Positions 1-42,238 of a DNA stretch of 42,238 nt are shown in pieces. Origin of the DNA: Bacteroidales bacterium (GTDB lineage Bacteria > Bacteroidota > Bacteroidia > Bacteroidales > UBA932); contig JAGAAY010000022.1 of NCBI GenBank assembly GCA_017615065.1, positions 1-42,238 on the forward strand, given 5' to 3'. The notes below the pieces were generated by a model, which made no database searches, was not told where the DNA came from, and saw only the letters and a program-made list of their open reading frames with translations. The number at the start of each line of letters is the position of its first letter. The stretch's first letter is position 1. The translations under genes were made by a program, and so were the position numbers.

Positions 1-301
1 AGGTGTCGCCGATCTCGTAGTCGTCGTCACCGGTTTCGGCGGCGATTTCATCCACGGTAATCTCGGTTGCGGGGTTCTCCACTTTCTCCACCACTTCGAA
101 GTTCTGGTAGATTTCGCAGTCTCCCTTGTCGACGTTGATGATCACGTCGAAGTTGTCGGCGCTGCCGTAGGTTTTTGCGAGCTGGGTGAGGAACACGTCC
201 TTCAGTACACCGAGCATGACCGGACGGTCGATGCTTTTCTCTTCCTTGAAATCCTTGAATGCATCAATCAAGGTGATTTCCTTTTCTTTTTCTTTTGCCA
301 T
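1..301 (-). CDS. nusA: Transcription termination/antitermination factor NusA, N-terminal 100 residues (cut by window edge)
   Basis: NusA binds RNA polymerase and modulates pausing, termination and antitermination. Translating the minus strand from the ATG at 301-299 gives a protein beginning MAKEKEKEITLIDAFKDFK and continuing with the NusA N-terminal RNAP-binding fold (VMLGVLKDVFLTQLAKTYG, then NFDVIINVDKGDCEIYQNFEVV). The S1 and KH domains lie outside the window. It follows rimP by 41 nt on the same strand, the conserved rimP-nusA order. The gap between them is almost filled by a palindromic repeat (316-344). The identification rests on the N-terminal domain plus synteny. Confidence 0.93.
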   Translation of the reverse strand, partial: MAKEKEKEITLIDAFKDFKEEKSIDRPVMLGVLKDVFLTQLAKTYGSADNFDVIINVDKGDCEIYQNFEVVEKVENPATEITVDEIAAETGDDDYEIGDT

Positions 302-315
302 TATTTATATTGTTT

Positions 316-344
316 TTGTCATTTCGAGCGTAGTCGAGAAATCT
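316..344 (-). repeat. 28-bp palindromic repeat, family 3 copy A, in the rimP-nusA gap
   Basis: On the minus strand this reads AGATTTCTCGACTACGCTCG followed by AAATGACAA, directly after the rimP stop and 15 nt before the nusA start. A second copy with one mismatch lies at 39190-39218 directly before nadK, in the same orientation relative to the downstream gene. Elements of this general look (ATTTCGAGC...GAGAAATC) are, to my recollection, common REP-like intergenic repeats in Bacteroidota. It may affect translation of nusA by lying in its leader. Confidence 0.75.
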
Positions 345-756
345 ATTTAAAATCGATGTGGGGTTTTACCGAGAACACTTCCGCCATGGGGAATGCTTCG
401 TCGTCAATGGTGATGGAATCCTCGCCGGCGGCCTCCAGTTTCGCCACTTTCTTCTTGCCGTCGCGGAATTTCACTTCCACGAGTGTGCCCAGGGCCTTGA
501 GGTACTGGGGGAGCACTTTGAAGGGGCGGTCCAGGCCGGCCGACGATACGGTGAGGGAGTAGTCCTCATCGTCCTGGTTGAAAGCCTCGTGAACGGTGCG
601 GTCTACTGCGGCGCAGTCGTCCCAGTCCACGGCTCCATCGGCCTTTTCGATAATGATTTCGATGTCGTTGTACGCGTTGAGGCTCACTTCCACCAGGAAG
701 CATCCCCTTTGCTCCAATGTGCCTTCGATGGCCTTTGCAATAGCGATTTTATCCAT
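343..756 (-). CDS. rimP: Ribosome maturation factor RimP
   Basis: RimP is a cytoplasmic factor needed for 30S subunit maturation. The 137-aa product is slightly shorter than the usual ~150 aa and shows the family pattern: an N-terminal half with GCFLVEVSLNAYNDIEIIIEK, the AVDRTVHEAF helix region, then YSLTVSSAGLDRPFK (the conserved SSPGxxRPL-type signature; here Pro is replaced by Ala) and a C-terminal SH3-like part. It is first gene of the rimP-nusA operon. A good promoter lies at 811-841, and the ~50-nt leader contains a terminator-like hairpin (774-796), so attenuation is possible. The stop codon TAG touches the repeat at 316-344. Confidence 0.93.
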   Translation of the reverse strand: MDKIAIAKAIEGTLEQRGCFLVEVSLNAYNDIEIIIEKADGAVDWDDCAAVDRTVHEAFNQDDEDYSLTVSSAGLDRPFKVLPQYLKALGTLVEVKFRDGKKKVAKLEAAGEDSITIDDEAFPMAEVFSVKPHIDFK

Positions 757-773
757 ACCTATTATAAATAAAA

Positions 774-796
774 ATAGAGGACCTCGCGGCCTCTAT
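774..796 (-). promoter_or_regulatory. Terminator-like hairpin in the rimP leader (possible attenuator)
   Basis: Minus-strand transcript: a 7-bp stem ATAGAGG/CCTCTAT with a 9-nt loop, followed at once by TTTTTATTTAT. It lies after the promoter at 811-841 and before the rimP start, so it cannot be the end of the wbqC transcript alone. NusA autoregulates its operon in enterobacteria; a NusA-sensitive attenuator here is an inference. Confidence 0.45.
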
Positions 797-810
797 CTCA
801 ATCACGGGTG

Positions 811-841
811 CAAAGATACGATTTTTTTGTATAAATACAAA
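811..841 (-). promoter_or_regulatory. Promoter of rimP-nusA
   Basis: Minus strand: TTTG (841-838), 19-nt spacer, TATCTTTG (818-811). This is an exact match to the Bacteroidota primary sigma consensus TTTG-N19-TAnnTTTG. Confidence 0.8.
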
Positions 842-842
842 C

Positions 843-933
843 AAAACTTTTTCTGACTTCGCGGACTGAAACTTTTCTAGGCTGAAAAATGCCGTCGAAA
901 AGTTTTGTCCGACTCCGTTGACGAAAAAGTTTT
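843..933. repeat. Nested palindrome, repeat family 2, at the wbqC stop codon
   Basis: Outer arms AAAACTTTTTC (843-853) and GAAAAAGTTTT (923-933) are perfect inverted repeats. Inside them a second hairpin (863-910) pairs GGACTGAAACTTTTC with GAAAAGTTTTGTCC. The inner hairpin closely resembles the palindrome inside tilS (4669-4717). The outer arm overlaps the wbqC TAA stop. It may serve as the 3' end of the long lpx-wbqC transcript, but there is no clean U-tract. Confidence 0.7.
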
Positions 934-1561
934 ACTTTAGCCAAAGGATGGAATCAGGCCCTTCGTTGAAGAGAAGGTCGATGACGGAGAGGCCGGGCTG
1001 GAAGCCGTGGCGGTCGGCAAATACCTGGTAGTAGGGGCGATCCAAGCCCAGGTCGCGGAGGATGGTGTCCGGCTTTTTGGGGTCGATACGCTCGCGCCAG
1101 TCGTCATCGGCATTCAAGGTAAAATCGGCCGTGGGGATGAGTTCGGCCGAGATTCCGGTTTTGCCCAGAAGATAAGAAGTGAGCCGGGAATTCAGTTCCC
1201 AGAGCGTTGCCGGCCGCGCATCATAAACAGCCATCAAATCGTCCCGGTAATACTCGTAGAAGGCCGATGTGTAATACGCCGTGTCCAGGGTGCGGAAGGT
1301 CTTTTCCACCCAGGGAGTGCTGTAATCCACGCGGATGTCGGTTATGAGCCTGGCGCCGTCGTGCACCACGGGCACCTGCAGCATTTCCACGCCGCCGGGG
1401 GAGAGGATGTAACAGCGGTTGCGGTAGCTTTGCTTGCGGTAGCTTTCGCAGGCTTCCAGGTACACCCGGGAAGGCGAAACCCTGTCCGGAGACAGGGTCA
1501 TGCCGCTTGCCACGAGTGCGAAATACTGCACAGGAGGCAGATATGCCGTGGATAAAATCAC
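932..1561 (-). CDS. WbqC-like family protein
   Basis: The 209-aa product opens with MILSTAYLPPVQYFALVASG, the typical start of WbqC-like proteins (AYLPPVxYF), and carries YRKQSYRNRCYILSPGGVEMLQVPV, the conserved block where a small soluble protein binds its unknown ligand. The family is found in O-antigen clusters and, in Bacteroidota, near signal peptidase and envelope genes; its reaction is not established. The start overlaps the lpxA stop (ATGA, 1558-1561), so it is translationally coupled and last in the lpxD-lpxC-lpxA string. The stop codon falls within palindromic repeat family 2. Confidence 0.8.
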   Translation of the reverse strand: MILSTAYLPPVQYFALVASGMTLSPDRVSPSRVYLEACESYRKQSYRNRCYILSPGGVEMLQVPVVHDGARLITDIRVDYSTPWVEKTFRTLDTAYYTSAFYEYYRDDLMAVYDARPATLWELNSRLTSYLLGKTGISAELIPTADFTLNADDDWRERIDPKKPDTILRDLGLDRPYYQVFADRHGFQPGLSVIDLLFNEGPDSILWLK

Positions 1562-2355
1562 TTGGCGATCCTGGGTTTGGGGATGATGCCGCGCTTTGAC
1601 TTGCGGATGAAGTTCAGGATGGTATCCCTTTCCGGCGTTGCGGGGAAGTTGGCCTCTATATACGCCATTGCATCCGTAATGTTCATTCCCTTGAAGTAAA
1701 GGGTTTCGTAGATGTTTTTGATGTTCTCGATCTGCTCCACAGAGAAGCCGCGGCGGCTCAGGCCAACATGGTTCACGCCTTCGAAGCAGAGGGGATCGCG
1801 GTCGCAGAGCACGTACGGGGGTACGTCCTTGGCCACTTTTGCACCGCCGCCCACCATTGCATGAGTGCCGATGCGCGAGAACTGGTGCGCCTTGGAGGTG
1901 CCGCCCATGATGGCCCAGTCTTCCACGTCGGTTTCACCTGCGATGCCCACATAGCTCACAAGGATGCAGTGGTTGCCCACGCAGCAGTCGTGCGCTACGT
2001 GCACGTACGACATAATAAGGGTATCGCTGCCAATCCTGGTTACGCCCTTGCCGCTGGCCTTGGTGCCGCGGTTGATGGTGGCGCATTCGCGGATGTTCAC
2101 CCTGTCGCCGATCTCTACCCAGCTCTCTTCGCCCTCGAATTTGAGGTCCTGGGGAATGGCACCGATAACCGCACCGGGGAAAACCGTGCAGTCGCGCCCC
2201 ATCTTTACGTATGAGAAAATGGTGGCGTGGGGAAGGATCTTGCAGCCGTCGCCAATCTGGACATTGTCGTCGATGAAAGCATAGGGGCCCACCTCGACGT
2301 TTTCTCCGAGGATGGCGTTGGGGCTTACGGTAGCAAGGGGATGAATCTTACTCAT
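1558..2355 (-). CDS. lpxA: Acyl-[ACP]-UDP-N-acetylglucosamine O-acyltransferase LpxA
   Basis: LpxA carries out the first acyl transfer of lipid A synthesis: 3-hydroxyacyl-ACP to the 3-OH of UDP-GlcNAc, in the cytoplasm. The 265-aa length is normal. The first ~190 residues are left-handed beta-helix hexapeptide repeats (starting IHPLATVSPNAILGENVEVG), with the catalytic His in the HVAHDCCVGNHC segment, followed by a helical C-terminal domain. The start overlaps the lpxC stop by 4 nt and the end overlaps wbqC by 4 nt, so the three are coupled. LpxA is usually preceded by an LpxC-FabZ fusion in Bacteroidota; here only LpxC precedes it. Confidence 0.96.
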   Translation of the reverse strand: MSKIHPLATVSPNAILGENVEVGPYAFIDDNVQIGDGCKILPHATIFSYVKMGRDCTVFPGAVIGAIPQDLKFEGEESWVEIGDRVNIRECATINRGTKASGKGVTRIGSDTLIMSYVHVAHDCCVGNHCILVSYVGIAGETDVEDWAIMGGTSKAHQFSRIGTHAMVGGGAKVAKDVPPYVLCDRDPLCFEGVNHVGLSRRGFSVEQIENIKNIYETLYFKGMNITDAMAYIEANFPATPERDTILNFIRKSKRGIIPKPRIAK

Positions 2356-3260
2356 AATAATGCGCGAAGGGCTTTTGCAGCCTTGGTATTAATGGAATGG
2401 CCGGGTTTGTAGGCCGTAATCTTTGCATTCAGGTAACCGCCTGCGAGGCGCATGTCGCCGATAAGGTCCAGCAGTTTGTGGCGGCCGCATTCGTCCGGGA
2501 AGTGGAGCATCAGGTTGTTCAGGTAGCCTTCCTCAGTTATGCTCAGGTCCGGCATGTTGAACAGCATGGAAAGGGATTCCAGCTGGTCGCGGGTAACGGG
2601 ATTCTCCACGATTACGATTGCGTTGTCCACGTCTCCGCCCTTGATGAGGTTGTTGCGGAACAGGTATTCTATTTCGTGGAAGAACACGAATGTGCGGCAA
2701 ACGCCGATCTCGTGGGCATAGTCGCTCTTTTCGTCCCAGTGGGCCTGCTGAACGCCCAGGATCTTGGAATTGAAGTCCACCGTAATGTCCATGGAAGGAG
2801 CCTTGGCGGGCTCGATTTTAATCCATGATCCCGTCCTTTTGTCCTTGATTTCCAGCGACTGGGGAATGTCGATATATTTGCGGGGAACCTCCTGATCCAC
2901 GGTGCCGTCTTTCATGATGGCGTCGATGTAGGGCTTTGCGCTGCCGTCCAGGATGGGCACCTCGATGTTGTCCATCTCGATGAGTGCATTGTCGATTCCA
3001 AGCCCGGTGAGTGCCGACATGATGTGCTCGATGGTAACCACCACCGCCTCGTCATGGGAAATGGTTGTGCTGCGGGCAGTATTGGTGACATTTTCCGCGA
3101 TGGCCTCGATGAGCGGCTTGCTGCGGAGGTCTTTGCGACGGAACACTATACCATGGTCCGCCGGAGCGGGCATGAGCTTAAGATGGGCGTAAGTGCCTGT
3201 GTGAAGCCCTTTTCCGGAGAAATAGTAGGCTTTCTTCAGTGTATGCTGGGTGGCGTGCAT
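2352..3260 (-). CDS. lpxC: UDP-3-O-acyl-N-acetylglucosamine deacetylase LpxC, not fused to FabZ
   Basis: LpxC is the zinc deacetylase that commits precursors to lipid A. The 302-aa protein has both LpxC halves: the EHIMSAL motif (zinc His), GxxIDNALIEMDNIEVPILDGSA, and HFPDECGRHKLLDLIGD, giving the second zinc His and the Asp. A C-terminal GHSINTKA segment supplies the likely catalytic His. Bacteroidota LpxC is usually a ~460-aa bifunctional LpxC-FabZ protein; this one stops right after the LpxC domain and overlaps lpxA by 4 nt, so the dehydratase domain is absent. A promoter at 3286-3317 lies in the lpxD-lpxC gap. Confidence 0.96.
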   Translation of the reverse strand: MHATQHTLKKAYYFSGKGLHTGTYAHLKLMPAPADHGIVFRRKDLRSKPLIEAIAENVTNTARSTTISHDEAVVVTIEHIMSALTGLGIDNALIEMDNIEVPILDGSAKPYIDAIMKDGTVDQEVPRKYIDIPQSLEIKDKRTGSWIKIEPAKAPSMDITVDFNSKILGVQQAHWDEKSDYAHEIGVCRTFVFFHEIEYLFRNNLIKGGDVDNAIVIVENPVTRDQLESLSMLFNMPDLSITEEGYLNNLMLHFPDECGRHKLLDLIGDMRLAGGYLNAKITAYKPGHSINTKAAKALRALL

Positions 3261-3285
3261 TCGCGGTCGGTTTTCAAAAGGACTG

Positions 3286-3317
3286 CAAAGATAGGAATTA
3301 AAAACCGAATCGGCAAA
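3286..3317 (-). promoter_or_regulatory. Promoter for lpxC-lpxA-wbqC
   Basis: Minus strand: TTTG (3317-3314), 20-nt spacer, TATCTTTG (3293-3286), 25 nt ahead of the lpxC start. This would allow the lpx genes to be made independently of proS-tilS. Confidence 0.65.
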
Positions 3318-3318
3318 C

Positions 3319-4308
3319 TTACTCGGCCCCGCTCATCTTGAATTTTGCGTAAGCCCGCATATACTGCTTGATCGGCATGGAAGGCGATCCCAGCAGAACC
3401 TGTCCTTCCTTCTTGATATTGCCGATGATGCCGGCCTGAGCCCCAACCGTAGTATGGTCGGCAATTGTGATATGCCCGGCAATGCCGACCTGTCCGCCGA
3501 AGATGCAGTTCTTGCCGATGACGGTGGATCCCGCCACCCCGCACATGGCCGCCATGACCGTATTGTCGCCGATAATGACGTTGTGGGCGATATGGCAGAG
3601 ATTGTCCAGCTTCACGCCGTTGCCGATGACCGTGGATTCCATCTGCGCCTTGTCGATGGTGCAGTTCGCCCCAATTTCCACATTGTTGCCGATGACCACA
3701 TTCCCCAGATGCTCGATCTTCTCCCACGTGCCATCCTCCTTGGGAACATTCCCGAAGCCGTCCGAGCCGATGACGCATCCGGCGTGCAGAATCACGTTAT
3801 CGCCGATAATCATCCCCGGATAAATGCGTACGCCGGGATAGATAATGCATTTTTTGCCGATCTTGCAGTCGTCGCCGATATAAACGTTCTCGTAAATGAC
3901 GGTATCATCGCCGATGACGGTATGATGCCCCACAAACGAGAAGTCGCCGAGATAAACCCTCTTCCCGAACATTGTAGAGCAGAACCAGCGTGCCCTGAGA
4001 CTGCGGTGAGCGCGGGCCTTTTTCTTCATGCCGGCCACGTACTTGAGCAGTTCTGCCACGGCGGCATAGGCGTTGTCGACCCTCACCATTGTGGGCGTAA
4101 CGGACTCCCTGGGCTGGAAGTCCTTGTTCACAAGCAGGATGCTCGCCTTGCTGGTGTACACGTACTCCTCATACTTGGGATTGGCGAAGAAACTGATGCT
4201 TCCCGGTTTTCCGTGCTCGATCTTTGCGAATTTAACGGCAACCGCATTTTCGTCACCGTCCACGGTGCCGTGCAGTATCTGTGCGAGTTGTTTTGCGCTG
4301 AGTTCCAT
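3319..4308 (-). CDS. lpxD: UDP-3-O-(3-hydroxyacyl)glucosamine N-acyltransferase LpxD
   Basis: LpxD adds the second acyl chain to the lipid A precursor, acting after LpxC. The 329-aa protein has an N-terminal uridine-binding domain (residues ~1-100, with [21 protein letters not shown]), then hexapeptide repeats including [30 protein letters not shown] and the catalytic-His segment [19 protein letters not shown]-terminal [18 protein letters not shown] helix completes it. Length and domain order are normal. It starts one base after the tilS stop and probably shares its transcript. lpxC follows after 58 nt with its own promoter. Confidence 0.96.
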
Positions 4309-4309
4309 A

Positions 4310-5392
4310 TTATTCTTCTATGGGTTCTATTCTGTAAATCTTTGTTGTGGCGGGGCCTACCTTGACTTTTTTGTCGATGCAGTATCCGGCTATCGCCAGG
4401 ATATGGGATTCGTCTTCCGGATCACGGACCAGGGGGATGAGGTGCTTGACTTCCACCGGAATGTGATGATCGGTGAACCAGTCCTGCAGCTTTTTCTTCC
4501 CCGGCGCGCCCAGCGGCCTTATCCAGTCTCCCTCCTTCCAATAACTAAATACCGGCATCGCTCCAATCTTGCATGCATCCATAATCAAATATCCCGGCTC
4601 CTGTTTCACCTCGTTTGTTTTACACCAAGGTTCTTCAGTTATTGAGTACTCATTCCGAATCGGGTCGACCGGACTAAAACTTTTTCTACCGCAAGGGAGC
4701 GAAAAAGTTTTGTCCGGATCTCCCTGTGCTACATTATCCCTTACATTATCAAACTCCTCGGAGAAGCGGGCCATGTCGCGGTTCAGGGTGCGGACGAAGG
4801 ACGGGTTGATTTCCTTGAAAACGGGGAATACCAGATTGCGGATCTTGTTGCGTTTGTATCCGTTTTCGCAGTTGGTGCTGTCTTCGCGCCAGGGGAGTGA
4901 GTGCTCCACGGCGAACTCCGTGATTTCTTCACGTGTGAGGCCCAGCAGAGGGCGGCAGAGCGGGATATCGGCATACTCGGGAACGGGAAGGAAACCATCG
5001 GCCTTCATGCCGGTGATGCCTTTGGGGCCGGTGCCGCGGAGGAGGTTCAGGATCAGGGTTTCGGCGTTGTCCTGGGCGTTGTGGGCTACCAGTACGGCGT
5101 CATATCCGTGCTCTTTGCAAAGTTCCCCGAACCAGCGGTAACGCAGTTCCCTGGCCGCCATTTCTATGCTTATGCCTTTCTCATCGGCATAGGCGGCGGT
5201 TTCAAAGGCCTTTACATGAAGCAAAATGCCATGGCGTGAACAATAGTCCCGCACCATGGCTTCGTCCCGGTCGCTTTCTTCCCCGCGAAGACGGAAATTG
5301 CAGTGAGCGGCTGCAAAAGGCCCGCCAGCGAGGCGGACCTTTTCCAGAAGGCACATCGAATCGATGCCTCCGCTTACTGCCACCAGATCCAT
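4310..5392 (-). CDS. tilS: tRNA(Ile)-lysidine synthase TilS, with a shortened middle carrying a repeat-derived segment
   Basis: TilS converts C34 of tRNA-Ile(CAU) to lysidine using ATP and lysine. The PP-loop SGGIDS motif is at residues 7-12, followed by the N-type ATP pyrophosphatase domain ([40 protein letters not shown]). The C-terminal domain is recognisable from [24 protein letters not shown]. At 360 aa it is shorter than the common 430-470 aa. The missing part is between the domains, exactly where a strong DNA palindrome (4669-4717) encodes residues ~226-241. The gene begins at the stop of the DUF3078 gene (1-nt overlap) and is followed one base later by lpxD. Function is probably retained, as both conserved ends are intact. 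Confidence 0.93.
4669..4717. repeat. Palindromic repeat, family 2, inside the tilS reading frame
   Basis: The arms CCGGACTAAAACTTTTTC (4669-4686) and GAAAAAGTTTTGTCCGG (4701-4717) form a 17-bp stem with one bulged base and a 14-nt loop. The same half-sites occur after wbqC (863-910). Within tilS it is read in frame without a stop. Confidence 0.8.
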
Positions 5393-6408
5393 TACTTCTT
5401 TCCTGCGATTGTGTAGGTGAAGCCGAATTCCAGGAATTCGCGGAACTGGATTCCCTTGCCCTGGGTGCCGTCCTTCTTGTCAAGGATCACAAGAGGGTCG
5501 TAAATAAGGTTCGTGGAAACGGTGAGGGCGAAGAACTTGGCCATCTTCCAGAACACTTTGTTATCCCAGTTGATACGGGGTTCCACCTTGGGGGTGAGAT
5601 AGTTGTAGAACAGGGCCAGCTGGGTGGTATAGGTGAGGTTCTCGTTCACCACGAAGTTGGCATCGGCCTTCATCTGGGCACCGAATTCAAAGCGCACGGG
5701 CTTGTAGGTCTGGGCAACTTCGTCGATGAGTTCCATACCGTAGGTCTTGCGGAGCGATTCCTCCTGAACGACGACGATACCGCCGGTGAGGGGAGCGAAG
5801 TTCAGCGAGAACCAGGGCTTGGGCGTCCACAGGAGACCGAGACCCAGATTCATGTATGCCGGGGAGAACAGGCCGGATTTGAGATCCCTTGCGGCGAGCC
5901 AGTCGGCCTTGGTGGGCTCGTTTGTGAGACCGGTGGGAGTTCCGTAGTTGTAGTTGTTGTCGAACTGGGTACGGAAGTCGAAGTTGGCTGAATAGCTCAG
6001 GTGCTGGATGGGAGTTTCAAAACCCCATTTGGATTCCAGGTAAATCCTGTCCTTGTTCTTCTGGAGGATGGGTTTATCGGCAGAATACAGGAAACCGTAG
6101 TCCATCTGGAGACGGTTGTTCCAGATCATCTTACCCTTTGCATAGTTGGCATTGGCGTCAACTCCGGCTGCGAGGGTGTAGTTGTTGTAACCGCCGGCTG
6201 CCCACTGTGACAGGAAGGTCTGGCCGAAGTTGATGTTGTTCTGGAGCGAAAGGGTCCAGTAAGTGGGCTTGGGCTCCGGTGCCGGGGCTTCCTCGCCTTC
6301 TTCAAGGGCTGCTGCGACTTCCTCTCCAACCTCAGTTGTGGTGGGTTCCTGGGCGTATGCGGCTGCCGCAAAACCCAGTGCTGCTATGAGTAAGAACAGT
6401 TTTTTCAT
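5392..6408 (-). CDS. DUF3078 outer-membrane-type protein
   Basis: The 338-aa product has a signal peptide (MKKLFLLIAALGFAAAAYA, cleavage near residue 19), an acidic Glu/Pro-rich linker to residue ~48 and then a beta-strand-rich domain beginning YWTLSLQNNINFGQTFLSQW. It has the DUF3078 hallmarks GGYNNYTLAAGVDANANYAKGKMIWNNRLQMDYG and a C-terminal strand ending EFGFTYTIAGKK. Alternating hydrophobic strands suggest an outer membrane beta-barrel; no function has been established for the family. It lies 12 nt after proS and shares its stop/start with tilS, so it is part of that operon. Confidence 0.85.
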   Translation of the reverse strand: MKKLFLLIAALGFAAAAYAQEPTTTEVGEEVAAALEEGEEAPAPEPKPTYWTLSLQNNINFGQTFLSQWAAGGYNNYTLAAGVDANANYAKGKMIWNNRLQMDYGFLYSADKPILQKNKDRIYLESKWGFETPIQHLSYSANFDFRTQFDNNYNYGTPTGLTNEPTKADWLAARDLKSGLFSPAYMNLGLGLLWTPKPWFSLNFAPLTGGIVVVQEESLRKTYGMELIDEVAQTYKPVRFEFGAQMKADANFVVNENLTYTTQLALFYNYLTPKVEPRINWDNKVFWKMAKFFALTVSTNLIYDPLVILDKKDGTQGKGIQFREFLEFGFTYTIAGKK

Positions 6409-6420
6409 GGTATCGTTGTA

Positions 6421-7899
6421 TTAATATGATCTTGCAAAAATAACTCTCTGGTGTGAAGGCTTGCCCGAGTAGACGCACTTTCCTTCCTCCATCACCACCG
6501 CGGTGTCCACGGGGATGCAGCGGATCGTGGCCTTGGTTTCTTCCTGGATGCGGGCCTCGGTTTCCGCGGTGCCGTCCCAGTGGCAGAGGAGCATGCCGCC
6601 CTTCTCGATTTCCTCCTTGAACTCGTCCCAGCTGTCCACTTTGCGGATCTGGGATTCGCGGAATGCAAATGCCTTGTTGTAAATGTTCTTCTGGATGTCG
6701 TCCAACAGGCCGATGATGCGGTCTTCCAGACCCTCCAGGGGTTCTGAAATCTTCTCCAGGGTATCCCTGCGGGCAACTTCCACGGTGCCGCCGGCAAGGT
6801 CACGGGGCCCCATGGCAAGGCGCACGGGTACGCCCTTCAGTTCCCATTCCGCGAATTTGAAGCCGGGACGCAGGGTGTCCCTGTCATCGACCTCCACACT
6901 GTGGCCTTTGGCCTCCAGGTTCTTCTTGAGCTCATACATCTTGTCCAGCACTGCGTTGCGCTCTTCTTCGCTCTTGTAGATGGGAACCATGACCACCTGG
7001 ATCGGCGCCAGTGCAGGAGGCAACACGAGGCCGCTGTCGTCTCCGTGGGCCATGATGAGGGCGCCCATAAGACGGGTTGAAACGCCCCAGGACGATGCCC
7101 AAACATAGTCCAGTTTGCCTTCCTTGTTGGTGAACTGAACGTCGAAACTCTTGGCGAAATTCTGGCCAAGGAAGTGGGACGTGCCTGCCTGCAGGGCCTT
7201 TCCGTCTTGCATGAGGGCCTCGATGGTAAGGGTGTCAAGCGCACCGGCAAAACGCTCTCCGGGGCTCTTGTGACCCACGATTACGGGAAGAGCCATGACC
7301 TCGCGGGCGAACTTGGCATATACGTTTACCATGCGTTCCGCCTCCTGGTATGCTTCTTCTGCGGTGGCGTGGGCGGTATGGCCTTCCTGCCACAGGAATT
7401 CCGCCGTCCTCAGGAACAGGCGGGTGCGCATTTCCCAGCGTACGACGTTGCACCACTGGTTGCAAAGGACCGGGAGATCCCTCCATGAGTGTATCCAGTT
7501 CTTGTATGTGTTCCAGATAATGGTTTCAGAAGTGGGACGCACCACAAGCTCTTCTTCCAGTTTTGCGTCCGGGTCCACCACCACGCCGGGGCCGTTGGGG
7601 TTGGTCATGAGGCGGTGGTGGGTAACCACTGCGCACTCTTTTGCAAATCCCTCAACATGCTCTGCCTCGCGGCTGAGGAAGGATTTGGGGATGAAGAGGG
7701 GGAAGTACGCGTTCTTTACGCCGGTTTCCTTGAACATGCCGTCAAGGATGTGCTGCATCTTTTCCCAAATAGCGTATCCGTAGGGCTTTATGACCATACA
7801 TCCGCGCACCGCCGACTGTTCTGCCAGGTCCGCTTTGACCACTAGGTCGTTGTACCACTGGGAGTAGTTGTCGGAGCGGGAGGTTACCTCTTTTGCCAT
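6421..7899 (-). CDS. proS: Prolyl-tRNA synthetase, archaeal/eukaryotic (ProS3) type
   Basis: Charges tRNA-Pro with proline in the cytoplasm. The 492-aa length, the lack of the ~180-aa bacterial editing insertion and the C-terminal extension ending in Tyr mark the ProS3 type. Visible class II motifs: motif 1 around [22 protein letters not shown], the [10 protein letters not shown] motif 2 region with [30 protein letters not shown], and the [18 protein letters not shown] motif 3. The anticodon-binding domain spans ~300-405 and the zinc-domain-like tail follows. It heads the proS-DUF3078-tilS-lpxD string. The ~100-nt leader contains two small hairpins (7940-7956, 7978-8001). Confidence 0.97.
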
Positions 7900-7939
7900 A
7901 TCTTTTTTGTTTTTTTGCTTATTAGTCGTTAAATTGCAT

Positions 7940-8001
7940 CGGTTTTATACAAACCGGGTACGATAATTGTTGTTAATGCCGGTAAAACCGGGTTTTCCGG
8001 C
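7940..8001 (-). promoter_or_regulatory. Structured leader of proS: two hairpins
   Basis: After the promoter box, 7978-8001 pairs GCCGG/CCGGC and AAAA/TTTT with one bulge; 7940-7956 pairs CGGTTT with AAACCG around a 5-nt loop. No T-box sequence or specifier loop is visible, so this is only a structured leader. Confidence 0.4.
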
Positions 8002-8002
8002 A

Positions 8003-8010
8003 CAAAGATA
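8003..8010 (-). promoter_or_regulatory. -7 promoter box of the proS operon
   Basis: TATCTTTG on the minus strand, about 104 nt before the proS start. No good TTTG lies 19-20 nt upstream, so the match is half-consensus. Confidence 0.5.
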
Positions 8011-8041
8011 CTTAAAAATTATTTAAATAGGAGGAGAGAAT

Positions 8042-9442
8042 ATGAAAAAGCAGACAGCTTGCCTTTTTGCCGCGGTGCTCGTGGCCGCTTCGTGCGGGAG
8101 CAGCGCGCGGTTTTCCGTGACCTCCCAAAGGTTCCAGGACGCGGTGTATGCCAGCCCTGTAGCCTTGAGGCCTGCCGACGCCCCCGGTACGGACGAGGTG
8201 GACCAGCTTGTGGATCTTACCCATGAATCGCCTGTGTATATTCTCGGCGGCGGGAACGACACAATAGTCGTCCCGGCCGGCTCGACTGCGATGGTTCAGG
8301 TTGCGCCCGACGCAAAGACAACCACCGTCAACATCTACAACACAGACTCGTATGCGTGGAACTATTCCCGCTACTACACACCCTGGTACCTGAACAGTTA
8401 CTATTACGACCCCTGGTACAGCTGGTCGTATTATGATTCCTACTGGTGGTATTCCCGCCCGTACTCGTACTACAGCCCGTACTATTATCCCTACCGTTAC
8501 GGCTGGTATTACAGTTCATGGTACTATGATCCCTGGTATTATGATCCGTGGTACTATGATTATCACTGGCATCACGGCTATTACAGCCACTACTGGTACC
8601 ACGATTCATGGCACCATCACGGCCATCACCACGGTTTCGGCCCCGGTCACAACTGGACGTCGGGCCGATATGGAGAATCACTGTCCAGCCACTCCGGCAA
8701 TGCGGGTTCCCGCGGCGGCAGGGTGGAAGGCGTAACGCCCACAACCGGTACCGGAGCTACGCGCAACAATGTGGCAAGGGCTGCTTCCAGCGGCTCAACC
8801 CGCACAAGCGGAGTAACTTCTACACGCAACGCTTCAACAATGACGCGCGTTAACCGCACAGCCGGTTCCGTAACGGCAGGTTCGTCTTCAGTCCACAGGG
8901 CCGGCGGATCCACAACCCGCGGAAACGGTTCCCGCAGCAGCTACTCCGGCAGCAATACCGGCAGATCAAGCGGCACAACCGGACGCAGCAGCTATAGCGG
9001 CAGCACAACGGGCCGTAGCAGCGGAACCACCGGCCGCAGCAGCAGTTACAGCGGTGGCTCTTCTCGCGGAAGCAGCTATTCCGGCGGCAGCACCCGTTCA
9101 TACAGTGGCAGCTCGCGTTCATACAGCGGCAGCAGCAACTATCGCAGTGCCGGCAGCTCTTCCCGCAGCAGCGGAAGCAGCTATTCCGGAGGTTCCCGCA
9201 GCAGCGGCGGCAGTTCTTCCGTACGTTCATCCGGCAGTTATTCCGGTGGCTCCCGCAGCAGCGGAAGCAGTTATTCGGGAGGTTCCCGCAGCAGCGGAAG
9301 CAGTTATTCCGGCGGTTCATCCCGCAGCAGCGGCAGCAGCTATGGCGGCAGCTCCCGTTCTTCCGGCGGCGGATCTTCGCACTCCAGTGGCGGTGGCGGC
9401 GGTTCCCACTCCAGCGGCGGCGGTGGCGGCGGACGCAGATAA
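8042..9442 (+). CDS. Low-complexity surface lipoprotein: Tyr/Trp-rich block, His cluster, Ser/Gly/Arg repeat tail
   Basis: 466 aa with a lipobox (VAASC, Cys18). Residues ~19-100 look globular. Residues ~101-190 are extremely aromatic (runs such as YYDPWYSWSYYDSYWWYSRP and repeated WYYDP units). A His cluster follows (~186-198, HHHGHHHG). From ~285 to the end the protein is Ser/Gly/Arg/Tyr with near-tandem units of the form YSGGSRSSGSS, ending in poly-Gly and RR. Unusually for this genome there is a strong ribosome site (AGGAGG, 8030-8035). A FadL-type porin follows 13-25 nt later, so the two may be co-expressed. Function is unknown; adhesive or matrix-like roles are speculation. Similar Tyr/Trp- and Ser/Gly-rich hypothetical proteins are familiar from Bacteroidota. 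Confidence 0.75.
   Translation: MKKQTACLFAAVLVAASCGSSARFSVTSQRFQDAVYASPVALRPADAPGTDEVDQLVDLTHESPVYILGGGNDTIVVPAGSTAMVQVAPDAKTTTVNIYNTDSYAWNYSRYYTPWYLNSYYYDPWYSWSYYDSYWWYSRPYSYYSPYYYPYRYGWYYSSWYYDPWYYDPWYYDYHWHHGYYSHYWYHDSWHHHGHHHGFGPGHNWTSGRYGESLSSHSGNAGSRGGRVEGVTPTTGTGATRNNVARAASSGSTRTSGVTSTRNASTMTRVNRTAGSVTAGSSSVHRAGGSTTRGNGSRSSYSGSNTGRSSGTTGRSSYSGSTTGRSSGTTGRSSSYSGGSSRGSSYSGGSTRSYSGSSRSYSGSSNYRSAGSSSRSSGSSYSGGSRSSGGSSSVRSSGSYSGGSRSSGSSYSGGSRSSGSSYSGGSSRSSGSSYGGSSRSSGGGSSHSSGGGGGSHSSGGGGGGRR
8940..9440 (+). repeat. Degenerate tandem repeat encoding Ser/Gly/Arg units
   Basis: The 3' third of the lipoprotein gene consists of imperfect units built on TCCCGCAGCAGCGGAAGCAG and TATTCCGGCGGT, coding for YSGGSRSSGSS-like peptides. 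Copy number could vary by slippage or recombination. Confidence 0.65.
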
Positions 9443-9467
9443 TACAACGATTTAAATGTTTATCGAT

Positions 9468-11063
9468 ATGAAAAGATTAGTGGCAGCCCTTATGCTCCTG
9501 GGAGCAGTGGTGCCCCTGGGAGCCCAGTCTTTTTGGGACGCATATAATTTCTCGCAGACCAACTATTACGGAACTGCCCGTTCGGTGGCCCTCGGCAATG
9601 CCATGACCGCCGTAGGAGGAGACCTGGGATCCGTTGAATTCAACCCCGCCGGTGCGGCAGTGTCCACATACTCGCAGTTCGTGCTCACACCTTCAATATC
9701 TGTCTCATCGACAGGTACGATGGGCCAGTACCTGAATGCCGGCGACGAAAAGCCCTATTGCTTCCAGGACTATAATAAGACCCATTCCACAAGGTTCAAG
9801 GTGCCCAACTTCGGCCTCATGCTCAATGTAGACACCGGCCGCAGCCGTGGCATCCGCAACTGGACATTCGGCTTCCTCGGCCATGCTATACAGAACTACC
9901 AGGACAACATTCTGGCAACCGGCACCAATGGGGATACATCCCTGGCAGGTGCGCTTGCCGCGGAGGCTACAGGTTTCCCGCAGGAAAACCTTGTCGCCGA
10001 CTGGTGGGCCAATACCACCCCTCTGCCTTCATGGCGTTCCATGCTGGCATATCAGTCGGGCATCATCGACACATATAATGGCCTTAATTCGGACTATATC
10101 GGCGTTACCGAGAGGCTTCTGCCAGACGGTGGAATCCAGGTTGCCGACAAGCTCAACCAGGAATACGGCGCCCGTCGTAACGGCAACAAGTACGACCTGA
10201 TCACCAACTTCGCCTTCAATGTGTCGGACCGCTTCTTCTTCGGTGTAAATATGGGCATTATCAGCCTTGCATACAGCAGCGAAGAGTATTGGCTGGAGCA
10301 GGCCGCCGATCCTACGAGGTTCGTCCTTGAATATGCCGACGGCACATCGGCCAATTTCGACTATCTGCGTATGCGTTATTCATATGAGGCAAACGGCGCC
10401 GGCATCTATGCCAAGACCGGTTTCCTCTGGAGAGTGACCAATGGTCTTCGCATCGCAGCGGCAATTCAGACACCTACCCTGTATGGCATTACGGAGCGTT
10501 ACGCCACTGATGGCAAGACGGTTCTGTCGGATTCAGAAACCAGCGCAAAGACTCCTCAGGGCGAATGGACATATGACATGGTCAGCCCCTGGCTGTACAA
10601 TGTGGGTATTGCATACACAATCGGCAATATGGTTCTCCTCAGCGCCGATTATGAACATTGCGATTACAGTTCCATGAGGTTCCGTTCGTATGATTACGAC
10701 TTCACTGCGACCAATAATGAGATAAAGGACCTCATGGGCAGCAGGCACAATTTCAGGGCCGGTGCGGAAGTCCGCGTCCTTCCCGAACTTGCAGTCCGCG
10801 GCGGTTATACCTATTCCACGCATCCCCAGAAGGATTATCTCAACGGAGATCATTCCTCCTGGTCCGTGGGCCTGGGATACAGCTCGCCCGGTTCCTTCTT
10901 TGCCGATCTGGCCGTTCGCGTACAGACTCTCCCCGAGGAGCACCTGAACATCTACAGCGATTATGCATATGACGCCGCAGGCGTTCTGCAAATGCCTTCT
11001 CCCACCGTGAACATCGACACCCGTCTCATCGACGCTCTGGTCACAGTAGGCTGGAGATTCTAA
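9468..11063 (+). CDS. OmpP1/FadL/TodX family outer membrane transport protein
   Basis: FadL-family porins carry hydrophobic molecules across the outer membrane; the substrate is not predictable here. The product is 531 aa from the ATG at 9468, which places a clean signal peptide (MKRLVAALMLLGAVVPLGAQ) at the N-terminus; an in-frame ATG at 9456 would add four residues. The family start pattern TARSVALGNAMTAVGGDLGSVEFNPAG is present (the NPA motif at the mouth of the FadL hatch). The rest is beta-barrel-like with a terminal strand ending VTVGWRF, as expected for BAM-dependent insertion. It lies close downstream of the low-complexity lipoprotein and is followed by a two-way terminator. Confidence 0.88.
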   Translation: MKRLVAALMLLGAVVPLGAQSFWDAYNFSQTNYYGTARSVALGNAMTAVGGDLGSVEFNPAGAAVSTYSQFVLTPSISVSSTGTMGQYLNAGDEKPYCFQDYNKTHSTRFKVPNFGLMLNVDTGRSRGIRNWTFGFLGHAIQNYQDNILATGTNGDTSLAGALAAEATGFPQENLVADWWANTTPLPSWRSMLAYQSGIIDTYNGLNSDYIGVTERLLPDGGIQVADKLNQEYGARRNGNKYDLITNFAFNVSDRFFFGVNMGIISLAYSSEEYWLEQAADPTRFVLEYADGTSANFDYLRMRYSYEANGAGIYAKTGFLWRVTNGLRIAAAIQTPTLYGITERYATDGKTVLSDSETSAKTPQGEWTYDMVSPWLYNVGIAYTIGNMVLLSADYEHCDYSSMRFRSYDYDFTATNNEIKDLMGSRHNFRAGAEVRVLPELAVRGGYTYSTHPQKDYLNGDHSSWSVGLGYSSPGSFFADLAVRVQTLPEEHLNIYSDYAYDAAGVLQMPSPTVNIDTRLIDALVTVGWRF

Positions 11064-11077
11064 AGAGACTTCGCAAT

Positions 11078-11118
11078 AAAATTTAAGCCGGCTCCTGAGA
11101 GTCGGCTTAAATTGTTTT
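11078..11118. terminator. Bidirectional rho-independent terminator
   Basis: Stem AATTTAAGCCGGC (11080-11092) pairs with GTCGGCTTAAATT (11101-11113, one G-T pair), 8-nt loop. It is followed by GTTTTTA on the plus strand and a T-rich run on the minus strand. It separates the convergent fadL-type and TMEM43-type genes. Confidence 0.85.
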
Positions 11119-11133
11119 TATGAAGCTTCAGGA

Positions 11134-12432
11134 TTACTCCTTCGGTGCTTCGGGTTCTGCAGGTGCTGCAGGCTCTGCAGGTGCTGCGGGAGCCTCGGGT
11201 GCGGCTGCGGGTGCCGGTGCGGGAGCTGCTGCAGCTTCGGCTGCTTTCTTTTCCTTGCTGCGCTTGCCAAGGAACCAGATGAGACCGCCTACGATGGCCA
11301 GCAGCAGGATTGCGGTGAGAGGCCTGTAGAACAGCCATGCGATAGCGATGACGATGATGCCCCATGCGAGAGCAAGTGCGCCAGCTACCAGACCGGTGCC
11401 GAGGGATGCGATATTGGAGAGGAACGGGAGAACCTTGAGGAGCTTGACAAGGATGTCGAAGATGTTCTTGAAGCCCATGAACAGCAGGAGGATGCCCAGG
11501 AAGCGGAGAACCCAGCAGAGCATCTTGTTGTTGGCCTTCTCGGTTGCGAACATTTCTTCCATGCTCACGGTGCCTTCGGTGAGAACCAGGAGGGTCTTGC
11601 CGTTCTTTGCGGTGTACTCCTCGAAGGTGTTGCCGTTAACCTTTGCAAGGATGGAAACATCGCCTTCTGCGGGAACATAGTTGAAGGTTACGCGGACATC
11701 ACCCACTTCAGGGATGTTGGGATCTGCGCCAAAGTATACCACGTTGGTGCTGGTGTGAACATAGCCTTCTGCGTTGGCAGCCTTCCTTACCTTGAGAACC
11801 TGCTGGTTGAATGTGTTGACCACCTTGGGATCGAGTTCAACGTTGAGGGGCTTGGAATCGTTGATCTGGGAGATGAGGTCGTGAGGGAACACATATGCGC
11901 CGAAGGAGACATTCTCTGCCATCCAGCTGTCATTGTCGATGTTCACGACAACAGTGTTGTCAACATTGCGATAATCGGGATCCTCGAAGTTGGCGGAGTT
12001 CTGTGTGAACATGGTCCACTCCTTCTCGTAGGTGTAGGTGGTGATGGTTTCTTCACCGCCGCCAACCTTGTCGTGGGTCTCGGTATGGGTGTGCTCTACC
12101 CACTGATAATACTCAACGCTGCGGCTGAGTCTTGTTGCATTGAGGCTGATGCCGAAAACACCGTCGGTGAGGATGTCTTCAGTCTTGGCAAGGCCGGAAG
12201 CATGAATCATGTGGCCATCATACTCGGCTTTTACCTCGTTGATGTCGTTCTTCATGTCGACACATTCTTTCTCTGCCTGCTTGAGCATCTTGGTGGTTTT
12301 CACCGTACGACCCTCGTTCCAGAAGAGGAGGATGGTGGCCGCAATGACCATGATGAAGCCGGTGCCTACGTTGCTGCCGCTCTTCTTCAGACGCTGGCCG
12401 TAGGAGGTTGTAGTAACTTTTTGAAACGCCAT
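11134..12432 (-). CDS. TMEM43-like membrane protein
   Basis: The 432-aa protein begins MAFQKVTTTSYGQRLKKSG and has an early membrane segment (VGTGFIMVIAATILLFWNEG, ~22-41), then a large extracytoplasmic domain (~45-305) and three or four C-terminal helices (from ~306), the TMEM43/LUMA arrangement. The motif RLSRSVEYYQWVEHTHTETHDK and the acidic segment after it are typical of bacterial TMEM43. The C-terminal tail from ~395 is a low-complexity Ala/Pro/Glu stretch. Bacterial function is not established. It is the third gene of an operon with an alpha/beta hydrolase and pncB (29-nt gap). Confidence 0.85.
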   Translation of the reverse strand: MAFQKVTTTSYGQRLKKSGSNVGTGFIMVIAATILLFWNEGRTVKTTKMLKQAEKECVDMKNDINEVKAEYDGHMIHASGLAKTEDILTDGVFGISLNATRLSRSVEYYQWVEHTHTETHDKVGGGEETITTYTYEKEWTMFTQNSANFEDPDYRNVDNTVVVNIDNDSWMAENVSFGAYVFPHDLISQINDSKPLNVELDPKVVNTFNQQVLKVRKAANAEGYVHTSTNVVYFGADPNIPEVGDVRVTFNYVPAEGDVSILAKVNGNTFEEYTAKNGKTLLVLTEGTVSMEEMFATEKANNKMLCWVLRFLGILLLFMGFKNIFDILVKLLKVLPFLSNIASLGTGLVAGALALAWGIIVIAIAWLFYRPLTAILLLAIVGGLIWFLGKRSKEKKAAEAAAAPAPAPAAAPEAPAAPAEPAAPAEPEAPKE

Positions 12433-12461
12433 AAGTTAAAATTTAAATGGTTGAAAAATGA

Positions 12462-13940
12462 TTAGATATTGATTGAAAACTGTTCTATTTCCTTTACCAG
12501 GTTGTCGATGATGCCCATCTTGCAGTCGTACAGGGCATCGGAAATGTCTACCTTATAATAATGGGGGTTTATGAGACGCCTTTCCGCCGGGCTGAAGCTG
12601 GCCAGGTTGGCATCGAAGAACGCCTTCTTCTCAAGCAGAGTGTGCCGGGGGGCGCAACGCTCTCCTTTGTCGATGACGGGAAGCTGAAGGGGTCTTGCCT
12701 CGTATTCGCCGGCCTTGAAGGTGAGACTCTTGTAGTGGTCGTACTCGTCGCGCACCGTGATGGTTTTACCGTCTGCGATGTCCTTGTCCAGGGCGTCTCC
12801 GCGGAGGCAGGTGACATCGGCCTTGTTGATTCCGCCCACGCTGATCCTCCAGGTGATCTGGAATCCGGGGTTGATGAGCTTGATCTTGTCTTCCGAGCGT
12901 TTGAGAACAGGCTGGTCTCCGATTTGGACAAGTTTGTACACATTGCCGAAGCAGGGGGCTTCCTTGCTTGTTGCGATGGCGTCGCCCACTCCGTAACTGT
13001 CGATTCGGGCGCCCTGGCGCTCCAGGTCCGTGATAAGATATTCGTCCAGGCTGTTGGTGGCGAAAATCTTGCACCCGGTGAGGCCGGCGGCGTCCAGTTT
13101 TTCCCGCACCTTGATCGAAAGGTATGCTAGGTCTCCGCTGTCCAGCCTTACGCCGTATCCGTAGGGATAATCATTGCCGATGCCGCAGTCACGGAATGCC
13201 CTTATGGCATTGAGTACGCCGCAGCGCAGGGTGTCATATGTGTCGATGAGGAGGATAATATTCTCTCCCTGATGTGTGCGGATATAGTCGCAGAAGGCTT
13301 CGTATTCTCCCTTTACGGTTGAACCGTATGAGGTTACATAGCTGTGGGCCATGGTTCCCGTGGAGGGAACGCCGTTCATCGCTCCGGTGAGGATGTTGGA
13401 CGTGCTTGCGCAGCCCGCGATGATTGCCGCCTTGGCGCCGTACGTTGCGGCCCAGGGACCATGGGCGCGCCTGGAACCGAATTCACTCACGGGGCGGGAG
13501 GTGGACCTGCAAACCCTGGAGGCCTTGGTGGCAACAGCCATCTGGTGGTTGAGGATGCACAGCATGGGCGTTTCCAGAACCTGGGCCTCGATGAGCGGCC
13601 CCACGACTGTTACTATCGGCTGGGTGGGGAACACTATCTCACCCTCGCGCATTGCGTATACCTGCCCCGTGAATTTCATGGTGGACAGGTATTTGCGGAA
13701 CTCTGCATATGAGTCTCCGGGGAGGAATTTCTCGTAGAAATCCTCGCTTTCCGTGCCCAGGTGCCTCACCATGTCTATCACTTCTTCCGTACCGCTTACC
13801 ACCGCCCAGTTGTTGTTTTCCGGGGCTTTGCGGTAAAACAGGTTGAATACCGCCTGTTCGCGGTATTTACCTGTTTCCAGGTACGACTTTCCCATGGTGT
13901 ACTGGTACTTGTCGGAGCAATATGCGTTGTTGAGGGACAT
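12462..13940 (-). CDS. pncB: Nicotinate phosphoribosyltransferase
   Basis: Converts nicotinate and PRPP to nicotinate mononucleotide in the NAD salvage (Preiss-Handler) route. At 492 aa it is the longer bacterial type. Recognisable regions: the N-terminal SDKYQYTMGKSYLETG, the substrate region SEFGSRRAHGPWAATYGAKAAIIAGCASTSN, the phosphorylated-His segment GTMAHSYVTSYGS and the PRPP-binding part YGVRLDSGDLAYLSIKVREKLDAAG. The C-terminus carries the typical long NAPRTase extension. The start overlaps the hydrolase stop by one base (TAATG), so translation is coupled. With nadK at 39220 it is one of two NAD-metabolism genes in the window. Confidence 0.94.
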   Translation of the reverse strand: MSLNNAYCSDKYQYTMGKSYLETGKYREQAVFNLFYRKAPENNNWAVVSGTEEVIDMVRHLGTESEDFYEKFLPGDSYAEFRKYLSTMKFTGQVYAMREGEIVFPTQPIVTVVGPLIEAQVLETPMLCILNHQMAVATKASRVCRSTSRPVSEFGSRRAHGPWAATYGAKAAIIAGCASTSNILTGAMNGVPSTGTMAHSYVTSYGSTVKGEYEAFCDYIRTHQGENIILLIDTYDTLRCGVLNAIRAFRDCGIGNDYPYGYGVRLDSGDLAYLSIKVREKLDAAGLTGCKIFATNSLDEYLITDLERQGARIDSYGVGDAIATSKEAPCFGNVYKLVQIGDQPVLKRSEDKIKLINPGFQITWRISVGGINKADVTCLRGDALDKDIADGKTITVRDEYDHYKSLTFKAGEYEARPLQLPVIDKGERCAPRHTLLEKKAFFDANLASFSPAERRLINPHYYKVDISDALYDCKMGIIDNLVKEIEQFSINI

Positions 13941-14911
13941 TAATAATTGGTGAGGCTCTTTGCTTTTTCGAGGAATGCCTTTACGCGGGCGTGATACTCT
14001 TCAGTATGCCTCTGGTATGAGTTGGCGTGAACCGAGCCTTCAGTGACCCAGAGCTCCTTGTAGCCCTGTGTCTTGGCTTCGTAGTTCCTGTATACATGGT
14101 CTACCGGTACGAAGTCATCGGCATCGCCATGGATGAATAGCATGGGCCTGGTGCATTTTGCAAGCTGCTTTACCGAGGAAGCCTCCTTGAAGCTCCAGCC
14201 GTAACGGTGCTTGCAAACTATGCTTGCACTGGTGAGCACGGGGAAAGGAGGAAGGTGGAAACTGTCCTTGAGGTTGCCTTTGAGCTGGTCCCAAACCGAG
14301 GAGTAGCCGCAGTCTTCCACGAATGCGCGGATGTACTGGGGCAGGAAATCGCCGCTCATCATCATGGTTGTGGCACCGCCCATCGACACACCGTGAATTA
14401 CAGTGAAGTCGTTGGGCCATATGTCGTGGGCCACTTCAGCGAGTTTCTCGACGTCGAAGCGGTCGTACCAGCCCATCTGGATGGCGTCGCCCTCCGAATA
14501 TCCGTGATACTGAAGGTCCGGAACCATTACGTTATAGTTGAAATCGTCCCTGTACATTTTTACGAGATACAGGAATACGAAGTGGTTGTCGCCATAGCCG
14601 TGAACCACGACGGCGTTGCCCTCTGCGGTTTCCGGATTCTTGGCGGCGGCATATACGGCGTGCACTTTGTTGCCGTGGAAGCCCACGATAAAGGTGTCGC
14701 GCATTTCGCCCTGGGCCACCAGATCGTCGTACCAGGCGATGACACCGGGGCAGAGAGAGTCCGCTTTGTGGCGGGTTCTCTGGATTTCTCCTTCGTCGGA
14801 ACCGTGGGGAGTGGGAACCAGTGCGTAGTTGCACATGTATTTGCCTACGAGGCAGCTGGATGTGGTCAGGACCAGCAGGAGCATCGCTCCGATATGGATT
14901 AGTTTTTTCAT
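13940..14911 (-). CDS. Alpha/beta hydrolase lipoprotein
   Basis: The 323-aa product has a lipobox (LTTSSC, Cys20), so it should be anchored on the outer face of a membrane. The fold is alpha/beta hydrolase (BAAT/dienelactone-hydrolase-like): an oxyanion HGYGDN at ~104-109, nucleophile Ser176 in GVSMGG, acid Asp265 in HGDADDFVP and base His295 in EGSVHANSY. The region ends in a short helical tail. The substrate is not predictable. It is first in the operon with pncB and TMEM43, driven by the promoter at 14941-14971 which sits back to back with the glycerophosphodiesterase promoter. Confidence 0.88.
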   Translation of the reverse strand: MKKLIHIGAMLLLVLTTSSCLVGKYMCNYALVPTPHGSDEGEIQRTRHKADSLCPGVIAWYDDLVAQGEMRDTFIVGFHGNKVHAVYAAAKNPETAEGNAVVVHGYGDNHFVFLYLVKMYRDDFNYNVMVPDLQYHGYSEGDAIQMGWYDRFDVEKLAEVAHDIWPNDFTVIHGVSMGGATTMMMSGDFLPQYIRAFVEDCGYSSVWDQLKGNLKDSFHLPPFPVLTSASIVCKHRYGWSFKEASSVKQLAKCTRPMLFIHGDADDFVPVDHVYRNYEAKTQGYKELWVTEGSVHANSYQRHTEEYHARVKAFLEKAKSLTNY

Positions 14912-14940
14912 GGTCGGTTATTACGTATTATAACAAAAGA

Positions 14941-14971
14941 CAAATATAACAAAAAAACCAATTTTTGCAAA
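14941..14971 (-). promoter_or_regulatory. Promoter of hydrolase-pncB-TMEM43
   Basis: Minus strand TTTG (14971-14968), 19-nt spacer, TATATTTG (14948-14941), 30 nt before the start. Confidence 0.75.
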
Positions 14972-14975
14972 ATTG
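14959..14975. promoter_or_regulatory. Near-perfect palindrome shared by two divergent promoters
   Basis: CAATTTT-TGC-AAAATTG covers the upstream boxes of both divergent promoters and could be an operator for a shared regulator. No regulator gene is adjacent. Confidence 0.4.
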
Positions 14976-15003
14976 ATTTAATCGTCATTAATGATTATAT
15001 TTG
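14973..15003 (+). promoter_or_regulatory. Promoter of the glycerophosphodiesterase-glpT pair
   Basis: TTG (14973-14975), 20-nt spacer, TATATTTG (14996-15003), 28 nt before the start codon. Confidence 0.7.
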
Positions 15004-15031
15004 TAGCTGCTAAACACTGAAACGTACTTTT

Positions 15032-15916
15032 ATGAAAAAGACTGTACTGATTATGGCCGCCATTGCGGCTGTCATGTCCTGCAACGGGAAAAGATTCGTC
15101 GATGTCCAGGCACACCGCGGCGGAGCCGGGCTCATGCCTGAGAATACGATATCGGCAATGAAAAACGCCATCGACCTCAAGGTGAACACCCTGGAACTGG
15201 ACGTTCACGTGTCCCAGGACGGCAAGGTTGTGGTTTCTCACGACAGCTATTTCCATCCGCGCTATTCCACCCGACCGGACGGAACCCTTATCCAGAGCGG
15301 CGATCCCAAGGAATACCTTTATACGATGCCTTATGACAGCATCGTCAAGTACGATGTGGGACTCAGGCACGTGGAGCGCTGGCCGGACCAGGTGAAGGTG
15401 GCGGAGGTCAAGCCCCTGGTGGGAGACCTCATCGACTTTGCAGAGGCCTATGCGAAGGAAAAGGGCGTGAAGCCGATGCAGTACAATATTGAAATCAAGG
15501 TGCGTGAGGGAGAAGGAGAGGGGACTCTCTGGCCGGGCTACAAGGAGTTCTGCGACATCTGCATCCCCGTGCTGCTGGAAAAGAATCTGGGCAACAGGCT
15601 CATCGTCCAGTGCTTCGATGTCCGCGCCCTCGAGTACATGCATGAGAAATGGCCGGATCTTATCCTTTCATACCTCACCGATGACGACGAACCGGATATC
15701 GAGGAGATACTGGGCAACCTTAGCTTTACTCCTCAGTGGTGGAGCCCCCATTACAGCGTGGTAACCCCGGAGAATGTTAAATATTGCCACAAGCTTGGAA
15801 TCAAGGTTGTGCCGTGGACGGTTGACGAACCGGAGGATATGCAGCGCATGGTAGACTGCGGCGTTGAGGCCATCATCTCCAATTATCCCGACAGACTCAT
15901 TGAAGTAGTAAGATAA
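15032..15916 (+). CDS. Glycerophosphodiester phosphodiesterase lipoprotein
   Basis: Hydrolyses glycerophosphodiesters to glycerol-3-phosphate and an alcohol. The 294-aa protein has a lipobox (AVMSC, Cys17) and the GDPD fold: the HRGGAGLMPENT catalytic/metal motif, NTLELDVHVSQDGKVVVSHD (metal-binding Glu/Asp and second catalytic His), EIKVREGEGEGT and a C-terminal VVPWTVDEPEDMQRMVDCGVEAIISNYPD. The lipid anchor places it in the periplasm, so it can feed the transporter encoded next. The stop overlaps the GlpT start (TAATG). It follows its promoter at 14973-15003. Confidence 0.93.
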   Translation: MKKTVLIMAAIAAVMSCNGKRFVDVQAHRGGAGLMPENTISAMKNAIDLKVNTLELDVHVSQDGKVVVSHDSYFHPRYSTRPDGTLIQSGDPKEYLYTMPYDSIVKYDVGLRHVERWPDQVKVAEVKPLVGDLIDFAEAYAKEKGVKPMQYNIEIKVREGEGEGTLWPGYKEFCDICIPVLLEKNLGNRLIVQCFDVRALEYMHEKWPDLILSYLTDDDEPDIEEILGNLSFTPQWWSPHYSVVTPENVKYCHKLGIKVVPWTVDEPEDMQRMVDCGVEAIISNYPDRLIEVVR

Positions 15917-17301
15917 TGTTGAAGTTTTTGCAGCAGCCGGCGTATAAACCGGCTCAGACCGGCCCCGAGGCCGATGCCAGGTACAAGAGGATGCGCCTGC
16001 AGGTATTCCTTGGCGCATTCATAGGTTACGCGGGATTCTATCTGGTTCGAAAGAACCTGTCGATGGCGATTCCGGCCATGGCCCCGCTGGGCTTTGAAAA
16101 AACGGAGCTGGGATTCGTCCTGGGCCTTAACGCAGCCGCGTATGCGTTGTCAAAGTTTTTGATGGGCAGCGTGAGCGACCGATCCAACGCCAGGGTGTTC
16201 CTGCCGCTGGGACTGATTCTCACCGCCATCTCGATGTGCTTTATGATTGTGCCAATCCAGTTCATAGGGGCCGATCATAAGGCGCTGGCAATCCTTGTCA
16301 TGGGCGTGCTCAACTTCCTTGTGGGCTGGTTCAACGGTATGGGCTGGCCTCCTTGCGGACGTGTGATGACTCACTGGTTCTCCGTGAGCGAGCGCGGCAC
16401 CATGATGAGCATCTGGAACTGCGCCCACAATGTTGGCGGAGCTTTGGTGGGCCCTATGGCAACTTACGGTGCAATGTGGTTCGGCAGCTGGTTCTACGGA
16501 GCGCATACCGACATGTACTTCCTCATCGGCACATTTGCATTCCCGGCCGCCGTGGCGCTGTTCATCGCACTGCTGGCCTACGTGCTCCTGCGCGATACGC
16601 CCCAGTCCTGCGCACTGCCGTCAATCGAGGCCTGGCGCAACGACTATCCCAAGAACTATTCGGAGAAGCATGAGGAAACCCTTACGACCAAGGAGATTTT
16701 CTTCAAGTACGTTCTCAACAACAAGTTCCTGTGGTTCATCGCCCTGGCCAACGCCTTCGTGTACATGGTGCGTTACGGCTGTCTTGACTGGGCGCCTACG
16801 ATTCTCACCGAGAAAGGCATCGACCTCAAGAGCGCCGGCTGGGCCTACTTCGCCTATGAGTTCGCCGCCATCCCGGGTACGCTGCTCTGCGGCTGGCTCA
16901 GCGACAAACTCTTCCACGGCAAACGCGCCCTGCCCACTATGCTGTTCATGGCCCTGGTGATGGTGTTCGTGGTGCTGTACTGGCTGTTTATCGACAACCT
17001 CACAGTTGTGATTATCTGCCTCATCGGCATCGGCTTCTTCATCTACGGCCCCGTTATGCTAATCGGCGTGCAGGCCCTTGACCTTGCCCCCAAGAACGCA
17101 GCAGGAACCGCCGCCGGCCTTACCGGCTTCTTCGGCTATTTCCTGGGAACCTTCATCCTGGCCAACACCGTCATCGGCCTTGTAGCCCAGACGGCTGGCT
17201 GGAGCTGGACCTTCTTCATGCTCATCGGCGCCTGCCTCCTGTCCATCTTCTTCATGGGCCTCACCTACAAAGAAGAGCGCTCGCAGCTGAAAAAGCAATA
17301 A
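15916..17301 (+). CDS. glpT: GlpT-type organophosphate:phosphate antiporter (MFS)
   Basis: The 461-aa MFS protein has twelve predicted membrane helices and the OPA family pattern: RMRLQVFLGAFIGYAGFYLVRKNLSMA at the N-terminus (with the YLVRKN segment of the substrate-binding Arg), NGMGWPPCGRVMTHWFSVSERGTMMSIWNCAHNVGG and AAGTAAGLTGFFGYFLG. This is the signature of glycerol-3-phosphate or hexose-phosphate uptake. It begins at the stop of the glycerophosphodiesterase gene, which supports glycerol-3-phosphate as substrate. It is followed by a double-hairpin repeat (17315-17416) rather than a classic terminator. Confidence 0.92.
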   Translation: MLKFLQQPAYKPAQTGPEADARYKRMRLQVFLGAFIGYAGFYLVRKNLSMAIPAMAPLGFEKTELGFVLGLNAAAYALSKFLMGSVSDRSNARVFLPLGLILTAISMCFMIVPIQFIGADHKALAILVMGVLNFLVGWFNGMGWPPCGRVMTHWFSVSERGTMMSIWNCAHNVGGALVGPMATYGAMWFGSWFYGAHTDMYFLIGTFAFPAAVALFIALLAYVLLRDTPQSCALPSIEAWRNDYPKNYSEKHEETLTTKEIFFKYVLNNKFLWFIALANAFVYMVRYGCLDWAPTILTEKGIDLKSAGWAYFAYEFAAIPGTLLCGWLSDKLFHGKRALPTMLFMALVMVFVVLYWLFIDNLTVVIICLIGIGFFIYGPVMLIGVQALDLAPKNAAGTAAGLTGFFGYFLGTFILANTVIGLVAQTAGWSWTFFMLIGACLLSIFFMGLTYKEERSQLKKQ

Positions 17302-17314
17302 TATCGCGATTCGT

Positions 17315-17416
17315 TTTCCAGTCTCGGGATCAATTTCAGGCCGATTTTGATCCCGAGATTGCTTTTTTGCCGTTTCGGGATCATTTTGAGGGCTTTTTTG
17401 ATCCCGAGTACCGATT
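17315..17416 (-). repeat. Double-hairpin repeat, copy 1 (102 bp)
   Basis: Two successive hairpins with nearly the same stem: TCTCGGGATCAA/TTGATCCCGAGA (17322-17333 with 17347-17358) and TCGGGATCA/TGATCCCGA (17375-17383 with 17399-17407). Copy 3 (25778-25879) matches over 102 bp with two mismatches and no gaps; copy 2 (18571-18658) matches over 88 bp with three differences or so. Read in the gene direction it begins 2 nt after the HEPN stop codon. Because both stems are equivalent, the whole unit can also fold as one long hairpin. Confidence 0.9.
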
Positions 17417-17418
17417 CG

Positions 17419-17772
17419 TCAAAGTAGTTCTTCAATCTGTTTCTTCAATATTGGCACATCGATCAGAGCCGAATGCCAAAGAAGTTCCGGGAGTATGGTC
17501 GCATATCCGTGCACAAGGACATGCCGCATTTTGATGATATCGTCCCAGGGGATGGTGTTGTGCTTCTCTTTGAACTCTAAGGATAGCATGTATGCCGCTT
17601 CTCCGATAATCTCCACATTCTTAACAACTGCAAAATAACGCAGTTTATCAGAATACAATTCTTCTTCAGAAAGGCCCCTGGTGAAATCGGCAATGTGATT
17701 CGAAGCTGTGATAATATCATTCAGCCGTCCGGGGTCGCGTTCAGGCTCTCTCATAGACAAGCACTTTTTCAC
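17419..17772 (-). CDS. HepT-type HEPN (DUF86) toxin
   Basis: The family is the RNase or tRNA-targeting toxin partner of MntA nucleotidyltransferase antitoxins. The 117-aa product has the HEPN helical bundle and the complete RX4HXY motif: Arg83, His88, Tyr90 in RHVLVHGY; the Tyr is the residue AMPylated by MntA in studied systems. The segment NVEIIGEAAYMLS before it is also typical. An alternative start at Met7 (17754) is plausible. The gene overlaps the end of the upstream nucleotidyltransferase gene (17741), so the pair is coupled. It ends 2 nt before the double-hairpin repeat. Confidence 0.9.
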   Translation of the reverse strand: MKKCLSMREPERDPGRLNDIITASNHIADFTRGLSEEELYSDKLRYFAVVKNVEIIGEAAYMLSLEFKEKHNTIPWDDIIKMRHVLVHGYATILPELLWHSALIDVPILKKQIEELL

Positions 17773-18511
17773 GGTTGATGCTTTCCTTGGCGAAAGGCTT
17801 TATGGAACCGCTGGCAACAAGATCGACCTTCCTCCCCAGCAGTTTTTCGAGGCTATTGATCATTCCCGCGTACTGCAAAAGGCCGATGGAGGATGATTTA
17901 TCCAGGTCGACAAGAATGTCGATATCGCTGTCAGGTTTTTCTTCCATTCTGGAGAATGAGCCGAACAGCCATGCCCGTTCGACAGGCTTTCTTACAAAGA
18001 AGTCCTGGATTGTATGAACTATCGTTACCCTCTCCTGATTGATTCGAAGCAGATGCTTGCTGATTTCTTCTTTTCTTCCCTTGCGGGCCGCGTATCTCAG
18101 AAGGCGTGATTTGTTTACGGAATACAACTCAAAGGCCCTTTGGAATTCTTTCTGAATATCTGAATCCGTCAGTGTTGCGTATTCCCTGTCCGCTTCATGA
18201 TCGACAAGTGTCTTCTCCAATTCTGGAACGGAGACACCCTGCTGAATACGTAAGGGAGATTCTGAGATAATAGGTTTAACCAAAATAAAGTCGTGCAAAT
18301 CCTCCACCATCTGATAGGCGTTCTTGATCAGGGCAACATCTTGAAACTTTTTCTTCAATGCTGCTCTGACCGATTCGCACATACTCTTGGGAACCTCCAC
18401 TACCAAATTCTTGGGCATTGCCGTAACGCAGTGGTCCATCCCTACGAATTCATCAAACAAAAGGTCCTCCACGGCCATCATCTTCGGTGATATGATACTT
18501 TTGTACTTCAT
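17741..18511 (-). CDS. MntA-type nucleotidyltransferase antitoxin with an AbiEi/DUF6577-like N-terminal domain
   Basis: 256 aa from the ATG at 18511-18509. The C-terminal domain (~160-256) is a minimal nucleotidyltransferase: GSFSRMEEKPDSDIDILVD gives Gly184-Ser185 and Asp196/Asp198, with a third acidic residue at Asp230 (KVDLV). Residues 1-~155 are extra and resemble the C-terminal part of AbiEi/DUF6577 proteins (IISESPLRIQ, then GVSVPELEKTLVDHEADRE); that assignment is from memory and is the less certain part. A TTG start at 18541 would lie inside the promoter and operator palindrome and is rejected. Partner is the HEPN gene downstream. Standalone MntA proteins are ~100-140 aa, so this is a fusion form. 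Confidence 0.8.
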   Translation of the reverse strand: MKYKSIISPKMMAVEDLLFDEFVGMDHCVTAMPKNLVVEVPKSMCESVRAALKKKFQDVALIKNAYQMVEDLHDFILVKPIISESPLRIQQGVSVPELEKTLVDHEADREYATLTDSDIQKEFQRAFELYSVNKSRLLRYAARKGRKEEISKHLLRINQERVTIVHTIQDFFVRKPVERAWLFGSFSRMEEKPDSDIDILVDLDKSSSIGLLQYAGMINSLEKLLGRKVDLVASGSIKPFAKESINREKVLVYERA

Positions 18512-18519
18512 CTCGGATG

Positions 18520-18550
18520 CAAACATACAAAAATTTGGCAATATTTCAAA
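18520..18550 (-). promoter_or_regulatory. Promoter of the nucleotidyltransferase-HEPN module
   Basis: Minus strand TTTG (18550-18547), 19-nt spacer, TATGTTTG (18527-18520). Only eight bases separate the box from the ATG, so the transcript should be leaderless or nearly so. Confidence 0.75.
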
Positions 18551-18563
18551 AAAATTGCCAAAT
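18533..18563. promoter_or_regulatory. Palindrome over the toxin-antitoxin promoter (likely operator)
   Basis: ATTTGGCAAT (18533-18542) and ATTGCCAAAT (18554-18563) are perfect inverted repeats with an 11-nt spacer, covering the TTTG box and most of the promoter spacer. That position fits autorepression. The likely binder is the antitoxin or the complex; this is an inference. Confidence 0.6.
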
Positions 18564-18570
18564 GAAAGAA

Positions 18571-18658
18571 TCTCGGGATCATTTTCAGGCCGATTTTGAT
18601 CCCGAGATTGCTATTTTGCCATTTCGGGATCATTTTGAGGGCTTTTTTGATCCCGAGA
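18571..18658 (-). repeat. Double-hairpin repeat, copy 2 (88 bp)
   Basis: Same two-hairpin unit as copy 1, in direct orientation to it. Together copies 1 and 2 bracket the nucleotidyltransferase-HEPN module. Read in the gene direction it starts about 20 nt after the TfoX-like stop codon; the extra bases contain CTCGGGGATCCC, which looks like a decayed additional half-unit. Confidence 0.88.
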
Positions 18659-18678
18659 TGAAAGGGATCCCCGAGGTA

Positions 18679-19218
18679 TTACCGCATGTCTTTCTTACGG
18701 GACACCAGGCGGGGGTAGGCGTCAACGGCATCGGCAAAGGTTAAGCCGGCGTTCTCACGCAACCAGCTTTGAAATTCCACTTTGAAACGGAAGCCCTTGC
18801 CCAGGTGCTGCTCAAAGAAAGCCCGCAGGTCCTGGGAGCATACGATGTTGGGGGCGATGGCCTCATCCAGTGAGGTTGGGACCTGGCGGTTCACCGCACT
18901 TCTTTTTGCCTTTGACCTGGACGTCATCAGTTCCGGCAGCGTTGCACGGATGATGTCCTCAAGGTAATCCCTGTCATCGACATTCGTTATATAGAAATGG
19001 TCCCTGGCGCTGGGATAAGGTGGCCGGAGCACGACTTCGTCAAGAACGGCCTCGCCGGCATCAGTCTGCTTTATATATAAGTTATTGTCGCATATCAGGC
19101 CGAACAGGACACCATCGCAATAGATGCAATAGTCTCCCATCATCTTTTTCACGGCAATCTCACCGGCGCCGGAGCACTGGTCCACGATATATTGAACAAA
19201 ATCTGAGTTACAAGCCAT
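18679..19218 (-). CDS. TfoX N-terminal domain protein with a DUF6434-like C-terminus
   Basis: The 179-aa protein has a TfoX_N fold in residues ~1-105 (AVKKMMGDYCIYCDGVLFGLICDNNLYIKQT, then PPYPSARDHFYI), found in the competence regulator TfoX/Sxy but here standing alone. Residues ~120-175 (LRAFFEQHLGKGFRFKVEFQSWLRENAGLTFADAVDAY) look like a DUF6434 domain. No enzymatic motif is visible. A ribosome site AGGAGAA precedes the start. It sits 15 nt after the tandem-GNAT gene and ends before repeat copy 2. Role unknown; the pair resembles small accessory modules rather than core genome. Confidence 0.72.
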   Translation of the reverse strand: MACNSDFVQYIVDQCSGAGEIAVKKMMGDYCIYCDGVLFGLICDNNLYIKQTDAGEAVLDEVVLRPPYPSARDHFYITNVDDRDYLEDIIRATLPELMTSRSKAKRSAVNRQVPTSLDEAIAPNIVCSQDLRAFFEQHLGKGFRFKVEFQSWLRENAGLTFADAVDAYPRLVSRKKDMR

Positions 19219-19233
19219 AATTCTCCTGTTCGT

Positions 19234-20229
19234 TTAACGCCTCATCATCTGATATGCAAACCTCTCGTCTCCGGAGGCAAGATAAATGATACCGCAGTAC
19301 TTGAAGCCATATTTCAAGATGTTGTGCTGCATAATTAAGTTATCGCGGTGGGTGTCTATACGTATGTTCCCGTCTTGGGAGAAACACCAGTCCATAATTG
19401 AATTGAACACGCCGTGCACTTCCGGATAGCTGCCGATACGGTGAACCACATGATACTGGAGCGAGTCATCCAACCACATTCCATCATAAATAGCCGCGTA
19501 CGTTGGTTCAGGAGACGGGATAAAGGCAAAGTACCCTACAATCCTCTCTCCCTGCAGGACCACGAATCCGTGGCCGCTTTCTAAGTCTTTTTGGATAACC
19601 TCCTTCGAGGGATAGCCATTCACCCACTGGCCTGTGTTCCCTGACGCCCGCATTATACCTTTGGCCGCTTCCAAAACATCCATTATTGCATCAGTTTGCC
19701 CAGTATTTGCAGCCTTGACACTCAACAGGTTCAGTCTAAGGACCCTGATCGGAGTATCCTTACCTTGTTCAAGATCCACAACAGTCTCTCCGGTGGGAAC
19801 GAATCCGCACTTTTCCATCACCCGGCCGGAAGCCGGATTGTCGATGAAATGGCCGCTGATAAGCGACTTGATTTCCGTGGTTTGGCGGATACGGTCAATC
19901 ATCATCCGTAGCGCCTCTGTGCAGATTCCCTGGTTCCAATAGGGGCGGCCTACCCAGTAGCCGATGAGGGGTTCGCCTTCGCGTGCGGGCAGGTTGCAGC
20001 TGCAGGATGGACCATAACCCATGGCACCGATTGGCTCTCCCGTCTCCTTGAGCACGATGGCCCAGGTACATGTTGCGTCGTTGAAGACAGTCCGGATAAT
20101 CTCCAGACTCTCCTCTACGCTTTTATGCGGCGGCCATCCGGCCCGGGGGCCGACCTCCGGGTCTGATGCGTATTTGAACAGTGCCGGGGCATCCGTTTCA
20201 AGCCAGGGGCGCAATATAATCCTATCCAT
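19234..20229 (-). CDS. Tandem GNAT-family acetyltransferase (two domains)
   Basis: 331 aa from the ATG at 20229-20227; the GTG at 20235 overlaps the -7 box. Residues ~1-170 form a RimJ-like GNAT domain (RIILRPWLETDAPALFKYASDPEVGP at the start, then IGYWVGRPYWNQGICTEALRMMIDRI and NPASGRVMEKCGFVPTGE). Residues ~175-331 form a second, diverged GNAT domain (GFVVLQGERIVGYFAFIPSPEPTYAAI; IRIDTHRDNLIMQHNILKYGFKYCGIIY). The substrates are unknown. It is read from a TACCTTTG box (20235-20242) only 5 nt from its ATG. The TfoX-like gene follows in the same operon. Confidence 0.85.
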   Translation of the reverse strand: MDRIILRPWLETDAPALFKYASDPEVGPRAGWPPHKSVEESLEIIRTVFNDATCTWAIVLKETGEPIGAMGYGPSCSCNLPAREGEPLIGYWVGRPYWNQGICTEALRMMIDRIRQTTEIKSLISGHFIDNPASGRVMEKCGFVPTGETVVDLEQGKDTPIRVLRLNLLSVKAANTGQTDAIMDVLEAAKGIMRASGNTGQWVNGYPSKEVIQKDLESGHGFVVLQGERIVGYFAFIPSPEPTYAAIYDGMWLDDSLQYHVVHRIGSYPEVHGVFNSIMDWCFSQDGNIRIDTHRDNLIMQHNILKYGFKYCGIIYLASGDERFAYQMMRR

Positions 20230-20234
20230 CTTCA

Positions 20235-20242
20235 CAAAGGTA
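20235..20242 (-). promoter_or_regulatory. -7 box of the tandem-GNAT gene
   Basis: TACCTTTG on the minus strand, 5 nt before the ATG and directly after the U-tract of the sppA terminator. No good TTTG is found 19 nt upstream. A leaderless transcript is implied. Confidence 0.5.
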
Positions 20243-20243
20243 C

Positions 20244-20274
20244 AAAAAAAGCCGGAAAATCTTTCGACTTTCCG
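20244..20274 (-). terminator. Terminator behind sppA and the tRNA remnant
   Basis: Stem CGGAAAGTC/GATTTTCCG (one mismatch) followed by GCTTTTTTTG on the minus strand. Its shape and position copy the terminator behind the intact initiator tRNA at 24075-24108. Confidence 0.75.
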
Positions 20275-20275
20275 A

Positions 20276-20306
20276 CTGTAGTAGCGGGGGCAGGACTCGA
20301 ACCTGC
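20276..20306 (-). pseudogene. 3' remnant of an initiator tRNA gene
   Basis: These 31 bp on the minus strand equal positions 49 onward of the intact initiator tRNA (24046-24076) with a single difference, which here restores the T-stem pair 49-65. The 5' part of the tRNA is absent. It begins 3 nt after the sppA stop codon. It is inverted relative to the intact gene. Such 3' fragments are classic scars of integration at a tRNA gene or of a rearrangement break. Confidence 0.8.
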
Positions 20307-20309
20307 CGG

Positions 20310-22076
20310 TTAGCGTATCTCGATATCGTACGGCATCCTGGCGTAGACTTCGGTGGGACGGTCCTCGTTCAGGGAGGTGAGGATGTCGGTCATGCCTTCC
20401 AGGGGGGTGCCGGTGAGGATGGTGGGGGTATTGTCCTTGTTGAGGGACATCATCAGCTGCTCCATAACGCCAAGAGGGGCGGGGCTGGTTTTGATCCTGT
20501 ACTGGGAAGGATCTTCGAATCCGGCCAGGGAGGCGGCGTAGACGACGGCGTCGGAGAGGGTGCCGATTTCATCCACAATGCCGATGCCGATGGCGTCGGC
20601 GCCGGTCCAGACGCGGCCCTGGGCGATGGCATCGACCTGCTCCACTGTCATGTTGCGGTTCTCGGCCACCATGTTCACGAAGCGTTCATAGATGTCTTCC
20701 ACGCTTGCCTGCAGGAAGGCGAGCTCGGTGGCGTCGAACGGACGGTTGAGGGCGTACATATCGCTGTGGGCGTTGGAGGCCACACTAACGAAGTTCACTC
20801 CCACTTTGCGCATGGTCTTGGAGAATTCCGGAATCATGCTGAATACGCCGATGGAGCCGGTGAGCGTGCTGGCGTTGGTGTAGATCTTACGGCAGCCGTT
20901 GGAGATCCAGTATCCGCCCGATGCGGCATAGTTGCCGTATGATGCCACAACCGGTTTTTCCTCGTTCAGGAGCGTCAGGGCGTCCTTGATCTTTTCGGAG
21001 GCGATGACGCTGCCGCCGGGAGAGTTCACGCGAAGGACCACGGCCTTCACGCTCTTGTCCTCACGGAGCTTGTCGATTTCCTGCACGAAGCGGTCTGCGG
21101 CGATCTTGTCGTATTCTTTACCATCCACTATGCTGCCATCGGCAAAGAAGATTGCCACATTGTTCTTGCCGGGGATATTTGTTGCCTTGAGCTCTGCATA
21201 TTTGCTGAATGCGACCAGGTGGAGATCCTTTTTGTCGGACACCATGGCCTGCTCGCAAAGCTTGGCGATGAGTTCTTCCCTGCTCATGAGTCCATCGGCA
21301 AGGCCGCACTCCACGAAGTCTTCCGGGAGGTTGAGCCGGAGGTTGTCGACTATATCGTTGAGCTGGTCCAACGTGATGCCGCGGGACTTGGCGATTGCGC
21401 CGCCCATCACTTTCCACATCGACTCTATCATCACCCTGTTCTGCTCCATATTCTCGGCGGAGGGGGTGTTCTTGATGAACATCTCACCGGCCGATTTATA
21501 TTTTCCGTGACGGATGAGCTGTACGTTGACGCCCAGTTTATCCAGTATGTCCTTTACGAACATCATGTTGCCGGCAAGGCCGATGACGGTGGAATTGCCG
21601 CCATGGAACGATGTGATATAGACTTTATCGGCCACAGATGCCAGATAATATGATGCGGTGGAAGGATTCTCAGTATATGCTATGACGGGTTTGCCGCTGG
21701 TGCGGAATTCCTCCAGCGCCGCACGGAATTCTTCCATGGTGGCGTTGCCTGCCGCGACTCCGTCGGCACGCAGGAAGATGAACTTCACGGCCGGGTCTTC
21801 AGCGGCAGCCTCAATCGCCTTCACGGCATCCCAGATGCCAACCGTTGCCCTGGTGTCCATGTTTCCGGAGGCGAAGGACGGCATTTGGTCGGTGGTCTGC
21901 TCGGCCAGTGTAAAATCGGCCATATTGATATCCAGGACGGCGTCGCGGGGCATTACGGTCTTGGATGAGCCGATGGCCATAGACCCTGCGATAAATAGGA
22001 AAAACAGGAAGCCGAGGATGTTCATCACCACGATTGCGGCGATAACGGCCAGCATGGTTCTTACGAATTCTTTCAT
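20310..22076 (-). CDS. sppA: Signal peptide peptidase SppA, 67K type
   Basis: SppA is a membrane-bound Ser/Lys protease that degrades leftover signal peptides. The 588-aa length matches the long two-domain type. There is one N-terminal membrane helix (~8-35). The catalytic Lys is Lys194 in [10 protein letters not shown] and the catalytic Ser is Ser386 in [12 protein letters not shown]. Residues [17 protein letters not shown] precede the latter as usual. It is divergent from hisS with overlapping promoter boxes. The gene ends 3 nt before the tRNA remnant at 20276-20306. Confidence 0.95.
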
Positions 22077-22083
22077 TGTTTTA

Positions 22084-22115
22084 TTTGTTTACGCTCACAA
22101 ATATAAGTATCTTTG
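22084..22115 (+). promoter_or_regulatory. Promoter of hisS
   Basis: TTTG (22084-22087), 20-nt spacer, TATCTTTG (22108-22115). The start codon is 19 nt downstream. Confidence 0.7.
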
Positions 22116-22118
22116 TGA
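22095..22118. promoter_or_regulatory. Back-to-back -7 boxes of sppA and hisS within a palindrome
   Basis: The minus-strand TATATTTG (22105-22098, sppA) and plus-strand TATCTTTG (22108-22115, hisS) are two bases apart and lie within TCACAAA-N10-TTTGTGA. The two promoters probably compete for polymerase. Confidence 0.55.
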
Positions 22119-22134
22119 GATTAAAAAAGATTGC

Positions 22135-23475
22135 ATGGCACAGAAACCTTCAATTCCCAAGGGCACGCGCGACTTCGGCCAGGAGGAAATGGCGCGGAGA
22201 AATTATATATTCGACACCATCCGTTCGGTATTCCGCACTTTCGGGTACAGCGAGATTGAAACTCCGGCCATGGAGAACCTTTCCACCCTGCTGGGCAAGT
22301 ATGGCGATGAGGGGGACAAACTCCTCTTCCGTATCCAGAACAGCGGCGAGAAAGCGGAGCTGCCCCCGGAGAAAGGCCTCAGGTACGATCTCACCGTGCC
22401 TTTCGCCCGCTATGTCGTGCAGCATCAGAACGAGATTTCATTCCCGTTCAAGCGTTTCCAGATCCAGCCCGTCTGGAGGGCCGACCGTCCGCAGAAGGGC
22501 CGCTACCGCGAGTTTTACCAGTGCGACGTTGATGTTGTGGGATCCACATCACTCTTAAACGAACTGGAGTTGGTGCAGATTGTGGACCGGGTGTTCACTC
22601 TGCTCGGAATCCGCGTGGCGGTAAAAATCAACAACCGCAAGGTTCTCACCGGCTTTGCGGAGATTGCCGGTGCGCCGGACAAGGTGGTTGACATCACCGT
22701 GGCCATCGACAAACTGGATAAGATCGGTCTGGAAAGCGTAGAAGCTGAAATGCGCGAAAAGGGCATTCCGGAGAGCGGAATCGAGGTTATCCGCCAGATT
22801 CTTGCGCTGTCCGGCAGCACGGAGGAGAAGATCGCCCGTATGAAGGAGATGTTCGATGGTGGCAGCGCATCAGGCGTAAAGTCGGAAATCGGCCTTGCCG
22901 GTCTGGCGGAGCTGGAGGAAACCTTCGGGCTCATAGGCACAGCCGGCATTTCCCAGCCTGTGGAACTGGACCTTTCGCTGGCCAGGGGGCTGAATTATTA
23001 CACCGGCGCAATCTTCGAAGTAAAGGCTCTGGACTGGCCCATCGGCAGCATCTGCGGTGGTGGCCGATACGATAATCTCACCGGCATTTTCGGCCTTCCG
23101 GGCCTCTCCGGCGTGGGTATTTCCTTCGGGGCCGACCGCATCTACGATGTCCTCACCGGCCTGGAAAAATTCCCTGCCGGGCTTGGCTCAGCCACAACTC
23201 TGCTCTTCGCGGTGATGGGTGCCGATGAAATGCGCTACGTTATCCCAATCGCCCGGGAGCTGCGTGGCAAGGGCGTATCCGTCGAGATTTATCCGGAGCC
23301 CTGCAAGCTCAAGAAACAGTTCGATTATGCCGACAGGAAAGCGATTCCGTTCATTTCCATAAACGGAACGGACGAAATCGCTTCAAACACCGTGAATGTA
23401 AAGAATCTGCTCAGCGGGCAGCAGAAGGCTTTCCCTGCCGCCGACCTGGACGCTATTCTTGCTTTTTTGGCTTAG
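22135..23475 (+). CDS. hisS: Histidyl-tRNA synthetase
   Basis: Charges tRNA-His. 446 aa from the ATG at 22135 ([19 protein letters not shown]); longer readings upstream run through sppA antisense and the promoter. Class II motifs: motif 2 region [29 protein letters not shown], the HisA-type [15 protein letters not shown] and the histidine-binding GGGRYDNL, then motif 3 [15 protein letters not shown]. The C-terminal anticodon-binding domain spans ~345-446. It overlaps the convergent gtrA gene by 23 nt. The tRNA-His gene itself is at 30982. Confidence 0.97.
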
Positions 23476-23896
23476 CTTCCCTGTTATCCACTTTCTTTCC
23501 GTACACCACCAGTCTCTGGAAGGTGTACTCCGTGATGAGGTTGAAGAAGAGGTTGAGGATGGTTACGAGATACTCGTTCCAGCCCAGAGTTTCCGCCAGA
23601 TAATCTCCGCCCCACGTACTCACGGGGGTGAATACGGCATAGTATCCGGCAATCTTCAGCATCGCTATGGGCACGTTCACCGTACTCTTGAAAGTGAAGC
23701 GGCGGTTGATAAAGAAGTTCCAGATAATGGAGAGTATCAGGGCTATCAGGTAGCACGGCCAGTAACGCCATGTAGTAAGTTCATTGAGCAGGGTGAACGT
23801 AATGAACTCGATGGCACCGGCACTTGCCGATATAAGTGAGTACTTTATGGCTCTCCAGACTTCGCCGTCCCAGAAGCTTTTCTTACTTTCAGACAT
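23453..23896 (-). CDS. GtrA-family membrane protein
   Basis: GtrA proteins are small membrane proteins linked to transfer of lipid-linked sugars to surface polysaccharides. The 147-aa product has four predicted helices: [49 protein letters not shown] (the conserved NFxxxRxxTF block), [16 protein letters not shown] and [19 protein letters not shown]. The C-terminus is lysine-rich. No glycosyltransferase lies next to it, which makes its sugar unpredictable. Its 3' end overlaps hisS by 23 nt. The initiator tRNA promoter lies behind its start. Confidence 0.88.
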
Positions 23897-23955
23897 TGTC
23901 AGGTTCAGGTTAACGGGCGCAAAGTTACTCTTTTTTCGGCAAAACGGTACAAAAA

Positions 23956-23986
23956 TTTGCTATTTCCAAAAATATGCGTACCTTTG
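23956..23986 (+). promoter_or_regulatory. Promoter of the initiator tRNA
   Basis: TTTG (23956-23959), 19-nt spacer, TACCTTTG (23979-23986); exact consensus, 12 nt before the tRNA. Confidence 0.85.
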
Positions 23987-23997
23987 CACTCCCATAC

Positions 23998-24070
<73 letters not shown>

Positions 24071-24074
24071 CTAC

Positions 24075-24108
24075 AGAGGAAAAATCGAGAGGTTTTTCCT
24101 CTTTTTTT
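24075..24108 (+). terminator. Terminator of the initiator tRNA
   Basis: Stem AGAGGAAAAA (24075-24084) with TTTTTCCTCT (24093-24102), 8-nt loop, then TTTTTT. Confidence 0.88.
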
Positions 24109-24110
24109 AT

Positions 24111-24118
24111 TACCTTTG
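24111..24118 (+). promoter_or_regulatory. -7 box of the DUF5674 gene pair
   Basis: TACCTTTG immediately behind the U-tract of the tRNA terminator and 15 nt before the ATG. The same terminator-then-box arrangement occurs behind the tRNA remnant at 20235-20274. Confidence 0.5.
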
Positions 24119-24133
24119 CAAAAACGCATTATC

Positions 24134-24475
24134 ATGCAGATTCTACATAAATCAATAACACGGGCCGAGCTTGCGGCTTTGGCGGAGAACACCTTCGGTG
24201 ACATGATAAAGTGTGTCGCTGATGTAAAGCTGGGGTTACTGGCCCTTGACGCCGAACTGCATGCCGATTTGGAGCGGTTGTTACTGGAAAATGGTTCTGC
24301 AGAAGAGAACTTATGGGGATTCAACCTGTATCCGGAAGAGGAAGGCGAGGATTTTATCGAGTATGATTCCTTAATCAATATCCGTTCTTGGCAGAATAAT
24401 CCCTCTCGAGATGTGTTGGCCCCGGATGTCCGGGAAGCCATCAAACAGATTGTCGAACAGTTCATTATCGGATAG
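24134..24475 (+). CDS. DUF5674 family protein
   Basis: 113 aa from the ATG at 24134 (MQILHKSITRAELAALAENTFG); an upstream TTG at 24116 would overlap the promoter box. Family features: the helix DMIKCVADVKLGLLALDAELHADLERLLLENGS, then ENLWGFNLYPEEEGEDFIEYDSLINIR and a C-terminal EAIKQIVEQFI. No function has been assigned to the family. The next gene begins in the base after its stop codon, so the two are coupled. Confidence 0.82.
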   Translation: MQILHKSITRAELAALAENTFGDMIKCVADVKLGLLALDAELHADLERLLLENGSAEENLWGFNLYPEEEGEDFIEYDSLINIRSWQNNPSRDVLAPDVREAIKQIVEQFIIG

Positions 24476-24808
24476 ATGCAGCACACTTCCCTGGAAAACG
24501 GCCGATGGGCAGAGATGTCTTTCCCGCAGCAGATGGCCAACATCGGCAGCGAGACATCTCGTGTACTGAAGGCTCTCCATGCAGGCAAGGATTCCAGGGC
24601 GGAAGGGGCTTTTGCACGGGCTCTGGAACTGATTGACTTAACCATCAAGTACGGAAGATCTGGAAGCAGTCTGGTTGCCAGGAGCGCCATGTGGGAAGAA
24701 CTCTGCAGATTCAGGGAATTATTCTGCGCCTCCTTCCTGTCACGCAATCTTGCCGATCTGGCTCTCCTGAACAAGTACCTGGATCGATTTGCATACATCC
24801 TGAATTAG
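24476..24808 (+). CDS. Conserved small protein paired with DUF5674 (HEPN-like helices, unassigned)
   Basis: 110 aa starting MQHTSLENGRWAEMSFPQQMANIG, then SETSRVLKALH, a helix FARALELIDLTIKYG and a C-terminal EELCRFRELFCASFLSRNLADLALLNKYLDRFAYI. I recognise the pattern LENGRW..MSFxEQMANIGSE..R as a conserved uncharacterised family but cannot name a function. The predicted structure is all-helical. The start codon abuts the DUF5674 stop codon (TAGATG). A two-gene helical pair next to a tRNA could be a toxin-antitoxin or other defence unit, but no catalytic motif supports it. Confidence 0.65.
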   Translation: MQHTSLENGRWAEMSFPQQMANIGSETSRVLKALHAGKDSRAEGAFARALELIDLTIKYGRSGSSLVARSAMWEELCRFRELFCASFLSRNLADLALLNKYLDRFAYILN

Positions 24809-24895
24809 TTCAGAGCATTATCTTCAACACGTTGTGCGAATCCATCCAACCTCAGAAGGTCTTCAAAAAAGGATGTTTTAGATTCTTTTGGTATT

Positions 24896-25777
24896 ATGAA
24901 TATCCGATTGGAACAGCCCAAGGACTGGCGGGAGGTGGAGAACCTCACGCGGGAGGCATTCTGGAACGTTTATCGGCCCGGATGCCAGGAGCATTTTGTG
25001 CTCAATCAGTATAGAAACAATCCGGCTTTCATCCCGGAGTTGGACTTTGTGATGGAGGATGGCGGCCGCATTATCGGCCACGTGATGTTCTCCAAGGCAG
25101 AAATCAAGCTGGCCGACGGCACGGCCTTCCCTTCATGGACATTCGGCCCCATCAGCATACATCCGGACTATAAGCGCAAGGGCTACGGGCTCAAGTTGTT
25201 GCAATATGCGCTGGAAAAGGCCCGGGAGATGGGCGTGGGTCTGCTGCAGATGGAAGGGAACATCGAATTTTACAAGCTCGCGGGCTTTGACCTGGCCAGC
25301 AAACTGCGGATTCATTACCACAGCGAACCGGCCGATGCCGAAGTGCCGTATTTCCTTGCCCAGGAACTGATTCCCGGCTATTGGGGAGAGCGCGAGGGAA
25401 CCTATTGCCCGCCTGCCGGCTACTTTGTGGCCGATGCGCAGCCGGAAGCCTTTGCAGCATATGAGGCCTGTTTCCCGCCCAAGGAGAAACACCTGGTCCC
25501 CGGTCAGCTTCCCCAGTTCTGCCAGAGCTGCGGCATGCCCCTTACCAAAGACGAAGACTGCGGCCACAATGCCGACGGCAGCATCAACTTCGACTACTGC
25601 CAGTATTGTTACCAGGACGGCAAGTTCCTGCAGGAGTGCACCATGGATGAGATGATCGACCACTGCGCCCAGTTCGTGGACGAAGTGAACAAGATGATGC
25701 CCGAACCCATGACCGCCGAGCAGTACAAACAGATGATGCGCGGCTTTTTCCCGATGCTCAAACGCTGGAGAAAATAA
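24896..25777 (+). CDS. GNAT acetyltransferase fused to a zinc-ribbon (Zn_ribbon_2-like) domain
   Basis: 293 aa. Residues 1-~170 are a GNAT domain with the acetyl-CoA loop in SIHPDYKRKGYGLKLLQYALEKAREMG and the following FYKLAGFDLASK. Residues ~205-293 hold a cysteine-rich ribbon: FCQSCGMPLTKDEDCG and YCQYCYQDGKF (four or more Cys placed for zinc), then helices ending MMRGFFPMLKRWRK, matching the putative zinc-ribbon family PF12674. The C-terminal part is often encoded alone. The stop codon (25775-25777) is followed without a gap by double-hairpin repeat copy 3. Substrate unknown. Confidence 0.85.
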   Translation: MNIRLEQPKDWREVENLTREAFWNVYRPGCQEHFVLNQYRNNPAFIPELDFVMEDGGRIIGHVMFSKAEIKLADGTAFPSWTFGPISIHPDYKRKGYGLKLLQYALEKAREMGVGLLQMEGNIEFYKLAGFDLASKLRIHYHSEPADAEVPYFLAQELIPGYWGEREGTYCPPAGYFVADAQPEAFAAYEACFPPKEKHLVPGQLPQFCQSCGMPLTKDEDCGHNADGSINFDYCQYCYQDGKFLQECTMDEMIDHCAQFVDEVNKMMPEPMTAEQYKQMMRGFFPMLKRWRK

Positions 25778-25879
25778 AATCGGTACTCGGGATCAAAAAA
25801 GCCCTCAAAATGATCCCGAAACGGCAAAATAGCAATCTCGGGATCAAAATCGGCCTGAAATTGATCCCGAGATTGGAAA
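25778..25879 (+). repeat. Double-hairpin repeat, copy 3 (102 bp, inverted relative to copies 1 and 2)
   Basis: Matches copy 1 (17315-17416, reverse complement) over 102 bp with two mismatches. It starts on the base after the GNAT-zinc ribbon stop codon. It lies between convergent genes, with the serpin stop 17 nt beyond. As the gene is on the plus strand here, the element keeps the same polarity to its upstream gene as in copies 1 and 2. Confidence 0.9.
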
Positions 25880-25896
25880 CTCAGTCTCGAAACCAC

Positions 25897-27111
25897 TTAT
25901 TTGTTGCAGAACTTGCCGGCGAAGAGGATGGCGCCGGTGCTGGATTCGGTTATGAGGTAGAGGAAGGGATGGTCGGCGTGGAAGGTGAATTCGGGACCGC
26001 CGGCAGCCATTTTGCCGAAGGCGGCGACTGATACCGCGGCGGCTTCGGTGCCTTCTTCATCGACCTTGATTATGGCGTCCTGCTGAACGAAGTACAGGTA
26101 CAGGGGAATGCTGGACAGAGCGGAGAAATCGGCATTCGCCGGGCTGAAGGCGCTGGGCATTCCCATGGCGGAGAGGATGTCATTTAGCTTGATGTGATAC
26201 TTGGTTTCGAAGCGGGGGAACCAGAGGTCCACCTTGGGGTAGAACATATTGGAGCGGAAGTCCTGCCATGAGGTTTTCTTAAGGAAGTCGATGACATCGG
26301 CAACTTTGTATCCCGTTCTGGGAAGGACGGCGATCATGGAGTATGCGCCGTTGCCGTAAGGCATGCTGACGGCCTGGAAGACATCGTTTTCCGTGTACGC
26401 GAAGGTCTTGTCGGACATTTTCATCATCTTCACCTTTGATGCGTTGCCGGCTTCATCGGTAAAGGTCTCTTCGGAAGTGGATTTCTTGGAGAACTGGTTT
26501 TTCCACACGCCCTTGAAGTACAGGGCGTTCATAAGGTATACGGGGATATCCGTGGAGATATCGTCCAGAACCGAGGGAATCATCTTGTTTGTGTTCCTGG
26601 AAGCCCAGCCGTTGATGGTCTTGAGTGCATCGGCGCTTTTGGAGAAGTCCAGGTTGGCGATTTCCGCCTTGTAGTACTTGCTCACGTTTGTCTTGTAGGA
26701 GTCCAGCACGGGGAAGCCCTTATCGGCAAACAGGGCATTGGCGATGTTCAGCTTGGTCTTTTTGTCCAGGTTGGGGAGTTGCTCGAGCATTGAAAGGCTG
26801 TATTTGTCCACATCGGCCTTCTCGCCGGCGCCGTATCCGAGGACGGTGCATATTTCATCGGCAGTCTGCGTCTGGGCGCCGTCCAGCACCATTCCAAGCA
26901 GGAACTGCATGCTGAGAGGGGAGATTATGTAATTGACCTTGGTGGATTCATCTATCCTGTCGATGAATTCGAAAGCGAAGGAATTGCCCTTCTGAACGTA
27001 TTCGGCCGATTTGGTCGTGAGGTCCAGGGCCTTGTAGGGATTGGTCTTTTCACTGTCGATCTTGTCGCATGCGACGACCAGCGCGAGAGCTAAAATAAGA
27101 ATGTGTTTCAT
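25897..27111 (-). CDS. Serpin-family protease inhibitor lipoprotein
   Basis: 404 aa, lipobox VVAC (Cys15), so the inhibitor should be displayed on the envelope. The serpin fold spans ~40-404: YIISPLSMQFLLGMVLDGAQTQTADEI, LMNALYFKGVWKNQF, MPYGNGAYSMIAVLPRTG and the C-terminal HADHPFLYLITESSTGAILFAGK. The hinge DEEGTEAAAVSVA is of inhibitory type (small residues at P15-P9). Counting 15 residues from the hinge Gly puts Met at P1 and Ala at P1', the same register as alpha-1-antitrypsin, which predicts elastase-like targets. In gut bacteria such inhibitors may counter host or competitor proteases; that is an inference. Confidence 0.93.
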   Translation of the reverse strand: MKHILILALALVVACDKIDSEKTNPYKALDLTTKSAEYVQKGNSFAFEFIDRIDESTKVNYIISPLSMQFLLGMVLDGAQTQTADEICTVLGYGAGEKADVDKYSLSMLEQLPNLDKKTKLNIANALFADKGFPVLDSYKTNVSKYYKAEIANLDFSKSADALKTINGWASRNTNKMIPSVLDDISTDIPVYLMNALYFKGVWKNQFSKKSTSEETFTDEAGNASKVKMMKMSDKTFAYTENDVFQAVSMPYGNGAYSMIAVLPRTGYKVADVIDFLKKTSWQDFRSNMFYPKVDLWFPRFETKYHIKLNDILSAMGMPSAFSPANADFSALSSIPLYLYFVQQDAIIKVDEEGTEAAAVSVAAFGKMAAGGPEFTFHADHPFLYLITESSTGAILFAGKFCNK

Positions 27112-27166
27112 ATGCCGATGTTTTTTCAGATGGTAAATATAGCAATAATTTTTTACGGACAGCTAT

Positions 27167-27197
27167 TTTGAAAAGTTCAAAAATACCTATATCTTTG
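27167..27197 (+). promoter_or_regulatory. Promoter of the fur-like operon
   Basis: TTTG (27167-27170), 19-nt spacer, TATCTTTG (27190-27197). The ATG follows after 5 nt, so the mRNA should be leaderless. Confidence 0.8.
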
Positions 27198-27202
27198 CGG
27201 AT

Positions 27203-27658
27203 ATGTCATTGCAAGGCGGTAAAATACCCACTCTGGAAGAGTTCCGTACGCTGCTCAGGAAGCACGACCTCAAGGTTACGGGGCAGAGGCTTGCGGTGCA
27301 CGAGGCCATGATAAACCTCGGGCATGCATCGGCCGATATGGTCGTGGAGGAAATCCGCAGGCAGGGGCCGGTGAAGGTCACTGTGGCGTCGGTATACAAC
27401 ATCCTTTCCCAACTGGCCGATTTCCGCATTTACGGAAGGCGGCTGTCGGCAAACAGCAAAATGTACTTCGATGTCAATATCGGCAAGCATCTGCACCTGT
27501 ACGACAGGGAGAACCACCGCTACCGTGACATAATGGACGATGAACTCATGGAACTGGTGCAGGCCCATCTGCGCAGGCACAAGTTCAAGGGGTTTACGGT
27601 TGAAGACATAGACATTCAATACATCGCACGGCCGTCAAGGAGGGGCCGCACATCATGA
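27203..27658 (+). CDS. Fur-family regulator without the usual Cys pairs
   Basis: The 151-aa protein has the Fur winged helix (LRKHDLKVTGQRLAVHEAMINLGHASADMVVEEI, then VTVASVYNILSQLADF) and a shortened dimerisation part (NIGKHLHLYDRENHRYRDIMDDELMELVQAHL). The His-rich metal motif HLHLYDRENH is retained in part, but the CxxC structural-zinc pairs are absent and there is no cysteine in the protein, so it may sense a signal other than those of Fur, Zur or PerR. It overlaps the NigD-like gene by 4 nt (ATGA) and is probably autoregulated, as its promoter touches the ATG. Confidence 0.85.
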   Translation: MSLQGGKIPTLEEFRTLLRKHDLKVTGQRLAVHEAMINLGHASADMVVEEIRRQGPVKVTVASVYNILSQLADFRIYGRRLSANSKMYFDVNIGKHLHLYDRENHRYRDIMDDELMELVQAHLRRHKFKGFTVEDIDIQYIARPSRRGRTS

Positions 27659-28317
27659 AAAGAACAGTTTCATTACTGGCATTAACAGCACTTGTGATTC
27701 TCACCTCATGCTGGAAAAAGGACGATACCATCCTTTACAGGGACGTCACCATGGCCACTGCAACAGGCTCTTCCCAGTTCGTTACGGATTTGGGAATTAC
27801 CTACAATGTGGTTAAAAGCGAAGTCGAAGGCGATTTCTCCGGGCTTGGAAGAGTGCTCATATACTGCAATGTGCTCAAGTATACCGGCACGAATGAGTTC
27901 GATATCCAGCTTGTGAACCTTATTACTCCGCTGAATAAGGATGCGGTGGCAACAAGCACCCTCACGAAACCGGACGACGGCCTTGGAAACGACCCCATCG
28001 GCATTTCTGCCGCATGGGTGAGCGGCGGCTACCTGAACATGAGCATAGGTGTCCTGATGCTGGACGAAGAAAAAGAGCACAGGATCAATCTGGAGTTCGA
28101 TGATACCGCCCCTGCCGATACCCTTCGTTTCACGCTCAGGCACGATGACGGGATGCCGGACGACATGAACGTAATCGCCGAAGACAGCAAAATCGGTGTC
28201 GCTTACGTTACCTTCCCCATAGCCAAGCTTCTTCCTGAAGGCGTGAAAACCCTGCCCATCAAGTTGACATGGACATGGGACAAGGAGTATTGCTCCAAGG
28301 ACGATTTAAAACTGTAG
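27655..28317 (+). CDS. NigD-like lipoprotein
   Basis: The 220-aa product has a lipobox (LTSC, Cys19) and the NigD arrangement: an N-terminal small beta domain (ITYNVVKSEVEGDFSGLGRVLIYCNVLKYTG) and a longer C-terminal domain (LNMSIGVLMLDEEKEHRINLEFDD through LPIKLTWTWDKEYCSKDD). The family, named from the Bacteroides nigD-nigrescin cluster, is common in Bacteroidales; its role is unclear. It is the middle gene between the Fur-like regulator and the MscS channel, 1 nt from the latter, so it is part of that operon. Confidence 0.82.
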   Translation: MKRTVSLLALTALVILTSCWKKDDTILYRDVTMATATGSSQFVTDLGITYNVVKSEVEGDFSGLGRVLIYCNVLKYTGTNEFDIQLVNLITPLNKDAVATSTLTKPDDGLGNDPIGISAAWVSGGYLNMSIGVLMLDEEKEHRINLEFDDTAPADTLRFTLRHDDGMPDDMNVIAEDSKIGVAYVTFPIAKLLPEGVKTLPIKLTWTWDKEYCSKDDLKL

Positions 28318-28318
28318 C

Positions 28319-30919
28319 ATGAAGAAGAAACTTATCGCAGCGGCCGCGGCCCTGCTCATCATGGTGCCGGCGTTTGCCGTACTCAGCGAAAAAGACCTGT
28401 CGCAGACCCTGTCCGTGCTGCGTTACGAGCTCTGTTCCGCCTACAAGGCCGCGACTGAGCGCTCGGCCAGGTTCAAGGGAAACAAGGACCGCCAGCACGC
28501 ACGTCTTGTGAAGATGATGCAGCAGAGCAATGAACTGTCGCTCATGCTGTATTCCCAGAAGCAGGACTATACGTTCGATATGACGTATGCGCTCAACGAG
28601 GTGTCCAAGCAGTACGAGGATTTCTCTTCCAGAAAGCTTCCGTTCGACGACATCGTGAGGCGCCTGGATATCGACATCGACAGGTATGACCGCCTTATCC
28701 ACACTCTCCGCAGCCTTCCTCCTTCCATGACCATAGAGTATGTGGACAGTACCGGAAACGTGGTTTACCTGAATCAGGACGCCCCCGCAAGGCCTGTTCC
28801 GGATTCTCTGGCCGGTCACGGACGAGGTCCCAGGCCCGAGGCTTCGGAGAGCCAGTTCATGCTGGACTCCATGGGCAGGATCGACCGTGACAGCTGCCTC
28901 TTCTATGCCCAGTTCCTGCTGGACAACTGCCTGCAGCAGAAAGAGCGGCTCGTGCGCGACAGCACCAGTTACAGGGAAACAGCCGATATGCTTAAAGCGG
29001 CATACGATTACGCTCAGGACCGCTATAAGACGGTCCAGACCAGGATTTTCAAGGAGGGACAGACCAACTATTTCACCCTCCTGAAGTTCTTCCCCAGGTA
29101 CTGGAGACAGGCATCGGCCGATGCAAAGGACAAATACAGCCAGAGCGGGGACGGAGCAAGGGTGCACAGTCAGTGGCGCGGCCCCATGGTGATCGGCTTC
29201 GGAGGCTTTGCGCTGTTCTATCTCGTGCTGTCGGCACTCCTTGCCGTTGGCTTCATGGCCATCTTCTCCAAGAGGATTGCGTTCCTGCGCAAATCGGCAC
29301 TTGCGAACAACCGATTTGCAACTACCATTATCATTGCGGTGCTGATCTTCTCCCTGACGATAATGATCGCCAGCGCGGCTTCTACACAGCATTTCTTCAG
29401 CATGGCCTCGAGGCTGCTCATCGAATTCGCATGGATGCTGGCATCCATCCTGATTTCGCTGGTCATCCGCTACAAGGACGAGTCGGTGAAGAAGGGTATC
29501 GCCATGTATCTGCCTGTGCTGCTGATGTGCCTTATCATCATCGGCCTGCGCATTGCCTTCATCCCGAACAGCCTGATGAACATCATCTTCCCGCCGCTGC
29601 TTCTGCTGTTTGCGGTCTTCAATGGGATTATGCTCAAGGTGTCCACAAAGAAAGTGAAGTCCGGAGACCTTATTTTCGGATGGGTGTCGATGGCAGTCAT
29701 GCTTGTGACGCTGGTGGTGGTGTTCCGCGGATTCGTGCTGCTGGGAGTCCAGCTGCTCATCTGGTGGTTCTTCCTGCTTACCCTGCTTCAGACAATCACA
29801 GCAGTGTACGACCTGCTGACTCTTTTCTATGAGAACCATATCCGCGATGCCTGGAAGAAATACATCGAGAACCATCCGGAGCTTCCTCACAGGACCGATG
29901 AAGACCTCATCGCCGTTACGTGGCTGCACTCGCTCATAAAGACTTCGCTGTTGCCGATAGCCATAGTGCTGTCGCTGCCGCTGAGCCTTTACATGGGCGC
30001 CGGAGTATTCGATCTTACTGGAGTATTCAAGGAGTATTATGCATATCCTTTCCTCAATGTAGAGGGTTATATAAGCCTTTCCTTCTCCAAGATAGTGCTC
30101 GTGGTGGTTCTGTACTTCATCTTCAGGTATATAAACTATGTGGCCAAGGCTATTTACAGGATACTGAAGATCAAGGCGGTCCTCAAGAAGTCGGAAGTGG
30201 GAGTGTTCAGCGAGAATGAAGTGAACTTCACCCTTGCAGGCCACATCATCGGCATTATCCTCTGGGGTATATACGTGATTACGCTGTTTATCCTGCTCAA
30301 GATTCCTACAACGGCAATCAAGGTTGTGGGTGCGGGCCTGGCAACCGGTCTGGGATTCGCAATGAAGGATATACTGAACAACTTCTTCTACGGCGTGCAG
30401 CTGATGAGCGGCCGTCTGCGTGTTGGCGACTATATCGAATGCGACGGCATCCGCGGAAAGGTGGACAGCATCAACTACCAGAGCACGCAGATTGTGGCAA
30501 CAGACGGCGCCGTGATGGCATTCCCCAACGCAACCCTGTTCAACAAGAACTTCAAGAACCTTACCCGCAACCACTCATACGAGCTGCTTCAGTTCCCTGT
30601 GGGCGTTAAGTATGGCTCTGATGTGGAACAGGTGCGCAAGATCATCCTCGAAGCCATGGAGCCCCTCCGTACCCGCGACAAATACGGCCGCGAGGTAGTG
30701 GAACCCAAGTTCGGCATCCAGGTGCGTTTCGACGGCTTTGGCGACAACAGCGTAGATCTCACCGTCCTGCAGTTTACTACTGTGGAAGAGCACTTCACTT
30801 TCGCAGCAAGAGCTAAAGAGGTGATTTACAATGCATTGAACGAACATGGAATTGAGATTCCTTTCCCTCAGAGGGACATCTATCTCAAATCCATGCCGGA
30901 TTCCGGAGAGGAAAAATAA
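28319..30919 (+). CDS. MscS-family mechanosensitive channel with a large periplasmic extension
   Basis: 866 aa, far longer than E. coli MscS (286 aa). Signal peptide MKKKLIAAAAALLIMVPAFA, then ~260 residues of mostly helical, coiled-coil-like periplasmic region. About ten membrane helices follow from ~285. The MscS core is at ~638-866: LAGHIIGIILWGIYVITLF, the pore helix GAGLATGLGFAMKDILNNFFYG and the beta domain RVGDYIECDGIRGKVDSINYQSTQIVATDGAVMAFPNA. This is an MscK/YbdG-like arrangement that opens on osmotic downshock. It is the third gene of the fur-NigD operon; regulation by the Fur-like protein is an inference. Confidence 0.93.
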   Translation: MKKKLIAAAAALLIMVPAFAVLSEKDLSQTLSVLRYELCSAYKAATERSARFKGNKDRQHARLVKMMQQSNELSLMLYSQKQDYTFDMTYALNEVSKQYEDFSSRKLPFDDIVRRLDIDIDRYDRLIHTLRSLPPSMTIEYVDSTGNVVYLNQDAPARPVPDSLAGHGRGPRPEASESQFMLDSMGRIDRDSCLFYAQFLLDNCLQQKERLVRDSTSYRETADMLKAAYDYAQDRYKTVQTRIFKEGQTNYFTLLKFFPRYWRQASADAKDKYSQSGDGARVHSQWRGPMVIGFGGFALFYLVLSALLAVGFMAIFSKRIAFLRKSALANNRFATTIIIAVLIFSLTIMIASAASTQHFFSMASRLLIEFAWMLASILISLVIRYKDESVKKGIAMYLPVLLMCLIIIGLRIAFIPNSLMNIIFPPLLLLFAVFNGIMLKVSTKKVKSGDLIFGWVSMAVMLVTLVVVFRGFVLLGVQLLIWWFFLLTLLQTITAVYDLLTLFYENHIRDAWKKYIENHPELPHRTDEDLIAVTWLHSLIKTSLLPIAIVLSLPLSLYMGAGVFDLTGVFKEYYAYPFLNVEGYISLSFSKIVLVVVLYFIFRYINYVAKAIYRILKIKAVLKKSEVGVFSENEVNFTLAGHIIGIILWGIYVITLFILLKIPTTAIKVVGAGLATGLGFAMKDILNNFFYGVQLMSGRLRVGDYIECDGIRGKVDSINYQSTQIVATDGAVMAFPNATLFNKNFKNLTRNHSYELLQFPVGVKYGSDVEQVRKIILEAMEPLRTRDKYGREVVEPKFGIQVRFDGFGDNSVDLTVLQFTTVEEHFTFAARAKEVIYNALNEHGIEIPFPQRDIYLKSMPDSGEEK

Positions 30920-30938
30920 GATTTTTCTCCCGCGGCGC

Positions 30939-30968
30939 TTGCAAGGAACGAAATTTTTCGTACCTTTG
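30939..30968 (+). promoter_or_regulatory. Promoter of tRNA-His
   Basis: TTG (30939-30941), 19-nt spacer, TACCTTTG (30961-30968), 13 nt upstream of the tRNA. Confidence 0.72.
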
Positions 30969-30981
30969 CAGTCCCTTACAT

Positions 30982-31055
30982 GGTGGATGTAGTTCAGCTG
31001 GTAGAGCATCGGATTGTGGTTCCGAGTGTCGTGGGTTCGAGCCCCATCATCCACC
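30982..31055 (+). tRNA. tRNA-His (GUG)
   Basis: Acceptor GTGGATG/CATCCAC, D arm GTTC/GAGC, anticodon arm TCGGA/TCCGA with loop TTGTGGT (anticodon GTG), T arm GTGGG/CCCAT. The extra base G-1 (30982) stands opposite C73, the histidine identity pair. CCA is not encoded. Confidence 0.95.
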
Positions 31056-31062
31056 CCCTATG

Positions 31063-31097
31063 AAAGAACGACCTGCCTGGCGGGTCGTTCTTTTTGA
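31063..31097 (+). terminator. Terminator of tRNA-His
   Basis: Stem AAAGAACGACC...GGTCGTTCTTT with a short loop, then TTTTTGA. Confidence 0.88.
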
Positions 31098-31108
31098 TAA
31101 ATAATTGC

Positions 31109-31116
31109 TATATTTG
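31109..31116 (+). promoter_or_regulatory. -7 box of trxB-bamD
   Basis: TATATTTG, 18 nt before the trxB start. There is no clear TTTG at the right distance. Confidence 0.5.
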
Positions 31117-31134
31117 TAGGCTAAAAGCATATAA

Positions 31135-32055
31135 ATGGAAGAGCGTGTTAAATGCCTGATACTGGGCGGGGGACCTGCGGGGTTCACCGCGGCGATTTAT
31201 GCCTCCAGGGCCGGTTTGGAGCCGGTTCTGTATGAGGGGATCCAGCCGGGAGGGCAGCTCACGACCACTACGGTGGTGGAGAACTTCCCGGGGTTTCCCG
31301 GGGGAGTGGACGCGTTCTCCCTTATGGATTCCATGCGGCAGCAGGCGATAGGCTTCGGCGCATCAGTGAGGCAGGGAACTGCCGTGAAGGCGGAGCTGGA
31401 AACACGTCCGTTCCGCATCACGCTGGACGGCGGGGAAGAGATTCTTGCGGATACTCTTATCATAGCCACCGGGGCAACGGCCAATTACCTGGGCCTTCCT
31501 TCGGAGGAGAAGTACAAGGGCGCAGGCGTATCGGCATGTGCGGTTTGTGACGGGTTCTTTTACCGCAAGCGCACCGTGGCTGTGGTCGGAGGAGGGGATT
31601 CGGCATGCGAAGATGCCCTGTACCTTGCCGGCCTGGCGGCCAAAGTGTATATGATTGTCCGCCGCAATGTGTTCCGTGCGTCCAGGGTGATGCAGGACAA
31701 GGTGCTGGCAAACCCCAAAATCGAGGTCCTCTGGCACAGCCAGGTGGAAGAGGTCATGGGCGACGGCACCGCCGTCACAGGCCTTAGACTTGTCCACAAG
31801 GACGGCAGTCACAGCGAGATTGCTGTTGACGGGCTGTTCTTAGCTATCGGCCATCATCCCAATTCGGAACTCTTCTCCCTTGATGTGGATGAAAAGGGAT
31901 ACATTATAACCGAGGGAAAAACCTCGCACACGTCGGTGGAAGGCGTATTCGCTGCCGGCGACGTGCAGGATCCCCGCTATCGGCAGGCCGTCACGGCCGC
32001 AGCATCCGGCTGCATGGCCGCACGCGATGCTGAAATGTTTTTGCAGCAACAATGA
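31135..32055 (+). CDS. trxB: Thioredoxin reductase
   Basis: Reduces thioredoxin with NADPH. The 306-aa flavoprotein has the FAD motif GGGPAGFTAAIYASRAGL at 11-28, the redox-active Cys135-AVC138 in SACAVCDGFFYRKR, the NADPH motif VVGGGDSACEDALYL with the following RRNVFRAS and the C-terminal FAD motif GVFAAGDVQDPRYRQAVTAAASG. This is the low-molecular-weight bacterial type. The stop overlaps the bamD start by 4 nt (ATGA), so the pair is coupled. Confidence 0.95.
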   Translation: MEERVKCLILGGGPAGFTAAIYASRAGLEPVLYEGIQPGGQLTTTTVVENFPGFPGGVDAFSLMDSMRQQAIGFGASVRQGTAVKAELETRPFRITLDGGEEILADTLIIATGATANYLGLPSEEKYKGAGVSACAVCDGFFYRKRTVAVVGGGDSACEDALYLAGLAAKVYMIVRRNVFRASRVMQDKVLANPKIEVLWHSQVEEVMGDGTAVTGLRLVHKDGSHSEIAVDGLFLAIGHHPNSELFSLDVDEKGYIITEGKTSHTSVEGVFAAGDVQDPRYRQAVTAAASGCMAARDAEMFLQQQ

Positions 32056-32885
32056 ACAAGATGAGATATATCACAATTGCTCTTACGGCAGCGGTCATGC
32101 TGGCGGCTATCGCCTGCGAATCGCAGTATGAGGCCCTGCTCTCGAGCCACGACTCGGACGCCAAATACAAGGCGGCGATGGAGTATTTCAACAACAAGCG
32201 TTACCAGAGAGCTTCCCAGCTTTTCGAGTCGCTGGCGGTTCTTACCAGCGGCACGGAAAGGGACGATACCGTCCAGTACTACTGGGGCCTGAGCAACTAC
32301 CGCTACAAGGATTACTACACGGCCCAGAGCAACTTCACCAAGTTCCTGGAGAACTTCCCCCTGAGCCCCTTTGCCGAGGATGCCAGATTCCTGCGTCTGG
32401 ACTGCATGTACAGGGCAACCTATCGCTATGAACTGGACCAGGCTCCCACCAAGGCATGTCTTCAGGCAATCGAGGAATACACCAGGGAATACCCGGCCGA
32501 CTCCCCGCATCTGGAAGCCTGCCGCCTGATGAAGGAAGACCTCCTCGAACGCCTTGACCGCAAGGCCTATGAAGCCGCCAGGCTGTACTACAAGATGGAA
32601 GACTACAAGGCATCTCGCGTGGCCTTCCGCAATGTCCTCAAGGATAATTCGGAGAACAGGTACAGGGAGGATATCCTTTATTATACTGCGATGTCGTCTT
32701 ACCATTATGCCAGACTCAGCGTTGAGGCAAAGCAGAAAGAACGCTACCTGGTGTTCATGGACGACTATCTCAACTTCATCGGTGAATACCCTGAATCGCA
32801 TTATCGCAGCGAACTGGATACCGTTCACAAGAGGGTGCTCAAGGCCCTTGGCCGTTACACCGGGGATGAATCCACCGAGCAGTAA
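32052..32885 (+). CDS. bamD: Outer membrane protein assembly factor BamD
   Basis: BamD is the lipoprotein subunit of the BAM complex that inserts beta-barrel proteins. The 277-aa product has a lipobox (LAAIAC, Cys22) and tetratricopeptide repeats starting at ~34 (KYKAAMEYFNNKRYQRASQLFESLAVL; VQYYWGLSNYRYKDYYTAQSNFTKFLENFPLSPFAEDARFL), as expected. Its partner BamA is at 40785-42238. An in-frame ATG three codons later could be the true start. rpoZ follows after 66 nt. Confidence 0.93.
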   Translation: MNKMRYITIALTAAVMLAAIACESQYEALLSSHDSDAKYKAAMEYFNNKRYQRASQLFESLAVLTSGTERDDTVQYYWGLSNYRYKDYYTAQSNFTKFLENFPLSPFAEDARFLRLDCMYRATYRYELDQAPTKACLQAIEEYTREYPADSPHLEACRLMKEDLLERLDRKAYEAARLYYKMEDYKASRVAFRNVLKDNSENRYREDILYYTAMSSYHYARLSVEAKQKERYLVFMDDYLNFIGEYPESHYRSELDTVHKRVLKALGRYTGDESTEQ

Positions 32886-32951
32886 CGAAAATTTTTGAAA
32901 CAACCCGCGCTGCAGCGGCGTAATTAATATCGGACAGAAAAAATAAACTAT

Positions 32952-33272
32952 ATGGATACAAAGAAAAAAGTCCCTACAAACACCATTACCAGGGACATCA
33001 AGAACCTTGCGGCTCCTACCGGAAACATCTACGAGTCGGTGGTAATCCTCTCCAAGAGGGCAAACCAGATTGCTGCGGCCGAAAAGCGCGAACTCACCAA
33101 GAAACTGGAAGACTTCCGCAACGACCGTGACACCATGGAAGAAGTCTTCGAGAACAAGGAGCAGATCGAAATTTCCAAGTACTACGAGCGTCAGCCCAAG
33201 CCGGGCCTCGTAGCCATCTCCGAATTCGAGAACGGCGACCTGGTGTACAAGCAGGCCAACAACGAAGCCTAG
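32952..33272 (+). CDS. rpoZ: RNA polymerase omega subunit (Bacteroidota type)
   Basis: The 106-aa protein is the omega-like subunit that helps assemble RNA polymerase. The RpoZ segment is ITRDIKNLAAPTGNIYESVVILSKRANQIAAAEKRELTKKLEDF, with the conserved N-(I/Y)YE and RA-x-QI core; the C-terminal tail FENKEQIEISKYYERQPKPGLVAISEFENGDL is of the Bacteroidota kind. It ends directly before the recN start. In many Bacteroidales the coaBC and DUF4835 genes lie between rpoZ and recN; neither is here. Confidence 0.88.
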   Translation: MDTKKKVPTNTITRDIKNLAAPTGNIYESVVILSKRANQIAAAEKRELTKKLEDFRNDRDTMEEVFENKEQIEISKYYERQPKPGLVAISEFENGDLVYKQANNEA

Positions 33273-34922
33273 ATGCTTTCCCGTCTCCAAGTTAGGAATT
33301 ATGTCCTGATAGACTCTCTGGAAACCAGCTTTCCGGAGGGTCTGATCATTATTACCGGGCAGACCGGCGCCGGCAAGTCCATCCTTATGGGCGCCCTGTC
33401 GCTGTGCCTGGGAGCAAAGGCCGATGCTTCCATGATCGGCCCGGACGGGGATTCCTGTGTGGTGGAGGCGGTATTCGAGGCAGGGGACGATGACGCCCTG
33501 AAGGAAAAACTCCAGGCCGATGACCTCCCCTGGCAGGACGGCCATCTGGTAATCCGCCGCGTGGTGCACTCCAGCGGCCGTTCCCGCAGTTTCCTCAATG
33601 ACGAGCCGGTAACGCTTGCCCGTCTTCAGGAAGTGTCGTCGCATCTTGTCGACGTCCATGCCCAGCATCAGACTCTTTTGCTTCAGGATCCTTCGTTCCG
33701 CATGAAGCTCCTGGACCATTTTGCCGGCAACAAGGCCCTTCTGGAAGAATGCGGCCAGGCTTGGGCCGACTGGCAGAAGGCCAGGAAAGAACTTGCCGAT
33801 GCCGAATCCCGCCTCCGCAGCCTGGAAGCCGACAGGGACTACAACCAGGCCCGTTATGAGCGTCTTGAGGCCGCTTCATTGAAGGAAGGCGAACTCGCGG
33901 ATCTGGAACAGCGCCAACAGCAGCTCGCGCACGCGGAAGAAATAAAGGAAGTGCTCGAAGGGGCCAGGGGCCTCATGGAAACAGAAGACGGCACTCCGCT
34001 TCCGGCACTCCTGAAAGATGTCGTCCGTAAGCTGGAAAAGGGTTCCAGATTTATTCCCCAGCTGCAGCAGCTGGCGGAAAGGCTGGAATCGTCGCGTCTG
34101 GAAATCGAGGACATATCGGCAGAAGTGGAAAGCGCATCCGAAAAGATAGAAGTGTCGCCGGCGGCATTGCAGCAGGTGGAAGACAGGATGTCGCTCATAT
34201 ATGACCTCATGAAGCGCTATGGCGTGAATTCCGAACAGGAACTCATTTCAGTTCGCGACAGCCTGGCCGAAGCCCTTGCCGGCAGCAGCGCACTCGCAGA
34301 AGACATGGAAGCCCTGAGAAAGAGGGAATCGGCCTGTGCCGATGCCTACCGCCGCTCTGCCTCCTCGCTCCATGACGAAAGGGAAAAGGCCTGCGCACCG
34401 TTCTCTGCATCGGTACTGGAGTCTCTGCGTTTCCTGGAACTGGAGAACTGCCGCTTCATTACCCGGGTATCGGCATCAACGCCATCGGCAACGGGTACCG
34501 ATACGGTGGAATTCCTCTTCTCGGCCGGCTCCAACGAGCCTGTGGATGTGGCAAAGGGTGCATCGGGCGGTGAACTGTCCCGCATCATGCTCAGCCTCAA
34601 GGCTATGCTGGCCAAATACACGTCCATGCCCACTATGGTTTTCGACGAAATCGACACCGGCGTCTCCGGCAGCGCGGCCGACAGGATGGGTTCCATGATT
34701 TGCTCCATGGGCAAGGACATGCAGGTGTTCGCAATCACCCATCTTCCCCAGGTGGCGGCAAAGGGCAAAGCGCATTATCTGGTGAGCCGCGAGGACGGCC
34801 GCACCGGCATTTCCCGTATCTCCGGCGAGGAAAGGGTAATGGAGATATCCAGAATGCTAAGCGGCTCCCGTATCACGGAAGCCGCCATAGAGAATGCCAG
34901 GGTCCTCATTTCCGAGGGCTGA
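33273..34922 (+). CDS. recN: DNA repair protein RecN
   Basis: RecN is an SMC-like ATPase for double-strand-break repair. 549 aa: N-terminal Walker A GQTGAGKSILMGALSLCLG (residues ~29-47), a Q-loop region with HLVDVHAQHQTLLL, two coiled-coil arms (~155-370), then the ABC signature KGASGGELSRIMLSLKAMLAKY and Walker B PTMVFDEIDTGVSG, with VFAITHLPQVAAKG (H-loop). All catalytic motifs are intact. It begins at the base after the rpoZ stop codon. It converges with the LysM gene with a 1-nt gap. Confidence 0.96.
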   Translation: MLSRLQVRNYVLIDSLETSFPEGLIIITGQTGAGKSILMGALSLCLGAKADASMIGPDGDSCVVEAVFEAGDDDALKEKLQADDLPWQDGHLVIRRVVHSSGRSRSFLNDEPVTLARLQEVSSHLVDVHAQHQTLLLQDPSFRMKLLDHFAGNKALLEECGQAWADWQKARKELADAESRLRSLEADRDYNQARYERLEAASLKEGELADLEQRQQQLAHAEEIKEVLEGARGLMETEDGTPLPALLKDVVRKLEKGSRFIPQLQQLAERLESSRLEIEDISAEVESASEKIEVSPAALQQVEDRMSLIYDLMKRYGVNSEQELISVRDSLAEALAGSSALAEDMEALRKRESACADAYRRSASSLHDEREKACAPFSASVLESLRFLELENCRFITRVSASTPSATGTDTVEFLFSAGSNEPVDVAKGASGGELSRIMLSLKAMLAKYTSMPTMVFDEIDTGVSGSAADRMGSMICSMGKDMQVFAITHLPQVAAKGKAHYLVSREDGRTGISRISGEERVMEISRMLSGSRITEAAIENARVLISEG

Positions 34923-34923
34923 G

Positions 34924-36585
34924 CTATTTAACCATTACCATGCTCATATCCGGATTGTAGATGATCCTCCTGATGGCTCCGTTTGAAAGGGAGCCGTTTT
35001 CGTGTCTGTTGAACAGGAAGTCCAGGTGGAGCATGCACACCTTGTTCTTGTCAAGGTACTTCTTCCATTTGTCGCCGTACTGCGCAATCATGCTGATGAA
35101 ATAGTAGGCGGTATCGTATCCCTGGAAGGCGAACTGGCTGGGCTCGGTATTGTACAGTGCCCTGAAGGCAAGGATGAACTTGTTCACATCAGGATCGTCA
35201 TAATCCACATAGTATGCAGTGGTGAGATGCAGGGAGGTCTGGTGATAATAGTTGTTGTCCACCGCATCCAGCAGCCTGAGCTTGGAGGTGCCGTAAGAGG
35301 TGATCTTGTAGCCCTTGTTGTTCATCAGGCTCAGATTGAGCATGGCATCAGATACGAAACTCTCGTTCTCGGAAGCCACCACAAGATGGTTCATACGGCC
35401 TTTCTGCAGCATGGATTCCAGGCGTGAACGGATTCTTGTACCTTCTGAAACGCTGTAGGCCAGTATCTCGTAGTTGAGACCTCTGGCGGTGATGGCGTCC
35501 TTCAGGGCTGTGCAGATGGCGGAACCGCCTTTCTCGCACAGGATGACAATGTTCTCGCCGTCATTGCGGGTTTCATCCAGCCATTGGGCAAGTTCCAGAT
35601 ACTGGTTTTCGATGTACGAAGGAGCCTGGATGAAATTGGGGAACGAATCCCTGAGGACTACAGCTTTCTGATCCAGGGGAGAGATAACGGTGGTTTCTCC
35701 GTCCAGGCGTTCCAGGACGGCGTTGAGGTCCTGAAGGGAAACGGGGCCCAGAACGAAATCGTTCTTGGAAAGCTGGTATGCGCTGGGCATTCCGGCCTTG
35801 GTGTCGAAAGCGGTGAGATGCGTGAATATGCCTTCCGCCTGAAGATCCCTCAGGGCGAGGAGAACCCCGGCGTAGAAATCCATGTTCATGGAACTTGACC
35901 GGCCTTCGGCATTGAAGGGGAGCGCCAGGGCGATGTTGACCGTGGATTTGCCCACAATGGTGTCATCGTCTTCCGGGATAAGATCATCGCCGATGACGTA
36001 GTCGGTTACCGAAACGGTATCCGGCTCTGCCGGCTGCGAGACTATGGTAATGTCTTCATCCACCTCCGGAGCGTCCTGGGCGGCTGCAATCTCTTCGGGA
36101 GAGAGCGGGATGTAGATGACCTGACGGCGGTTGAGCTTGGCGGAATCCATGTGGTTGAACTCCATCAAGGCTTCCACGGTGAGGCCGTACATTGCGGCTA
36201 TATCGTCGATGGTCTCATACCACTTTACGAGATGCTCCTTATATGTGCCTTTCTCCGGGATGTACACACTATCCTCCGTTTCAGCGCTTTCCTGTTCCTT
36301 AAGGGGAATGAGGATGATGCTTCCCTTGAGCAGGCCCGTTCTTTGAAGCGTGGGGTTGGCGTTGTAGATGTCGTCCACGCTCACTCCATATGCTTTGGCA
36401 ATGGAATACAGGGTTTGTCTCTCCTGCACGGAGTGGGACAGGTAAACCTTTCCGTTAACCGTAACCTTTTCCGTGGACACCGTAACCGGTACGGGCTCAT
36501 AGGCCTGGGCCCTGAGCACGGGAGAAGCCGCCATGGAGGCGAGGCAGACAAACGCGGTCGCAAGTATAATTCCGGTTCTGGTCAT
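34924..36585 (-). CDS. LysM and periplasmic-binding-domain protein (LpoA-like)
   Basis: 553 aa. A signal peptide (MTRTGIILATAFVCLASMAASPVLRAQA) is followed by two LysM domains: residues ~50-96 (HSVQERQTLYSIAKAYGVSVDDIYNANPTLQ) and ~112-158 (HLVKWYETIDDIAAMYGLTVEALMEFN). Residues ~205-545 are a type-I periplasmic-binding fold (VNIALALPFNAE, DFYAGVLLALRDLQAEGI, IVILCEKGGSAICTALKDAI, FAFQGYDTAYYFISMIAQYG), as in penicillin-binding-protein activators and amino-acid-binding proteins. LysM anchors it to peptidoglycan; a role in cell-wall synthesis control is an inference. It is last in the ompH-glycosyltransferase-LysM operon (12-nt gap). Confidence 0.85.
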   Translation of the reverse strand: MTRTGIILATAFVCLASMAASPVLRAQAYEPVPVTVSTEKVTVNGKVYLSHSVQERQTLYSIAKAYGVSVDDIYNANPTLQRTGLLKGSIILIPLKEQESAETEDSVYIPEKGTYKEHLVKWYETIDDIAAMYGLTVEALMEFNHMDSAKLNRRQVIYIPLSPEEIAAAQDAPEVDEDITIVSQPAEPDTVSVTDYVIGDDLIPEDDDTIVGKSTVNIALALPFNAEGRSSSMNMDFYAGVLLALRDLQAEGIFTHLTAFDTKAGMPSAYQLSKNDFVLGPVSLQDLNAVLERLDGETTVISPLDQKAVVLRDSFPNFIQAPSYIENQYLELAQWLDETRNDGENIVILCEKGGSAICTALKDAITARGLNYEILAYSVSEGTRIRSRLESMLQKGRMNHLVVASENESFVSDAMLNLSLMNNKGYKITSYGTSKLRLLDAVDNNYYHQTSLHLTTAYYVDYDDPDVNKFILAFRALYNTEPSQFAFQGYDTAYYFISMIAQYGDKWKKYLDKNKVCMLHLDFLFNRHENGSLSNGAIRRIIYNPDMSMVMVK

Positions 36586-36597
36586 ATATGCGTGTTC

Positions 36598-37713
36598 TTA
36601 AATTTCTTTTGCAAAGGCCGTGAGGGATGAGCAAAACCTGTTCCACGACAGCCTTTCCTTTTCCTTTTTAATTGCCTCCCTGCACGCGTGTGCGATGGAA
36701 GGGTCTTCAAAGTAGCGCACAATCTCTTTCCTCACGTCTTCCGGGTCCGCTTTGGGGGCCACCAGGCCGGTTCCACGGTCCCCGATGGTTTCCCTGAGCC
36801 CGCCCACGTCCGTGACGATAAGCGGAACGTCAAAGTGGTATGACGCGGCGCTTATCCCGCTCTGCGTCGCAGTGCGGTATGGCAGCACCGAAACATCTGC
36901 GGCGCTGAAGTACAGTTTCACTTCCGAATCCCTGATGTATTTGGGAAAGACTTTTACCCTGTCTTTCCCGGGAAGGGAATCCAGAATGCGCTGATACTTG
37001 TCAAATGCGCCGTATGGTTCTCCCGCCACAATCAGCTGGTAGTCTTCCGGAAGGCCCCGGAATGCTTCCAGCAGTATGTCAAGCCCCTTGTACTCCCGGA
37101 TGAGCCCGAAGAAAAGGAGCGTCTTCCTTTCCGGATCCAGGCCAAGTTCCCTGCAGGCGTCCTCCCTTTTCATCCGCTCCCCGAAATGGCTGTACACGGG
37201 GTGGGGGAGTATCCTGTACCGGGCGTCCGGTACCAGGGACACAAGGTCTTCCGCTACCGATGCCGTCATGGTAATGTACCCGTTGCAGCCCTTCAGGAAA
37301 TACTTCGACAGGGGTTTGTCGAAAAAGTGGGGTTCGTGCGGAGTTACATTGTCCAGGATGGCTATGCTCTTGCAGCCGGTGTGGCGCGCCACGTATCCAA
37401 GCGAGGGAGCGAACCACGACATCCAGTACCTCAGTATAAGGAGGTCCGGCTGCCACTGCCTGATGAGTCTTGCCGTCTTTGCCCAGGTGGAAGGGCGGAT
37501 GGTATCCAGCACCGCGGTGCTTTCCACCGGTTTTGCCTCGTCTTCCGGAGTTACATACTGCGTTTTCCCCGGAAACAGGGCCTTTGGGTACTGGCGCGTG
37601 AAATTGAACGCCCGAACCTCATTGTCCCTGCCCAGTTCCTCATGTATGCACGCGTTGAACTGGGCTATTCCTCCCCTGAGGGGGTAGAAACTGGACAGTA
37701 TGGCAATTCTCAC
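36598..37713 (-). CDS. Glycosyltransferase, family 4 (GT-B) type
   Basis: 371 aa. An N-terminal SSFYPLRGGIAQFNACIHEELG starts the acceptor domain, and the C-terminal GT1/GT4 donor domain begins near 190 (LLFFGLIREYKGLDILLEAFRGL, then VFPKYIRDSEVKLYFSAADVSVLPYRTATQSGISAASYHFDVPLIVTDVGG). The usual EX7E motif is not clearly seen, so the enzyme may be atypical. The sugar and acceptor are unknown. It sits between ompH and a peptidoglycan-binding protein, so a role at the envelope is likely. Gaps of 9 and 12 nt place it in one operon. Confidence 0.88.
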   Translation of the reverse strand: MRIAILSSFYPLRGGIAQFNACIHEELGRDNEVRAFNFTRQYPKALFPGKTQYVTPEDEAKPVESTAVLDTIRPSTWAKTARLIRQWQPDLLILRYWMSWFAPSLGYVARHTGCKSIAILDNVTPHEPHFFDKPLSKYFLKGCNGYITMTASVAEDLVSLVPDARYRILPHPVYSHFGERMKREDACRELGLDPERKTLLFFGLIREYKGLDILLEAFRGLPEDYQLIVAGEPYGAFDKYQRILDSLPGKDRVKVFPKYIRDSEVKLYFSAADVSVLPYRTATQSGISAASYHFDVPLIVTDVGGLRETIGDRGTGLVAPKADPEDVRKEIVRYFEDPSIAHACREAIKKEKERLSWNRFCSSLTAFAKEI

Positions 37714-37722
37714 CGCTGCAGA

Positions 37723-38355
37723 CTATTCGGCAGATGCAGTTGCGTCGCCGCCTTTGTCCTTGTTGCGGACGTACTCGTCGTTGAGACCCTTGAGGATTTC
37801 TTCAGTGATGTCAAGGGAAGCGCTGCCTGCTACGACAGGAGCGGTGAGGAGGTCTCCGCTGGTGGTGAGGATGAGCGAGAACTGCTTTTCCTCGTTGTAT
37901 TTCTGGATGTACTCGTTGATGGCGTTCATGATGTTGTTGAGCATTACCTGCTGCTCTTCAGCCATCTCCTTCTGTTTCTCCACCACATACTTCTGGTATG
38001 ACTGCTGTTGCTGCTGCAGTTTCTGCTGCTGGGCCTGTGCCACGCTCTGGGTGAGGAGACCTTTCTCGAGCTTGTTGTTGAAGTCGTTGAGCTCCCTGGT
38101 GAGCTTGTTCTCGCGACGGGTGATTTCCGCCTGGATGCTGTTCACCTTGGTTTCCACCACGGCACGGAGGTCGTTGGCCATGTCATACTCCGCCATAACG
38201 CGGTCGATGTTGAAGAATACGATGCTGCCTGCAACTGCAGTGCTGTCATTGAGGATGGGGTCTCCCGACGGTTTGGGAGTGTTCTCGTTGCAGGAAGTGA
38301 AGCTGAGGCCCGCCAGAATGGCGATGGCGCTCAAAAGTAGGATGTTCTTTTTCAT
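37723..38355 (-). CDS. OmpH/Skp-family periplasmic chaperone, lipoprotein form
   Basis: Skp-like chaperones hold outer membrane proteins on the way to the BAM complex. The 210-aa protein has a lipobox (FTSC, Cys22), a core strand GSIVFFNIDRVMAEYDMANDLRA and then long coiled-coil arms (~70-155, Gln-rich from LTQSVAQAQQQKLQQQQQS), ending in a strand region FSLILTTSGDLLTAPVVAG and helix LDITEEILKGLNDEY, the OmpH order. Most Skp proteins are soluble; the lipid anchor is a variation. It is first in its operon, with a promoter box at 38389-38396. Confidence 0.88.
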   Translation of the reverse strand: MKKNILLLSAIAILAGLSFTSCNENTPKPSGDPILNDSTAVAGSIVFFNIDRVMAEYDMANDLRAVVETKVNSIQAEITRRENKLTRELNDFNNKLEKGLLTQSVAQAQQQKLQQQQQSYQKYVVEKQKEMAEEQQVMLNNIMNAINEYIQKYNEEKQFSLILTTSGDLLTAPVVAGSASLDITEEILKGLNDEYVRNKDKGGDATASAE

Positions 38356-38388
38356 TATTTAACGTTAAATTGTTTTCAGTTGAACTCG

Positions 38389-38396
38389 CAAAGATA
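38389..38396 (-). promoter_or_regulatory. -7 box of the ompH-glycosyltransferase-LysM operon
   Basis: TATCTTTG on the minus strand, 33 nt before the ompH start, 1 nt from the pdxJ stop codon; the upstream part of the promoter falls within the pdxJ gene. Confidence 0.55.
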
Positions 38397-38397
38397 G

Positions 38398-39117
38398 CTA
38401 TTTTTTGCGGATTTCCGAAAGATACGCCTGAATCGTTCTCTCGAGGCCCATATAAAGGGCGTCGCTTATGAGAGCATGGCCGAGGGAGACTTCCTCGGTC
38501 CAGGGTATCTGCTGTACGAAATATGCCAGATTCTCCAGCGACAGGTCGTGTCCGGCGTTGAGGCCGAGGCCGCTGGAGCGGGCCTGCCTGGCCGCTTCCA
38601 CGTAGCGGGCAATGGCAATTTCCGGGTCCAGGGGATACTCCGCGGCATAATCGGCCGTATAGAGTTCCACCCTGTCCGCTCCGCAAAGAGCGGCTCCTTC
38701 GGCCATGTAGGGATCCGGGTCGATGAAGATGGAAACCCTTATGCCCTTAGCCTTGAAGCGTGCGCACACATCGGCAAGGAATTCCCTGTTTTTCCAGGTG
38801 TCCCATCCCGCGTTGGAAGTGATGGCGTCGTGGGCGTCGGGAACCAGAGTCACCTGGTCCGGCACCACTTCTTCAACCAGGTCGATGAAGGAGGGGATGG
38901 GATTGCCTTCTATGTTGAATTCGGTGGTTACCAGAGGGCGGATCTGCCTTACGTCGCTGTACCTGATATGCCTTTCATCAGGCCTGGGATGCACCGTGAT
39001 TCCCTGTGCGCCGAAGCGCTCGCAGTCAAGTGCCGCCTTGCATACATCGGGGACGTTGCCGCCGCGTGCGTTGCGTATAGTGGCTATTTTGTTGATGTTG
39101 ACGCTGAGTCTTGTCAT
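38398..39117 (-). CDS. pdxJ: Pyridoxine 5'-phosphate synthase
   Basis: PdxJ condenses 1-deoxyxylulose 5-phosphate with 3-amino-2-oxopropyl phosphate to pyridoxine phosphate. 239 aa from the ATG at 39117-39115 ([20 protein letters not shown]); a longer reading to 39327 passes through a repeat and antisense nadK and is rejected. PdxJ features: [27 protein letters not shown] (TNIEGNP-like), VTLVPD and the C-terminal [15 protein letters not shown]. It is divergent from nadK. Confidence 0.95.
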
Positions 39118-39137
39118 AATTTGTCTGTAAAGGTTCA

Positions 39138-39145
39138 CAAAAATA
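39138..39145 (-). promoter_or_regulatory. -7 box of pdxJ
   Basis: TATTTTTG on the minus strand, 20 nt before the start; no matching TTTG at the right spacing. Confidence 0.4.
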
Positions 39146-39167
39146 ATGAAAATTGTAAATAAAGTGT

Positions 39168-39175
39168 TATTTTTG
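39168..39175 (+). promoter_or_regulatory. -7 box of nadK-uppS
   Basis: TATTTTTG, 44 nt before the nadK start; the family-3 repeat (39190-39218) fills most of the leader. Confidence 0.4.
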
Positions 39176-39189
39176 AAGCCCGTTTTAAA

Positions 39190-39218
39190 AGATTTCTCGA
39201 CTTCGCTCGAAATGACAA
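39190..39218 (+). repeat. 28-bp palindromic repeat, family 3 copy B, in the nadK leader
   Basis: AGATTTCTCGACTTCGCTCG followed by AAATGACAA, one mismatch from copy A (316-344). It ends 1 nt before the nadK ATG and has the same orientation to its gene as copy A has to nusA. Confidence 0.78.
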
Positions 39219-39219
39219 A

Positions 39220-40044
39220 ATGAAAATAGGCTACTTTATCCTCAACGAAGAGCTCCTTGGAGAGCCGCGCATGCTGAAACTTCTCAAAGAACTGGAAGCA
39301 GCATCCTACGAGGTCTACCCCATACACACCAAGTCCGACGTCCGTCCGGAGACAGACCTAGTCCTGTCGATGGGCGGAGACGGCACGTTCCTGTCGGCCG
39401 CGCACATTGTTTCCGACATCGGCCTTCCCATCCTGGGAGTGAATTTCGGCCGCATCGGCTTCCTTTGTGAAAACAGGCCGGAGGCGGTGCTGGAGGCCAT
39501 TATGGAAGGCTCGTTCACAATCGAGTACAGAACGGTTCTCAATGCCACCCTCAAGGGCCATGGCGCACGCCAGAACATCGGCATGCTGCCTTATTCCATC
39601 AACGAGGTGGCGGTACACCGCAGCGGTCCTTCCATGCTGGGCATCCACGTAACCGTGGGAGGGGAGAGTCTTCCCACCTATTGGGCCGATGGCCTTATCG
39701 TGGCCACTTCTTCCGGCTCAACCGCATATTCCCTCAGCGCAGGCGGACCTATCTGCATGCCGGATTCAAAGGTTATCGTACTGGCTCCTATCGCCCCGCA
39801 CAACCTCAACGTACGCCCTCTCGTGCTGCCGGAAACGGCAAAGATCGACATCAGCATCGAAACCCGCGACAAAACGGCCATCATGACCACCGACAACCGT
39901 ACTTTCGAGATGGATCCGGACTGGTCGGTCCATGTGGAGATGGCACAATTTTCGCTCAAACGCATCCGCCTCGCGGAGACGGGTTTCGTACAGGCCCTGT
40001 CGTCACGTCTCTTCTGGGGAGAAGACATTCGCAATAATGGATAG
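39220..40044 (+). CDS. nadK: NAD kinase
   Basis: Phosphorylates NAD to NADP with ATP. The 274-aa protein has the GGDGT motif at 52-56 (Asp54 catalytic), [12 protein letters not shown], the second motif [49 protein letters not shown] and a C-terminal RLFWGED. Family length is normal. The start follows a palindromic repeat without a visible Shine-Dalgarno site. Its last eight bases overlap the uppS start (40037), so the two are coupled. Confidence 0.96.
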
Positions 40045-40744
40045 CAACGAGAGAATCCCGGTACATGTGTCCATAATCATGGACGGAAACGGCCGATGGG
40101 CGAAGGCCCGCGGCAAGGAAAGGGTGGCCGGCCATATGGAGGGCGTAGGCAGCGTCCGCGCCGTGGTGGAAGCCGCAGCGGAAACGGGGGTGAAATACCT
40201 TTCCCTTTATGCCTTCTCGGAGGAGAACTGGGGCCGTCCCGCAGCCGAAGTCGATACCCTTATGTCTTTGATGATGAAGTCGATAAGGGATGAATGCGCT
40301 ACTTTCCTGAAGAACGACATACGCTTCGTGGTGCTGGGCAACCGCGCCCGCCTGTCGGACAAGCTAAACGCCGCCATCGACGGAATGATGCAGGAAACCG
40401 CACATTGCAAGAGGCTTACCGTTATCGTTTTCCTGAGCTACAGCGGGAAATGGGACATCCTCCAGGCGGCGGCAAAAGCCGCGGCGGAGCTCGGCCCGGA
40501 AAAAATGGCCGCTCTGGACGAGGAAGGCTTCAGCCGTTACCTTGTCACCGCCGGCATTCCGGATCCGGACCTGCTTATCCGCACCTCCGGCGAGCAGCGC
40601 ATTTCCAATTACCTGCTCTGGCAGTGCGCTTATACGGAATTCCTGTTCACGGACGTGCTGTGGCCGGATTTCCGGAAAGACGAATTCAGGGCGGCCCTGA
40701 AGGAATATGCCGGCCGCGACCGCAGATATGGTAAAGTCAAATGA
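40037..40744 (+). CDS. uppS: Isoprenyl transferase (undecaprenyl diphosphate synthase)
   Basis: Builds the C55 carrier lipid for peptidoglycan and surface polysaccharides. 235 aa from the ATG at 40037 ([33 protein letters not shown]); a reading from 39932 lies in nadK. Conserved family motifs: MDGNGRW (residues 15-21), LYAFSEENWGRP, VIVFLSYSGKWDI and the C-terminal PDPDLLIRTSGEQRISNYLLWQCAYTEFLFTDVLWPDF. It overlaps nadK and is followed 40 nt later by bamA, the usual Bacteroidota order. Confidence 0.96.
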   Translation: MDSNERIPVHVSIIMDGNGRWAKARGKERVAGHMEGVGSVRAVVEAAAETGVKYLSLYAFSEENWGRPAAEVDTLMSLMMKSIRDECATFLKNDIRFVVLGNRARLSDKLNAAIDGMMQETAHCKRLTVIVFLSYSGKWDILQAAAKAAAELGPEKMAALDEEGFSRYLVTAGIPDPDLLIRTSGEQRISNYLLWQCAYTEFLFTDVLWPDFRKDEFRAALKEYAGRDRRYGKVK

Positions 40745-40750
40745 AATTGC

Positions 40751-40758
40751 TATATTTG
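40751..40758 (+). promoter_or_regulatory. -7 box of bamA
   Basis: TATATTTG, 26 nt before the bamA start, in the 40-nt uppS-bamA gap; no good TTTG upstream. Confidence 0.45.
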
Positions 40759-40784
40759 CAGATTGATAGATTGAATACAGACGG

Positions 40785-42238
40785 ATGAATATAAGACGTA
40801 CAGGCCTTCTCCTAACCCTCGCTCTCCTGACGGCCCCGATGTGGGCGCAGACGTCACGGAGCGGCATTGAGGTGGACTATAACCACCCCAGGGAATATGT
40901 AGTGGGCGGAGTCGGCGTGGAAGGCAACAACTACTTCTCCGAGAGCCAGATAGTCCAGCTGTCCGGGCTTCGGGCCGGCGCTAAGGTGACCGTTCCCGGA
41001 GAGGATATCACCTCCATCGTCCGAAGGATCTGGGCGCAGCGCTACTTCCAGGACGTATCCGTCGTGGTGGATTCCCTCAGCTCCCAGAAAGATACTGCAT
41101 GGCTCAAGATATGCATCGTGGAACGCCCCAGGGTGTCCCGCTGGACATTCACCGGTGTTCGAAGCGGCGAGAAGAAAGACCTTCAGGAAAGGCTTAACCT
41201 CCGCCCCGGACGCGAGTTCTCGGACTATGTGCGTTCAACTTCCGTGGACATTATCAAGCGCTATTACAAGGAAAAGGGCTACCAGCTGTGCGAAGTGGAC
41301 GTGGAAGTGTCGGAAGACACTCTTGTCCGCAGGGCCATCCGCGTGAACTTCGCGGTTAACAAGGGCAACAAGATACGTGTCCGCCACATAAACTTCAGCG
41401 GCAACGACGACGTGTCGGAGTACAAGCTTTCCAAGAACATGAAAGACACGCACTCCAACCGCTGGTATAACCTGTTCAAGAGCAAAAAGTTCAAGGAAAA
41501 GGAATACCAGACGGACCGCCGTACCGTTATCGAGGCCTTCAATGAGGCCGGCTACCGCGACGCACGCCTTGTGAGGGATTCCGTATACTTCGAGGATGAA
41601 AAGCACATGGCCATCGACATGGAGTTCGAACAGGGCCGGCGCTATTATTTCCGCAATATCACATGGACGGGCAATTCGGTGTATTCCACCGATGTGCTCA
41701 ACAGGGTGCTCCAGATTGAAAAGGGCGATGTCTACGACATGGTAACCCTGGACAAGCGCCTGCACGGCGGCGGCAAGCAGACTGATTACGACGTTTCCAA
41801 GCTGTATCGCGACAACGGCTATCTGTTCATCCAGGTTAACGCCGTGGAGGTTTGCATCCAGAACGACAGCGTAGACGTGGAAATCCGCATCTCGGAAGGC
41901 AAGCCCGCAACCCTGAACAACATCATCATCAACGGCAACGACCTCACAAACGAGAAGGTTGTCCGCCGTCAGGTGATGACGCGCCCGGGCTATCTGTACA
42001 GCCAGTCTGATTTCGAGCGTTCCATCCGTGAAATCGCCTCCCTGGGCCAGTTCGACCAGGAAGCCATCATGCAATACGGAACCGGATACAACATCCTTCC
42101 CAACTCGCTGAACAACACGGTTGATGTAGTATATAATGTAACGGAAAAGCCTTCATCCCAGCTGGAACTTTCCGGAGGATGGGGCGGCCACACCTTCGTG
42201 GCTACGGCCGGCGTGAGCTTCAACAACTTCTCCACCAA
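40785..42238 (+). CDS. bamA: Outer membrane protein assembly factor BamA (first 484 residues, cut by window edge)
   Basis: BamA is the barrel subunit of the BAM complex. The open frame from ATG 40785 runs to the end of the window. It has a signal peptide (MNIRRTGLLLTLALLTAPMWA) and successive POTRA domains: VVGGVGVEGNNYFSESQIVQLSGLRAG with IWAQRYFQDVSVVVDSL; SRWTFTGVRSGEKKDLQERL; RVRHINFSGNDDVSEYKLSK; YFRNITWTGNSVYSTDVLNRVLQIEKGDVYD; LNNIIINGNDLTNEKVVRRQVMTRPG. The barrel begins at its end (ELSGGWGGHTFVATAGVSFNNFS). BamD and Skp-like partners are encoded nearby. The sequence context uppS-bamA is conserved. Confidence 0.94.
   Translation, partial: MNIRRTGLLLTLALLTAPMWAQTSRSGIEVDYNHPREYVVGGVGVEGNNYFSESQIVQLSGLRAGAKVTVPGEDITSIVRRIWAQRYFQDVSVVVDSLSSQKDTAWLKICIVERPRVSRWTFTGVRSGEKKDLQERLNLRPGREFSDYVRSTSVDIIKRYYKEKGYQLCEVDVEVSEDTLVRRAIRVNFAVNKGNKIRVRHINFSGNDDVSEYKLSKNMKDTHSNRWYNLFKSKKFKEKEYQTDRRTVIEAFNEAGYRDARLVRDSVYFEDEKHMAIDMEFEQGRRYYFRNITWTGNSVYSTDVLNRVLQIEKGDVYDMVTLDKRLHGGGKQTDYDVSKLYRDNGYLFIQVNAVEVCIQNDSVDVEIRISEGKPATLNNIIINGNDLTNEKVVRRQVMTRPGYLYSQSDFERSIREIASLGQFDQEAIMQYGTGYNILPNSLNNTVDVVYNVTEKPSSQLELSGGWGGHTFVATAGVSFNNFST

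What the first reader, a model, noticed from the sequence alone, without database searches (positions are those of the whole stretch)
17315..25879. Three near-identical double-hairpin repeats, each placed directly behind a stop codon in the same polarity
Seen directly: copies at 17315-17416, 18571-18658 and 25778-25879. Copies 1 and 3 share 102 bp with two mismatches and no gap. In the direction of the upstream gene each begins 2 nt (HEPN), ~20 nt (TfoX-like) and 0 nt (GNAT-zinc ribbon) after the stop codon, and all have the same orientation to that gene. Each unit has two hairpins with nearly equal GGGATC stems, so it can fold as two hairpins or one long cruciform. There is no U-tract, so these are not ordinary terminators. 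They follow accessory genes only. Tight stop-codon boundaries are what cassette recombination sites or 3' REP elements look like. A fixed 3' element shared by unrelated accessory genes is not something I can match to a named family.
Basis: seen in the sequence. Interest (0 to 1): 0.78.

Follow-up and report, generated by a model that had tools for sequence, protein, structure and literature searches.

The report
Mobile hairpin arrays beside their transposase
The three repeats are short arrays of a mobile DNA hairpin scattered through this gut bacterium's genome, and the same arrays flank a gene for a single-strand DNA transposase that probably spreads them, so they are a new variant of a known kind of selfish repeat rather than cassette or gene-end signals.

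Summary
The copies are two-unit arrays of a 51-nt hairpin repeat. The genome (MAG, 68% complete) holds 22 arrays with 58 units, every step 51 nt. They also follow core genes (recR 1 nt, dnaE 1 nt, purA 23 nt), with mixed polarity (7 same, 4 opposite). Two arrays flank a divergent REP-associated tyrosine transposase (RAYT) in the same genome, C67:3973-4965; the downstream array starts 2 nt behind its stop. Relatives of this RAYT occur in 143 of 200 genomes of the genus (own included) and in none of 196 genomes outside it. In 22 of the 30 loci returned, a flank carries a tandem array of period 50-52 nt or its double, against 4 of 155 control windows, while stems differ. Closeness to stop codons is a described REP trait (PMC3733652, passages). 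Verdict: REP-type repeats of a genus-restricted RAYT group, unusual in lacking GTAG, in their core, and in near-constant spacing. New variant of a known kind.

The parts
17323..17408 (+). Array 1: two 35-nt hairpins (17323-17357, 17374-17408) with a 16-nt spacer, 51-nt step; 17315-17416 is the stretch shared with array 3
18572..18657 (+). Array 2: two hairpins (18572-18606, 18623-18657), 51-nt step
25786..25871 (-). Array 3: two hairpins (25786-25820, 25837-25871), 51-nt step, inverted relative to array 1
15916..17301 (+). MFS transporter; stop 21 nt from array 1 (convergent partner)
   Evidence: PF07690
17419..17772 (-). HepT-like HEPN protein; stop 10 nt from the nearest hairpin of array 1
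   Evidence: PF01934
17741..18541 (-). DUF6577 + nucleotidyltransferase; its start side faces array 2
18679..19218 (-). TfoX_N + DUF6434 protein; stop 21 nt from array 2
24896..25777 (+). GNAT + zinc-ribbon protein; stop 8 nt from the nearest hairpin of array 3
25897..27111 (-). Serpin; stop 25 nt from array 3 (convergent partner)
   Evidence: PF00079

Best explanation
The elements are a REP-type mobile repeat: arrays of a 51-nt hairpin unit belonging to a REP-associated tyrosine transposase (RAYT, an HUH-Y1 single-strand DNA nuclease). Shown: multicopy arrays with an exact 51-nt step; a RAYT gene with HUH and Tyr motifs flanked on both sides by the same arrays in the same genome; relatives of that RAYT in other species flanked by arrays of nearly the same period with their own stems. 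Inferred: the RAYT binds the hairpin on single-stranded DNA, cuts at unit boundaries, and moves or copies units of one hairpin plus spacer to new sites. Arrays survive where they do least harm, mostly just behind a stop codon. Any effect on mRNA 3' ends is secondary.
For: 58 units in 22 arrays, every array fitting a 51-nt step. RAYT at C67:3973-4965, found with a congener RAYT at E 1.9e-12; arrays 97 nt upstream of the mechanical ORF start and 2 nt behind its stop. NHxH and Tyr invariant in 30 of 30 loci. 23 of 28 relatives match NCBIfam REP_Tyr_transpos at E 0.01 or better (the own protein at 17.6 bits against a cut-off of 80). Profile match to other RAYTs: probability 100%, E 3e-59. Flank tandem arrays in 22 of the 30 loci returned; all 34 flanks over threshold have best period 50-52, 102 or 104; control 4 of 155 windows (periods 66, 41, 66, 51). 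Core motif at 14 bits or more in 12 of 32 flanks of 16 NH[LIV]H RAYTs, 0 of 32 flanks of 17 other Y1 genes, 2 of 130 control windows. A second RAYT in the genome (C4) has its own repeat family with the same core.
Against: No excision, copying or insertion was seen directly. 8 of 30 RAYT loci show no tandem flank over threshold. The C67 protein itself has no Pfam hit at E 0.1 or better. No GTAG guide (GTRG near 3 of 58 units in sense, 1 of 58 antisense). Within-genome stem covariation is not above shuffles. In congener G061, which has the nearest hairpin sequences, 2 of 3 two-unit sites have units in opposite best-scoring orientation, so head-to-tail order is not universal. Control windows came from loci of genomes chosen because they had hairpin hits.
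Confidence: 0.88

Rival explanations
1. The arrays are gene-end elements (bidirectional terminators or mRNA 3' stabilisers) kept by selection for that function; mobility is old history.
For: 11 of 22 arrays lie 25 nt or less from a stop codon; in 13 arrays with both neighbours known, placement is nearer to stops than uniform, p about 0.02-0.03; strong hairpins.
Against: No U-tract behind the hairpins (sequence). Congener G185 keeps the same gene pair with a different palindrome in the gap. Some arrays sit on the start side of the neighbour seen (C21, C24, C51, C67:3790, C86). REPs elsewhere show the same closeness to stops (PMC3733652, passages).
Confidence: 0.2
2. Cassette recombination sites (attC-like) that travel with the preceding accessory gene.
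For: Tight boundaries behind stop codons of three accessory genes in one 8.5-kb stretch.
Against: recR, dnaE, purA, rpoC and a GT2 gene neighbour such arrays. Polarity mixed 7:4. Gene pair conserved without the array in G185. Tandem units with fixed step, and a RAYT flanked by them. An integrase was not searched for.
Confidence: 0.02
3. Non-autonomous palindromes moved by some other enzyme; the RAYT flanks are only insertions near that gene.
For: Activity of the RAYT is untested; other Y1 genes exist in the genome.
Against: Arrays of matching period flank the RAYT in 22 of 30 loci of different genomes with different stems, and upstream and downstream flanks of one RAYT share a 10-mer in 21 of 30 loci against 214 of 870 unmatched pairs.
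Confidence: 0.08

Closest known systems
REP / REPIN elements with RAYT (TnpA_REP), 'REPtron' (PMC6006769 and PMC8266576 in passages, PMC3733652 in parts 1-2 of 8 and passages)
   Same: Short intergenic palindromes in many copies, close to gene 3' ends, each family tied to a RAYT gene flanked by the same palindromes. PMC3733652 also notes that large REP clusters often repeat singletons or dimers in tandem with flanking DNA.
   Different: No GTAG guide; conserved AT-rich/GGCC core; [quoted passage not shown]
TnpA_REP subclass 2.6 / RAYT group 5 (PMC6006769, passages)
   Same: Bacteroidetes, no GT[AG]G, 'atypical secondary structures' flanking the gene; the NH[LIV]H RAYTs of this genus (e.g. L125, L152) fit its HUH motif.
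   Different: The C67 protein has NHFH and YVIRN instead of NH[LIV]H and YIH[QN]NP, and is not seen by PF01797.
CGTC-tagged REPs (PMC3733652, parts 1-2)
   Same: Short palindromes, also reported in Bacteroidetes; CGTC is part of the commonest stem here.
   Different: There CGTC is an unpaired end tag with 4-5-nt loops and no known transposase; here GGCGTC is paired, the loop is 15 nt and a RAYT is present.

Membership tests
REP repeat with RAYT (REPtron) | Dispersed, mostly intergenic 20-40-nt palindromes in many copies | tested here: met
   58 hairpin units of 35 nt in 22 arrays
REP repeat with RAYT (REPtron) | RAYT gene flanked by the same palindromes | tested here: met
   C67:3973-4965, arrays 3790-3875 and 4968-5206
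REP repeat with RAYT (REPtron) | RAYT with HUH and catalytic Tyr | tested here: met
   N65-H66-x-H68 and Y122 in 30 of 30 loci; profile match to other RAYTs; cleavage itself not testable here
Canonical GTAG REP | 5' GTAG (GTRG) tetranucleotide at the hairpin foot | tested here: not met
   GTRG within 6 nt in 3 of 58 units sense, 1 of 58 antisense
REPIN | Two REPs in inverted orientation | tested here: not met
   In the own genome the best-scoring orientation is the same within each array, though a few units are nearly symmetric (e.g. C99:13296, 32.1 against 31.4 bits); in congener G061 2 of 3 two-unit sites are inverted
TnpA_REP subclass 2.6 / group 5 | NH[LIV]H and YIH[QN]NP motifs | tested here: not met
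   C67: NHFH, YVIRN; motifs quoted from PMC6006769
CGTC REP | Unpaired terminal CGTC, loop 4-5 nt | tested here: not met
   Loop 15 nt, GGCGTC inside the stem
Intrinsic terminator | GC stem followed by U-tract | tested here: not met
   Read from the sequence of the three copies; the scan cannot see loops over 8 nt
Rfam families | Match to any Rfam 15 model at gathering score | tested here: not met
   Only two tRNAs in the four sources searched
attC / integron cassette | Site travels with its gene | tested here: not met
   Gene pair without the array in G185; core-gene neighbours
attC / integron cassette | Integron integrase present | not tested
   No search was made

The most novel reading that the evidence does not exclude
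A RAYT group confined to one Bacteroidales genus reads its repeats by a conserved AT-GGCC-AT core and a fixed spacing of about 51 nt, while the stem acts as a fast-changing identity tag that co-evolves with each RAYT. Arrays grow by copying single-stranded circles of one hairpin plus spacer. The RAYT loci of G000 and G185, both behind the same dnaE start (64% identical proteins) but with different stems, would be a natural record of such switching.
Probability: 0.3. Interest if true: 0.65.

Novelty: new variant of a known kind. Interest (0 to 1): 0.42.

Why it matters
RAYTs are domesticated single-strand transposases whose benefit to the cell and rule of repeat recognition remain open. This genus offers many RAYT-array pairs (relatives in 143 of 200 genomes sampled, own included) with a similar core and spacing but different stems, including one pair of loci at the same chromosomal place, so which part of the repeat is read, and how arrays grow, becomes directly testable. 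PF01797 matched only 14 of 28 of these RAYTs, weakly, so surveys that rely on it will undercount them.

Tried and rejected
Cassette-site and accessory-gene reading: rejected on core-gene context, mixed polarity and the G185 gap. Terminator: no U-tract in the sequence; the scan could not test 15-nt loops. Known RNA family: none in four sources. The first RAYT search (PF01797) in the own genome found four Y1 genes with no window-type hairpin in the flanks fetched and would have suggested an orphan repeat; a protein search with a congener RAYT then found C67, C4 and C42 as well. R1 against 34 PF01797 RAYT loci gave nothing below E 0.15, because stems differ. Hairpin counting alone is a weaker discriminator: two or more hairpins downstream in 17 of 30 loci against 16 of 155 control windows. 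Stem covariation within the genome is not above shuffles. Contig L103 (83% identical at sppA-hisS) has no array behind its serpin, but the region is rearranged, with a different neighbour, so it is not a clean empty site. Searches of solved structures gave weak hits only: A2 best E 0.12, shared by a hypothetical transposase and VPS4B; A3 best E 0.0047, a hypothetical transposase. No structure prediction was made, because the tool's list of admitted sources does not name genome-search loci.

Rows dropped: L166 and L180 left out of A2 (28 of 30), one frame being short and one over-long; L112 left out of the flank test because no frame was found, and two flanks under 200 nt were skipped there (64 of 66 flanks of 33 genes used). 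The print was cut, so loci around L172-L174 were seen only through. Control windows come from loci L061-L085, which were fetched for hairpin hits. The 30 RAYT loci are those the tool returned as best, not a random draw.
Full report
OBSERVATION. The window is the whole of contig C82 of a 1.70-Mb, 114-contig metagenome-assembled genome, 68% complete. The three copies exist as described. Each is two 35-nt hairpins 51 nt apart. The stem pattern occurs 6 times, shuffle mean 0.00. The 102-mer folds far better than shuffles.

GENOME-WIDE. A covariance model of the 35-nt hairpin (36 units) was run on the own genome. With the register checked by script there are 58 units in 22 arrays: twelve arrays of two units, five of three, two of four, two of five and one single unit at a contig end. 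Every array fits a 51-nt step. One unit (C51:4778) is in register but weak (E 0.0026), and a few units score almost as well on the other strand. The commonest stem is GGCGTC/GACGCC (32 of 58 units with the inner five pairs matched). The fully matched GGGATC/GATCCC form occurs in six units, which are the six of the window; mixed-stem units occur elsewhere. Seven of 22 arrays lie within 200 nt of a contig end, so the true number is probably higher.

CONTEXT. Eleven of 22 arrays lie 25 nt or less from a stop codon. Neighbours by Pfam: recR (1 nt) and GT2 (3 nt) on the two sides of one array, GtrA (1), dnaE (1), the RAYT (2; no Pfam hit), a HTH protein (4), a VWA/YfbK protein (6) with rpoC at 82 on the other side, CotH (8), purA (23), an A2M protein (47), and in the window GNAT-zinc ribbon (8), HepT (10), TfoX (21), MFS (21) and serpin (25). 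Others lie on the start side of the neighbour seen (porin, LOG-type, LMWPc, Mfa-like, and the dnaE/RAYT gap). In 13 arrays with both neighbours known, one of them the RAYT's own, placement is nearer to stops than uniform (Fisher p 0.032, Monte Carlo p 0.022). Polarity to the nearest stop is 7 same and 4 opposite, read (p 0.55). So 'accessory genes only' and 'one polarity' fail. In G185 the GT2-recR gap (genes 79-82% identical) has no such array but a different palindrome, which resembles a flank of that genome's Y1 gene L120. The gene pair is therefore independent of the element.

THE TRANSPOSASE. PF01797 found four Y1 genes in the genome, none with a window-type hairpin in the flanks fetched. 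A protein search with a congener RAYT found three more: C4, C42 and C67. C4:2674-3531 is followed by its own repeat; copies of that repeat are in 13 of the 15 stretches searched, the C4 flank included, the stretches having been picked from weak model hits. C67:3973-4965 is flanked by window-type arrays: two units upstream, and five units starting 2 nt behind its stop. Both repeat families share a CATTTT-GGCC-TTTTTG core.

OTHER GENOMES. The hairpin model at E 0.01 or better hits 16 of 200 genomes of the genus, the own one included; by eye many of the weaker hits have other stems around a similar core, and some are chance. G061 has the nearest sequences; 2 of its 3 two-unit sites are inverted rather than head-to-tail, a result against strict polarity.

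THE RAYT FAMILY. Relatives of the C67 protein at E 1e-15 or better are in 143 of 200 genomes of the genus, own included. A profile of 28 of them, run on 198 genomes of the order, hits the own genome and one congener and none of the other 196 at that threshold; the 20 of those listed are one from the same family and 19 from other families. In 30 RAYT loci the HUH and Tyr residues are invariant. PF01797 matches 14 of 28 weakly, NCBIfam REP_Tyr_transpos 23 of 28, and the profile matches other RAYTs of the genus with probability 100%. In 22 of 30 loci a flank holds a tandem array at 65% identity or more; all 34 such flanks have best period 50, 51, 52, 102 or 104, against 4 of 155 control windows with periods 66, 41, 66 and 51. 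Eight loci do not pass. Stems differ, read by eye, around an AT-rich/GCC-rich/AT-rich centre. The closest relative, G185:C140 (64% identical), lies behind the same dnaE start but with a GGTAGC stem. In G141 five dispersed relatives of its RAYT array were found besides the RAYT flanks; by eye two lie about 10 nt behind a stop codon (L221, L222) and one about 12 nt from a facing stop (L223); the other two were not placed.

MECHANISM. Shown: sequence, spacing, association with the RAYT, distribution. Inferred: single-strand cleavage and copying of units by the RAYT, by analogy with TnpA_REP and IS200/IS605 (PMC6006769 and PMC8266576, passages). The near-constant period could reflect what the enzyme measures or simply descent from one ancestral array; the data do not separate these.

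LITERATURE. PMC3733652 (parts 1-2 of 8 and passages) reports that REPs lie mainly between convergent and unidirectional genes, convergent ones in two species mostly less than 20 bp from both 3' ends; that head-to-tail dimers are absent or rare in most genomes; and that large clusters do repeat units in tandem. So the stop-codon closeness is a known REP trait, and tandem clusters as such are not new. PMC6006769 (passages) reports 'atypical secondary structures' for Bacteroidetes subclass 2.6, without the sequence pattern in the passages I saw. Seven searches of the held library (in some only the top 15 of many were listed) showed no paper on about-51-nt RAYT arrays in Bacteroidales; nothing outside that library was searched.

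TAXON. One related contig is titled 'Bacteroidales bacterium isolate Tb.RUG.440'. That the genus may be Cryptobacteroides is recalled, not tested.

CHANGES AT CHECKING. 

Noticed in passing
window 17419-18541: HepT-like HEPN gene overlapping a DUF6577-nucleotidyltransferase gene: looks like an MNT/HEPN toxin-antitoxin pair with an extra N-terminal domain.
   Followed up: partly
window 20244-20306 and 24046-24108: 63-nt inverted repeat pair, 84% complementary; not compared with the hairpin arrays.
   Followed up: no
window 306-351 and 39183-39228: 46-nt inverted pair, 87% complementary, with a TTTCGAGCG/GTCGAGAAAT type palindrome, another repeat kind.
   Followed up: no
L092 ~2747, L093 ~2501, L102 ~2512: Copies of the second repeat family (that of the C4 RAYT) lie 49 nt from a 51-nt array at three sites, suggesting one composite element that has been copied.
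   Followed up: partly
L085 (G061:C73:3754-3788): A related hairpin lies inside what reads by eye as an open carbamate-kinase-like frame, next to another short repeat; possibly an in-frame palindrome insertion.
   Followed up: no
L103 against window 20310-27078: In a congener contig sppA is followed directly by the serpin; in the window accessory genes and rearrangement separate them.
   Followed up: partly
L027 (G011:C41 near 5143): A run of about eight hairpin units, by eye about 51 nt apart, with GGGATC stems and a different spacer.
   Followed up: no
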